A stretch of 38,590 nt of DNA from the IMG/VR virus record IMGVR_UViG_3300022908_000005, positions 1 to 38,590 of that record; one strand, given 5' to 3'. This document shows positions 1-38,590 of the stretch, piece after piece. Below the pieces are notes generated by a model that saw nothing but the letters and a program-made list of their open reading frames with translations, did no database searches and was not told the origin of the DNA. This DNA is from a virus. The position numbers were made by a program, and so were the translations under genes. How positions within the stretch are numbered: the first letter of the stretch is position 1; each line of letters begins with the position of its first letter.

Positions 1-51
1 CAGTTGACTACGCGGCCGGCCTCGGTGTGTTCGCGGTAGCGGACGCTGCTT

Positions 52-67
52 GGGGGCTACTGCCCCC
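52..67. terminator. Small GC hairpin
   Basis: GGGGGC (52-57), a TACT loop and GCCCCC (62-67) form a perfect 6-bp stem. There is no T-tract. If the ends of the window join, it would lie downstream of the rightward replication operon and could help end its transcripts. That role is inference. Confidence 0.3.
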
Positions 68-92
68 GCTTGGGTGGGGTGAATTGGGGCCT

Positions 93-366
93 TGCAGGCG
101 CCAAACTCGCAACTTCGCCCGCCCTGGGTCATTTTTGATCCACCCCCTGTAGTCAAAGCGCCTGCAAGCTAGAGCAGGCATGCGCTCCTAGCTGCTGCCC
201 CTCAGGCAAGGCGCCTGCAAGCTTGGCAGAACCCTCCTCGAGCTGCCTCGAGCTCGCTACGGTGCAGGCGCTGTCCTTAGCTGAGCTGATGTGGGGCGGT
301 GTGGGAGCGGCTAGGCGCCTGCAAGGGGGAGAGGGGAGAGGGAGTGGACTGGCCGAGTGCAGGCGC
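93..366. repeat. Six iteron-like 9-bp repeats
   Basis: The core GCGCCTGCA occurs at 158-166, 211-219 and 315-323. Its complement TGCAGGCGC occurs at 93-101, 263-271 and 358-366. In the core's orientation the extended form is RGCGCCTGCAM. Start-to-start spacings are 65, 53, 52, 52 and 43 bp, so several lie about five helical turns apart. No other copy was noticed elsewhere in the window. Arrays like this in phages and plasmids serve as replication, partition or terminase recognition sites. Which applies here is not shown. Confidence 0.75.
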
Positions 367-670
367 TTAGCTGTAAGATCTCCAAGCGGGCGGGACCACG
401 CATCCCTACCGCCACGCGCCCCGGGCCAGTCGACCCTACAGGCTAGCCGCGGGGCGCACTGTGTTACCCTCCCGCGCAAGCAGGCCAGCCGAGGGCATAA
501 GGTCGGCCGGTAAGTGTCGGAGTCGCTACCCGCCCGCCTGCTGCTAATGCTACCCTCCCGCCAGGCCACAGCACGACCCGAAAGGGGAGGCCCACTAGCC
601 GGCAACTCAGGAGCCGACCGGCCTAGTCGAGTTAGCCACGGCGCTCGGCGGGCGCTGGTGAATGTGCCTG

Positions 671-700
671 GCCTCCGATCGGTTAATCCCGATCGGAGGC
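671..700. terminator. Perfect 12-bp stem hairpin
   Basis: GCCTCCGATCGG (671-682), a TTAATC loop and CCGATCGGAGGC (689-700) form a perfect inverted repeat. It lies beyond the last leftward genes, so it is best read as the terminator of that operon. Neither strand carries a long T-run after the stem, so a terminator needing another factor, or a protein-binding or cruciform role, is also possible. Confidence 0.5.
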
Positions 701-703
701 TGT

Positions 704-949
704 CTAATGCCCCCGAGGCTGGTAGCTAGTAGCCGACCGCCGCACAAACCACTGGTGAGCCATCCGCCAGAGCATGCCTACCCCGGAGCATGCCCGGTGA
801 GCCCGCTGGAACTCCGTCCACCAGCGCCAATGCGTAAGGCTCCGCCCGTTCGCCATGAGCCGGTTAGGGATCCATGCCGACCGCGCTCCACATCGCTGGC
901 AACTCGCCTCGTTCACCCCGAGACTGATCCAGCTACGGGTCCGGCTCAA
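704..949 (-). CDS. Doubtful small protein, end of leftward operon
   Basis: This is an 81-residue frame whose TTG start overlaps the stop of the DUF4417-like gene as TTGA, the same kind of overlap seen along the operon. The product has one CxxC pair (SCQRCG) and a Trp-rich stretch (HWRWWTEF). It resembles no family I know, and the TTG start is weak. The overlap and the hairpin downstream are the only support, so it may not be a gene. Confidence 0.25.
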   Translation of the reverse strand: MSRTRSWISLGVNEASCQRCGARSAWIPNRLMANGRSLTHWRWWTEFQRAHRACSGVGMLWRMAHQWFVRRSATSYQPRGH

Positions 950-1590
950 TGCCCCGCCTCTCGCAAGGCCTTAGCCCGCGTTCCCTCACCAGGCCGCACC
1001 CTCGAGTCCGCCCCTCGCCCCACGTGCACGCAATTCGCCCGAGCTTGACACCATGCCCTTGTAGCTGCCCCGCCGCCCCACACGAGCAGCGTAAACGCAG
1101 CTCCCGCCGAATGCCTGACCGCCAGCTCTAGCTCCCGGTCGAGGTCCCCGACCCGGCAATCCCACCCCGCCGTGGCGTACCGCTGCCATCCCTCCGGCAC
1201 CCCGAGCAGCACCAGATCCGCATGCACCGGGCTCACACATAGATCCACCCATACCTCGGCCCCCGCATCCTGCCACACCCTCGCAGCATGCCGCTTCTGA
1301 TAGGTCCGATAGATCGCTACAGCCCGCGGCGTGTCGTCATGCACGGTGTAATTCACCTCTATCAGCTCCCGTGCCCCGCTCCGCATCGGCAGCAGCCAGT
1401 CATGCTCAAGCGCGTTGAATCGGTAATCGTCCACGTAGAACGCCCACGTTGACGCATTCGCCGTCCGCCTGACTGAGCCCCATGCCAGAACCGGAGCCGT
1501 TACCTGAGGCGCATGCTCAAGCCTCGGAGGCAGGACTAGGCTCGGTATACCTAGCGGGTTATCGCTCGGCAGTATCAGCTCGGGGTTCAC
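946..1590 (-). CDS. DUF4417-like protein
   Basis: The product has 214 residues. Its central part (about residues 45-170) has the pattern I associate with DUF4417: a FYVDDYRF motif, then a short stretch ending in a Tyr-rich helix (AIYRTYQKRHAARVWQDAG), a strand with Asp, and a GVPEGW turn. The family is common in phages and plasmids and has no established activity. The start overlaps the stop of the upstream gene as ATGA, so the two are translationally coupled. The C-terminal 45 residues are basic and Ala/Arg-rich and may be disordered. The family call rests on pattern memory. Confidence 0.65.
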   Translation of the reverse strand: MNPELILPSDNPLGIPSLVLPPRLEHAPQVTAPVLAWGSVRRTANASTWAFYVDDYRFNALEHDWLLPMRSGARELIEVNYTVHDDTPRAVAIYRTYQKRHAARVWQDAGAEVWVDLCVSPVHADLVLLGVPEGWQRYATAGWDCRVGDLDRELELAVRHSAGAAFTLLVWGGGAATRAWCQARANCVHVGRGADSRVRPGEGTRAKALREAGH

Positions 1591-2153
1591 TTGTCCCGAT
1601 CGATCGGAGGATATGCGCTCCCCGGCTGCCCCGGCTCATTGCTGCCGGTGCAAGCGTTGGCGCAATCGTTCGCCGCTGGACAGCGCTTGTTCCCGCAAGC
1701 CGGGCAAAGCATCATGCCCTGCCAGTCCGGTGTGCACTTCCAGCAGCAGGGCTCCGTTTTGGATTCACCCTTCGGCCACATGCTCCCCGCTAGCTCCTCC
1801 GCGATCAGCTCGTCGAGCGGCCGCTCGGGCGCCAGATAACCCTTAGTCGCTAGGTGCGCACGCTGTTCGTCCGCTAGTAGCTGCTCGGCATGCGCGCGGT
1901 AACCCTTCGTCACCTCGTGATCGCGCTGCTCGTGCTCTAGCCGATCGGCGTACTGATCGCGCTCAGCTGCTACCCTCCGAACGCGCGCATCACACCTTGC
2001 CATTGCGACTACCCCCTCGTGCCAAAGCTCCTCTAACCGCTCGACCGCCGTCTTAACTCGCAACGTCTGGAACCGCTTCGGCTGCTCTGCCTCCAGCTGA
2101 GCCAACAGCTCATACAGGACTTGAAATGCATCGGACTCGGGCTGCTCACTCAT
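1587..2153 (-). CDS. Coiled-coil protein with Cys cluster
   Basis: The product has 188 residues. Residues 35-120 are charged and helical and probably form a coiled coil. Within this lies an imperfect tandem repeat of about 20 residues, each ending in TKGY (EVTKGYRA, then LATKGYLA). The C-terminal part holds eight cysteines between 136 and 168, including CCWKC and CPACGNKRC, suggesting one or two zinc ribbons. It overlaps the upstream gene by 8 bp and the downstream gene by 4. No function is known. A coiled coil plus zinc ribbon suggests a nucleic-acid or protein adaptor, which is inference only. Confidence 0.65.
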   Translation of the reverse strand: MSEQPESDAFQVLYELLAQLEAEQPKRFQTLRVKTAVERLEELWHEGVVAMARCDARVRRVAAERDQYADRLEHEQRDHEVTKGYRAHAEQLLADEQRAHLATKGYLAPERPLDELIAEELAGSMWPKGESKTEPCCWKCTPDWQGMMLCPACGNKRCPAANDCANACTGSNEPGQPGSAYPPIDRDK

Positions 2154-2484
2154 CGCAGCTCCAAGGATGAGGCTTTGCCAGCTCCCTCGCCTCAGCCGTT
2201 ACCCGCGGCCGCTCACTCCGCGCCCATGCGTCGAGGCGGACCCGAGCTTGCACATTCCTTTCCATCACCTCGTCCACCAGCGGCACGAGATCCGCCGTTA
2301 CCCGGTTGCTGCAATAGTTGCAAAACCGCCGATGCTTATCCGCGACCGGAGCCGTGCACCCCGCGCACTGCTTGACCGGGCGCCGCTTCGCCATGTCCAG
2401 CGCTGCCGCCTTATAGGCCTCCGCGATCGTCGGATCCTCGCCCCGCTGTTTAGCCCTCTCGATCAAATCAGCCAGTGCTCCCAT
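2146..2484 (-). CDS. Small zinc-ribbon protein
   Basis: The product has 112 residues. A CxxC pair at 40/43 (CAGC) and a second at 55/58 (CNYC) are separated by 11 residues, the usual spacing of a small zinc ribbon. The helix that follows (about 62-100) is long and charged. The start ATG lies 4 nt after the stop of the upstream small basic gene. I do not recognise the family. Binding of nucleic acid or a partner protein is possible but not shown. Confidence 0.65.
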   Translation of the reverse strand: MGALADLIERAKQRGEDPTIAEAYKAAALDMAKRRPVKQCAGCTAPVADKHRRFCNYCSNRVTADLVPLVDEVMERNVQARVRLDAWARSERPRVTAEARELAKPHPWSCDE

Positions 2485-2488
2485 GCTC

Positions 2489-2731
2489 TCACCTCTTTTT
2501 CGGTTTCACGTTAGCGCCAGGCCTCTTGCCCCGGATCGGGATCGGAGGCGGGACCCCTTTAGCCCCATGCCATCCCTTATCGATAGCCGACACCTCCCGA
2601 TCCTGCTTGCTGAACGCCCGCGCGTTGTCGTTCGCCGGAGCCATCGTTACATCATTCTCAGGCGGCTTTTTCAGCCACGCCGGAGGCTGAGCCCGTAACA
2701 GTGACGCTTTCAATCCTCCGCCTTTAGCCAT
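2489..2731 (-). CDS. Small basic disordered protein
   Basis: The product has 80 residues, begins MAKGGGLKASLL and ends in a Lys/Arg tail (NVKPKKR). It contains many Pro, Gly and Lys residues and no clear fold. It lies 37 bp after the stop of the upstream Cys-rich gene, one of the few real gaps in this operon. Its charge would suit DNA or RNA binding, but no domain is recognised and the call is only that it is probably expressed. Confidence 0.5.
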   Translation of the reverse strand: MAKGGGLKASLLRAQPPAWLKKPPENDVTMAPANDNARAFSKQDREVSAIDKGWHGAKGVPPPIPIRGKRPGANVKPKKR

Positions 2732-2768
2732 GCGCCATCATGCGAGCGCCCCGGCCCGGCCGCAAGCG

Positions 2769-3101
2769 CTAGCGCTTCCGCCAGAGTTTGACCGCCTGCT
2801 CTGCCTGCTCCCGCTTTGATAGCCCGGGATCCTCGTCCGGCTCAGTCCCGCCGAAACAAGAGCACCGCTGCTCTTGATGAGCGACCGATCCGCTGATCGT
2901 GCGCAGAAAGCAGTCCTGGTGCCACGGCATGTAGATCGCTCCGTCCCGGGTAAGGCACGGCATCAGCAGGCCCGAGTCGTCCTCGCCGAAAAACTGCTCG
3001 CACCATGCGCAAGGCGCGGTCGGGGTACAGCTTCGGTTTTGAGGCTCGCACATCCGCGCGAACGGCTCAGGCCCGAACCACCGGATCGTGGTCGCGTCCA
3101 T
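2769..3101 (-). CDS. Cys/His-rich small protein
   Basis: The product has 110 residues. CAWC (31/34) and the H61-C64 pair (WHQDCF) could form one zinc site. Further cysteines at 18, 25, 49, 80 and 82 are irregular. Aromatic residues between (FFGEDD, IYMPWH) give it the look of a treble-clef or HNH-like mini-domain, but the HNH catalytic pattern is not complete. The start overlaps the upstream stop by one base (TGATG). Function unknown. Confidence 0.6.
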   Translation of the reverse strand: MDATTIRWFGPEPFARMCEPQNRSCTPTAPCAWCEQFFGEDDSGLLMPCLTRDGAIYMPWHQDCFLRTISGSVAHQEQRCSCFGGTEPDEDPGLSKREQAEQAVKLWRKR

Positions 3102-3484
3102 CAGTTCTCCTCCCTCGAGCCCGTCGATAGTACCCCGATCGTCCGCGTATGGATCGGGACCTCGATCAGCATCCGCCGGCAGCTCTCAGCATGGGTCACT
3201 AGTAGAACCCGCATGATGCCCTCCCGAGCGGGCTCGCGGAGGGGCAGCAAGTTCTCGTCCGGCCACTCCTCCTCCTCGCCCCGCGAGAGCGCGATCGATC
3301 GGGGTAGGTAGTACGCAAACCACTCCGCCGCATCGATGTAGATCACCCCGATCGTGTCGGCTAGCTTGTCCTCCACGATCGGCAGCTCTCCAAGCCGCTC
3401 CATCCCTTTGATGAACCGCGCCCGCATCCCCGGATCGAAATCGCGGAGCGGCGGGAACGCCTCCATGTAATCAGCCTCAGTCAT
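3101..3484 (-). CDS. Unknown protein, paralogue A
   Basis: The product has 127 residues and is related to the next gene upstream. Both begin MTE and share an N-terminal segment in which ARFIKGMERL here matches AQFIAGMERL there. Both continue with an IGVI strand, an FPRS/LPRS motif, and a hydrophobic strand near the C-terminus (MLIEVP, FLIGVP). The fold looks alpha then beta. The pair is separated by only 3 bp, so it arose by tandem duplication and then diverged strongly. No known family is recognised. Confidence 0.65.
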   Translation of the reverse strand: MTEADYMEAFPPLRDFDPGMRARFIKGMERLGELPIVEDKLADTIGVIYIDAAEWFAYYLPRSIALSRGEEEEWPDENLLPLREPAREGIMRVLLVTHAESCRRMLIEVPIHTRTIGVLSTGSREEN

Positions 3485-3487
3485 GGC

Positions 3488-3874
3488 CTAGTTGCTTTTC
3501 TCTTCCGGCTCGACGTAGCGGCGCATGGCCGGCACACCGATCAAAAACTCACCCCATGGCGCTAAGACCAAAACGTCGAACTCGCCCGGGTTTGGCGGCT
3601 CACGTAGCGCCGCGCAGGTTTCGGGGTGTAGCGAGAAATTCACCGGCTCGCGGTTTGTACTCTCCGCAATGACGGAGCGCGGGAAGTTAGAGGCCTCGAC
3701 GTGTCCCGTTGACAGCACCATTATCACCCCGATCCATTCCTCCATCGGACCGCGCAGGTTCATCGATTGCAATCGCTCCATGCCCGCGATGAATTGCGCG
3801 CGCTGCTCGGGCTTCCATTCCGCGAGCAATGGCAATGCCTTTAGGTAGGCCTGCTCCATGTCGGTCTCAGTCAT
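3488..3874 (-). CDS. Unknown protein, paralogue B
   Basis: I place the start at ATG 3874 (128 residues), not further upstream. This ATG overlaps the preceding stop as ATGA, is preceded by GGGAGAG at a suitable distance, and gives an N-terminus that aligns with paralogue A (MTE then a short helix). Shared features are QFIAGMERL at about 30-38, an IGVI strand and NFPRS at about 63-67. Function unknown. Two adjacent, diverged copies suggest a heteromer or divided roles, which is inference. Confidence 0.65.
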   Translation of the reverse strand: MTETDMEQAYLKALPLLAEWKPEQRAQFIAGMERLQSMNLRGPMEEWIGVIMVLSTGHVEASNFPRSVIAESTNREPVNFSLHPETCAALREPPNPGEFDVLVLAPWGEFLIGVPAMRRYVEPEEKSN

Positions 3875-4254
3875 GGCTTGCTCTCCCTTTCCGTCACGTG
3901 AGCCCACGGTTGCTCCCTCACACGCGCCAGCACGACCGCCGGATCGTCCGAATCAATCATCACCTCGTCATACGCCCCACTCCCGCCGGCCTCGAAGATC
4001 ACCCGAAACAAGGTGAGCACGTCCGCGATCGGCTGCCCCGGTTTCGTACTCCCCGAGTAGAAGCTTTTCCGGTCCTTGCTCTTGTCGGTCAAATCGTCGT
4101 CATGGTAGTAGCGGAACCGATACTCAAACCGCCACGTCTCCTCGCCCTGATCGCGGTAGATCCAGCCGAGCATATTGCCGACGTCGGGCCCGCCCAAAAT
4201 ATGCAGCTCCGCCCAAAACACGCGCGAGATAAACCGCCCGGGGATCAGCTCCAT
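3871..4254 (-). CDS. Unknown acidic protein
   Basis: The start ATG 4254 shares its A with the stop of the upstream gene (TAATG). A longer reading frame exists, but its extra N-terminus lies antiparallel over another gene's codons and is low-complexity. The 127-residue product has an aromatic-rich strand region (WRFEYRFRYYHDDD, about 42-55) and an acidic DSDDPAVVLARVREQ stretch near the end. No family is recognised. It belongs to the coupled leftward operon of small accessory genes. Confidence 0.6.
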   Translation of the reverse strand: MELIPGRFISRVFWAELHILGGPDVGNMLGWIYRDQGEETWRFEYRFRYYHDDDLTDKSKDRKSFYSGSTKPGQPIADVLTLFRVIFEAGGSGAYDEVMIDSDDPAVVLARVREQPWAHVTERESKP

Positions 4255-4832
4255 TAGCCGGCCTCCGCTACTTGCTCCGCCAAGCCCTCGACCACTTGCC
4301 GCACATACTCGATCGATCGGTACGTCTCGCCCGCGGCGAACCGCAGACCCGAACCGATCGCTGCTAGCGTCGCATTTAGACCGGGGGTGAGGTCCCGGTA
4401 GTGTCCGCAGTCGAAACCGAGCCACCAAATATCGCGCTCCTCTCCCGGCTCAGGCTTGTGGCAGATGCCACCTCGGCAGAGATCGGAATAGGTGAGCACG
4501 CCGTGAGCGTGGATCTCCTCGAGCTTGGGTGAGCCGTAGTGCTGCCGGTAAAACGGATGCTCGGGAGGCACCCCGACATAGCCGCACAGTGAGCCCATGT
4601 GATTGCGCACGATTAGGCACGGCAGGCCGCTCGCGTGCCGCCACTCGATCCGATCGGGCTCGCCCTGCCACGGTCCCGGACCCCACTCGCTCTTTGTGTG
4701 AAATAGGAGCTGCCGGCCTTTCTGCCACCAGTACCAGTGATGTCCGCGCAGCAGCCTGCGCCCTGCTCGGATCGCGCGTGCGTTGCGAGTCTTGAGTTTG
4801 CCTGCTCGGCGCCGTTCTTTAAGCCTTGCCAT
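4254..4832 (-). CDS. Conserved phage protein with GYVGVP and GFDCGH motifs
   Basis: The product has 192 residues from ATG 4832. A GTG one codon upstream is also possible. After a very basic first 30 residues it has the run GYVGVPPEHPF, a Gly/His stretch with LTYSDLC and ICHKPEPGE, then WWLGFDCGHYRDLTPG. This order is familiar from uncharacterised proteins of many phages and prophages. The conserved His, Cys and Asp residues hint at metal binding or catalysis, but none has been assigned as far as I know. The start is coupled to the upstream stop, and the stop to the downstream start. Confidence 0.7.
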   Translation of the reverse strand: MARLKERRRAGKLKTRNARAIRAGRRLLRGHHWYWWQKGRQLLFHTKSEWGPGPWQGEPDRIEWRHASGLPCLIVRNHMGSLCGYVGVPPEHPFYRQHYGSPKLEEIHAHGVLTYSDLCRGGICHKPEPGEERDIWWLGFDCGHYRDLTPGLNATLAAIGSGLRFAAGETYRSIEYVRQVVEGLAEQVAEAG

Positions 4833-5077
4833 CACGATTGCTGCCCCTTAGGGCCCGCCATCAGTTCCGCAAAGTCGCCCTCGATCGAGTCCGCGAGCGC
4901 GCGCAACACGGCGGGCGTTTGACTCAGGACCAGATCAGCCGAGATCCGCGACTCGTTCACCGCGAGTGAGATCCCGCTGCCGTCCTCGCCCTCGAGTACG
5001 ATCAGAATGCCCGCGTCCGCACTGAGTTGGTTCAGCATCACCCGTAGCGCCGAGTCGTATTTGCCCGGTCCGATCAT
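4832..5077 (-). CDS. Small unknown protein
   Basis: The product has 81 residues. Predicted strands (AGILIVLEG, GISLAV) are followed by helices (TPAVLRALADSIEGDFAEL). It is coupled on both sides: ATG 5077 overlaps the upstream stop as ATGA, and its own stop overlaps the next gene's start. No Cys cluster or known motif is present. It is probably a compact alpha/beta domain of unknown role. Confidence 0.6.
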   Translation of the reverse strand: MIGPGKYDSALRVMLNQLSADAGILIVLEGEDGSGISLAVNESRISADLVLSQTPAVLRALADSIEGDFAELMAGPKGQQS

Positions 5078-5277
5078 GGCTCACTCTCCTCATGCTCCGG
5101 CCCCTTGCCCCCACATTTGAGCGATCGTGGGTCGGCTCGGATGAATATGCCCGCATCGTCCGGCTCCCCGCAAACGCAGCAGACCCCGCCCGTGTCGCCT
5201 ACCAGCTGTGTCGGCTGCCGTTCCGGCTCCCTCTCTACCCAGCACTCAGGGCAGCACCGATGTGTCCATCCGCTCAC
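5074..5277 (-). CDS. 67-residue zinc-finger mini-protein
   Basis: The start is GTG 5277, which overlaps the upstream stop as GTGA. A longer frame lies mostly over the upstream gene and is rejected. The N-terminus reads WTHRCCPECW, a motif I know from small phage zinc proteins, followed by a Gln/Pro loop. A second cluster CCVCGEPD (33-36) and C55 complete one or two metal sites. The end is acidic. It probably binds zinc. The target is unknown. Confidence 0.65.
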   Translation of the reverse strand: MSGWTHRCCPECWVEREPERQPTQLVGDTGGVCCVCGEPDDAGIFIRADPRSLKCGGKGPEHEESEP

Positions 5278-5552
5278 GGCCGCCGCGCTTTCATCGCTTC
5301 CGCAATCTCGCGCAGCTGCGCATCGGTAGGGGGTGCGATTACCGGCGCAGTGTCCGCGCTCTCTGCCATTTTTGCAGCGCAGGAAAGGCAGACAAACGTG
5401 GCATAAGACGCTTCGGGTCGCGTGAATGAGGACGGTGAAAAAAAAGTCGGCTGGTCGCATAGCTGGCAGTTCAGCAAGCGCGTACCAGCGATTTCGTGCT
5501 CCATCCTCCCCTCGCTAGGGGCGCCCACCATGAAAATGGTATCGGTTGTCAC
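5274..5552 (-). CDS. Small zinc-ribbon protein
   Basis: The product has 92 residues from a GTG start at 5552 (GTGA overlap). Two CxxC pairs, CQLC (29/32) and CLSC (55/58), are 22 residues apart, with aromatic residues between them, as in zinc ribbons. The C-terminal helix (AQLREIAEAMKARRP) is basic. It lies between the XRE-type regulator and another zinc mini-protein. A DNA- or RNA-polymerase-associated role is conceivable, but nothing in the sequence proves it. Confidence 0.65.
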   Translation of the reverse strand: MTTDTIFMVGAPSEGRMEHEIAGTRLLNCQLCDQPTFFSPSSFTRPEASYATFVCLSCAAKMAESADTAPVIAPPTDAQLREIAEAMKARRP

Positions 5553-6481
5553 GACTCGCGCCCCGTATAGAACACGACCGCCCGCCGGAGCACCTCGTTC
5601 TCCTCGCGCAGCTGCGCCAACTCATGCGATCCGCCGGCTAGCTCCCCTCGAGCGCGGGCCGCGCGTAGCGTTGTATTCTCGTTTCGCAGCTCCGTTATCT
5701 CGTGCCGCATCCTTGCAACATCCGGAGCCGCGAAGTGCGCTCGGATCTCGGGCTCCGGTGCGGGCTCGTCCTCCTCCGGCTCCGGATCGGGGAACCGTTC
5801 CAGGTTTGTCACTACGACATTAGCGGCCGGCGCTTTCGGTCCGTCCCGGAGTTCGAGCAAGTGATCGAGATCCAGATCCAGCGCGATCGATAGCCCTAGC
5901 AAATCATCGTCAATGGGCGCCACATCCCCCGATTCATAGGTCGTGAGCCGCGTAGGGACTGCGAGCTTAGCAAGCCTTGCCGCGTCCTTTTGTTGCAAGC
6001 CCTTTGCGATCCGAGCCTTGCGCAGCGCCTCGGAGAGCGGGGTCGGGGTGTGCTGCTTGGGAACGCGCTTTCGTCTACCGCCGATCGGGATCGGAGCTTG
6101 CGGAGGGGGAGCGCTATCCGGGCGCTTCACCAGGACGAGATTTTGCGGCGCGGGCTCCGGCTTGTTTGCGGCCTGTGCCTCCGATTTCTGCCGAGCCTCC
6201 GCCTCGATCTGCGCATTGATCCGATCGATATCGGCCGGGCTAAGAAGCGGGGTCGAGACCTTGACCGCCTCCCTCGGAGCTTTCTCCATCGGTCTAAGGT
6301 CGGGGTACATAATGTGCTGAGGAGCTTGCGGCCCCTCGTTGTAAATCACCTCACACCCCCGGCTCGTCCGCCGATGGATCTTGGCCGGTCGCCACGTCTC
6401 CCTCCCGTTATGGGTGTTTCGGACCTCGACTGCTTGGAACCGATAGTAAACCTCTTGAACCTGCGCGCCTCGAATTGTCAT
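5549..6481 (-). CDS. XRE-type HTH protein with C-terminal leucine zipper
   Basis: The product has 310 residues. The N-terminal 70 residues are a small aromatic-rich domain of unknown type. A Pro/Ala linker leads to an XRE-like helix-turn-helix at about 148-213 (LRKARIAKGLQQKDAARLA, then TYESG). The C-terminal 60 residues form a coiled coil ending LREENEVLRRAVVFYTGR, very like the end of IS3-family OrfA. The start has a strong Shine-Dalgarno (GGAGAGGG). It is the third of three neighbouring DNA-binding proteins whose C-termini match each other. It is probably a DNA-binding regulator that can dimerise through the zipper. Confidence 0.75.
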   Translation of the reverse strand: MTIRGAQVQEVYYRFQAVEVRNTHNGRETWRPAKIHRRTSRGCEVIYNEGPQAPQHIMYPDLRPMEKAPREAVKVSTPLLSPADIDRINAQIEAEARQKSEAQAANKPEPAPQNLVLVKRPDSAPPPQAPIPIGGRRKRVPKQHTPTPLSEALRKARIAKGLQQKDAARLAKLAVPTRLTTYESGDVAPIDDDLLGLSIALDLDLDHLLELRDGPKAPAANVVVTNLERFPDPEPEEDEPAPEPEIRAHFAAPDVARMRHEITELRNENTTLRAARARGELAGGSHELAQLREENEVLRRAVVFYTGRES

Positions 6482-6515
6482 GGGTTATCCCTCTCCGCTT
6501 TGTTTGGTTTAGTCC

Positions 6516-6845
6516 CTACCCGCGTCCGAGCAGCACGATCGTTTTTCGCAATGCTCGGACCTCTTCCAATAATTGATCGCGCTCGCGAATGAGCGCACCC
6601 CGCTCGCTCTCACTCCCTCGAGCTTCTACCCCGTTCGATGGCGCCCGCGCTGCCGGGGTATATCCGGTGCGGCTCGGCTCCTCCGGAGCGCTACTGATCC
6701 CGTATTTGTGCGACCAGTAATAAAGGCGCGATTTGGAGACCCCGAGTTCCAGCGCGACCGCTTGCACTGATCTGCGCCCTCGGTTCCAAAACGCGCTAGC
6801 CGCCCGCCGCTCGAACTCCTCGCTATTTTGCGGCCGGCTTGTCAC
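6516..6845 (-). CDS. OrfA-like HTH/leucine-zipper protein 2
   Basis: The product has 109 residues from a GTG start that overlaps the upstream stop (GTGA). Residues 9-45 form a transposase-type helix-turn-helix (RSVQAVALELGVSKSRLYYW), as in the HTH_Tnp_1 domain of IS3 OrfA. After a disordered linker, residues 83-107 form a zipper (RDQLLEEVRALRKTIVLL). The layout and length match OrfA, but no DDE transposase frame or IS end lies nearby. It is probably a standing phage regulator derived from an OrfA-like protein. Confidence 0.75.
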   Translation of the reverse strand: MTSRPQNSEEFERRAASAFWNRGRRSVQAVALELGVSKSRLYYWSHKYGISSAPEEPSRTGYTPAARAPSNGVEARGSESERGALIRERDQLLEEVRALRKTIVLLGRG

Positions 6846-7192
6846 CCTCTCCGCCTCGCAAAAACCATGACGGTTTTCGTCAGGATCTCGATCTCCTCCC
6901 GGAGGGTATCGATCTCGCGCTTGAGTCCCGCGGTCTCTGGGTCGTAAGCCTTCCGCGCGACCATGGCCCGCGGCCGCTCGGGCTGCCGTGGCGCGAGCTT
7001 CTGAATACCCGCGGCCTTGCTGTCCGCTTTAGCCTTCCAAACGTAGAGAGTCGGCTCGCTCACCCCGATTGATTTCGCCGCCTCCGTCGAGGTCGACCCC
7101 TCCGATCGGAGTTTCGTCCATGTGGCGAGCGCCTTTTCAACGAAGGCCTCCGAATACTTGTAAGTTTTCGATTTCGACTGCTTTTTGCCCAT
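6842..7192 (-). CDS. OrfA-like HTH/leucine-zipper protein 1, operon lead
   Basis: I prefer ATG 7192 (116 residues) over an in-frame TTG at 7222. The helix-turn-helix lies at about 12-60 (YSEAFVEKALATWTKL, then TSTEAAKSIGVSEPTLYVWK), as in IS3-type OrfA. The C-terminal zipper (REIDTLREEIEILTKTVMVF) matches those of the two genes downstream. It heads the long leftward accessory operon and lies just after an AT-rich palindrome at 7223-7242, so it may control its own promoter. No transposase partner is present. Confidence 0.75.
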   Translation of the reverse strand: MGKKQSKSKTYKYSEAFVEKALATWTKLRSEGSTSTEAAKSIGVSEPTLYVWKAKADSKAAGIQKLAPRQPERPRAMVARKAYDPETAGLKREIDTLREEIEILTKTVMVFARRRG

Positions 7193-7222
7193 GAATCCTA
7201 ATTCCCTCGGGGTCAAGTCCAA

Positions 7223-7242
7223 TTGATTACTAAACTAATCAA
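7223..7242. promoter_or_regulatory. AT-rich palindromic operator
   Basis: TTGATTA (7223-7229), a CTAAAC spacer and TAATCAA (7236-7242) form a perfect 7-bp inverted repeat. It is strikingly AT-rich for this DNA and lies 31 bp upstream of the first leftward gene. It is a probable binding site for a dimeric regulator, perhaps one of the three helix-turn-helix proteins it precedes. Confidence 0.6.
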
Positions 7243-7319
7243 AAAGGCGCAACCTTCTAGGGTCCCCGGTCGAGACGATTTTGCCGGTGTTAGCGGGGGC
7301 AGAATGCAACGGGGTGGCG

Positions 7320-7335
7320 GATTTCACGTGAAACG
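7320..7335. promoter_or_regulatory. parS-like palindrome
   Basis: The perfect 12-bp palindrome TTTCACGTGAAA (7322-7333), followed by C, matches the core of the bacterial chromosomal ParB site (consensus TGTTNCACGTGAAACA) at 13 of 16 positions. The mismatches are the two outer left bases and the last base. No ParA or ParB gene is seen in the window. It may attract host ParB, or be an operator of another kind. Confidence 0.45.
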
Positions 7336-7336
7336 A

Positions 7337-7365
7337 CTGGCGCGCGGATATCTGCGCGCTACACT
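7337..7365 (+). promoter_or_regulatory. Promoter A with palindrome in spacer
   Basis: The -35 candidate CTGGCG (7337-7342), 17 bp, then TACACT (7360-7365) as -10. The spacer region carries a near-perfect palindrome, GCGCGC/GGATATCT/GCGCGC (7340-7359, one mismatched pair). The gene's ATG is only 7 nt beyond the -10. A near-identical arrangement stands before the gene at 30911 on the other strand, so both are probably controlled by one dimeric repressor or activator. Confidence 0.6.
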
Positions 7366-7372
7366 GTCCAGC

Positions 7373-7570
7373 ATGCAAACGCATATTATGGTCGGTGAAT
7401 GGGGATACGCGGTCGATACGGATGCGGAGCGCGCGGAGGCGGTCCTTGCCCTGGTCGAGGCGGGCCAGGCGGAAGCCCGGGTCTATTTCGGCGATTTCGC
7501 GGATGATAGTAGCTATCCGAGCGAAAAATGCCTGACCGCAAAAGGGGAGATCCTCTTTGTCCAAGCGTGA
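7373..7570 (+). CDS. Small unknown protein
   Basis: The product has 65 residues from ATG 7373, which lies 7 nt after a plausible -10, so the message is probably leaderless. A second ATG (7388) is possible. The sequence has an acidic helix (DTDAERAEAVLALVEAGQ) and a strand-rich end (ARVYFGDF, GEILFVQA). No family is recognised. It leads a three-gene rightward operon transcribed away from the accessory operon. Confidence 0.55.
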   Translation: MQTHIMVGEWGYAVDTDAERAEAVLALVEAGQAEARVYFGDFADDSSYPSEKCLTAKGEILFVQA

Positions 7571-7574
7571 GTCT

Positions 7575-7892
7575 ATGCCCGCCAAGAAATCCCCCAAACG
7601 CCCCGGGCATCCCGGCGGGGTCTCCGGTCGCAATACCCAGCCGCAACGGCTCCTCCGCGCCCCGGCTGAGCTTTGGTCCCTAGTGGATCAGGCGGTCGCC
7701 GATAGTGGCGATACCTGGTCCAATTGGGCCCGCCATACGCTCGCGGCAGAGGCAGCCAAGCCCGCCATTAACCCCGAGCGGTTGGTCCATCACCTCATCA
7801 TGGGCGGATCCGGGCAGCCGGTTTCGGTCGGGGACTTGCAAGAATTGCTAGCTGTCTACGGGCTTACGATTGTCTCGAAAGGATCCAAATGA
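7575..7892 (+). CDS. Possible ribbon-helix-helix DNA-binding protein
   Basis: The product has 105 residues from ATG 7575. An upstream TTG gives a longer but less likely form. A Lys/Pro/Gly-rich N-terminus precedes LLRAPAELWSLVDQAVADSG and WSNWARHTLAAEA, which resembles the strand-helix-helix pattern of ribbon-helix-helix proteins. The stop overlaps the next start (ATGA). Its closeness to the palindromes at 7223-7365 makes it a candidate regulator of them, which is inference. Confidence 0.5.
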   Translation: MPAKKSPKRPGHPGGVSGRNTQPQRLLRAPAELWSLVDQAVADSGDTWSNWARHTLAAEAAKPAINPERLVHHLIMGGSGQPVSVGDLQELLAVYGLTIVSKGSK

Positions 7893-8197
7893 GCAAATAT
7901 CTAACCGTCCTACTCGCGCTTGGCGTGTTTGGGCTCGGCTCGGTCGCCGGCCGGCATAGCGCCTTAGCCGCCCCTCCCGGCACTCCGGACCCGGGCCATT
8001 ACATCGAAACCCGGGGCGGTCGGACGTTCACCCGTGATGGCCGGGTGTTTTTTATTGCGAACGACACGCGCGAGATCAACTCGGACAGTGACCCCGCGCG
8101 CGCGGGTAAATTTCTCGCGTCCGGCGACTATCGTCCGGCTATGGCGAGCGACGTGGAATGGATGGACGCTAGGTGCCAAGTGTGGAACCGCCGCTAG
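7889..8197 (+). CDS. Exported small protein with signal peptide
   Basis: The product has 102 residues. The first 27 form a classical signal peptide: a Lys at the N-terminus, a hydrophobic core (LTVLLALGVFGLGSVAG) and a probable cleavage after ALA. The mature part of about 75 residues is polar with two aromatic strands (GRVFFIAND) and a single Cys. It ends 4 bp inside the converging methyltransferase-like gene. Role unknown. Superinfection exclusion or lysogenic conversion would fit a secreted product of a small operon, but neither is shown. Confidence 0.6.
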   Translation: MSKYLTVLLALGVFGLGSVAGRHSALAAPPGTPDPGHYIETRGGRTFTRDGRVFFIANDTREINSDSDPARAGKFLASGDYRPAMASDVEWMDARCQVWNRR

Positions 8198-8757
8198 GGC
8201 TCGCGCGCCGAGGCTAACGCAATCAACCAGCGGGCGAAATCGGGAGGGGTTCGCCTGCGCTGCTGCGCGCTACAGACTTTGATCCCGGGCGGGACGGGCC
8301 CGCGGGGGGCATCACGGCTACCGCTCGCCCAATGGGTCGGGGTGCGTTCAGGCGGGAATGTGAGGGCGCTACGGGGCACGCCTACGAGGTAAAGCCAAGT
8401 CCGCTTGCGTGCTACGTGCCCCCAATTGCACTGACAGACTTCGAGCGAGTAGCCGCCAAAGCGATCGGCCGGCTCGCCCGGTCGCGGCAGCTCGCTTGCG
8501 CGCCATAAGAGCGAGTGTGCCGGATGCTCTAGCACCCCGCCGAATGCCCGAACCTGCGCGAGCGCGCGGACGGCGCAGTCGTGCTCCGCGCCCCGATAGA
8601 GGTGTTTCAGTTTGCCCCATGGCCCACACGGCGGATGCGCGACCACTGGCCCGGGCCCGTCATACAAGCGGGCATCACGGGTGATCCCGTAGCAGTGCTC
8701 CGGTCCGAGCAAAGCCGGGTAAGGCCCGCGCTCATCGATGTAGAGAGCCGCCACCAT
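8194..8757 (-). CDS. Orphan cytosine-methyltransferase-like protein
   Basis: The product has 187 residues. Residues 38-48 read VVAHPPCGPWG, where PPC resembles the catalytic Pro-Cys loop (motif IV) of C5 cytosine methyltransferases. GGVLEHPAHSLLW and DRFGGYSLEVCQCNWGH follow, a series I know from short phage proteins annotated as DNA methylase-like. It is much shorter than a full enzyme and lacks an evident SAM-binding motif I, so activity is doubtful. No restriction partner is nearby. It lies 74 bp after the large terminase and probably shares that leftward transcript. Confidence 0.6.
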   Translation of the reverse strand: MVAALYIDERGPYPALLGPEHCYGITRDARLYDGPGPVVAHPPCGPWGKLKHLYRGAEHDCAVRALAQVRAFGGVLEHPAHSLLWRASELPRPGEPADRFGGYSLEVCQCNWGHVARKRTWLYLVGVPRSALTFPPERTPTHWASGSRDAPRGPVPPGIKVCSAQQRRRTPPDFARWLIALASAREP

Positions 8758-8796
8758 TCTCTGCTAGCCTTCTCTCACGGTGTCCCCCCGCCGTCG

Positions 8797-8827
8797 ACCC
8801 CGGGGCGCTTCCCAGCGCTGCCGGGGT
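8797..8827 (-). terminator. Hairpin after large terminase gene
   Basis: ACCCCGG (8797-8803) pairs with CCGGGGT (8821-8827), and inside it GCGCT pairs with AGCGC around a short loop. It starts 5 bp after the terminase stop on the leftward strand. There is no T-tract, so it may be a partial terminator or a processing structure before the methyltransferase-like gene. Confidence 0.45.
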
Positions 8828-8831
8828 GCTT

Positions 8832-10283
8832 TCATTTGCGCAGCTGGAACCCGAGCTTGCGCGCCCGCTTCTCCGCTCGCCTCTTGACCTCGGCGCGAGT
8901 TTTGGCGCTCTCCGCCTTCCACCATTCGGGCGTGCCTGGCTTTGGCGGCTCTAGCTCCGGCTGATACCAAGTCCGCGCAGCTCGGACCGAGTAGAGCAGC
9001 GAGTCCGCGCAGTGGTTATCAAATCGCGAGTCCTCGGCCATGCGCCCCGGGCCCCACTGGAGAAGACACATTTCGTCTACCAGCTGCGAGCATTCACGCG
9101 CCACGATCCGGATCACGCCGCTCTTGAGTTCGCCCGCCACGATCTCTTGGTAGGCGCGCTTTTTGGTTTTCTCCGCCGCCACACATCCGATCCCGTAGCG
9201 CTGCCGCATCTCCTCCGCGTAGCCTTTACCGATTCCGCCCTCATCTACGACAACCTGTAGACCGGGCCCGAACTCATTCCGAAACCCCTCGACGTGAGCC
9301 GCCACGGCAGCAGGAATGAGCCCCTCACGTTTCCAGGACCGGACGATCCAGATCTCGGGGGAGCCCGTCCGCGTGGCGGCTACCGTGAAAGCCGTGGCAT
9401 CGATAAACCCGATATCTACCCCGAGGATATAGCGGAGCCCCTCATCCGGCACGTCCGACATACGGATCCCGTTCAACGTCGAGCTGTACGGATACACCAG
9501 CGCGCTCTCATCGCGCACCCATTCGCCGAGATACTCCCGCTGGTAGGTCGCGCTATGTTCATCGAGCCCGTAGGTCTCCATGAACAGCTTCACCTCCGCG
9601 GCCGCGTTCGGAATGTGCGGGTTATCGAAAATGGTCCAGTGGTGCGTTGGCCACTGCGGCGACCCGTCGCCCGTGCTGGACTCGTAGAATAACCCCGCGG
9701 GTATGGGGCTCGGAGTGCCAGCGAGTAACAACATGCCCGCCTTGTCGATTAGCGCGGGCTCAAACGCATCCGTTACCAGCTCGCGCAAAAACGAGCCGTA
9801 CTCTTGCGCCTCGTCAATGGCGACACGCTTGTATTTCGAGCCGCGGAATTTGCCGACCTCCGATCCATCCTTACAGCCCGCGAGCCAAACATTGTGCCGC
9901 GTGAGTCCGATATGTAGCAGCAGCTGTCCATCAATCTCGCGGAGCTTGAGGCGTAGCTCCGGGTAGCGAGAGACGAAGTGGTCGATCGCTGGTTGCAAGA
10001 TGCGCCGCGCGTCGCCCTTGCTGCGCGCCACGTAGACACTGAGCCCGCCCGGATCGTCTAGCCCGCCATCGATCAGCCAAGCCATGATCCCATGCGACTT
10101 GCCGGCTCGGCGCGAGCAGATAGCGACCCTCCGCCGGCATTTGTCGAGGACAAAAGCCCGCTGTTTGGGGTGCAAGTCGTCCAAAAACTTGCGCCCTTTT
10201 TCGATATCGCGGCTGGTCCTTACGCGCTTTTCCAGCTCCCCGCGCAGCTCAGGCGGCAGCCGGCCGAATTGCTCGGGAGTCAC
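8832..10283 (-). CDS. terL: Terminase large subunit
   Basis: This is the packaging motor ATPase and nuclease. The 483-residue product has a Walker A variant SRRAGKS at 57-63, Walker B VAIDE at 154-158, and an adaptor region ending in LLAGTPSP (about 187-194). The RNase-H-like nuclease has acidic residues at D290 (LGVDIGF), D347 (VVVDEGG) and D422/D427 (FDNHCADSLL). The C-terminal 40 residues are basic. The start is GTG, 3 bp after the upstream stop. It is transcribed leftward, opposite to portal and capsid genes, which is unusual. The identity is secure. Confidence 0.95.
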   Translation of the reverse strand: MTPEQFGRLPPELRGELEKRVRTSRDIEKGRKFLDDLHPKQRAFVLDKCRRRVAICSRRAGKSHGIMAWLIDGGLDDPGGLSVYVARSKGDARRILQPAIDHFVSRYPELRLKLREIDGQLLLHIGLTRHNVWLAGCKDGSEVGKFRGSKYKRVAIDEAQEYGSFLRELVTDAFEPALIDKAGMLLLAGTPSPIPAGLFYESSTGDGSPQWPTHHWTIFDNPHIPNAAAEVKLFMETYGLDEHSATYQREYLGEWVRDESALVYPYSSTLNGIRMSDVPDEGLRYILGVDIGFIDATAFTVAATRTGSPEIWIVRSWKREGLIPAAVAAHVEGFRNEFGPGLQVVVDEGGIGKGYAEEMRQRYGIGCVAAEKTKKRAYQEIVAGELKSGVIRIVARECSQLVDEMCLLQWGPGRMAEDSRFDNHCADSLLYSVRAARTWYQPELEPPKPGTPEWWKAESAKTRAEVKRRAEKRARKLGFQLRK

Positions 10284-10286
10284 GGG

Positions 10287-10655
10287 TTAGCCGCTCGGGG
10301 TGAGCCAAACGAGGTGAGCCAACTCCGAGCCGAAAATGTCCTGGATCATGGCGCGCGGCAGGACCGAGATCTCATACTCGATAATCTCGTGATCCGCGCC
10401 GAGCAGCCGCTCACGGCTGAACCCGATCGATCGGCTGTAACCCTGGATACTGCTCGGCTCGGCGCGCAAAACTAGCTCCCCGTCCTCGCGCAAGTCGGCC
10501 GTGGTCCGCACGCGCCAGTTCAAGCGCTGGAACACGTTGGCCGCATGGAGCAGTAGGCTATTGCGCGCAGCTCCGAGCGCTAGCCGCTCGCGCTCCTCCC
10601 GCTCCTCGTCCGGCTCGGCCCATTCGATCTCGATCGATTCGGGCTCGGCTTCCAT
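10287..10655 (-). CDS. Unknown acidic protein between terminase genes
   Basis: The product has 122 residues. The first 30 are strongly acidic (EIEWAEPDEEREERERL) and the rest is mixed alpha/beta. ATG 10655 shares one base with the stop of the upstream gene. It is part of the packaging operon, so it may help the terminase, but no family is recognised. Confidence 0.6.
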   Translation of the reverse strand: MEAEPESIEIEWAEPDEEREERERLALGAARNSLLLHAANVFQRLNWRVRTTADLREDGELVLRAEPSSIQGYSRSIGFSRERLLGADHEIIEYEISVLPRAMIQDIFGSELAHLVWLTPSG

Positions 10656-10846
10656 CAGTCGGCTCCGAGTTCGCTAAACGGGGTCGCGCTGTCGTTCGCT
10701 ACCTCCCACGTTGCATAACGGATCATATCGTCCGGATGCCAGTGCTTGGCGCCCGTGTTTTTGGCGATCACCAAGAACCCGCCGTCCATGCGCTCAATGC
10801 TGGCGGACTCGAGGTTATACGCCGCTTCCCCGTCCTCCCCCGGCAT
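10655..10846 (-). CDS. Small unknown protein in packaging operon
   Basis: I prefer ATG 10846 (63 residues), which leaves a 32-bp overlap with the upstream terminase small-subunit candidate. A GTG-or-ATG start at 10969 would extend it to 104 residues but overlap that gene by 155 bp. Strand-rich segments (FLVIAKN, KHWHPDDMIRYATWEV) are visible. No known family. It is coupled to the next gene by a one-base overlap. Confidence 0.5.
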   Translation of the reverse strand: MPGEDGEAAYNLESASIERMDGGFLVIAKNTGAKHWHPDDMIRYATWEVANDSATPFSELGAD

Positions 10847-11480
10847 CTTTAGGGTCAACGCTGTCCATCGCAAACGGGCCCCGGTTAGGGGAGAGACGTT
10901 TGGCAAGTTCCCGTCCGGGGTTAGGCTCAGGAGAGACCTCTTGTCCGTCGCTTTCGATTGTGCGGGCATCTGGTTTTTTGCTTTCGAGTAAAGAGAGGCG
11001 CTGCACCTCTCGCAGTAGATCCGAGTCGGTCATTTGCTGGTAACGGATCACGACCTCGCTATTTGAGCCGGTGAGCCCGAGCGCGTTCGCTACCGTTTGA
11101 GCTGCCGCTAACGCCGAGCGCATATCGGGCCGGCGAACCGTGCGGATGTTGCCCTTCATGTCGACCACCTCCTCGGTCCGCGTTTCACTCGCGATCCCGA
11201 TTTCGGCAATGCGCTCGAGGATCGCTGCTTTCGCCTCCTCGCCTCCCCATGCCATGCGGAGGAGCCGCGTAGCCTCCCCGGCGTAGTGCATGGCTCGCGA
11301 GAGCGGGATATCTAGCCGCGCCGCAAGCTCACGAACGCTACGAAACGGGCGCCACGTCCCTTGCGTGATTTCGAGCGCGATCGATTCGATTATTTTGTCT
11401 TTTTGCAAGGCTGAACCTTGCGCGCCTCCGTCGTCCGGGCGCAGCTTGCGCCTCGACCGGGTAGATTTGACGCCCGCCAT
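10815..11480 (-). CDS. Candidate terminase small subunit
   Basis: The product has 221 residues. Residues 28-60 contain a helix-turn-helix-like segment (SVRELAARLDIPLSRAMHYAGEA), followed by a long helix region that could oligomerise, a conserved-looking RRPDMRSALAAAQTVANALGL stretch with its parts in that order, and a disordered charged tail. It lies upstream of the large terminase in the same operon, where small subunits are usually found. They recognise the packaging site and assemble as rings. The role is inferred from position and the DNA-binding motif, not from a firm family match. Confidence 0.6.
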   Translation of the reverse strand: MAGVKSTRSRRKLRPDDGGAQGSALQKDKIIESIALEITQGTWRPFRSVRELAARLDIPLSRAMHYAGEATRLLRMAWGGEEAKAAILERIAEIGIASETRTEEVVDMKGNIRTVRRPDMRSALAAAQTVANALGLTGSNSEVVIRYQQMTDSDLLREVQRLSLLESKKPDARTIESDGQEVSPEPNPGRELAKRLSPNRGPFAMDSVDPKDAGGGRGSGV

Positions 11481-11563
11481 TACTGCCGCCCCGGCCTCGC
11501 TAGGTAGACCCCGCAGAACGCGCCGAGGAATGCCGACACGAAAGTCAGGACGATCGGGATCAT
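11480..11563 (-). CDS. 27-residue membrane peptide
   Basis: ATG 11563 overlaps the GroES-like gene's stop as ATGA, and its TAA overlaps the start of the next gene as TAATG, so it is coupled on both sides. The peptide starts MIPIVLTFVSAFLGAF, continues with GVYLA and ends with RPGRQ. That is one transmembrane helix of about 20 residues with a basic C-terminal tail. Its size would suit a holin-like or membrane-regulating peptide. No homology can be claimed at this length. Confidence 0.6.
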   Translation of the reverse strand: MIPIVLTFVSAFLGAFCGVYLARPGRQ

Positions 11564-11922
11564 TCCGCGGCCTCGTCCTCGACCACGGCTAAGACCTCAT
11601 CCTCCCGCACGATCCGGAACTCGCCCCGCGAGTCAGCCCAGCGTGTGTCTTTGTTATGGCGCGGCACGCTCACGTCTAGCGAGTAGTCCTGCCCCGCTAG
11701 GCGCTCGACCAGCACGACCTCCCCGGGGCGGAGCGTAGTAGGCACTAGCCGCCCGTAGCCGCTGTCCCGGTAGTGGCCGGGCCCGACCGCTACCACCTCA
11801 GCCAATACCGTTGCCTCCGGGCGCGCAGTGTCGGGCAGATACAGCAATCCGCCCGCCGTGCGCTTAGGGGCCGGCAGAAAGCGGAGAATCACGTTGTCCT
11901 GGGTCGCGCGTAAATCACCCAT
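11560..11922 (-). CDS. Phage GroES-like co-chaperonin
   Basis: The product has 120 residues. It follows the Cpn10 pattern: DNVILRFLP at the N-terminus, a mobile loop RTAGGLLYLPD (21-31) equivalent to the GroEL-binding loop, EVVAVGPG (42-49), PGEVVLVER (66-74) and a C-terminal strand EVLAVVED. It is longer than the usual 95-100 residues, with an insertion around 50-65 and another at 85-100. Phage co-chaperonins such as T4 gp31 replace host GroES to fold the capsid protein. It heads the leftward packaging operon, which agrees with such a role. Confidence 0.85.
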   Translation of the reverse strand: MGDLRATQDNVILRFLPAPKRTAGGLLYLPDTARPEATVLAEVVAVGPGHYRDSGYGRLVPTTLRPGEVVLVERLAGQDYSLDVSVPRHNKDTRWADSRGEFRIVREDEVLAVVEDEAAE

Positions 11923-11928
11923 GCGCGC

Positions 11929-11957
11929 AATGTAAGGGGGCTGACAAAAAATGTCAC
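11929..11957 (-). promoter_or_regulatory. Leftward promoter of packaging operon
   Basis: Reading leftward, GTGACA (11957-11952) is the -35, followed by 17 bp and TACATT (11934-11929) as -10. The GroES-like ATG follows 6 nt later, so the message would be leaderless. An inverted repeat TGACA/TGTCA (11942-11956) overlaps the -35 and spacer and may be an operator. The rightward promoter of the portal operon must lie in the same 94-bp gap. A TTGACA stands at 11989-11994, but no good -10 is seen. Confidence 0.55.
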
Positions 11958-12016
11958 GGCAGATCGGACATTGATTGACCGATCGCGCTTGACAGGCGCA
12001 AATTACTCAGAAGCGC

Positions 12017-13975
12017 ATGGCCGTTCAGCAAACTAAGTGGCATCGATTCGACAAGGGCTCGGAGATGGCCCGCGAGTTGGTTGCGCTTTGCTCCGCGCTC
12101 CAGACCGAGCAAAAGTCCCGCAAGACTCGCTGCCGCGACACTGCGAGCCGCTACGAGATGCGGAGGCTCGGCGGGCTGAACCCCGCGGCGTACTACCGAG
12201 CGGGCGCGTATTCTGGTCAGAACTCCGCCCCGCTCACGTGGCCGGAGGAGCGATCGATCGCGAACGCCGCGCACGCGAAGCTAGCCGGCCAGCAAAAGCC
12301 CAAGGTCCAATTTGTTACGAGTGACGCGGACTGGTCCACTAAGCGCAAAAGCAAAAAGCTGGATCGGTTTGTCGAGGGGCAATTTATGCAAGCCGTCGGC
12401 ATCTACGCCGATGTGTGGCAACTCATGTTGCGCGTGTTTCTGGACGCTTGCGTGTTTCCAACGGGCGGAGCGGTCAAGACTTTCGCGGACGATGAGGACG
12501 GGCGCGTTAGCTACGAGCGCGTGTTTACCTGGGAGCTGTTTGTTGACCCGCTAGAGGCCCGCTACGGCCAGCCGCGGAACCTTTTTCACGTCTACCCTTA
12601 CGACCGCGATGAGCTGATCGAACGGTTCCCCGCGCACAAGGACGCGCTCGAACGCTGCGCGGAGTTCGAGGAGGACGGGGAGGCGGAATGGACCGGCTCC
12701 CGTCGAGTATCGAACCAGATCAAGATCTGCGAGGCGTGGCGGCTCCCGTTCAGCTCGAGTAAGCCCGGGCGCCACGTCATTGCGATCGAGGATCAAACGC
12801 TGGTGGACGAGCCATGGACGCGGAATGAGTTCCCGTTCATCTGGCTTCACTGGTCGAAACACCTCGTCGGCTCGGACGGGACCAGCCTGATCGAGGAGAT
12901 CAGCAGCATCGCGGACGCGGTGAACGACACCGTTCAGCGGATGCAAGACTCGCATACGCGGACCAGTATGGGCGTGCTGAGCTATGAGGAGGGTTCCGTC
13001 CGCGAGGAGGACCTGCGCACCAATGAGGACGGGATCAATTTCCGTTTTGCGCCCGGCAAGACCCCGCCCGTGTATATCGCACCGCTCCCTTTCGGGCCGG
13101 CTAACGTCCAATTTCTAAACCTGAACGTCGACAAGATCCATGACGTGTCGGGCGTGAGCGAAATGCTTTCGAGCGGCGACAAGCCCTCGGGGGTTACGGC
13201 CGCGGTTGCGATGCGCGCCGTCGAGGATATTCAGTCCAAGCGATTCTCCGTTATCTATCGCGCGTATGAGGAGGCGTTCGTTTCGCTCGCGCGCCAGACG
13301 ATCGCGTGCGTGCGTGAGCTCGCCGAGGCCGACAAAAATTTTTCGAGCAAATGGAGCGGTAAAGGCTTCATCAAAACGATCAAGTGGTCGGACGTTGACC
13401 TCGAAGACGATCGCTACGTGATCCAAATCTACCCGGTCGGGGAGGTCAAAAACACGCCCGCCGATCGCTTGCAATTGATCCAAGAGCTGAACGCGGCCGG
13501 CAAGGTGTCGGACGAGGCCTTGCTAGAAACGATCAAGTATCTCGACTCGGCGCGCGAGCTGGAAAGCGTGAGCCGGCAGCGCGAGCTAGTAGAGAGCTAC
13601 ATCGATCAGTGGCTCGATGCGACCCCCGAGGCGGAGCAGGACGGCACGTTTCGTTATCGCCCTCCGATCCCATGGATGCCCTCGCTGCCGGATGCCCTCG
13701 TCCAAGTGGCGCAGGCCTATTTGGAGGCGGAGATGGACGAGGTCCCGGACTACAACAAGGATTTTTTCCTGCGCTTTATGCAAGAGCTGGATATGGAGAT
13801 CCAGCGCAAGGAAGCGCGCGCAGCGGGCAACGCTGCCGGGGCTCCGCCTCCCGTAGCTCCGAGCGGTCAGGATATGGGCGCGGACTCGCTAGCGGGCCCG
13901 CCAGGCATGCCTCCGGGGGTCCCCGAGATGCCTATGCCTCCGGGAGCCGCGCCAGTCGCGGCAATGGTGCAATGA
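12017..13975 (+). CDS. Portal protein
   Basis: This forms the dodecameric vertex through which DNA enters and leaves the head. The 652-residue product opens with helices, then ITALS-like segments with SIANAAHAKLAGQQKP near residue 80, a clip/stem region including SLIEEISSIADAVNDTVQRMQDS, and the DVSGVSEMLSSGDKPSGVTAAVAMRAVEDIQSKR stretch read in parts near 370-410, as in podovirus-type portals. The C-terminal 60 residues are Pro/Gly/Met-rich and likely disordered. It is the first gene of the rightward virion operon and overlaps the scaffold start. Confidence 0.85.
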   Translation: MAVQQTKWHRFDKGSEMARELVALCSALQTEQKSRKTRCRDTASRYEMRRLGGLNPAAYYRAGAYSGQNSAPLTWPEERSIANAAHAKLAGQQKPKVQFVTSDADWSTKRKSKKLDRFVEGQFMQAVGIYADVWQLMLRVFLDACVFPTGGAVKTFADDEDGRVSYERVFTWELFVDPLEARYGQPRNLFHVYPYDRDELIERFPAHKDALERCAEFEEDGEAEWTGSRRVSNQIKICEAWRLPFSSSKPGRHVIAIEDQTLVDEPWTRNEFPFIWLHWSKHLVGSDGTSLIEEISSIADAVNDTVQRMQDSHTRTSMGVLSYEEGSVREEDLRTNEDGINFRFAPGKTPPVYIAPLPFGPANVQFLNLNVDKIHDVSGVSEMLSSGDKPSGVTAAVAMRAVEDIQSKRFSVIYRAYEEAFVSLARQTIACVRELAEADKNFSSKWSGKGFIKTIKWSDVDLEDDRYVIQIYPVGEVKNTPADRLQLIQELNAAGKVSDEALLETIKYLDSARELESVSRQRELVESYIDQWLDATPEAEQDGTFRYRPPIPWMPSLPDALVQVAQAYLEAEMDEVPDYNKDFFLRFMQELDMEIQRKEARAAGNAAGAPPPVAPSGQDMGADSLAGPPGMPPGVPEMPMPPGAAPVAAMVQ

Positions 13976-15114
13976 TGGCGGACGAGAGCGAAAGCGTAGC
14001 GAGCGCAGCACCGGCAGCAGCCGAGCCGGCGGGCGGAGGTATCAAGTCCGCCGCCGAGGTGATCGAAAAAGTCCTGGCTGCCGACAAGGCCGCGGACGCT
14101 GCCGATCCCAAGCTCGTCAAGGTCAAGGGCAAGGGTGAGCCCGGGCGCAGGATTGAGAAGCTCGAGGCCGCATCGGTTGAGAAAGCAGCAGCCGAGGCTC
14201 CGCCCGCCGAGGACGTAGCGGGAGCGCTCGACCGGGCGCGCTACCACCTCCAGCACGGGGACGTGGCCAAAGCCCTCGACGTATTCGGGGACCTAAAAGC
14301 GCTCGGGGAGGGCATGCCGGATGCTGTCCGGGAGGCGCTCGGACGCAAGCTCGGGGTCAATAGCGCGCAATGGGAGAAGCTTCGCAAGTTTGAGGCGGGC
14401 GCCAAGCGCGCAGTTGCGGCTCGCGAGGCGGAGCTAACCGGTATCGTCCAACGCTTACAGGCCGAGTATGCGCCGCTCCATCAAGCTCGACAGGCTTACG
14501 AGGCGGGCGACTATGACGCGGCCTTCACGGCTGCATTTGGCGAGGATGCGGCCGACTACCAGCGGAAGCTCATCGGGCAGCGTATCGGCAAAAACCCCGA
14601 GGTCGAAAAGCTACGGGCCGAACTCGAGGCGGAGCGCGCGGAGCGGAAGCAACGGGAGGAGCAGGCAGCCCAAGCTCAGGCGGAGCGCGAGCAGCGCCAG
14701 GCTATCCACGATTACCTAAACGATATGCAAGCGCAGCTCCGCGAGAGCGACGATCTACAGGTTCGGAAATTCGCTCACCGGCCCGCTTTTATCCAGCGGA
14801 TCTATGCTATTCAGAAAGAGAGCTACGACGCGCGCTCAAATACCATCATGCCGCTCTCACACGCGGCGGAGATGGTCCGCGATGAAATCCTCAACTCGCT
14901 CCGCGCTTGGAGTGGTGAGGATGAGCCCGGGGCTCCCCCCGTGAATGCTGCCCGGGCCAGTGCACCGCCCGTGAATCCGCCTGCCGCGAAACCGGTAGCG
15001 CGAGCGCTCAAGCAGTCGCAAGCCGCTGAGGCCAACGGTAAATCGGCGAAGCTCACATCAGAACAGGTACGCGAGTACCACCAGCGTTTGATGGAGCGGC
15101 TACCGGCGGACTAG
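13972..15114 (+). CDS. Scaffold protein
   Basis: The start is ATG 13972 (ATGA overlap with the portal) or the ATG one codon later, giving about 380 residues. The protein is Ala/Glu-rich and mostly helical with low-complexity ends. A coiled coil runs from about 210 to 255 (KLRAELEAERAERKQREEQ), and a basic helix forms the C-terminus (REYHQRLMERLPAD). Position between portal and capsid genes, size and composition are those of capsid scaffolds, whose C-terminus usually contacts the coat protein. Confidence 0.75.
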   Translation: MMADESESVASAAPAAAEPAGGGIKSAAEVIEKVLAADKAADAADPKLVKVKGKGEPGRRIEKLEAASVEKAAAEAPPAEDVAGALDRARYHLQHGDVAKALDVFGDLKALGEGMPDAVREALGRKLGVNSAQWEKLRKFEAGAKRAVAAREAELTGIVQRLQAEYAPLHQARQAYEAGDYDAAFTAAFGEDAADYQRKLIGQRIGKNPEVEKLRAELEAERAERKQREEQAAQAQAEREQRQAIHDYLNDMQAQLRESDDLQVRKFAHRPAFIQRIYAIQKESYDARSNTIMPLSHAAEMVRDEILNSLRAWSGEDEPGAPPVNAARASAPPVNPPAAKPVARALKQSQAAEANGKSAKLTSEQVREYHQRLMERLPAD

Positions 15115-15138
15115 TTGCCACGCGGCCTCGGGGTTCCC

Positions 15139-16404
15139 ATGGCCAGCACGATTCAAAGTTTTGATGCGTTTCTCAAGGACTATTACACCAAGGACAAGAT
15201 CGATGATTTGACGAAAAAGGATCGCCCCTTTTTCGGCATGGTCAAGCGTGAGGAGGACCTCGGCGGCGACCAGTATATCCATCCGTTTATTTTCCAAAAC
15301 CCGCAAGGCTTTGGCGCCACGCTCGCGAAAGCGCAGCAAGGCGCGCAGCAAGGCTCAGGGAACGGCAATATCCAAGGCCGCAAATGGAAGGTCGCCTACG
15401 GAGATTACTCGGCCTCCGTCGAAATTGGCGACAAGGTGATCAAGGCCTCCCGCTCGAATGTGGGCGCGTTTCTCCGCGATCAAGAGACTGAAATCAACGG
15501 CCTGTACAACGGCTTTGGCGATACGTTTTCGACGTATCTCTACAGCAACGGCGGGCAAGCCCTCGGCTCCGGGACCATTGCGGCCGGCGTTATCACGCTC
15601 CAGAACGCGGACGACGTTGTCAATTTCGAGGTCGGTCAGATCCTCGTCCCGTCTATCAGTGACGGCAGCGATCCGGCTCACATCCTGATCGCGGGCGCGG
15701 CGCAAGGTTTCGTGGTTGCGGTCAATCGCAATGCCGGGACCGTGACGGTATCGCTCACCTCGGGAGGTGTCCCCGCTACCCCGGCAGCATGGGCCGGCAC
15801 GATGTTCTTTTTCCGGGACGGCGATTTCGGCGGAGCGGGCGCAACCCGTATTCTGCTCGGACTCGGCGCATGGATCCCGGCCTCCGATCCGAGCGCGGTC
15901 GCGTTCGAGAATATCGTCCGGACTACGGACGTAGCGCGTATGTCCGGCATCCGCTTGACCCAAGCGGAGATTAACGGGCTCACGCTAGAACAGCGGCTCA
16001 AGCGTCTCGTGACGCGCATGCGCGGCCGTAACTTCGGGCCCGGACCGGACGCGGTATTTCTGAACCCGGAGAAATGGCAGAACGTAGCCGACTCGCTCGA
16101 GTCCCGCGGCTACCGCGAGATCGGTAACGATGCGGTTTTCGGCTACGAAAACTTGTCGTTCAAGGCGGGCGGCAAAACGGTCAAGCTCTACGCCGATCCG
16201 TTTTGCCCGGTTAACAAAGCGTTCGCGCTCAAGATGGATACCGTCAAGCTCGGCGGTCTCTCCAAAATCCCCGAGGTGGTCAATGGTGACGGCCTCGAAA
16301 TGCTGCGCAAGGTCGCGAGCAATGACTACGAATACCGCCTGGTAGCTTACCCGGCTTTCGTGGTCGCGGCTCCCGGGTTCTGCGGCACGGTTTCGACGGT
16401 CTAA
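15139..16404 (+). CDS. Major capsid protein
   Basis: The start is ATG 15139 (421 residues). A TTG upstream would add eight residues. The N-terminal helix region (SFDAFLKDYYTKDKI) is followed by an extended-loop-like segment rich in Gly/Gln (65-80), a spine-helix region and a long beta-rich core with an apparent inserted domain at about 150-230. The C-terminal part (KAFALKMDTVKLGG, then YRLVAYPAFVV) resembles the closing strands of HK97-fold coat proteins. It directly follows the scaffold gene. Identity is firm from context. The fold is inferred. Confidence 0.85.
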   Translation: MASTIQSFDAFLKDYYTKDKIDDLTKKDRPFFGMVKREEDLGGDQYIHPFIFQNPQGFGATLAKAQQGAQQGSGNGNIQGRKWKVAYGDYSASVEIGDKVIKASRSNVGAFLRDQETEINGLYNGFGDTFSTYLYSNGGQALGSGTIAAGVITLQNADDVVNFEVGQILVPSISDGSDPAHILIAGAAQGFVVAVNRNAGTVTVSLTSGGVPATPAAWAGTMFFFRDGDFGGAGATRILLGLGAWIPASDPSAVAFENIVRTTDVARMSGIRLTQAEINGLTLEQRLKRLVTRMRGRNFGPGPDAVFLNPEKWQNVADSLESRGYREIGNDAVFGYENLSFKAGGKTVKLYADPFCPVNKAFALKMDTVKLGGLSKIPEVVNGDGLEMLRKVASNDYEYRLVAYPAFVVAAPGFCGTVSTV

Positions 16405-16412
16405 GGAGCCCC

Positions 16413-16808
16413 ATGTCCCTAGTAGCCGGAGAGGTACCGTTTTACGATTTCAAATCAGGTAAGCGCGATCGGCTGCTGCTGCTCGCTCGCGCGACCGTAA
16501 CCGGGACCGTGGGCGTGGTCGTTCAGCCGCTCACGTGGCAAGACGATCCGGGTATCACGATCGTTCGAGGCGGGACCACTGGTCTCTACCTCGTCACGTT
16601 CCCGAAAGGGACCGAGCCGAGCGCGTTCGCTAGCGTGCAAGTCGTATCTGCGGCGGGCGCGGTCAAGGGCGGATACTGGGTCGCGTTCGATCCCGTAGCT
16701 GGCACCGGCTCCGTTCAGCTGGTAGACGCGACCGGCACGGCAGCCGATCCGACCACGGGGAACTGGTTTACGATCGCGATTATCCTCTCCATGCGGAAGG
16801 ATTTCTAG
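16413..16808 (+). CDS. Probable capsid decoration or minor structural protein
   Basis: The product has 131 residues and a strong Shine-Dalgarno (AAGGAG) 4 nt before the ATG, which suggests high expression. The sequence is almost wholly beta-strand with Gly/Thr turns (TVTGTVGVVVQPL, GGYWVAFD), typical of head decoration or fibre proteins. It sits between the coat protein and the adaptor genes. No named family is recognised. Confidence 0.6.
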   Translation: MSLVAGEVPFYDFKSGKRDRLLLLARATVTGTVGVVVQPLTWQDDPGITIVRGGTTGLYLVTFPKGTEPSAFASVQVVSAAGAVKGGYWVAFDPVAGTGSVQLVDATGTAADPTTGNWFTIAIILSMRKDF

Positions 16809-16811
16809 ATC

Positions 16812-17093
16812 GTGGCGGTCGTAGCCAAAAAGCCGCCGATCGATCTCGCCGTCATTATGGGCGGGCCAATGGGTAAAAAGCCCGGCGGCTCGTCCAAGGG
16901 CGGAGAGGACGATGAGGAGGAGGACGCGCCCGAATCTCGCCCCATGGGTGAGCACAAGCAGCATGACGAGGGCGACGATTTGCCCGCCGGTTTCGAGGAG
17001 GCCTTTAGTGAGGCGTTCCCCGAGGCCGCGGGCGATACGGACCGGATGCAAGCCGTCAAGCGGCTGATCCATTTGTGCGCCGGTAGTTACTAA
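16812..17093 (+). CDS. Small acidic virion-operon protein
   Basis: The product has 93 residues from a GTG start 3 bp after the previous stop. The middle is low-complexity and very acidic (GGEDDEEEDAPES). The C-terminal half is helical with a conserved-looking end (DRMQAVKRLIHLC). Small proteins with this look and position appear between coat and adaptor genes in related phages and may be assembly factors. Function not established. Confidence 0.55.
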   Translation: MAVVAKKPPIDLAVIMGGPMGKKPGGSSKGGEDDEEEDAPESRPMGEHKQHDEGDDLPAGFEEAFSEAFPEAAGDTDRMQAVKRLIHLCAGSY

Positions 17094-17107
17094 CTCGAGG
17101 TGGCAAC

Positions 17108-17824
17108 GTGGCTCGTGAGCGGACTCTGCTGCAAATGCAAACCGATCTGCGCTGGCAAGCGGACCAGCTCGGAGCCACGTTACGCCATGACCCCGCGTCA
17201 CTCACGCGGGTCATTAATCAATCGATCCAGCGATGGCGCGAATGGGTGAGCGAGCAGGGCTCTCCGCTCTACTTGACTCCACATAGCGGCGTGCTGGTGG
17301 TCGGTCCGACCGCGCCCTATGCGTTTGGAGCGATCGATTTTTCGGCATGGCTCCCGACCCCGGTCCATATCTACCAGCTCGAGGTAACAGTCAACGGTCA
17401 GATCCTCGACGTCCCCCAAATCCCTTTCGAGCAACGCAACCAATACCAGGGCATTTTCGGACCGACCCCGACCGGCTCGACGCAATCGATCCCTGTGGGG
17501 TTCATCCGCTACGGCAATACGCTCGGGATCGTCCCCCCGCCGCAGTCCGCTTACCCGTTTACCGTTTGGTACATGGGGCTCGCTCCGGATCTGGTCCTCG
17601 ATACGGATAAGTTTGACGGGATCACGGGCTGGGAGGAGTGGCTGACCTGGGATTGCCTCGTCAAAATCATCGTGCGGGACCATGACGCGGGCGCGTACGC
17701 GGTAGCGACCGCCGAGCGCGACCGCTTGCAAGCAGATTTCCAGCAACGGCTCCGCCAGGACCGGCCGAGTGTCGCCAAGCGTTACGACCTCCGGGGTATG
17801 CGCAACCGGAGAACCATGTTGTGA
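17108..17824 (+). CDS. Head-to-tail adaptor protein
   Basis: The product has 238 residues (GTG start). The N-terminal helices (LTRVINQSIQRWREWVSEQG) and following strands, then WEEWLTWDCLVKIIVRDHDA and a C-terminal basic helix with RDRLQADFQQRLRQ, resemble the helical adaptor proteins that extend the portal in P22-like podoviruses (gp4-type). Its position after the coat gene and before the nozzle protein agrees. The match is by pattern and position. Confidence 0.6.
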   Translation: MARERTLLQMQTDLRWQADQLGATLRHDPASLTRVINQSIQRWREWVSEQGSPLYLTPHSGVLVVGPTAPYAFGAIDFSAWLPTPVHIYQLEVTVNGQILDVPQIPFEQRNQYQGIFGPTPTGSTQSIPVGFIRYGNTLGIVPPPQSAYPFTVWYMGLAPDLVLDTDKFDGITGWEEWLTWDCLVKIIVRDHDAGAYAVATAERDRLQADFQQRLRQDRPSVAKRYDLRGMRNRRTML

Positions 17825-18240
17825 CGTTCAAGCGGGTTAATAGCTTCACGACCGAGGACGCCGCAAAGCTCGCGCGCGAGCTGCCGCAACTCGAGGATAA
17901 CGTGGCGGCTGAGTTCAGCTCGCTACGGGGCGAGGTTCTGTCACGGCCGCAAGTCGTGAATTTCATCGCCACGCCTACCCGCAATGTGATCGCGATCCTT
18001 CCCGATCAGCAGCTCTCCGTAGACACCAGCCAGGCGGAAGCGACCGTGGTTTTTCCCGCGCTCGACGCGCGCAATTTCGGCCGGATCTTCTTTTTGATTA
18101 AGCGGAACTCAAGCCCGTTCGATCTCAAAACCGCCTGTCAGGATCCGGCCGTCCTGTGTAACGCGGTCCCGTTCCCGATCCTCATGAGTTCGGGCGCGGT
18201 CGTGTTTCTCTGCGACTCCTCGGGGTACTACCGCCGATGA
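17821..18240 (+). CDS. Small structural protein
   Basis: The product has 139 residues with a GTG start coupled as GTGA. A short N-terminal helix (TEDAAKLARELPQLEDNVAAE) leads to a beta-rich domain with two cysteines (KTACQDPAVLCNAV) that could form a loop and a C-terminal strand (GAVVFLCDSSGYYRR). This plan is common in short fibre or plug proteins placed before the tail nozzle gene. The exact role is unknown. Confidence 0.55.
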   Translation: MTFKRVNSFTTEDAAKLARELPQLEDNVAAEFSSLRGEVLSRPQVVNFIATPTRNVIAILPDQQLSVDTSQAEATVVFPALDARNFGRIFFLIKRNSSPFDLKTACQDPAVLCNAVPFPILMSSGAVVFLCDSSGYYRR

Positions 18241-21200
18241 GCGAGCTACTCCCGATCGTGTTTGTGCGCGGCCAAAACGAGGGAATCGATCCGCGCGTCG
18301 CCCCGCCCGACGTGCATGCGGTCGCGCGGAATGTTCGATGGCGGAAAGACGGCCGTCCAGCGAAGCGCTACGGGGTCTCTGCCGTCACGACTACGGGACT
18401 CGCGACCTACAACGCGCAGCCGGTCAACGCGCTGACAAGCTGGAACCGTACGCCCGTGATTGCGGTCGGCTCGACCGTGCGGCAGCTCGGGGCGGCGGGG
18501 TGGAATCTGCCGGCTAGCGGCGTGCTGCTGCCGATCGGAGATATCGCGAAATTCGGACCGGGTGAGCACGACATCATTGCGCGTGACGAGACGGCCGTCC
18601 TCGATAATGCCACCAGCGGCAACGCGCAAGGCGTGACGCTTCACGCTTGGCAAACGGGCAGCGGGATCGCGTACGCGGCTAAAGCTCGGGACGGTACGGT
18701 GCTGCTCACCCCGCGCGTCATTGCGGGCTTGACCGCGAGTTATCCGCGCTGCGTTTCGACTACCAATTTCGTTTACCTCCTCACTCGAAACGGGACCGAT
18801 ATCCGGATCCTTACTTTCGATCCGATCGCCCTTACGCTCACATTTGGCGGCAGCGCTGGCACGCTGGCCACGGCGACAAGCTCCTTTGATGCGGTCGGCC
18901 GGGGCGCGGATTTCGTGATCGCCTTCCAATCGGGCCCGGGCGACCTCACGGTCCGGCTTTTCTCCGCGGTCGCATCCCCGGTCCAGCTCCAAAACCAGAC
19001 CTCGGTCGGGGCGATTGCTGCGAACACCAAGCTCGGGATCGGTAGCGCGCCCGGAGCTGCGATCTTTGTGCCGGGCGTAGAGCCCCTCGGGGCGGTCAAG
19101 TTCATCGTCTACAATACCGGCCTAACCGTTGGCCTCGGCGGAGGGGTGATCGAGGTAGACGCGAACAATAACGCGCAGCCGGGGGTTACGATTATTGATC
19201 CGTTGACGGCTGATATCGTTTGGGGCGGTTTCATTACCGCGACCGAGACTAGCTACATGCGCGCGACCCGGGTTGCTTCAACGGCGGTCGGCCCGGGCAT
19301 TAATGGGATCGGGACGTTCTATGGCGTGTCGCCCGCGTCCAAGCCCTTTGTTGGCCCGGCGTTCACTCCCTCCGGGGTCAACGTGGGTGACGGGCCTTAT
19401 GTTTGGGTCCATACCAGCAACGCGGACAACGGCAGCCGCAAGTGGGACGCGCAGCGGGGGTATTACCTCATGCGTTACGAGCCATCGGGTAACCCGGTTG
19501 TGGGTTGGCTGAGTCGCCATTTGCACGTGCCGGGAGTGCCGCCTAGCGCGACCTCGCATTTTCACCTCTCCGATATCCTCGACCTCGGCGGGGGGTTTGG
19601 CTATCTGGTCCCGCTCCTCAATGCGGTTCGGTACGGCAACGGCATCACGCCCGCGCTCGGTTTCGATACCGTCACGTTTCATTCCATTTTTGCAAGCCTC
19701 CGCACGGCAGCGCGCGACACGGTAACGACCGGCCGCGTGCTCCAATTTTCGGGCGGCTCATTGTTCGAGTTGAACGGGCAAGCGGAGGAAACGGGTTTCA
19801 GCAACTACCCCGTGATCCATTCGATCGCAGGCGGGGGCGGCGGAGGCGGAGGGCTAACCAACGGCTCGCAGTACCTATACCGCGCGGTTTACGAATGGCT
19901 CGACCACCAGGGACGGCGACACCGGTCGGCAGCGTCCGCGCCCTATCTGTTCGCTAACGGCGCAAGCAACTCGGCGCAGATCACGATCAAGCCCCTGATC
20001 GCAAGCTCGAGGGGTGACAAGAGTATGGGTTTCGTGTCTCCGGTCGGGGTAGTGGTCCACATTTACCGATCGCTAGCGGGCCAGTCCACCTATCACCGGG
20101 TAACGCCTAACACGGGCGCACCGGGCGCATGGAACGTAGGCGCAACGATCCTGTATCTCGACTCCATGCCCGACACGGTAGCGGGCGCGCAGGAGTTTAT
20201 TTATACCGATGGCGGGGTGGCGGATAACACCCTCTGCCCTCCGCACACTTTTTCGACGGTTTGCAACGGTCGGCTGTGGGTCGGAGGGCAGCTAGATCGA
20301 TGTGTCGTGACGGCTAGCAAATTGCTAGTCGACGGCGAACCGACCCAATTTAGCGACCTCGATCAGTTCAACTCTTTCCTCCCTGAGAAAAACACCGGCA
20401 TCGCTTCGATCGACGGCGTGGTCGTGCTGTTTGCTCGCGAGCGGATCTATTTTATCAACGGCGACGGACCGAACGATCAGGGTGTGGGCGATTTCGCCCC
20501 GCCCTCCGAGCTGCCGACCGACATCGGTTGTACTGACTGGCGCAGCGTGGCGGAGTCTTCGGTCGGGGTGTTCTTTCAGGGCAAGCGCGGGATCTATCTG
20601 CTGCCGCGTGGCTTTAACACGCCGCAATTTGTCGGGCTCGAGGTCGAGTCAACGCTTGCCGCCTATCCGATTATCACTAGCGCTACCGTCGTAGCCGTCC
20701 CGAGCAATGACGCCGCTACCCTCGGGGAGACCACGGTCCGCTTTGTAGCCTGCGCGAATGAGAGCGGGACCCCTAGTTGCGTTTTGGTCTACGACCTCCG
20801 CACGGGCGGCTGGTCCGTAGATGAACTCGCGGACGGGCCCAAGCTCGGCGGGACGTGGCTCGACGCTTTCATTACGGCCCGCACGGCCGCGGGCGTGCTG
20901 ACCTTGCACTCCGAGTCGGCTGCCGGGACCGGCTACGCTAACTATGCGGGCGCGTTCCTCCCGACCACGCTCGGGACTGGTGACATTCGCCCGTTTGGGA
21001 TCGCGGGCTATGGCAGCTTTGCCTCGGTCGTGCTGGTCGGGGAGTACCGCGGACCGTGCCAGGTGAGCGTGCAGATCTCGGTCGACGGCGCGGTGTCCGA
21101 TACCTTTACGTTTCCCGTCACGGGTCCCGATGGCCCGGCGGATAACTCGGTTTACCTGGACGTTACCCCGCGCATCCGCCTCGGAGCTGCGCTGCGCGTG

Positions 21201-21320
21201 ACGTGCGCGGACGCTGGGAATCCGGCAGCGCCAAGCGAGGGTTTCATTATGCAAGGCTTGTTTATTGAGCACGACACGATCGGCAAAACCAAGCGGCTAG
21301 CTGCCGCGCGGAGAGCGTGA
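18237..21320 (+). CDS. Large tail-nozzle / DNA-stabilisation protein
   Basis: The product has 1027 residues. The start motif FVRGQNEGIDPRVAP and NVRWRKDGRPAKRYG is typical of podovirus tail-tube/nozzle proteins. The rest is mostly beta with repeated blade-like units, as in the beta-propeller of P22 gp10 and T7 gp12. A Gly-only stretch at about 528-535 precedes an Ig-like segment (YLYRAVYEWLDHQGRRHRSA). RERIYFINGDGPNDQG and KRGIYLLPRGF (750-800) are propeller-like. It is the longest gene here and is coupled to the upstream gene by ATGA. It probably forms the tail tip through which DNA is ejected. Confidence 0.7.
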   Translation: MSELLPIVFVRGQNEGIDPRVAPPDVHAVARNVRWRKDGRPAKRYGVSAVTTTGLATYNAQPVNALTSWNRTPVIAVGSTVRQLGAAGWNLPASGVLLPIGDIAKFGPGEHDIIARDETAVLDNATSGNAQGVTLHAWQTGSGIAYAAKARDGTVLLTPRVIAGLTASYPRCVSTTNFVYLLTRNGTDIRILTFDPIALTLTFGGSAGTLATATSSFDAVGRGADFVIAFQSGPGDLTVRLFSAVASPVQLQNQTSVGAIAANTKLGIGSAPGAAIFVPGVEPLGAVKFIVYNTGLTVGLGGGVIEVDANNNAQPGVTIIDPLTADIVWGGFITATETSYMRATRVASTAVGPGINGIGTFYGVSPASKPFVGPAFTPSGVNVGDGPYVWVHTSNADNGSRKWDAQRGYYLMRYEPSGNPVVGWLSRHLHVPGVPPSATSHFHLSDILDLGGGFGYLVPLLNAVRYGNGITPALGFDTVTFHSIFASLRTAARDTVTTGRVLQFSGGSLFELNGQAEETGFSNYPVIHSIAGGGGGGGGLTNGSQYLYRAVYEWLDHQGRRHRSAASAPYLFANGASNSAQITIKPLIASSRGDKSMGFVSPVGVVVHIYRSLAGQSTYHRVTPNTGAPGAWNVGATILYLDSMPDTVAGAQEFIYTDGGVADNTLCPPHTFSTVCNGRLWVGGQLDRCVVTASKLLVDGEPTQFSDLDQFNSFLPEKNTGIASIDGVVVLFARERIYFINGDGPNDQGVGDFAPPSELPTDIGCTDWRSVAESSVGVFFQGKRGIYLLPRGFNTPQFVGLEVESTLAAYPIITSATVVAVPSNDAATLGETTVRFVACANESGTPSCVLVYDLRTGGWSVDELADGPKLGGTWLDAFITARTAAGVLTLHSESAAGTGYANYAGAFLPTTLGTGDIRPFGIAGYGSFASVVLVGEYRGPCQVSVQISVDGAVSDTFTFPVTGPDGPADNSVYLDVTPRIRLGAALRVTCADAGNPAAPSEGFIMQGLFIEHDTIGKTKRLAAARRA

Positions 21321-21323
21321 GCC

Positions 21324-23651
21324 ATGCCAAATCCAGACGGAAGTGAGACACCTCAGGAAAAGCTCCAGCGCGAGGCGGCAGAGCGGCAAGCCCAGCAAGC
21401 GGTACAGCGGCAGACGGCCGGTTACACCCCAACTCCGTTTGTTGATCCGGGACTGAACCGCGCGCAGATTAAAGAGGGCGAGCACGGCGGGGCATGGACA
21501 AACCTGACCGATGCTAAGACCGCGGCCAACGTGGCGGCGGGCAACGCACTGCCCGGCTCATTCCAAAATTGGGGCGGTCAGGTCAAGCAGGACATTGTCC
21601 GAACGAACCTGAGCCGCGCCGAGGCGGACGCGCAGCGGCGGCAAAACTTCGGTTTCGGCTCCGGTAACAATGCCGAGTCCGCCGCCATGATTGGCGAGGC
21701 GCAAGGGACGGCTAACAGGTTCTCCGATGCGTTTGGCGGCATGGCTGGCACGGCTGCCGATCGCTCGGCAGCGGCGAACGGGCGCGGTACGTCCATGTTT
21801 GCGGGCGATACGAGCCAATATAATAAGGGGCTCGATAACGCGCAGCAGTCGCGCGGGATGCAAACGGGCGCCTATGGGCAGCTGATGGATTTCGCGGGCA
21901 AGGGTCCGGGCCCGAGCGCGGCTCAAGCTCAGCTCACGCAAGCGACCGATGCGAATACTCAGAACGCGCTAGCAATGGCCCGCTCCGGTCGCGGCATGGG
22001 CGGAGGCCAGGCGGCTATGCGTCAAGCGATCGGGCAGAACGCAGCAACGCAGCAAGGCGCCGCGGGGCAAATGGCGGAACTGCGCGCGAATGAAAACACC
22101 GCGTTTCAAAATCAAAAACTGAACGCGCTAAATGCGGCCGGCGGTATCGCGGGTCAAACCGTGGCGGGCGATCAGGCATACGGCAAGCTCGGGCTCGAGG
22201 GCGCGCAATACCAGACGGATACCAAGCTCAAGGGAACGCAGCTAAACGACACGACCGCGCAGGCATGGGCGGACCAGCAGAGGGCGGCTACCGCCGATGC
22301 GCATGCCGCGGAGCTAGCGGGCCAAACGCAAACGATGAACGTCAACGCGCAAGCGCTCGCGGGTCGCCAGGCGGAGGAGGACGCTATCTATCGCCAAACG
22401 GCGCTAGAGCGTGGCGAGACTGCGGCAGCTCAAGCAAACCGCCAAGCCACTACTAACGCGCTCATCGGCGCGGGCGCTAGCACGGCTGCCGCTATCTCGG
22501 ATGAGCGGGCAAAAACCAATATCAAGCCCTTGAGCGGTATCACTCCGGGCGCTCCGCAATCCCTGAACGGTATCGCGCCCATTTCAATCAAGGCGCCGCT
22601 GCCGCCTCCGATCGAGGAGCCCGCTCCGGGCCCGAGCGCGGACGAGCGCAGTAAGGAGCGGGCGGGAGCGATCGGGGGTACGGCCGGCAAGCTCGGAGGC
22701 GGAGCGATCGGCGGCTTTGTGGGCGGACCGATCGGCGCGTTCGCGGGCTCAGCTATCGGCGGGCTCGCGGGCAAGGCGCTCGGGAAAGTCTTTTCCGATG
22801 TGCGCAGCAAATCCAATGTCGAGCCGCTCAGTAAGCGCAAGCCGGCTAGCGGCGCGTATGGTGACCTGGAAGCGATCGCGGAGAAGTATGGAGCCGCGGG
22901 CGTGGCGACTAGCCCCGGGGCGGTCGAGCGCTACGCGGGCACGCCAGCCGATCGGGGACCGGAAGTATCTGCGCTCCCGCCTGAGAAGCAAAAGGGCTTC
23001 GATGCTTGGCTCAAGCGCAACAATGTGACCGACCTAGACCACCCCGACAGTCACTATGATTACCGCGGCGCATACCTAGCGGGTGAGGGGCGCGGGCCTG
23101 GCGCAAGCGGTCACTTTACCGATCGTTTCAAGCAGCACGGTCACGAGACTTTTTCTACTCAGTCGCAATACTCCAAGGGCGGCAAAGATGGCGGGGACTG
23201 GGTAGACGATACCTATCTCCCCGAGGCCGCGCAGGACCGGGCGAGCAAGGTAGCGGGCCGCTACGCGCGCGGAGGCACTAACCAAATCTTGAGCGAGGGC
23301 GATGCTCTGCTCGCGGACTCGGCGCGCGCTTCTCCGCCATCCGCCTACGACTACAAAAACCCGGAAGCGCCCGGAGCGAAACCCGGGCGGCAAGTCGGAC
23401 CCATGGCGCAAGACTTGGCGGCTCACCCCGTCACGCGCGGAGTGGTGGATCGGGATCCGGCTACGGGCTTGCTCCAAGTCGACGGCGCGCGTGCGGCTAC
23501 GGTCGGGCTCGCGCAAAACCATTCGCAGCAAAACCAACTCGACGATTTGAACGACCAGATCGCCAAGCTCGAGGGCATGCTCAAGCGCAAGCCAGGCGAC
23601 TCGAGGACCACTGATTTCAAGCGCGACCAGCGCGCAGGCGGGCTCTTGTAA
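21324..23651 (+). CDS. Ejection/tail protein with two S74-type motifs
   Basis: The product has 775 residues. Residues 1-390 are Gln/Ala-rich helices. ISDERAKTNIKPL (about 391-403) and FSDVRSKSNVEPL (about 490-502) both match the SDxRxKxN start of the S74 intramolecular chaperone (endosialidase/tail-spike type), whose Ser and Lys act in self-cleavage. Between them is a glycine zipper (GGGAIGGFVGGPIGAFAG). After the second comes an inserted block with HFTDRFKQHGHETFS, then YDYKNPEAPG, VGPMAQDL and a C-terminal coiled coil, as in S74 domains. It probably is a virion protein that enters or crosses membranes and processes itself. Confidence 0.65.
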   Translation: MPNPDGSETPQEKLQREAAERQAQQAVQRQTAGYTPTPFVDPGLNRAQIKEGEHGGAWTNLTDAKTAANVAAGNALPGSFQNWGGQVKQDIVRTNLSRAEADAQRRQNFGFGSGNNAESAAMIGEAQGTANRFSDAFGGMAGTAADRSAAANGRGTSMFAGDTSQYNKGLDNAQQSRGMQTGAYGQLMDFAGKGPGPSAAQAQLTQATDANTQNALAMARSGRGMGGGQAAMRQAIGQNAATQQGAAGQMAELRANENTAFQNQKLNALNAAGGIAGQTVAGDQAYGKLGLEGAQYQTDTKLKGTQLNDTTAQAWADQQRAATADAHAAELAGQTQTMNVNAQALAGRQAEEDAIYRQTALERGETAAAQANRQATTNALIGAGASTAAAISDERAKTNIKPLSGITPGAPQSLNGIAPISIKAPLPPPIEEPAPGPSADERSKERAGAIGGTAGKLGGGAIGGFVGGPIGAFAGSAIGGLAGKALGKVFSDVRSKSNVEPLSKRKPASGAYGDLEAIAEKYGAAGVATSPGAVERYAGTPADRGPEVSALPPEKQKGFDAWLKRNNVTDLDHPDSHYDYRGAYLAGEGRGPGASGHFTDRFKQHGHETFSTQSQYSKGGKDGGDWVDDTYLPEAAQDRASKVAGRYARGGTNQILSEGDALLADSARASPPSAYDYKNPEAPGAKPGRQVGPMAQDLAAHPVTRGVVDRDPATGLLQVDGARAATVGLAQNHSQQNQLDDLNDQIAKLEGMLKRKPGDSRTTDFKRDQRAGGLL

Positions 23652-25522
23652 TGGCGGGCGAGGAGAACCCCGTTGTTAAGGTCGAGCCTATCCCCGATCA
23701 GCCTGGCGCTCGCTTGCTGCATTTCGCGGACGGCAAGCCGCCGATCGTTGCGCTCGAGGAGGTAGCTCGCCCGCATGAGGAGCGGCTCGCGCATGAGGCA
23801 GAGTCGCCCGTTATTCGCGGGATCAAAAACTTTCTCCAGCCGCCGATCGCTGGCGACTCGCCCATGGCGGAGCGGCGTAGGCAATGGCAACGCGAGCGGC
23901 TAGGCGATGAGGCTCCGCCCGCTGTCGTCTCAATTTCCGATCAGGTCAGCAATGCTCCGCCTCCCGCCGAGCCTCCGCCCGCAGCTGCCCCGGCTCCCGC
24001 AAGCGAGGGCGCAGCTCCGCCTCCCGCTGCCGGCTCCCCTCCCGCTCCCGCCCCGGCGGCAGCTCCGCTCACGACCGACCAGCTAGCGGCGCAGGCCGAA
24101 GATGCTGAGCGCCGAGCAGCGATCGGACGCTTGCAGAATGGTGTGTGGGATCCGGGTAGCGCGGGACGTAAGGCCGGCTTTACCCCGAGCGCGCAGCGGA
24201 CCACTACGGAGCACGGTCCCGCGTATGACGAGGCCGCGGAGGCGAAGCGGCAAGAGCTAGGCGCGGCCGTCCTCGCAGCTCAGCAGGCTAAAGCGGAGTC
24301 CGATAAGGCTACGTTTGACGAGGCCGCGAAATCGGCAGCGCTCCGCAATTTGGAAGCCACGCAAGACGCGGCGCGCATCCGCGCCGGTATGCTGGAAAAG
24401 GAGGCAAATCACCAGCGGCAAGAGGCCTCAATGCAAAAGGACCTAGCCGACTATTCCGAGGCGGAGAAGCCAGACCCGCGCAAATACTGGTCGACACCGG
24501 GCGGGGCATTTTCCGGGATGCTGTCCGCCATCGCTCAGGGTCTCGGCGCGTTCGCGGCTATCCGCTCGGGGACCGAGAATTTTGCGCTCAAGATTGCGCA
24601 AGAAAAAATGCGCATGGAGATGGCGGCTCAAGAGAAGGCTTACGACAACGGCCGGGGCGATCGAAAGAACGCGCTTGCGCGGATGGTCGAGCATTACAAC
24701 GGAGATATGGATCTAGCGCGCCTCGGCCTGCGCGAGGCATTGGCCAAGACCGCACAAACCGAAACCGAGCGATTTGCAGCTCAGTCACGTTCAAAGGATG
24801 TGATGAACCAAGCCAAGATCCTGACCGCGCAATTCGCTCAGGATGGCATGGAGGCGCAGCAAGCTCGCAAGGATTTGGCCGCGGGCAAGGTAACGACCAC
24901 GCAGGACGAGCGCTATCAGCAAGCCGTTGCTGCTCGGGCCCCCGGCTACCATGCTCAGACGCAAGCTCAGCGCGATGCGGACCTAAAGCGCGCAGGCCCA
25001 AAGAAAGCGACTGATTCGAATTTTGAGGCGAACCGGCTCAAGTACGGGGAGAAGAAAGAGGCCGAGGCTCCGGCTCGCGCAGGCCTCGCCAAGATCGCGG
25101 GAGCCATCGGCGCGGTATGGGATCAGGAGACCGGCAAATGGGTCATGCCGAAAGGTAAAGAGGTTAGCATTCCGGGGCATGGCTCCGGATCGTGGAAGCC
25201 TAACGCATTGACGGCGCAGCGGGGGGTGGACTTCCGCAACGATATGGCCGGCGTGGTTTTGGATACCGGCAAAATGATTAGTGGCACCGATGTGCCTGAG
25301 TCCACCCTCAAGCACATCGAGGGTATGTCAGGATCGAGTGGGTCGGACGCGGACGTTTTGCCGGGCCTGAATCGCTTACAGGAGAAAATCGACTCTGCCG
25401 CACGCGAGCGTGACGCAACCTATGGGACCGATGTTGTCGAGGCTCATGAGGCGTCAAAGCGGGAAGTGGTCGCCCGTAACAAAGCCAAGCCGGCTAACGC
25501 TCGGGAGACCCCGGTCAAGTGA
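23651..25522 (+). CDS. Internal virion (ejection) protein, helical
   Basis: The product has 623 residues and overlaps the previous stop by one base (TAATG). Residues 90-140 are a Pro/Ala linker. Residues 150-470 are long Ala/Gln/Glu-rich helices interrupted by a hydrophobic patch (GMLSAIAQGLGAFAAI, about 290). The C-terminal 120 residues are mixed. Composition, size and position between nozzle and fibre genes match the helical internal proteins that podoviruses eject into the envelope. No enzymatic motif is seen. Confidence 0.6.
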   Translation: MAGEENPVVKVEPIPDQPGARLLHFADGKPPIVALEEVARPHEERLAHEAESPVIRGIKNFLQPPIAGDSPMAERRRQWQRERLGDEAPPAVVSISDQVSNAPPPAEPPPAAAPAPASEGAAPPPAAGSPPAPAPAAAPLTTDQLAAQAEDAERRAAIGRLQNGVWDPGSAGRKAGFTPSAQRTTTEHGPAYDEAAEAKRQELGAAVLAAQQAKAESDKATFDEAAKSAALRNLEATQDAARIRAGMLEKEANHQRQEASMQKDLADYSEAEKPDPRKYWSTPGGAFSGMLSAIAQGLGAFAAIRSGTENFALKIAQEKMRMEMAAQEKAYDNGRGDRKNALARMVEHYNGDMDLARLGLREALAKTAQTETERFAAQSRSKDVMNQAKILTAQFAQDGMEAQQARKDLAAGKVTTTQDERYQQAVAARAPGYHAQTQAQRDADLKRAGPKKATDSNFEANRLKYGEKKEAEAPARAGLAKIAGAIGAVWDQETGKWVMPKGKEVSIPGHGSGSWKPNALTAQRGVDFRNDMAGVVLDTGKMISGTDVPESTLKHIEGMSGSSGSDADVLPGLNRLQEKIDSAARERDATYGTDVVEAHEASKREVVARNKAKPANARETPVK

Positions 25523-27744
25523 GCGAGCCCACCCTAGTCAAGGATGGCAAGGCGTACATCCGCGATCGGGAGGACCACCTCTATACGGTCGACAGTCCCG
25601 AAATCGCGAGCGCCAAGATCGCGGAGGGCGATCGCTTCCCCGTCACTCAAGCGCATCTGGACGAGTTCGAGAAAAAGAAGAAAGCGGAGGGGCTCGGCGC
25701 GCAGATTAAGACCGGGCTCGAGTCCGCGGCCGCAAGCGCGATTGATGCCGTGCAAGCTCCGATCGCAGCTCCGATCCGACTCGGGGCGGCAGCGCTCGGC
25801 TACGAGGGGGACCCGCTCGAAAATATCCATGGTCGCGCCACGGTCGAAAATGCGGCTACTCTATTTGGCGATCTCAAGGAAAGCCTAGGGCTCAGCAAGC
25901 GCACGGGCGAAAGCTACGGGCGAGAGTATGCGGAGAACGCTCGAGGGCGAGCCGAGGCAAACCCCGGAACCTCGCTTGCTGGTAACGTAGGCGGGGCGCT
26001 CGCTGCCGCTGCTCTCACGGGCGGAGCGGGCCTGGCGGGCGTAGCGGGTCTCGCTGGCAAGGGAGCCGCGACTGCGCTCGGGGAGGGCGCGGCAGCTCGG
26101 GCAGCGGGAGCACTCACGGCCGGGGCGCTCGAGGGAGCCGCCTACGGGCAAGCTCAGGCGGGCGAGGAGGCTTATCTCCAAAACATCCCCCTCAGTGCGG
26201 AGAAGTTGATCGCTAGTATGGGTTGGGGCGCAGTGCTTGGCGGCGGGGTTTCGCTCGCTGCGCATGGCGCGGGCTCGCTTCTCCGCCGAGGCTCGAGGGG
26301 AGCGACCCCGATCGATTCTCCCCGCCTGGCAGCCGTCGAGGGCGCGGAGGAGCGCGCAGCGGTCGAGGCCGGGACAGACGCGGGCGAGGCTGCCGGGCGC
26401 AGCGCGCCGCTAGATGCGGGCGACTGGTCCAAGGTCAAGCCGGCGAACGATGTAGCGGCGGAGGGAGCGGAGCGCGCTGCCGTGCCTCCGGGCGAGCCGG
26501 TAGCAGCGGGCGAGGCGGCAGCGCCTAAGCCCGCCCCGGAGCCCATGCCGACCCCTCCGGGCGCGGAGGCGGGGGCATTGCCTCCGGGCGAGCCGGTGAC
26601 TCCTCCTCCTCCGCCGATCGAGGGAGTGACGGAGGCGGCAGCGGCTAAGGCGAAACCCGGGCCCGCTCGCGAATGGGCGAGCGATATAGCGGGCAAAGCG
26701 CTCGGGAAGGAGAACGCGGACCTATTCGAGAAAGTCCTAGCGGGCGACACGCGCGGGGCGCTCGGGGTGGTTAGCAAGGTAGCCAAGCACTACGGTAGCG
26801 AAATCGCGGGGGGTGCGATCGGTGGGCTCCTCGGCGGACCCCTCGGCGCTATCGCGGGCGGGCTCGCGGGCAAGGTCGCGGAGCACAAGGTCGCGGCCGT
26901 CATGGCGACGCTAACGGAGCGGCTAGCGGCTAGCCTCGACGGCAAGATCGATCAGGGCCTCGGCGCATTCTTTCGCGAGTCGACGGCGCGCGCTCAGGCT
27001 GCCGCGACTGGGATCGGTAAGGTCGCTCCCGTGCCGCTGAAGCGCATCGCCACCCCGAGCGCGGTAGACGCATTCCAGGGCAAGTCGCCCGACTTGCAAG
27101 ACGCCTATCAGAAGCGCGTGGCGCAACTAACGGACGCTACGCGCGAACTCGGCGCGGGCGCTCGCGCTGCTACCCTAACAGCCATGGGCGGAGCCGCGGA
27201 TACGCTGCCGCGCCTTACCGCTGCCGCTGCCGTGACGGCTACCAAGGGCGCGCAGTACCTCGAATCGCAGCTCCCGAGCGGGACGAAAGCTCCGACGATG
27301 TTTCAGCCGAGCCGGACCTATACGCCTAGCGATTTGCAGATCCGCGAGTTCGCTCAGAAGTGGTCGGCCGTTGCAAATCCGCTATCCGTTATTGATGATC
27401 TGCGCCGCGGGACCGTGACGCATGCGCAGATCGATGCGCTTAAAAATGTCTATCCCGAGCTATACTCGGAGGTCAGGATCAAGGCGCTCGATAAGGTCCG
27501 TCAAGTGGACGAGAGCGGCGACCGCATGCCGCTAAACGACCGGCTTACGCTGGATCTATTTCTCGACCTCGGCGGAGCTGGTGAGCCGACCCTAGCCCCG
27601 GGGTTCATCGATCGCATGGCCAGCGTGCAAGCAGCCGAGGCGAAGCGCGTAGCCGAGGGGACCCCGGGCCATTCGGGCGCGGGCTTGGAGAAGATCGGCA
27701 AGTCTCGCGCGAGCAGTGTGCAAGCGACCCTAGGACAAGGATAG
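25519..27744 (+). CDS. Internal virion protein with glycine-zipper membrane segments
   Basis: The product has 741 residues (GTG start, GTGA overlap). The N-terminus (LVKDGKAYIRDREDHLYTVD) is a small domain. Residues 150-260 contain Gly/Ala membrane-like helices (GGALAAAALTGGAGLAGVAG). A Pro/Ala/Glu linker spans about 290-380. A glycine zipper (GGAIGGLLGGPLGAIAGGLA) at about 428-447 resembles the one two genes upstream. The C-terminal domain (FAQKWSAVANPLSVIDDLRRG read in parts, then NVYPELYSEVR and LNDRLTLDLFLDL) is a pattern I associate with phage ejection proteins. It probably forms part of a trans-envelope channel. Confidence 0.6.
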   Translation: MSEPTLVKDGKAYIRDREDHLYTVDSPEIASAKIAEGDRFPVTQAHLDEFEKKKKAEGLGAQIKTGLESAAASAIDAVQAPIAAPIRLGAAALGYEGDPLENIHGRATVENAATLFGDLKESLGLSKRTGESYGREYAENARGRAEANPGTSLAGNVGGALAAAALTGGAGLAGVAGLAGKGAATALGEGAAARAAGALTAGALEGAAYGQAQAGEEAYLQNIPLSAEKLIASMGWGAVLGGGVSLAAHGAGSLLRRGSRGATPIDSPRLAAVEGAEERAAVEAGTDAGEAAGRSAPLDAGDWSKVKPANDVAAEGAERAAVPPGEPVAAGEAAAPKPAPEPMPTPPGAEAGALPPGEPVTPPPPPIEGVTEAAAAKAKPGPAREWASDIAGKALGKENADLFEKVLAGDTRGALGVVSKVAKHYGSEIAGGAIGGLLGGPLGAIAGGLAGKVAEHKVAAVMATLTERLAASLDGKIDQGLGAFFRESTARAQAAATGIGKVAPVPLKRIATPSAVDAFQGKSPDLQDAYQKRVAQLTDATRELGAGARAATLTAMGGAADTLPRLTAAAAVTATKGAQYLESQLPSGTKAPTMFQPSRTYTPSDLQIREFAQKWSAVANPLSVIDDLRRGTVTHAQIDALKNVYPELYSEVRIKALDKVRQVDESGDRMPLNDRLTLDLFLDLGGAGEPTLAPGFIDRMASVQAAEAKRVAEGTPGHSGAGLEKIGKSRASSVQATLGQG

Positions 27745-27748
27745 ACCC

Positions 27749-28051
27749 ATGACCCTACGAGTAACTAATCTCGAATCAGCAAGCGCTGTCCGCGTGGCTT
27801 GGACCTCCGCGCCGGCAGCCTACGACATCCCAGCAAACGATCCCTTTCGGCTCGCGGAGCCGGGGCTAGCTAACCCGGGAGAGGGGCGACCGTGCCGGCG
27901 CATCAAGTGCCAAGGGGCGGGCAATCTGGTCCTGACCGGCCTCGACGGTGTAGTGGTGACGCTGCCGGTCCTGGCTGGTGACACGATCGATGTTCAAGCG
28001 ATCGCCCTCGGGGCCGCGTCTACCGCGCAAGGCGTGCTGGTGTTTTGGTAA
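27749..28051 (+). CDS. Small tail/fibre-base protein
   Basis: The product has 100 residues with AAGGA before the ATG. The central CRRIKCQGAGNLVLTGLDG and following VVVTLPVLAGDTIDVQAIAL form repeated short strands. This closely follows the pattern of small phage structural proteins that sit beside fibre or spike genes (Cys, then a GxGxL strand, then an AGxxxxV strand). It overlaps the fibre gene by one base (TAATG). A base or adaptor for the fibre is the likely role. Confidence 0.6.
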   Translation: MTLRVTNLESASAVRVAWTSAPAAYDIPANDPFRLAEPGLANPGEGRPCRRIKCQGAGNLVLTGLDGVVVTLPVLAGDTIDVQAIALGAASTAQGVLVFW

Positions 28052-29157
28052 TGATCCGCCTCGCAGGCTTGGACGAAATGCCGGGCGGCTCGCCCGAGCG
28101 GGAGCGCGTGCGGCGCTATCGGCGCGAGCGCAGGCCCGCGCATCGGCGCGCTATGTGGATCGGCGGCGGGAGCATTTCGATCCCGGGCGATCCGTTCAAG
28201 GCGGGCGCGGGCGGGCCTCCGCCGTTTAGCGGCAATTGGGCGGACCTATTCCCTGGCGCGTTTCAGGTCGTCCAGTCTGACAAGGGGATCGAGTATGGCG
28301 CGGTCATGCGCGCGGACGCTGGGAATACGTCGTCCGTTGCGTTTGCGCTAACCGGTGCATCACCCGCGGTTGCCGTGCCGATCTGGATCCGTATCACGGC
28401 GCCCGGCGTAGGCAACGTCTACTATGACGGGCTAGGCATCACGCCCGCGATGGCCGGAGTAACGATCGTCGATAGCGTCAACATCGTGCTCACTGGCGCG
28501 GGGGCGGGCATGGCCATCACCCCGGGTGTGGGCTCGCAAGCGCCGGGCGATACTTGGCGGGCGACTTGCTCATTGCAAGCCGATCAATCGGGCAATGGAA
28601 AAAACGCTACTCAGGTGACACCCGCCAATCAACCGTTGGTCGCTATGGGCCCCAACGGGGTCGCGTGTCTATCGGGTGCGGCCACTGGGGACGGTTACCT
28701 GCGGACTAACGCGCTTAACCTTCCGTCGCCCGATGTCACGCCGTATTGGGTTTTCTTAGTTTTGCGGATCGATGTCTATGGGAGCGCCTTGCCGGTTATG
28801 GGAAACTTTGATTTCGCATTAACAAACCAACTGTACCCGTCCAATGTAACGGGACTGACGCAGCGGCATCAGTTCAACGTGTCCAACCCCGGAGCGGGGA
28901 TAGCCGAGGGCAGTTGGTTTATTGTTGAGATCAAGCGCTCGAATAGCGCCGCGGATCCGTTCAAGGTCGGCGGATCCTTGGTGACAGGAAACGCGGGGGT
29001 CGGCGCGGTAGCAACCGAGTGCATGTTTCAATCACCCGGCTCCGGCTATGGCTCCCTCGCCTCCATGCTGGCCAAGGTCTACACCCCGAACGCTCCCGAT
29101 TGGCCAGCGATACGAGCGGCGGTAACTGCGAAGTACGGACCCGTGGTCGCGGTATGA
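28051..29157 (+). CDS. Tail fibre / receptor-binding protein with lectin-like domain
   Basis: The product has 368 residues from ATG 28051. The N-terminal 40 residues are basic and may anchor it to the tail. A Gly/Pro stretch follows, then beta-rich segments. Residues from about 170 (WRATCSLQADQSGNGKNATQ, then QPLVAMGPNGVACL and the DGYLRTNAL strand) have the order of LamG/concanavalin-type carbohydrate-binding domains, common in phage fibres. It is the last large virion gene, the usual place for the receptor-binding protein. Binding to a host sugar is inferred. Confidence 0.6.
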   Translation: MIRLAGLDEMPGGSPERERVRRYRRERRPAHRRAMWIGGGSISIPGDPFKAGAGGPPPFSGNWADLFPGAFQVVQSDKGIEYGAVMRADAGNTSSVAFALTGASPAVAVPIWIRITAPGVGNVYYDGLGITPAMAGVTIVDSVNIVLTGAGAGMAITPGVGSQAPGDTWRATCSLQADQSGNGKNATQVTPANQPLVAMGPNGVACLSGAATGDGYLRTNALNLPSPDVTPYWVFLVLRIDVYGSALPVMGNFDFALTNQLYPSNVTGLTQRHQFNVSNPGAGIAEGSWFIVEIKRSNSAADPFKVGGSLVTGNAGVGAVATECMFQSPGSGYGSLASMLAKVYTPNAPDWPAIRAAVTAKYGPVVAV

Positions 29158-29306
29158 GCTGCCGCCTCCTGCTCGCTGGCATCATGACGGCAGCTCTAGC
29201 GGGCTGCTCGGTCGCTATCGCGTATTGCGTGAGCGATGGCCGGCGGGCGGAGGCGGCAGCAAGGGCGCGTCCGTTTGGGGGATCCGAGGCGGGTGCACCC
29301 CCATAA
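29154..29306 (+). CDS. 50-residue lipoprotein, possible outer spanin
   Basis: ATG 29154 overlaps the fibre stop as ATGA. The product begins MSCRLLLAGIMTAALAGCSV, a lipoprotein signal with lipobox LAGC and acylated Cys 18. The mature part of about 33 residues is Ala/Arg/Pro/Gly-rich. Size and lipobox match Rz1-type outer-membrane spanins, which join an inner-membrane partner at lysis. No Rz-like partner lies next to it, so the role is uncertain. Its last 92 bp overlap the converging zinc-ribbon gene. Confidence 0.55.
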   Translation: MSCRLLLAGIMTAALAGCSVAIAYCVSDGRRAEAAARARPFGGSEAGAPP

Positions 29307-29514
29307 TCCGGAGCCCTTCTAGCTCCCCCTGAGCCTTGCCTAGCTCGTAGCTCAGCCGGCAGATCTCGCGCAGTAGGCGCGCGCAGTGCGGGCAATGGGT
29401 CGCCCCGGGCGGAGGTGGATCTTCTAGCGTCCCCGACTCCGCGCAGGATGAGCAGCGCGGATCGTGGTCGGGGGAATCGAAAGGCTTACCGCATCCGGGG
29501 CAGAGGGTGTCCAT
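29215..29514 (-). CDS. Zinc-ribbon protein of recombination operon
   Basis: The product has 99 residues. CPGC (5/8) with CSSC (21/24) forms a clear zinc ribbon, and CPHC (41/44) starts a second half-site. A helix follows (LREICRLSYELGKAQGELEGL) and then a Pro-rich tail. It lies 9 bp after the Bet recombinase gene and is the last gene of that leftward operon. A DNA-related accessory role is likely from context only. Confidence 0.65.
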   Translation of the reverse strand: MDTLCPGCGKPFDSPDHDPRCSSCAESGTLEDPPPPGATHCPHCARLLREICRLSYELGKAQGELEGLRIMGVHPPRIPQTDAPLLPPPPAGHRSRNTR

Positions 29515-29523
29515 GCGCCGAGG

Positions 29524-30591
29524 CTAGCGCGGAAAGTCCTCGGGATCCTCATCCCGGAAAGCGTCGAGGACGGGATCGGGCTTGAGCTGATTTTCAAGCT
29601 TGGTAACTTGGCGATCGCAACGTTGCCAAGCCTTGCCGAGGTGAGCGTATGACGTAGCCGTCAGCTCGTTTGCCTCGCGGGCCCGCTGGATATCGCGAGC
29701 GAGCGGCGACTGCTTGGCTTTGGTCCCGAGCAGAGCACGCAAGGTCAAGGCTCCCCCGTAGTCGTTCACCATAGGGATCGAGTTCTCGATCGCGATTAGC
29801 GACTCTAGCAAGCGCTCGAAGATCTCCGGGTCCGGCGGGGTGGTCGGCTCGCCCGGATCGTCGTCGTTACCGTGAGCCGTGATCGGCCTGCGTTGCGGTT
29901 CGCTCGGGGGATCGGGCGGCAGCTCGCGGATCGATTCCACGCGCGCGGTTACCATCGGGCGCGGCTGGTCGTTCGTGGCCTGCTCCATCTCGGTATCGGT
30001 ATACAAGCCGCCGCAGTCCTCGGGGAAAGCCTTGCGCAGCGCTTGCGCCTCGGCGCATTTCGCGAGCTGATTCATGGGCATATCCAGCCAGAATTTCGTC
30101 GGCTGCCCGGCTTGCGTGGTCTGCACATACTCGCGCCAATAGACGAGGCCGACCGCCGGCCGATCCCAGTCCTTGCGGTAGACGCGGACCTTAGACCATT
30201 CCGGAAATCCCTTGCCATTGAGCGGGCCGAACTCCGGCTCGTCTTGCCCGTTGTAGCGCCCCGTACGCTGCGCAACAGCCCTCATGCCATCGATCGAGAT
30301 CTGCGCTGCCCACACGTAGCGGCTCTTTTGGTTATCCCAGCGCTTGACGAAATGGATCTGGCGGAGCAAGGGATTTAGGCGGCGCTCTTTCGCGATCTCC
30401 ATCAGTACCGCGAACTCCTCCGGGCTCGCCCCGCTCGCATATTGGTCGCGGATCATCCGCTCTTGCTCCGCCGTGAAACGGAGCGGCGCGTCCGCGAGCG
30501 TGAGCCCTCCGCGTTGCGGCACGACCGCGAGCGCGGTGCCCCGGTCGTTCATCACTAGGCTAGCTTCTAACTGTTTTTCGAGCGTGGTCAT
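29524..30591 (-). CDS. Bet/RecT-family single-strand annealing recombinase
   Basis: Start ATG 30591 overlaps the upstream stop as ATGA and gives 355 residues. Residues 40-215 carry the Bet pattern: MIRDQYASGASPEEFAVLM, RLNPLLRQIHFVKRW, AAQISIDGMRAVAQRTG, then FWLDMPMNQLAKCAEAQALR and KAFPEDCGGLYTDTEM. Bet proteins anneal complementary single strands during phage recombination and need a 5'-3' exonuclease, which is not obvious beside it. The C-terminal 130 residues are phage-specific and partly disordered. Confidence 0.9.
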   Translation of the reverse strand: MTTLEKQLEASLVMNDRGTALAVVPQRGGLTLADAPLRFTAEQERMIRDQYASGASPEEFAVLMEIAKERRLNPLLRQIHFVKRWDNQKSRYVWAAQISIDGMRAVAQRTGRYNGQDEPEFGPLNGKGFPEWSKVRVYRKDWDRPAVGLVYWREYVQTTQAGQPTKFWLDMPMNQLAKCAEAQALRKAFPEDCGGLYTDTEMEQATNDQPRPMVTARVESIRELPPDPPSEPQRRPITAHGNDDDPGEPTTPPDPEIFERLLESLIAIENSIPMVNDYGGALTLRALLGTKAKQSPLARDIQRAREANELTATSYAHLGKAWQRCDRQVTKLENQLKPDPVLDAFRDEDPEDFPR

Positions 30592-30911
30592 TTGTTGATC
30601 GCAATCCCCGGCAGATCCGCCGGCAAGTAGTCGGTCTCGCCGTCCGCGAGCATCACGGTCCATGTGTGCCCGCACGCGCGGCAGCGTGCGAGCCGTTGGC
30701 CGGCGAGGAGGACAAACACATAGGCACCATGGCCGCAGTGACGGGCGCCCGCTTTTGCCAGGCCCGGGCGGTTCGCGCGCTCGGCAAGCTCCAGAGCAAG
30801 CTCAGCCAGGAAAGCGCGTTCCCCGGCCTCCGCTTCCAAATCGGCAAGCTCCTCGGCCAGCTCGTTAGAGCCGCCATCGCGGGTCTGGTCCCAGGGCATC
30901 GTTTCAAACAT
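30588..30911 (-). CDS. Zinc-binding protein upstream of Bet
   Basis: The product has 107 residues. The first 50 are an acidic coiled helix (LAEELADLEAEAGERAFLAE). Then CGHGAYVFVLL (C59, H61) and CRACGHTW (C77, C80) form a zinc ribbon of the CxH/CxxC type. The start is driven by promoter B, with GGAG 6 nt before ATG. It is coupled to Bet by an ATGA overlap, so it may load or regulate the recombinase. That is inference. Confidence 0.65.
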   Translation of the reverse strand: MFETMPWDQTRDGGSNELAEELADLEAEAGERAFLAELALELAERANRPGLAKAGARHCGHGAYVFVLLAGQRLARCRACGHTWTVMLADGETDYLPADLPGIAINK

Positions 30912-31116
30912 GGTTTTCTCCAGTATGATGCGCGGATATCTGCGCGCCAGGCATTTCGCTAGCGATCGCGCGTGCGGCCTCCCTGAGCTGGATCGCTAGG
31001 GTGAGGAGGGATGCCAGCGTTTCGCGCTTTCGGTCGCCCTGTTCAGCCCAATAGACGGCATTTCCTAGCTGGATCCGGGCCTGACCGAGCAGCAACAAGG
31101 GGTCGGGGTGCGCCAT
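30904..31116 (-). CDS. Small helical protein, operon lead
   Basis: The product has 70 residues and is predicted wholly helical (LLLLGQARIQLGNAVYWAEQ, then ETLASLLTLAIQLREAARAI). ATG 31116 is 8 nt after a good -10 hexamer, so translation is probably leaderless. The stop overlaps the next start by 8 bp. The 3' end carries promoter B. No family recognised. Small helical leads in recombination operons may be anti-host or regulatory proteins, but nothing shows this. Confidence 0.55.
   Translation of the reverse strand: MAHPDPLLLLGQARIQLGNAVYWAEQGDRKRETLASLLTLAIQLREAARAIASEMPGAQISAHHTGENHV
30922..30950 (-). promoter_or_regulatory. Promoter B with palindrome in spacer
   Basis: Reading leftward, CTGGCG (30950-30945) is the -35, followed by 17 bp and CATACT (30927-30922) as -10. 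The spacer holds the GCGC/AGATATCC/GCGC palindrome. The 18 bases at 30930-30947 are identical to those at 7342-7359. Both -35, spacing and -10 match promoter A. It lies inside the end of the upstream gene and would let the Bet operon be driven separately. Confidence 0.6.
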
Positions 31117-31175
31117 TGCCTAGTATTGTACGCTTTGCTAGGAATGTAGGCAATGCTATTTCCGAGGTAGCATTG
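31115..31175 (-). promoter_or_regulatory. Leftward promoter with two inverted repeats
   Basis: Reading leftward, TTGCCT (31153-31148), 17 bp, then TACAAT (31130-31125) is the best promoter in the window, and the ATG follows 8 nt later. ATTGCCTA (31115-31122) and TAGGCAAT (31147-31154) are inverted arms bracketing it. CAATGCTA (31151-31158) and TAGCATTG (31168-31175) form a second perfect 8-bp repeat. These are probable operators of the repressor, the Cro-like protein or another regulator. Confidence 0.65.
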
Positions 31176-31281
31176 TCAGGGAAACGCTTGACGCTCGACC
31201 GTTGCATTATGGCAAGAAAATAATCCGCCACGGGATCGAAACCGTATGGACTCCCGTAGCCGACCGTGACGTTATTGCCCG

Positions 31282-31644
31282 ATGCTGGGGCTCATCGTCG
31301 GAGGCACGCTTTCATTGTATCGGATCGGGACACATGGACCGGAGCCGTTCGCCACGGTCCACGGGGACGCGGACGCTATCGCGCTCGCTTTCGAGACGGC
31401 GAGCGCAGTCGAGGCGCTAGCGCTGGCCTGCGGCGGCTGGTCCGAGTCGGAGCGACTCGCCGTAAATGCGCATAAACCAGGCAATTCGCGGCAGGTCTCG
31501 CCCGAAATCCTCGACCAGAATACGCTCTATAGCGGCCTCGGAGAGCTGCAAATTGCGCGCGCTCTCGACTGCCCAGGCCCGGTTCGGGTAGATATCGAGC
31601 GCGGGCGGCGGGGCAAGCTCCCCGGTAATAGCGGTCACCGGTAG
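31282..31644 (+). CDS. Doubtful protein converging on the repressor gene
   Basis: The 120-residue frame starts at ATG 31282. Its first 60 codons look like real coding sequence for this genome (GDADAIALAFETASAVEALAL), and no better frame covers 31210-31416. The last 228 bp run antisense over the repressor gene and read as low-complexity Arg/Gly. No Shine-Dalgarno or promoter is clear. It may be a genuine small gene with a long antisense tail, or chance. Confidence 0.35.
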   Translation: MLGLIVGGTLSLYRIGTHGPEPFATVHGDADAIALAFETASAVEALALACGGWSESERLAVNAHKPGNSRQVSPEILDQNTLYSGLGELQIARALDCPGPVRVDIERGRRGKLPGNSGHR

Positions 31645-31884
31645 GCCGAGGGCGCGGGCGATCTTGGCGGCGGTCACCATAGACAGGGACGCATCCGGAT
31701 CGGCGGCTAATCGGCGCCGTAGATTCTCGGGGTAGCTCCGGGAGAGCCCGCACCCCTTAGGGCTCCAGAACTCCGTGGCGGTTCGGTAGCGGCCGTCCTC
31801 GATGGCCTCCCGAACCAGCCGATCGATCCGGGCTGCAATTGTTTCTCGCTTCGCTATCACGGCCGATAGGTCATAGCACGACAC
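31417..31884 (-). CDS. Probable lysogeny repressor
   Basis: The product has 155 residues from a GTG start at 31884. Residues 35-90 carry an XRE-like DNA-binding domain (LSRSYPENLRRRLAAD, then SLSMVTAAKIARALGLPVTAITG). The C-terminal 65 residues are helical, perhaps for dimerisation. There is no LexA/CI-type Ser-Lys peptidase, so induction by RecA-driven self-cleavage is not expected. It is divergent from the Cro-like gene across an 80-bp gap with two operators. The -10 lies 6 nt before the GTG, giving a leaderless message as for lambda cI from PRM. Confidence 0.7.
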   Translation of the reverse strand: MSCYDLSAVIAKRETIAARIDRLVREAIEDGRYRTATEFWSPKGCGLSRSYPENLRRRLAADPDASLSMVTAAKIARALGLPVTAITGELAPPPALDIYPNRAWAVESARNLQLSEAAIERILVEDFGRDLPRIAWFMRIYGESLRLGPAAAGQR

Positions 31885-31913
31885 CTAGAAAAGTTAGCAC
31901 CCAATGTAGGTGT
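31881..31913 (-). promoter_or_regulatory. Repressor promoter and operator
   Basis: ACACCTA (31881-31887) and TAGGTGT (31907-31913) form perfect inverted arms around the probable repressor promoter. Leftward, ACGACA (31918-31913), 16 bp and TAACTT (31896-31891) serve as -35 and -10. The arms therefore cover the start codon and the -35 edge, as expected for a site that shuts the repressor gene off. Confidence 0.5.
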
Positions 31914-31926
31914 GTCGTTTTGAGAC

Positions 31927-31960
31927 TTGCCGAGTAATCTAGCAGGGTGTAGTTTACTCG
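31927..31960 (+). promoter_or_regulatory. Cro-side promoter and operator
   Basis: TTGCCG (31927-31932), 17 bp, then TAGTTT (31950-31955) is a plausible rightward promoter, 9 nt before the Cro-like ATG. CGAGTAA (31931-31937) and TTACTCG (31954-31960) are perfect 7-bp inverted arms that cover both the -35 and the -10. The repeat differs from the one on the repressor side, so two proteins may each have their own site. Confidence 0.55.
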
Positions 31961-31964
31961 TCAA

Positions 31965-32243
31965 ATGCTGACATTCTCCGAGCGGCTCCAAATCGCCAGG
32001 AAACGGCGCGGGTTATCCCAGCGCGAGCTAGCGAATTTGGCCGGGGTTTCTAATTGCTACGTGGGATTGATGGAGCGGATCGGGACCCCGACCGGTTCGA
32101 TCAAAGCCCCGACTTTGCGCTCGGTCGAAAAGCTAGCGCTTGCGCTCGGGGTGGCGGCTGAATGGCTCGCGTTCGGAGCCGGGCGCGCGCCATCGTGGCG
32201 TGAGTTGCGGCCGACCAATGACGCAAGCAAGGGCGCAGCGTGA
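31965..32243 (+). CDS. Cro-like HTH_XRE regulator
   Basis: The product has 92 residues. Residues 4-65 form an XRE helix-turn-helix: ERLQIARKRRGLSQRELANL, then AGVSNCYVGLMERIG and a third part SVEKLALALGVAAEWLAFG. The size and place, opposite the repressor and first in the rightward early operon, are those of Cro. It probably represses the repressor promoter and its own. The stop overlaps the endolysin start (GTGA). Confidence 0.75.
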   Translation: MLTFSERLQIARKRRGLSQRELANLAGVSNCYVGLMERIGTPTGSIKAPTLRSVEKLALALGVAAEWLAFGAGRAPSWRELRPTNDASKGAA

Positions 32244-32830
32244 GCCCCTCAAACCGTGTCGGCTGGATCACGCTCGCGTTTCTCGCGGCGCTCGGTTTCG
32301 TCCTCGGGGTGTGCTCTCGCGCGCATGCGGATTACTCCCACTTGGCCGAGCGCGTTACCGCCCTCGTACCTCGGCTCGGCTCGCGCTCGGCGGAGCTGGT
32401 CGAGCCTATCGAGTCCGGTAACGCGCTCGCTCAAGCGTGCTCACAGGATCGCGATTGCGTGGCGCGGCTGCTCACGATGGCGGTGATGGAGTCCGCGCTA
32501 TCGGCTGCCGTGGCTCGCTCCGAATACAAGGCGCATGAGGGCGACGCATACACCGATCGGGACGGGGTGCGGCAGCATCGCGCATGGGGCACCTATCAGC
32601 AGCACCGGAACCAGCTGAACGCGGACGTATGGGGAGACCCCGATCCGCTGGTGCAAGCTCGGGCAGCGCGCGCGCGGCAGCTCGGGGCGCTCGCGGAGTG
32701 TCGAGCATTTCGATCGGTGGATCCCGAGGTCGGAATGTGGCGCGTTTTAGCCGGCCGCGGCTGCTTATCTCCTTACTCAGGAGAGGGCGCGCGCGTGGCG
32801 TTACTGGCCAAGATCAGGAGGCTGCTGTGA
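32240..32830 (+). CDS. Candidate exported endolysin (lytic transglycosylase-like)
   Basis: The product has 196 residues from GTG 32240. Residues 8-30 are a signal peptide or signal-anchor (WITLAFLAALGFVLGV, then RAHA before D31). The mature part resembles small lysozyme/transglycosylase domains: a glutamate in LLTMAVMESALS (E84) and WGTYQQH (116-122), as in the E then GxYQ pattern of such enzymes. It would cut the peptidoglycan glycan strand. Export by Sec would remove the need for a large holin. Its place next to Cro in the early operon is odd. Confidence 0.5.
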   Translation: MSPSNRVGWITLAFLAALGFVLGVCSRAHADYSHLAERVTALVPRLGSRSAELVEPIESGNALAQACSQDRDCVARLLTMAVMESALSAAVARSEYKAHEGDAYTDRDGVRQHRAWGTYQQHRNQLNADVWGDPDPLVQARAARARQLGALAECRAFRSVDPEVGMWRVLAGRGCLSPYSGEGARVALLAKIRRLL

Positions 32831-33030
32831 TGGAGGAGGTAAGCCAAACCGTGCGCAAGGATTTGAACGGCGGGGCGCTCGAGGTCGCGCTGATTATCTA
32901 CACCGGCACGTCGGGCCTCAAGGTGAGCGCTCTCCTGCGCGAGCAGGCCGAGGCATTACGGGAGCTGGCAACGGCTTTGGAGCGGGGCGCGGCTGCTAAT
33001 CTCTCGGGTCCGGTCGAGGAGCGTAACTAA
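32830..33030 (+). CDS. Small unknown protein
   Basis: The product has 66 residues. ATG 32830 overlaps the previous stop (TGATG), and its TAA overlaps the next start (TAATG). An N-terminal strand region (ALEVALIIYTGTSGL) precedes a helix (LLREQAEALRELATALERG). No recognised family. Coupling on both sides supports expression. Confidence 0.55.
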   Translation: MEEVSQTVRKDLNGGALEVALIIYTGTSGLKVSALLREQAEALRELATALERGAAANLSGPVEERN

Positions 33031-33308
33031 TGCGCCAGGCGGACGGCAAGATTTGCATGGCCAAGCTCGCGGCCATTGATCACGATCTCGCAGAGCTGGA
33101 CGCGCAGCGTGCGCAGCTCGGGGCGAAGCGTGCCGCGATTTGGGCGGAGCTAGCCGAGGGTGAGGTGGTAGACCTCCGGACCTTGCAGAAACACAAGACC
33201 CCGCACCGGCCGACGCTTGGCCCGGTGAGCGCCGAGGCCCGCGCCGAAGCTCGGTCCTATTTGCAACGTGATGAACTGAACAGGAGAATTAAATATGGCC
33301 AAAAATGA
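33030..33308 (+). CDS. Small coiled-coil protein before integrase
   Basis: The product has 92 residues. Residues 10-45 are a coiled coil (AAIDHDLAELDAQRAQLGAK). The C-terminus is basic (RDELNRRIKYGQK). The last 14 bp overlap the integrase gene. Its place directly before the integrase suggests a recombination directionality factor, but no winged-helix excisionase pattern is visible. The call is position only. Confidence 0.55.
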   Translation: MRQADGKICMAKLAAIDHDLAELDAQRAQLGAKRAAIWAELAEGEVVDLRTLQKHKTPHRPTLGPVSAEARAEARSYLQRDELNRRIKYGQK

Positions 33309-34863
33309 ACAGGGCTCAGGGACGATCCGCACGATCAAGGATCGTGCGACCGGGGCGATCCTCGGCTACCAAGCCTTGCTGCCCCGCGAACTCAGCAAAG
33401 CGCCTCCGGGGTGCAAGAACCCGAAGACCTACCAGCAAGCGCTCAAGAAGCGTTTCGAGTCGGAGCCGGCAGCGCGCGAGTTTTTGACCGCCGTGATCAA
33501 GGAGAAGCTCGACCCTAAAAACATCGTGCACGGGCTCCCGCTCGCTCACTACGTCCAGGACGAGATCCGCGAGCGCTACGAGGCGGCGGTCCTGAAATAC
33601 GAGGTCCCGTCACGGGCGAACATTCACGTATCCGCGTGGCGCAGCATCGATCGCCTATGGCTCAGCCAAGCTCCGTTCTATCAGTGGACCCCGAGCCAGA
33701 TCGATGTGCCAGCGCTCAAGGCTTGGTTTAAAGAGGTCCGGAGCACCGGCAAGAACAGCAAGACAGGCCGGCGGCTAAGCGCCTCATTCATTGGCAATAT
33801 TGGGCAGCTGGTCAAGGCCGCGCTCGACCAGGCGGAGATCGCACCTAACCCGATGGCCTCGGTCAAGCTCCCGAAAAAGGATCCGGTGCGGGTCAAATTT
33901 CTCACGCTGCCCGAGCAGCTACGCTTCTACCAGTCGCCCCAAATCGAGGAGCGCGATCGGTTGATGAACGGATGCGGCATGGGCTCCGGGCTCCGGATCG
34001 GGGAGCTGCTCGGGCTCGAGGAGCCCGACCTTCACATGGACGCGCACGACCCGCACCTCATCGTCCGCTATGGCGGAGACGACCACGCCCCGCCGAAAGG
34101 GCATACAGAGGCAAAGTCCGAGTTCCGCCGTGTCGAATTGTTCGAGCCCGGGCTAGGCTTTTTCCGCGCATGGATGCAGCGCTTCTACCGGGGCGGGGTC
34201 CGCGTATTCGAGGGGCCGCGGGGCGGCTACATGAACGACTGGGATCGGCGCTACACGACCGCCGAGGGAGAGGGCGAGGATGCTATCCCCTCATGGTCCG
34301 AGATCATGGGGCGGCGGGTTACGAGTCACATTGTGATGCGCCATACCTACGCGGTCGCCATGCTCTCCGGTTCATGGGGTTACGATCCGCAGTCGCTAGA
34401 ATTTATTCAGCAGCAGCTCCGCCACGCCGATCTCGGGGTAACGCAGCGCTACTACGGGGGGTATGAGAACGGCGCTCAGGCGAGACAGGTTCGCCATTTC
34501 ACCGGACGTGAGCCGCGCAAGAAAGCAGCGGGTCACGTGACGGCTGCTGCCCTCTTGGGGGTTACTGCCCCTGATGTGTCGTTTGATGCGTCACCCCTCA
34601 AATCCCTCGCCAAAACTGAATATGCGTTAGATGAACGGCATCTAGATTTTAGCCGGTTTCCCGCTGGGAAATTGGGGTCAAGTGATGCGTCGACACATCA
34701 AGCTCTAGCTGCCCTGGCTGCCGAGGTTGGGAGGGCGATCCAGGAATGCGACCCGCTCGCGCTGCCGAGGGCGCTCGACTTGGCGCGCGCAGTCTTACGA
34801 GACCTGAGTACACCGCTCGGGACAACCGAAATCGCCGAGGCTCGTAGCGAGGCGGGGGCATAG
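33295..34863 (+). CDS. int: Tyrosine integrase with long C-terminal extension
   Basis: Integrates the phage into the host chromosome by site-specific recombination. The 522-residue product has the box I Arg at R234 (SGLRIGELLGL), a box II region HIVMRHTYA (H345, R349), then LRHADL (H377) and the nucleophile Y386 (TQRYYGG), nine residues after H377 as usual. H345 is four residues before R349 instead of three, a small deviation. About 136 residues follow the Tyr, far more than normal, rich in Ala/Leu/Asp. A clean AGGAG precedes ATG. attP was not identified. Confidence 0.85.
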   Translation: MAKNEQGSGTIRTIKDRATGAILGYQALLPRELSKAPPGCKNPKTYQQALKKRFESEPAAREFLTAVIKEKLDPKNIVHGLPLAHYVQDEIRERYEAAVLKYEVPSRANIHVSAWRSIDRLWLSQAPFYQWTPSQIDVPALKAWFKEVRSTGKNSKTGRRLSASFIGNIGQLVKAALDQAEIAPNPMASVKLPKKDPVRVKFLTLPEQLRFYQSPQIEERDRLMNGCGMGSGLRIGELLGLEEPDLHMDAHDPHLIVRYGGDDHAPPKGHTEAKSEFRRVELFEPGLGFFRAWMQRFYRGGVRVFEGPRGGYMNDWDRRYTTAEGEGEDAIPSWSEIMGRRVTSHIVMRHTYAVAMLSGSWGYDPQSLEFIQQQLRHADLGVTQRYYGGYENGAQARQVRHFTGREPRKKAAGHVTAAALLGVTAPDVSFDASPLKSLAKTEYALDERHLDFSRFPAGKLGSSDASTHQALAALAAEVGRAIQECDPLALPRALDLARAVLRDLSTPLGTTEIAEARSEAGA

Positions 34864-35081
34864 TGGGCAAGCTCCTCCGGTTCCCGGTACGCCCGGGGCT
34901 CGCGCGCTGCGCGGCTCCGCCTGAGTTACCCACGCTCCGGGGGTTTGTTCTCCAAGCCTACCCCGGGGCGGTCGTGATGCTCGCTCCGGGGCTCGAGTAT
35001 TGGCTGAGCCCCAAGCAAGCTCGGGACATTGCCGGCGACCTCGCCCGGATGGCGGACCTAGCCGATCGGGGGGTCCGGTGA
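34863..35081 (+). CDS. Small unknown protein
   Basis: The product has 72 residues from a GTG that shares its G with the integrase stop (TAGTG). A basic N-terminus (GKLLRFPVRPGLARC) leads to strands (FVLQAYPGAVVML, LEYWLS) and a final helix (QARDIAGDLARMADLADRG). The strand-helix end is common in small phage proteins of unknown role. Coupled to the next gene by GTGA. Confidence 0.5.
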   Translation: MGKLLRFPVRPGLARCAAPPELPTLRGFVLQAYPGAVVMLAPGLEYWLSPKQARDIAGDLARMADLADRGVR

Positions 35082-35449
35082 TTGACCTATCCCTATTTGG
35101 CTCAAGTCGCGGCCACACCCCTACGCGCGCGGCCGGTTGGCGCCCGGAGGTGGATCGGATCGTGATGGCGGTAGCGGAACTGTTCGGGCTCCGCGCTGCC
35201 GATATCCTGGCTTTGGGCCGGAGCAAGTCCATCGCGGAGGCCCGGCTGGTGGCCTATTACGTCGCGCGCCATTGCACGCGGCTGAGCTACCCGGAGCTAG
35301 GGCGGGCGCTCTTGCGGGACCACTCAAGCGTGGTCGCGGGGGTCAAGCGCATGACCTCACTGCGCGAGCGGGACCACTACCTCGGCGGGGTTGTGGACAG
35401 TTTGCTGGAGCGATTTGGCGAGGTGGATCGAACGGAGGGCGACCAGTGA
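35078..35449 (+). CDS. Stand-alone DnaA domain IV-like protein
   Basis: The product has 123 residues from GTG 35078 (GTGA overlap). Residues 25-95 follow the C-terminal DNA-binding domain of DnaA: VMAVAELFGLRAADIL, then SIAEARLVAYYVARH with the basic-loop/helix pattern, and the signature-like GRALLRDHSSVVAGVKRM, matching the DnaA RDHSTV helix. No AAA+ domain is present. Such proteins bind DnaA-box-like DNA and might direct or compete with host DnaA. It lies three genes before the initiator gene in the replication operon. Confidence 0.75.
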   Translation: MIDLSLFGSSRGHTPTRAAGWRPEVDRIVMAVAELFGLRAADILALGRSKSIAEARLVAYYVARHCTRLSYPELGRALLRDHSSVVAGVKRMTSLRERDHYLGGVVDSLLERFGEVDRTEGDQ

Positions 35450-35769
35450 AAATCACGATCGTGCACTTAGGCGGGACGGAGAAGATCTGCGAGTTCGACG
35501 ATTTCGATCCGCCTCGGCCATGGGTGAAATTGCGTTACCCGTGCGGCGGGGGTGTGTGGGCGTTCGCGCTCGCTCACGGCGGGATCGAGGCCAAGCGGGC
35601 GACCTTGCCCGAGTGGCGGATCACGGATGCGGATCTCGCCACGCTGCGCGCCATGGCGCGGGAGGCCGGGATCCATTTTGCAACGGTCCCGTTTGCTCGG
35701 GGGCAAGCGCGCAGGCCGGTCAAGCCACGGAAACCGCCACCCCAAAAGCAATTGGAGCTGTTCAAATGA
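35446..35769 (+). CDS. Small unknown protein in replication operon
   Basis: The product has 107 residues from GTG 35446. The start is MKITIVHLGG with FDDFDPPRPWVKLRYPCGGGVW. A helix (DADLATLRAMAREAGIHFA) and a basic C-terminal tail (RGQARRPVKPRKPPPQK) follow. It ends with ATGA overlap to the initiator. The tail could bind nucleic acid. The family is not recognised. Confidence 0.55.
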   Translation: MKITIVHLGGTEKICEFDDFDPPRPWVKLRYPCGGGVWAFALAHGGIEAKRATLPEWRITDADLATLRAMAREAGIHFATVPFARGQARRPVKPRKPPPQKQLELFK

Positions 35770-36698
35770 GCTGGATCGAGTTGGACGACGGGATCCTCGA
35801 CCATCCGAAATTCATTCGGGCTATCAAGCTCGGGGGCAGCGAGGCCTTGCACCTTTGGCTCGCGCTCCGGGTCTACTGCGCCAAGCATCTAACGGACGGC
35901 AGCGTGCCGCGGGATATGTTGGCGGAGGTCCGCGGGCCGCAGAACCAAGCCAAGCGGGAGCGGGCGCTTGACGCTTTACTAACGGTCGGCCTGCTCGAGG
36001 AGGACGGGGAGAGCGGCTACCGGCTACACGACTTTTTGCAGTGGTCGAAATCGCGGGCTGAGATCCTCGCGGCTCGGCAGCGTAACGCCGCTCGGCAAGA
36101 TCGGTTCCGCGTTACGCATGCGGAGAACGGCAGCGTTAGTAACGGCGTTACTACAGCGTTAGTCACGGCGTCAGTAACGCTGCCCTCTCCTCTCCTCTCC
36201 TCTCCCGATCCTCTCCGATCACAGATCCCCCTGACTCCTTCGGAGTCCGCCCCCCCGGGGGCTGATCTAGCCAGAGCGGATTTGGATTCGTTTGCTCCGG
36301 ATCCCCCGAAAGAGCGCAAAAAGAGGGAGAAAAGGCCAACAAGGGCGGAGAAATGGGTACGATTCCCCGTCGAGTTCGAGCCGGACGAGTCACACCGGCG
36401 CCTAGCTAGCTCGCTCGGGCTGAATTTAGCCGCGCAATTGGCGCTAATCCGGGACCATGAGTTCACAAAACCGAAGTCGGATCCGGCCGCTACCTTGCGC
36501 AATTGGCTCCGAAACGCGGTGAAATTTGGCTCCGGGCCATCCGTCGGGGCGGGCTCGAGGCGCCCATTCCGGCCCGATGGCGTGACGGAAATGGCTGAAA
36601 TGAACGCGGCGCATGATGCTCGGCGGTCGCTGTCCGAGGTCGAGTGGATGCTGCGCAAGGTGCGGGCCGAAGATGCAAAGCGAGCCGCCAATGGGTAA
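35766..36698 (+). CDS. O-like phage replication initiator
   Basis: The product has 310 residues from ATG 35766. The N-terminal 95 residues (WIELDDGILDHPKFIRAI, then ALHLWLALRVYC and LTDGSVPRDML) are the winged-helix region of phage replisome organisers. Residues 120-200 are a disordered linker. Residues 203-253 (FEPDESHRRLASSLGLNLA, LIRDHEFTKPKSD, TLRNWLRNA) resemble the DnaT-like single-strand-binding part found in such proteins, which recruits the host helicase loader. The gene carries a repeat array in its linker codons, as lambda O carries its origin. Confidence 0.75.
   Translation: MSWIELDDGILDHPKFIRAIKLGGSEALHLWLALRVYCAKHLTDGSVPRDMLAEVRGPQNQAKRERALDALLTVGLLEEDGESGYRLHDFLQWSKSRAEILAARQRNAARQDRFRVTHAENGSVSNGVTTALVTASVTLPSPLLSSPDPLRSQIPLTPSESAPPGADLARADLDSFAPDPPKERKKREKRPTRAEKWVRFPVEFEPDESHRRLASSLGLNLAAQLALIRDHEFTKPKSDPAATLRNWLRNAVKFGSGPSVGAGSRRPFRPDGVTEMAEMNAAHDARRSLSEVEWMLRKVRAEDAKRAANG
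36131..36206. repeat. Candidate replication origin iterons
   Basis: Two tandem 23-bp units (36131-36153 and 36154-36176) both start CAGCGTTAGT and differ at three positions. ACGCTG (36177-36182) follows as the inverse of the unit start. Further GTTACGC/GCGTAAC forms lie just upstream (about 36079-36117). A pure pyrimidine run (36183-36206) with four TCTCC units follows. This sits in the linker-coding part of the initiator gene, the same place as the lambda origin. The strand-opening AT-rich part is not obvious. Confidence 0.55.
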
Positions 36699-37023
36699 CC
36701 CGGCGCTTTTCCGGCCTGAGGAGTTCGATCCGAGCGCGTTTGGTGACGAAACCGAGCCGGATTTGAATGATTTGCATAACGCCGATCACCTCCGCGAGGA
36801 GCAGGACCGGGCGCAGGCTGCCGTGCACTACGCGCTAGCCCAATTTTGGCGCAATCTGGCGGAGCGCGAGCAAGAAATGGGGCGGAAGTACACGCGCCCA
36901 GAACGGGAGGCGCACGAGAACCGCTTCCGTGGCCGGCTGCTTGACCGCTACGGCTACAGCGCTCCGACCGCCGGATGGCTTGCCCGCAAGTCCGAATGGG
37001 ACTCGCGCCATGGAGGCGGCTAG
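36673..37023 (+). CDS. Small helical protein in replication operon
   Basis: The product has 116 residues from ATG 36673, or 110 from ATG 36691. The first start overlaps the initiator by 26 bp. The middle is one long charged helix (LREEQDRAQAAVHYALAQFW, then RNLAEREQEMGRKY) with a basic end (PEREAHENRFRGRLLDRYGY). No family recognised. It could be a helicase-loader-like or accessory factor, but no P-loop is present. Confidence 0.55.
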   Translation: MQSEPPMGNPALFRPEEFDPSAFGDETEPDLNDLHNADHLREEQDRAQAAVHYALAQFWRNLAEREQEMGRKYTRPEREAHENRFRGRLLDRYGYSAPTAGWLARKSEWDSRHGGG

Positions 37024-37424
37024 TGGCCCGCACCGGTCGCCCTCGGGGCAAGGCCGCGCGGGAGGAGACCCGGACGTGCTTGGGGTGCGGCCGCACCATG
37101 CCCCTAGCGCTGCACTATTTCGCGCACCATTCGAGCTGCCGCGGCGGGTTCCACGCCCGCTGCCGAGAGTGTGTTCTGCTCGGGAAGAAAGCGGATAGGG
37201 GCGACTGGGAGGAGTCCTGGCCCGTCCAATGGTGGGAGGCCCGGGCGGTCCGCCAAGCAATGGCCCGTCCCGCGCTCAAAACGGGGCAGCGTTGCGAGGT
37301 TTGCTGTGGGCTGAGCCATCGGCGCCCGGAGAGCGGCTGCCCTCGCTGTAGCGCTCCCTACGCGCCGCTACCGCCATTGGAGCTGGTGACTCACCGGAGC
37401 TACGAGCCGGCGGTCGCGGTATGA
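37023..37424 (+). CDS. Double zinc-ribbon protein
   Basis: The product has 133 residues from GTG 37023 (TAGTG overlap). The first site is CLGC (19/22) with CREC (47/50) and His/Cys between them (HYFAHHSSCRGGFHARC). This is the look of a small phage HNH-like or recombination endonuclease VII-like finger. The second is CEVCC (91-95) with CPRC (106/109). The N-terminus is basic (RTGRPRGK), which would suit DNA binding. Catalytic residues are not certain. Confidence 0.65.
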   Translation: MARTGRPRGKAAREETRTCLGCGRTMPLALHYFAHHSSCRGGFHARCRECVLLGKKADRGDWEESWPVQWWEARAVRQAMARPALKTGQRCEVCCGLSHRRPESGCPRCSAPYAPLPPLELVTHRSYEPAVAV

Positions 37425-37696
37425 GGCCCGAGCGGCTCAGCATGCGCAAGCAGGTCCGCGTCGAGGCGGCTCGGAAGGCCGAGGTCCGCGCTCCGCTCGG
37501 GCGGCTGCTCTTGCCGGATGAGCGGGAGGCGCTCCCATTCTTGGAGCGGGCGTGCACTAGCAAGCTCCCGTTTCGCTCCAAGGCAAGCGCGGTCAAGTGG
37601 CTCCGCTTGCACCCTCGGAGCGGGAGCATGAGTAAGACCGTGCCTTACCTCTGCCCACACTGCGGCAGCTGGCACACGACCAAGGCCCGGCCGTGA
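37421..37696 (+). CDS. Small basic protein with C-terminal zinc knuckle
   Basis: The product has 91 residues. The body is basic and helical (RKQVRVEAARKAEVRAPLGR; FRSKASAVKWLRLHPRSG). The C-terminus PYLCPHCGSWHTTK has two Cys and a His like the CxxCxxxH end of many phage and plasmid mini-proteins. It is coupled on both sides (ATGA and GTGA). Probably binds nucleic acid. Confidence 0.6.
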   Translation: MRPERLSMRKQVRVEAARKAEVRAPLGRLLLPDEREALPFLERACTSKLPFRSKASAVKWLRLHPRSGSMSKTVPYLCPHCGSWHTTKARP

Positions 37697-37929
37697 GAGC
37701 GGAGCGGCACGGTCCGAGCGAGCAAGGCCTAACCAACGTGGGGTTCTGTTGCGGCGCGGAGGCGGACGAGTTCTTAGGCGCGCATCACCCGGCTTGCCCC
37801 TACCAGCATGCGTGCGACTGCTCGCCCAAGCATAGCAGCCTGCCGGATTGCCATCGCTGCCAGTGCACGGCTTGCTGGTTCGAGCGGGCGGCATGGGAAG
37901 AGCGGATCAGGCGGAAGCATGCCCCTTGA
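37693..37929 (+). CDS. Very Cys-rich small protein
   Basis: The product has 78 residues with ten cysteines and five histidines after position 18 (CCGAEADEF, HHPACPYQHACDC, CHRCQCTAC). Spacing fits two zinc sites. The final helix (WFERAAWEERIRRKH) is basic and aromatic. GTG start with GTGA overlap. Its end overlaps the start of the interrupted zinc-ribbon gene by 11 bp. Function unknown. Confidence 0.6.
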   Translation: MRAERHGPSEQGLTNVGFCCGAEADEFLGAHHPACPYQHACDCSPKHSSLPDCHRCQCTACWFERAAWEERIRRKHAP

Positions 37930-38098
37930 AATTGTGGGGATAGCTCGCCCCGGGGGTAAGTACCACGCGGCAGCTTGGCTGGTCCGGTGCACAAACTGTG
38001 GATAAGAGTATGCCCGCACGGGCTCACGCTCATCAGTGCGGCGTGCGCGCTGGTGTGCGGACTGCGGCTACCGGGCTCGAGGGAAGCGGAGCGGCTAG
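37919..38098 (+). pseudogene. Zinc-ribbon gene interrupted by in-frame TAA
   Basis: ATG 37919 opens a frame of 28 codons ending LVRCTNCG, then TAA at 38003-38005. The same frame goes on open for 30 more codons containing WCADCGYRARGKRSG and stops with TAG at 38096-38098. CTNC before the stop and CADC after it form one normal CxxC...CxxC zinc ribbon with basic residues between. The final TAG overlaps the GTG of the next gene, the coupling expected of the full frame. It is therefore either a nonsense mutation, a sequence error or a read-through product. Confidence 0.6.
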
Positions 38099-38427
38099 TG
38101 GCTGAAACGCAGCTCTCTCGCAGTATTCAGAAGGAGCTAACCAAGCTCGGGATCTGGTGGATCCGTATCCAGAGCGGGACGCATCGCGTCCGGGGCGGGA
38201 TGCTCCACTGCGCGGAGCCCGGCACCCCGGATCTCTGCCTCCCCGCGCTCGGCTGGCTTGAGATCAAGCTCCCAGGCAGCGAGCCATCTAGCGTTCAGCT
38301 GAGCTGGCACTCCCGAGCTGTTCGAGAGGGGCTGCGCGTGGCTGTCGTTCGCAGTGTAGGCGAAGCGGTGGCAGTAGCGCGGAGGTGGGAGGCGGAAGCG
38401 CGATCCGGGCAGCTCGGAGAGAGCTGA
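38098..38427 (+). CDS. VRR-NUC-type nuclease
   Basis: The product has 109 residues from GTG 38098 (TAGTG overlap). It follows the VRR-NUC fold: an N-terminal helix with basic residues (ETQLSRSIQKELTKLGIWW), IQSG, then GTPDLCLP (metal-binding Asp of the PD motif), WLEIKLPG (the E-x-K part), Q after it, and a C-terminal RVAVVRSVGEA. Such single-domain nucleases in phages cut flaps or junctions in recombination and replication. It ends the rightward operon. Confidence 0.8.
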   Translation: MAETQLSRSIQKELTKLGIWWIRIQSGTHRVRGGMLHCAEPGTPDLCLPALGWLEIKLPGSEPSSVQLSWHSRAVREGLRVAVVRSVGEAVAVARRWEAEARSGQLGES

Positions 38428-38590
38428 GCCAACAAAGGGCGGAAGCGCGGATCTTGGAGAGGTGCATGCGCCGAAGCAGGGTCTTAATCTGGGTTAGCTC
38501 TTGGGGAAGGGAGAGATGGGAGAGGGTGGGGGTTGTAGTGGGGGTGTGTCTATAGCCATCCGTCTCGATTTGGGGGCACTGGTTGAACCA
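38428..38590. other. Gene-free right end
   Basis: The sequence is purine-rich with several G runs. A 29-codon frame (38466-38555) after GGAGAGG exists but has atypical, Gly/Val-heavy codons and is not accepted. No terminator hairpin is clear. The window ends here, and no terminal repeat with the left end is seen. Confidence 0.5.

Follow-up and report, generated by a model that had tools for sequence, protein, structure and literature searches.

An apparently lineage-specific array of six phased 9-bp sites in a gene-free region of a soil phage: possible arm-type sites of its tyrosine integrase

The sequence GCGCCTGCA is present six times in a 38,590-base IMG/VR phage record from a soil bacterial virus (the whole stretch, called the window below), three times on each strand, and all copies lie within the 274 bp between positions 93 and 366. 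They form a real, helically phased set of short asymmetric sites, as for a protein which wraps or loops DNA. Thus, we describe an apparently lineage-specific array of predicted protein-binding sites, which is of a type known in general terms. We tentatively suggest that the six sites work like the arm-type attP sites of the tyrosine integrase of the phage; this is the leading explanation but short of probable, and the region was not filed as attP. The following sites were found by exact word search:

93..101, minus strand: array site 1, GCGCCTGCA
158..166, plus strand: array site 2, GCGCCTGCA
211..219, plus strand: array site 3, GCGCCTGCA
263..271, minus strand: array site 4, GCGCCTGCA
315..323, plus strand: array site 5, GCGCCTGCA
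358..366, minus strand: array site 6, GCGCCTGCA

The six copies compare with 0.95 expected in the window, and six were reached in none of 100 shuffles. When all 9-mers were searched on both strands in a span of 300 bp, the observed maximum was 6 copies; the maxima of 100 dinucleotide shuffles were 2 copies in 35 of them, 3 copies in 64 and 4 copies in one. The copy number, both orientations and the start-to-start spacings of 65, 53, 52, 52 and 43 bp are exactly those given in a preliminary description of this DNA. Its phasing of about 52 bp can be kept in part: the spacing is evener than random (CV p 0.002 in 20,000 placements), but a value of 52-53 bp is found in three of the five spacings only. 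The array was not matched by shuffled sequence, and its helical phasing is seldom reproduced by random placement. The proposed location of all sites on one face of the DNA depends on the point at which the footprint is centred. The helical phase at 10.5 bp is R = 0.88, with p 0.00045 when the period is fixed and p = 0.018 when it is scanned over 10-11 bp (20,000 placements), but R drops to 0.12 for a footprint centred 3 bp to the 5’ side of the middle of the core, and the result is weaker for a centre 2-4 bp off. Regarding the flanks, which had been called conserved, a purine precedes the core in all six sites, while the base after the core is A in four and C in two of them, followed by G in four of six. 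Conservation of the flanks is therefore weak rather than strong.

The gene-free setting of the array was confirmed. Leftward genes extend from approximately 11.9 kb down to position 946, rightward structural genes start at 12 kb, and the rightward early operon ends at 38427. The region 1-945 together with 38428-38590 is the largest gap, and the only large one if the genome is circular; among the gaps longer than 150 bp (38428-945, 7223-7556 and 31117-31416), such an array is present in the first only. This gap lies between converging operons, and the array is located 3’ of both. It contains the following elements (no strand assigned):

1..945: gene-free region with the array, from the gap listing
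126..142: AT-rich imperfect inverted repeat GGGTCATTTTTGATCCA between sites 1 and 2, the proposed attP crossover core
671..700: hairpin GCCTCCGATCGG-TTAATC-CCGATCGGAGGC with a perfect 12-bp stem and a 6-nt loop

Two hairpins had been reported in the space of the array. The one strong hairpin, at 671-700, is in the gap but lies outside 93-366, and RNA folding of the region 60-420 was no better than that of shuffles on either strand (z 0.05 and 0.62). The same result bears on the explanation that the array is a structured RNA, or a leftover repeat without a protein partner. Neighbouring array sites form inverted repeats 9-14 nt long which can pair, in line with such an RNA, but with folding energies equal to those of shuffles and no Rfam match in 1-1600 we consider this explanation very improbable. 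The hairpin at 671-700 is the only perfect stem of at least 10 bp (loop 3-8) in the genome, and a perfect 12-bp stem was found in 3 of 60 shuffles. It has no U tract and is probably a U-less terminator between the converging operons, which is the more ordinary guess; alternatively, it could be a recombination core. The terminator scan revealed one terminator-like site, at 117-129, which is at chance level, and IHF-like sites with one mismatch were found once in the gap and 17 times in the whole window.

A further possibility is that the array is of the operator type, with a phage regulator that would bind the six sites and loop or silence the end of the converging operons. Such a regulator could be, for example, the cI-like protein at 31965 or one of the three helix-turn-helix (HTH) proteins encoded at 5549-7222. 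Indeed, several HTH regulators are encoded, phased sites fit looping, and the array is where both operons converge. However, operators of the cI type are palindromes, which the array sites are not, the array is found 3’ of both operons and not at their start, and a scan of 1-1600 for promoters of the sigma-70 type revealed no promoter-like site. Taken together, a function as operator is unlikely, although well within the range of the conceivable.

Profile searches assigned families to the terminase large subunit (TerL), the integrase, a RecT-type annealing protein, an HTH repressor, a replication initiator and a DnaA domain IV, and the portal and major head proteins were also identified in the window. 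The features which matter for the functions discussed below are:

8832..10283, minus strand: terminase large subunit (phrog_2, E 3.1e-36)
10815..11480, minus strand: putative small terminase (TerS), from its position and HTH-like look only
33295..34863, plus strand: tyrosine integrase, 522 aa (PHROG phrog_1, E 1.3e-19)
35000..35449, plus strand: stand-alone DnaA domain-IV protein (PF08299, E 9e-17)
35769..36698, plus strand: repO-type replication initiator (phrog_2447, E 4.9e-30)
36083..36180, plus strand: iteron-like cluster of six GCGTTA inside repO, the proposed origin (0/300 shuffles)

The putative small terminase had no family match in the profile searches. At 5549-7222, where the three HTH-type proteins are encoded consecutively, two are paralogue-like; this pair has weak transposase profile matches, and one member also has a small-terminase match.

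Conservation in related phages, with which the functions proposed in the preliminary description were to stand or fall, was not observed: the array is missing from the relatives examined. With TerL as query, 32 viral loci were obtained, and identity was 70-83% in ten of these; the major head protein yielded 15 loci, 13 of them at 85-97%; in genome contigs, the TerL-profile scan found a single relative at 50% (L162, a MAG contig). We sought GCGCCTGCA in 25 relative records and found any copy in 10 of them, with no two copies closer than 114 bp. G026, G027 and G028, three additional records collected via the DnaA-domain, DUF4417 and initiator proteins, do not harbour the array, and a MAG found via TerL (G029) contains 28 scattered copies. 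The complete early/terminase junction of G012 has no array, and the same is true for the 18.6-kb contig L070, which encodes relatives of the DnaA-domain protein and of RepO. The record of the closest relative, G001, stops 89 bp past the neighbouring gene, and those 89 bases are unlike the window. When eight records, the window and seven relatives, were compared for repeats by one rule, the array was found in the window, a different array in G004 and nothing in two records, while the repeats of the others lie within minisatellite-like stretches or ORFs. Each of the three functions originally considered, origin, partition and packaging, is weakened.

For packaging, the array would be the pac or cos site recognized by the small terminase. 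Both contig ends fall within the gap that contains the array, and the end of G001 89 bp past the same gene is a similar case. However, the contig break of G002 falls within a gene-variable stretch; such contig ends may therefore have a different cause, and for this reason the idea that the contig ends are physical genome ends was rejected. Further, the array is approximately 10 kb away from terS. The terminase is common to relatives without the array (70-83% identity for TerL and about 50-59% for TerS), which disfavours packaging, because the recognition site would have had to change wholly while the terminase retained these identities. Judged from these sequences, recognition of the array by the terminase seems unlikely, although not impossible, and a role as packaging site is improbable. 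A site for partition or segregation is most improbable. The clustered sites are broadly like centromere-like arrays, but no ParA- or ParB-like match was found among the subset of window proteins that was scanned, and the integrase points to an integrating life style.

Apart from the array, the window carries a repeat cluster inside its initiator gene, which bears directly on the question of an origin. Inside repO, six copies of GCGTTA are present in a span of 100 bp, from nt 315 onwards. The repO homologue of L070 contains six copies of CGTCAC (2760-2825), mostly in 10-bp steps, from nt 321, and that of L071 eight copies of CGTGAC (6336-6448) from nt 336; neither cluster was reached in 300 shuffles. 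In an ORF of G010 not assigned to a family (2470-2581) there is a nine-copy cluster (0/300 shuffles), while the cluster in the repO homologue of G012 is not significant, since it was reached by 7 of 300 shuffles. In the same test on 17 window genes, repO was at the top with 6 copies against at most 5. According to PMC7466680, lambda and the Stx phages likewise have their origin in the central part of gene O. Since the window has its own iteron-like cluster in repO, at the same place as in two of three homologues, the main origin is probably located there, as far as gene anatomy can tell. Thus, the initiator genes of this group have sequence-divergent iteron-like clusters at nearly the same in-gene position, a finding which is firmer than the attP reading, and owing to the nearly constant position origins should be predictable from sequence.

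Origin function had been the foremost explanation of the array and was given up as such after the in-gene clusters were found. Compared to a lambda-type origin with iterons in gene O, to which the cluster at 36083-36180 corresponds, the array lies outside repO, approximately 2 kb from its end via the contig ends, is non-coding, and has spacings of 43-65 bp instead of the 10-26 bp in the repO clusters. It could nevertheless be bound by the DnaA domain-IV protein or by RepO, and serve as a second origin or as an initiator-titration site. In favour of this, it resembles a DnaA-box cluster in that 9-mers are present in both orientations, and a DnaA domain-IV protein is encoded. We nonetheless find such a role in replication rather doubtful. 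The equivalently placed clusters in repO and in two of its homologues argue against it, as do G012 and the L070 fragment, which encode DnaA domain-IV proteins (60% identity in L070) in records without the array. Canonical DnaA boxes are not enriched: GCGCCTGCA matches TTATCCACA at three of nine positions, and the only exact TTWTNCACA box in the genome is at 37997, with none in the array. The array is also near the maximum of the cumulative GC skew, although the skew tracks gene orientation as well. Further, the protein differs from DnaA itself by being devoid of AAA+. More specifically, the array might consist of non-canonical boxes for the stand-alone, ATPase-less DnaA domain-IV protein, which would wrap the DNA and control replication or host initiation apart from the RepO origin, but this we consider quite improbable.

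We return to the suggestion that the sites work like attP arm-type sites. The amino-terminal domain of the integrase would hold several array sites at once. Since the sites are near whole helix turns, wrapping of the DNA into a compact intasome is possible, and this would bring the catalytic domains to the crossover core. The latter is guessed at 126-142, a stretch which separates site 1 from sites 2-6. Binding of the integrase to the sites, the location of the core and integration of the phage at all are inferred. Several short repeated sites of the arm type are present (six exact 9-mers in 274 bp), and so is the gene for a tyrosine integrase, by phrog_1 and by a PF00589 score of 25.4 bits, just below the cut-off of 27.1. 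The array is not adjacent to int, from which it is approximately 3.8 kb away via the contig ends, assuming a circular genome. An attP is usually located beside int, but this is not obligatory. The integrase gene in the window has no non-coding DNA on either flank, and therefore its attP would have to be within a gene, be it int or any other, or in a gap elsewhere.

The distribution among relatives is consistent with the integrase as partner. In the ten relative records mapped, no match to this integrase was found in nine and one of 28% identity in L055, which is also without the array; L055 was likewise the only hit in a search of the collected loci. That no relatives of the integrase were detected in viral contigs, phages, genome contigs and plasmids counts against the attP reading. 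G012, G002 and G010 encode different integrases and none of them has the array, while relatives of TerS, RepO and the DnaA-domain protein are present in records without it. Going by these sequence matches, the integrase is the DNA-binding protein whose occurrence agrees best with that of the array in the relatives compared, albeit the occurrence of both in one genome is a single coincidence and not a correlation.

Similar arrangements are known from the literature. In the mycobacteriophage Pixie attP contains six arm-type sites, one of them inverted, and in CrimD four 11-bp sites, two of them inverted, with a stem-loop terminator within attP, according to the passages on attachment sites in PMC3203893. 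The same passages state that arm-type sequences can differ between phages whose integrases are related. For lambda, five arm-type sites over a 240-bp att site are given in the corresponding part of PMC4880445. The array is like the attP arms of lambda, L5 and the Cluster K phages Pixie and CrimD, with asymmetric sites of 9-11 bp in mixed orientation over approximately 250-300 bp, a stem-loop nearby and a tyrosine integrase in the genome. It differs from them by its location away from int, by the lack of a common core or attB in our searches, and by an arm-binding domain which is only putative. Indeed, a Pfam search with integrase residues 1-130 gave no relevant match for such a domain, and two AlphaFold models of the integrase, built without relatives, had pLDDT values of 36.7 and 51.5 and were unusable. 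An exact-phrase literature search for attP distant from or not adjacent to the integrase retrieved no paper.

The putative core GGGTCATTTTTGATCCA is the sole stretch in 1-945 with at least 9 A/T per 12. In the viral collection it has four other copies, a chance-level number, and no genes are shared. Plasmids searched with the core region gave eight matches at E 6, two of which were inspected and were uninformative, and nothing meaningful was found as attB or core match in the plasmid and phage collections. No tRNA-like T-loop motif was found in the gap, while in G012 and G010 the 3’ end of int seems, by eye, to carry attP, with tRNA-like tails there. If the array is part of attP, the virus would be a temperate phage with an attachment site detached from its integrase gene, and the site would provide a lead to the host.

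Clusters of GCGCCTGCA were also found elsewhere. Scanning viral contigs for an inverted pair of GCGCCTGCA 25-55 bp apart resulted in 90 stretches. At least four copies within 400 bp were present in four of 161 loci compared, the window copies aside, and none of the four was accepted as a parallel array: the cluster of L151 is on one strand with distances in multiples of 3 and thus coding, that of L077 is inside an ORF, and L135 and L096, judged by eye, seem to be relatives of one another but not of the window. Among the phages chosen by the motif itself, two unrelated ones (G030 and G031) each contain a cluster of five copies, and in a third (G032) three copies are found in a span of 100 bp. 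The simplest reading of the clusters elsewhere is chance convergence. In L135 (3200-3508) and L096 (3322-3595), clusters of GCCTGCA-rich repeats separate the terminase region from a large gene of the replication type.

The comparison of related records revealed additional repetitive elements. The divergent promoter region between the groES-like and portal genes (11923-12016) keeps the motif TGTCACG. This interval was compared in G001, G002, G004, G005 and G006; repeats similar to GACATT-N-TTTGTC are present in G001 and G006, and the region is likely a shared operator. The different array of G004 (L061), at approximately 23558-23726, consists of ten GGAACC copies in 170 bp beside an AAA_25 gene, and at the equivalent place G005 harbours a D5-type gene and GTGGTGCA repeats; these are swapped replication modules, each with its own repeats. 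Finally, minisatellites of 12 bp are present in G012 (1-130 and 37129-37868), G010 (1-308 and 38461-38748) and G002 (29482-29824), and the contigs of G012 and G010 break at them.

Follow-up and report, generated by a model that had tools for sequence, protein, structure and literature searches.

Three adjacent leftward genes of the window (the whole stretch of 38,590 nucleotides analysed here) encode the proteins P1, P2 and P3. On balance, we favour the explanation that this trio is a regulator cassette, derived from OrfA and domesticated by a temperate phage, whose proteins act mainly as homodimers on the cassette's own promoter and on neighbouring ones. The cassette is real and conserved, and is probably undescribed as such; it is composed of known parts and is found in two phages only, namely that of the window and one related phage, L003. 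No described phage system of this kind was found in the literature covered, where subscription journals mostly lay outside the coverage. A regulatory system had been proposed at this locus in a preliminary description of the sequence, and the conservation of both the trio and its promoter in L003 makes such a cassette likely.

Layout and domains of the trio

The three open reading frames that the preliminary description had placed in a row at 5549–7192 all lie there on the minus strand, and the genes of the region are as follows.

6842–7192, minus strand: P1, 116 aa; OrfA-type helix-turn-helix (HTH), linker and C-terminal helix at residues 85–115 (AF2)
6516–6845, minus strand: P2, 109 aa; OrfA-type HTH and C-terminal zipper
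5549–6481, minus strand: P3, 310 aa; putative Tudor/SH3-like beta domain (low confidence), XRE HTH and two zipper units
5274–5552, minus strand: operon gene after P3; Cys-rich, zinc-ribbon-like by eye
7557–7892, plus strand: small basic protein on the divergent side; ribbon-helix-helix look by eye

The genes of P1 and P2 overlap by 4 bases (GTGA), that of P3 follows after a gap of 34 bp, and the gene at 5274–5552 overlaps the P3 stop by 4 bases, which indicates that the trio heads a leftward operon running toward position 946. This operon is long and accessory, its genes are overlapping or closely spaced, and those downstream are without an informative family match. The window also holds a tandem paralogous pair of small proteins of unknown function at 3101–3484 and 3488–3907, which is in tandem in L003 as well (16902–17276 and 17280–17657). 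In L003, the trio occurs in the same order with proteins 45–53% identical to those of the window, the orthologue of the 5274–5552 gene also comes after P3, and the orthologue of the 7557–7892 gene, for which a database match was sought and none was found, is also directly divergent. P1 starts at ATG 7192, and its L003 orthologue uses the equivalent ATG, 30 bp past the same palindrome.

The homology of P1 and P2 to OrfA is found with Pfam, the NCBIfam IS3 and PHROG transposase families and a two-sequence OrfA profile. Against Pfam HTH_Tnp_1, P1 scores 29.3 bits, above the cut-off of 24.1, and P2 scores 20.3 bits, just under it. The two proteins are diverged paralogues with 34% identity (E 1.2e-6). 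The AF2 model of P1 has a mean pLDDT of 72, and its best fold match is the IS-type TnpE 2rn7 (E 0.03). The XRE HTH of P3 lies at about residues 150–211; its score against Pfam HTH_3/XRE is 21.6 bits (E 2e-4), just under the cut-off of 23.0, and in the PDB it matches DdrO (E 1.6e-4). Thus, the earlier assignment of OrfA-type HTHs to two of the proteins and of an XRE domain to the third is borne out. The N-terminal beta domain of P3 (residues 17–64) is modelled as a small beta barrel, whose best Foldseek matches are Tudor/PWWP folds with a probability of up to 0.98 and a non-significant E; the P3 model itself is of low confidence (pTM 0.23), and the domain may tentatively be described as Tudor/SH3-like.

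Zipper tails and pairing

The last ~25 residues of all three proteins follow the pattern L-x6-L-[RK]-x-E-x3-L-x3-[VIL]-x2-[FYL]-x2-R, from which P2 departs slightly. The a/d core of the P1 zipper consists of L90 I94 L97 I101 L104 V108 F111, and the core of the P2 zipper of L85 R89 L92 V96 L99 I103 L106; in P3, two zipper units are found, at residues 255–277 (HEITELRNENTTLRAA) and 284–305 (HELAQLREENEVLRRA). When a profile trained on the P1 and P2 tails alone was run on the C-termini of 3,809 open reading frames, P3 of the window was the top match beyond the training set (E 1e-4), and the L003 orthologue of P3 ranked third (E 0.06). A profile built from phi3T_27 and E. coli InsE1, both genuine IS3 OrfAs, agrees, since five of the six cassette proteins rank first with it; its E-values are 9e-9 for P1, 0.015 for P3 and 0.016 for P2. 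As judged from these sequence comparisons, the likeness of P3 to the P1 and P2 zippers exceeds chance, in line with the single zipper type noted earlier for all three. The zipper tails are retained in the L003 trio, where P3 keeps the final zipper unit only, which suggests selection on that unit.

The central 'a' position is occupied by Asn in P3 (N295, also in L003), by Ile in P1 (Cys in L003) and by Val in P2. According to the rules of coiled-coil pairing, a buried Asn at 'a' disfavours pairing with a hydrophobic residue opposite. Because the Asn of P3 would face Ile, Val or Cys, P3 homodimers are predicted to be favoured over P3:P1 and P3:P2. A buried Asn is likewise present in IS2 OrfA (PMC3219604).

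The preliminary description had further proposed a combinatorial network, in which the three proteins mix as heterodimers through their matching zippers; composite DNA specificities would result. The heptad register is identical in the three proteins, with E at g and R at e in each, so that electrostatics are no bar to mixing, and the aligned central cores of P1 and P2 are hydrophobic. On the other hand, N295 of P3, lying opposite Ile or Cys in P1 and Val in P2, disfavours pairing with P3. A network of all three is therefore regarded as a doubtful possibility, and the sequences leave open a possible mixing of the P1 and P2 zippers.

The divergent promoter region

The window and L003 have four blocks in common in the interval from P1 to the divergent gene, although the proteins encoded on either side share only about half of their residues. 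In short form, these blocks are TGATTAGTTTAGTAATCA, GCAAAATCGTCTCG, TTTCACGTGAAA and GCGCnGATATCnGCGC; as aligned between the two phages, they extend to TGATTAGTTTAGTAATCAATT-GACTTGACCC, GCAAAATCGTCTCG, CGTTTCACGTGAAATC and GCGCnGATATCnGCGC. The corresponding sites in the window are listed below.

7223–7242, minus strand: palindrome TTGATTAGTTTAGTAATCAA, 30 bp upstream of P1, likewise in L003
7271–7284, minus strand: non-palindromic conserved block GCAAAATCGTCTCG, from the comparison of the window with L003
7322–7333, (.): perfect 12-bp palindrome TTTCACGTGAAA, with identical flanks CG...TC in L003 (12473–12484)
7342–7357, (.): palindrome GCGCGGATATCTGCGC, just upstream of the divergent start ATG 7374; L003 equivalent at 12451–12466
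30930–30945, (.): GCGCGGATATCTGCGC again, as an exact copy, 18 bp ahead of ATG 30911, the start of the leftward gene that comes before RecT

Both palindromic regions to which attention had been drawn beside the trio, 7223–7242 and 7340–7359, are conserved in L003. The latter does not stand simply as the trio's own operator, because it adjoins the start codon of the divergent gene and has a further copy ahead of the RecT operon. The chance of each single intergenic palindrome alone is roughly 8–14%, and the palindromes are credible because they are conserved in L003. A scan of this region of the window for sigma-70-like promoters gave none, and a search of Rfam gave no matches.

The 18-bp core of TTGATTAGTTTAGTAATCAA is identical in L003 (12561–12578) and in L042, and occurs in just four viral contigs in a count that leaves out the window's own record. 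In L042, an unrelated phage with divergent XRE genes, the 18-mer lies right before one XRE start and a variant lies near the opposite XRE gene (253–270 and 351–368); a collection this large is estimated to give one or two matches by chance, and the 18-mer in L042 could be among them. The matches in L043 and L044 fall within or close to unrelated coding sequence and were attributed to chance.

The GATATC palindrome has two exact matches in each phage versus zero expected from shuffles. All of these sites are about 13–18 bp before start codons and near a TAnAnT-like hexamer; in the window, they precede the divergent gene and the RecT operon, and in L003 the divergent gene and the gene that follows the nuclease (GCGCnGATATCnGCGC copy at 20626–20641). 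GCGCnGATATCnGCGC thus adjoins two start codons per phage, the second in the window being that of the RecT operon, and it is a candidate phage-wide operator. No intergenic copy of the palindrome is present in the records of L015 and L013, both of which are without the trio. The 16-mer matches in L055, L056 and L058 fall within or close to coding sequence that is unrelated and were likewise attributed to chance, and a near-match at L046:7196 is inside a gene. Exact 16-mer repeats are not rare in the window genome, even by a count that is a lower bound, and the argument for the palindrome accordingly rests on its palindromic form, its position and the second phage.

These palindromes also bear on a different role for P1 and P2, namely that of dominant-negative OrfAs, which would pair with host IS3-family transposases or compete for their ends and so guard the phage against IS insertion. 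The zipper of OrfA/OrfAB serves as the domain for multimerisation in IS911 and IS2 (PMC2909936, PMC3219604), and P1 and P2 preserve the architecture of these multimerising OrfAs. This role is nevertheless considered improbable, as it leaves the XRE domain of P3, the pair of paralogues and the conserved promoter palindromes unexplained.

In bacteria, parS has the consensus TGTTTCACGTGAAACA, whose core is the palindrome TTTCACGTGAAA that lies at 7322–7333. At this site, 13 of the 16 parS positions are matched. The M. xanthus parS consensus is TGTTCCACGTGGAACG (PMC3899335). No ParB_N domain is encoded by the window phage, and an occurrence of TTTCACGTGAAA in L020 was rejected, being within coding sequence. 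From the sequence of the site, a link to host ParB is possible. We give little credence to a zipper-linked hub, in which P1, P2 and perhaps P3 would swap partners and read the four sites; if it were true, host ParB would feed into the phage accessory-operon switch through TTTCACGTGAAA.

Related phages, known systems and the proposed mechanism

The search for the trio in other phages that had been suggested earlier found it in a single other viral contig, L003, whose terL is 83% identical to that of the window. With terL, 32 related viral contigs were found, and a genome scan gave one MAG contig only, at 50% identity. Scans of the viral contigs with P1 and P3 as single proteins gave nothing, alignment scans gave L003 only, a P1-type match was absent from nine other records searched, and HMMs of all three proteins gave nothing convincing in the longer records, several of which are fragments; a genome scan with P3 found no relative. 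As two phages alone carry the trio, the evidence of conservation is one pairwise comparison. In both L015 and L005, terL is followed within about 0.5 kb by a homologue of the nuclease at the right end of the window (37975–38427); judged by this gene order, the 8.7-kb trio block has the appearance of an accessory segment inserted in the window phage and in L003. A phrog_12600 homologue is found to one side of the trio in the window (8194–8757) and to the other side in L003 (18184–18771), which indicates that the accessory block was reshuffled. At L046 9358–10315 (related phage L004), a cluster of another kind was observed, made up of three small HTH genes (XRE, HTH, XRE) that lack such zippers.

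The window phage encodes an integrase, RecT and a replication protein, and is therefore taken as temperate. Around two other HTH genes, it carries inverted repeats at 31885–31964 and 31110–31170 (ACACCTA...TAGGTGT; TTGCCTA...TAGGCAA), which together with these genes are probably a lysogeny switch with different operators.

P1 and P2 have weak PHROG matches to terminase small subunits (E 0.001 or worse), proteins with an HTH and a coiled coil encoded near terL. Such a function is very improbable, because OrfA families match P1 and P2 better, two paralogues plus P3 are present, and relatives with 54–77% identical terL, including the 37.9-kb L015 record, are without a P1-type match. A decayed insertion-sequence remnant, for which the homology of P1 and P2 to OrfA speaks, can practically be dismissed: all the open reading frames are intact, L003 keeps their order and start sites at 45–53% identity, no rve/DDE domain was found in the 38.6-kb record, and a search for IS-end-like inverted repeats flanking the trio gave no suitable pair, so that the preliminary description was right to report neither transposase nor IS ends. 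Lying beside a promoter region that is kept in a related phage, the trio has the look of a gene-control cassette and not of a broken transposon.

The cassette resembles three kinds of known system in part. In IS3-family OrfAs (IS911, IS2, IS3 InsE and phi3T_27), as in P1 and P2, an HTH_Tnp_1-type HTH is followed by a C-terminal zipper of three to four heptads, whose heptad core is present in P1, P2 and P3 and which, as in the cassette, ends in a short hydrophobic stretch carrying basic residues; a buried zipper Asn is common to P3 and IS2 OrfA. Unlike these OrfAs, the cassette has no OrfB/DDE frame and no IS ends, and consists of tandem paralogues plus an XRE protein bearing the same tail. XRE/Cro-CI-type repressors (DdrO by PDB match, RstR by profile) share the XRE HTH of P3, and autorepressors of this type have a palindromic site just upstream of the operon start, like the candidate operator here, whereas P3 has the Tudor/SH3-like N-terminal domain and an OrfA-type zipper at its C-terminus. 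P3 is also separate from the phage's two other small HTH genes (31417–31884 and 31965–32243). Aca-type regulators act on phage accessory (anti-CRISPR) operons. These autoregulators are likewise small HTH proteins with a promoter palindrome and an accessory operon of small unknown proteins; the cassette differs in having three different regulators at the operon head, and no known anti-CRISPR was identified.

In the favoured regulatory cassette, an IS3-type OrfA with HTH and zipper would have lost its transposase partner and been duplicated to yield P1 and P2, and P3 would be an XRE protein that combines a Tudor-like N-terminal domain with a zipper tail of the P1/P2 type. Each protein would dimerise by its zipper, mainly as a homodimer. 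The XRE domain of P3 may bind TTGATTA-n6-TAATCAA, 30 bp before P1, and autoregulate the operon; a cassette protein or the small divergent protein may bind GCGCnGATATCnGCGC. Between the window and L003, the recognition helices of P1 and P2 diverge at their DNA-contact positions while the operators are nearly identical, and hence the sequences do not reveal which protein belongs to which site; the [TS]RL core of P3 is kept in both phages. The conserved sites may belong to P3, to the small divergent protein or to a host protein. By analogy, the cassette could work like the Aca-type HTH autoregulators, tying the expression of the accessory operon to that of the recombination operon, and the accessory operon is probably co-ordinated with the RecT operon.

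The trio is a tangible example of helper proteins of insertion sequences that have probably become phage regulators, with one zipper tail common to OrfA-type and XRE-type proteins and with candidate operators defined by comparison. With small proteins and a single 180-bp promoter, it makes the domestication of OrfA and the specificity of zippers among adjacent regulators testable.
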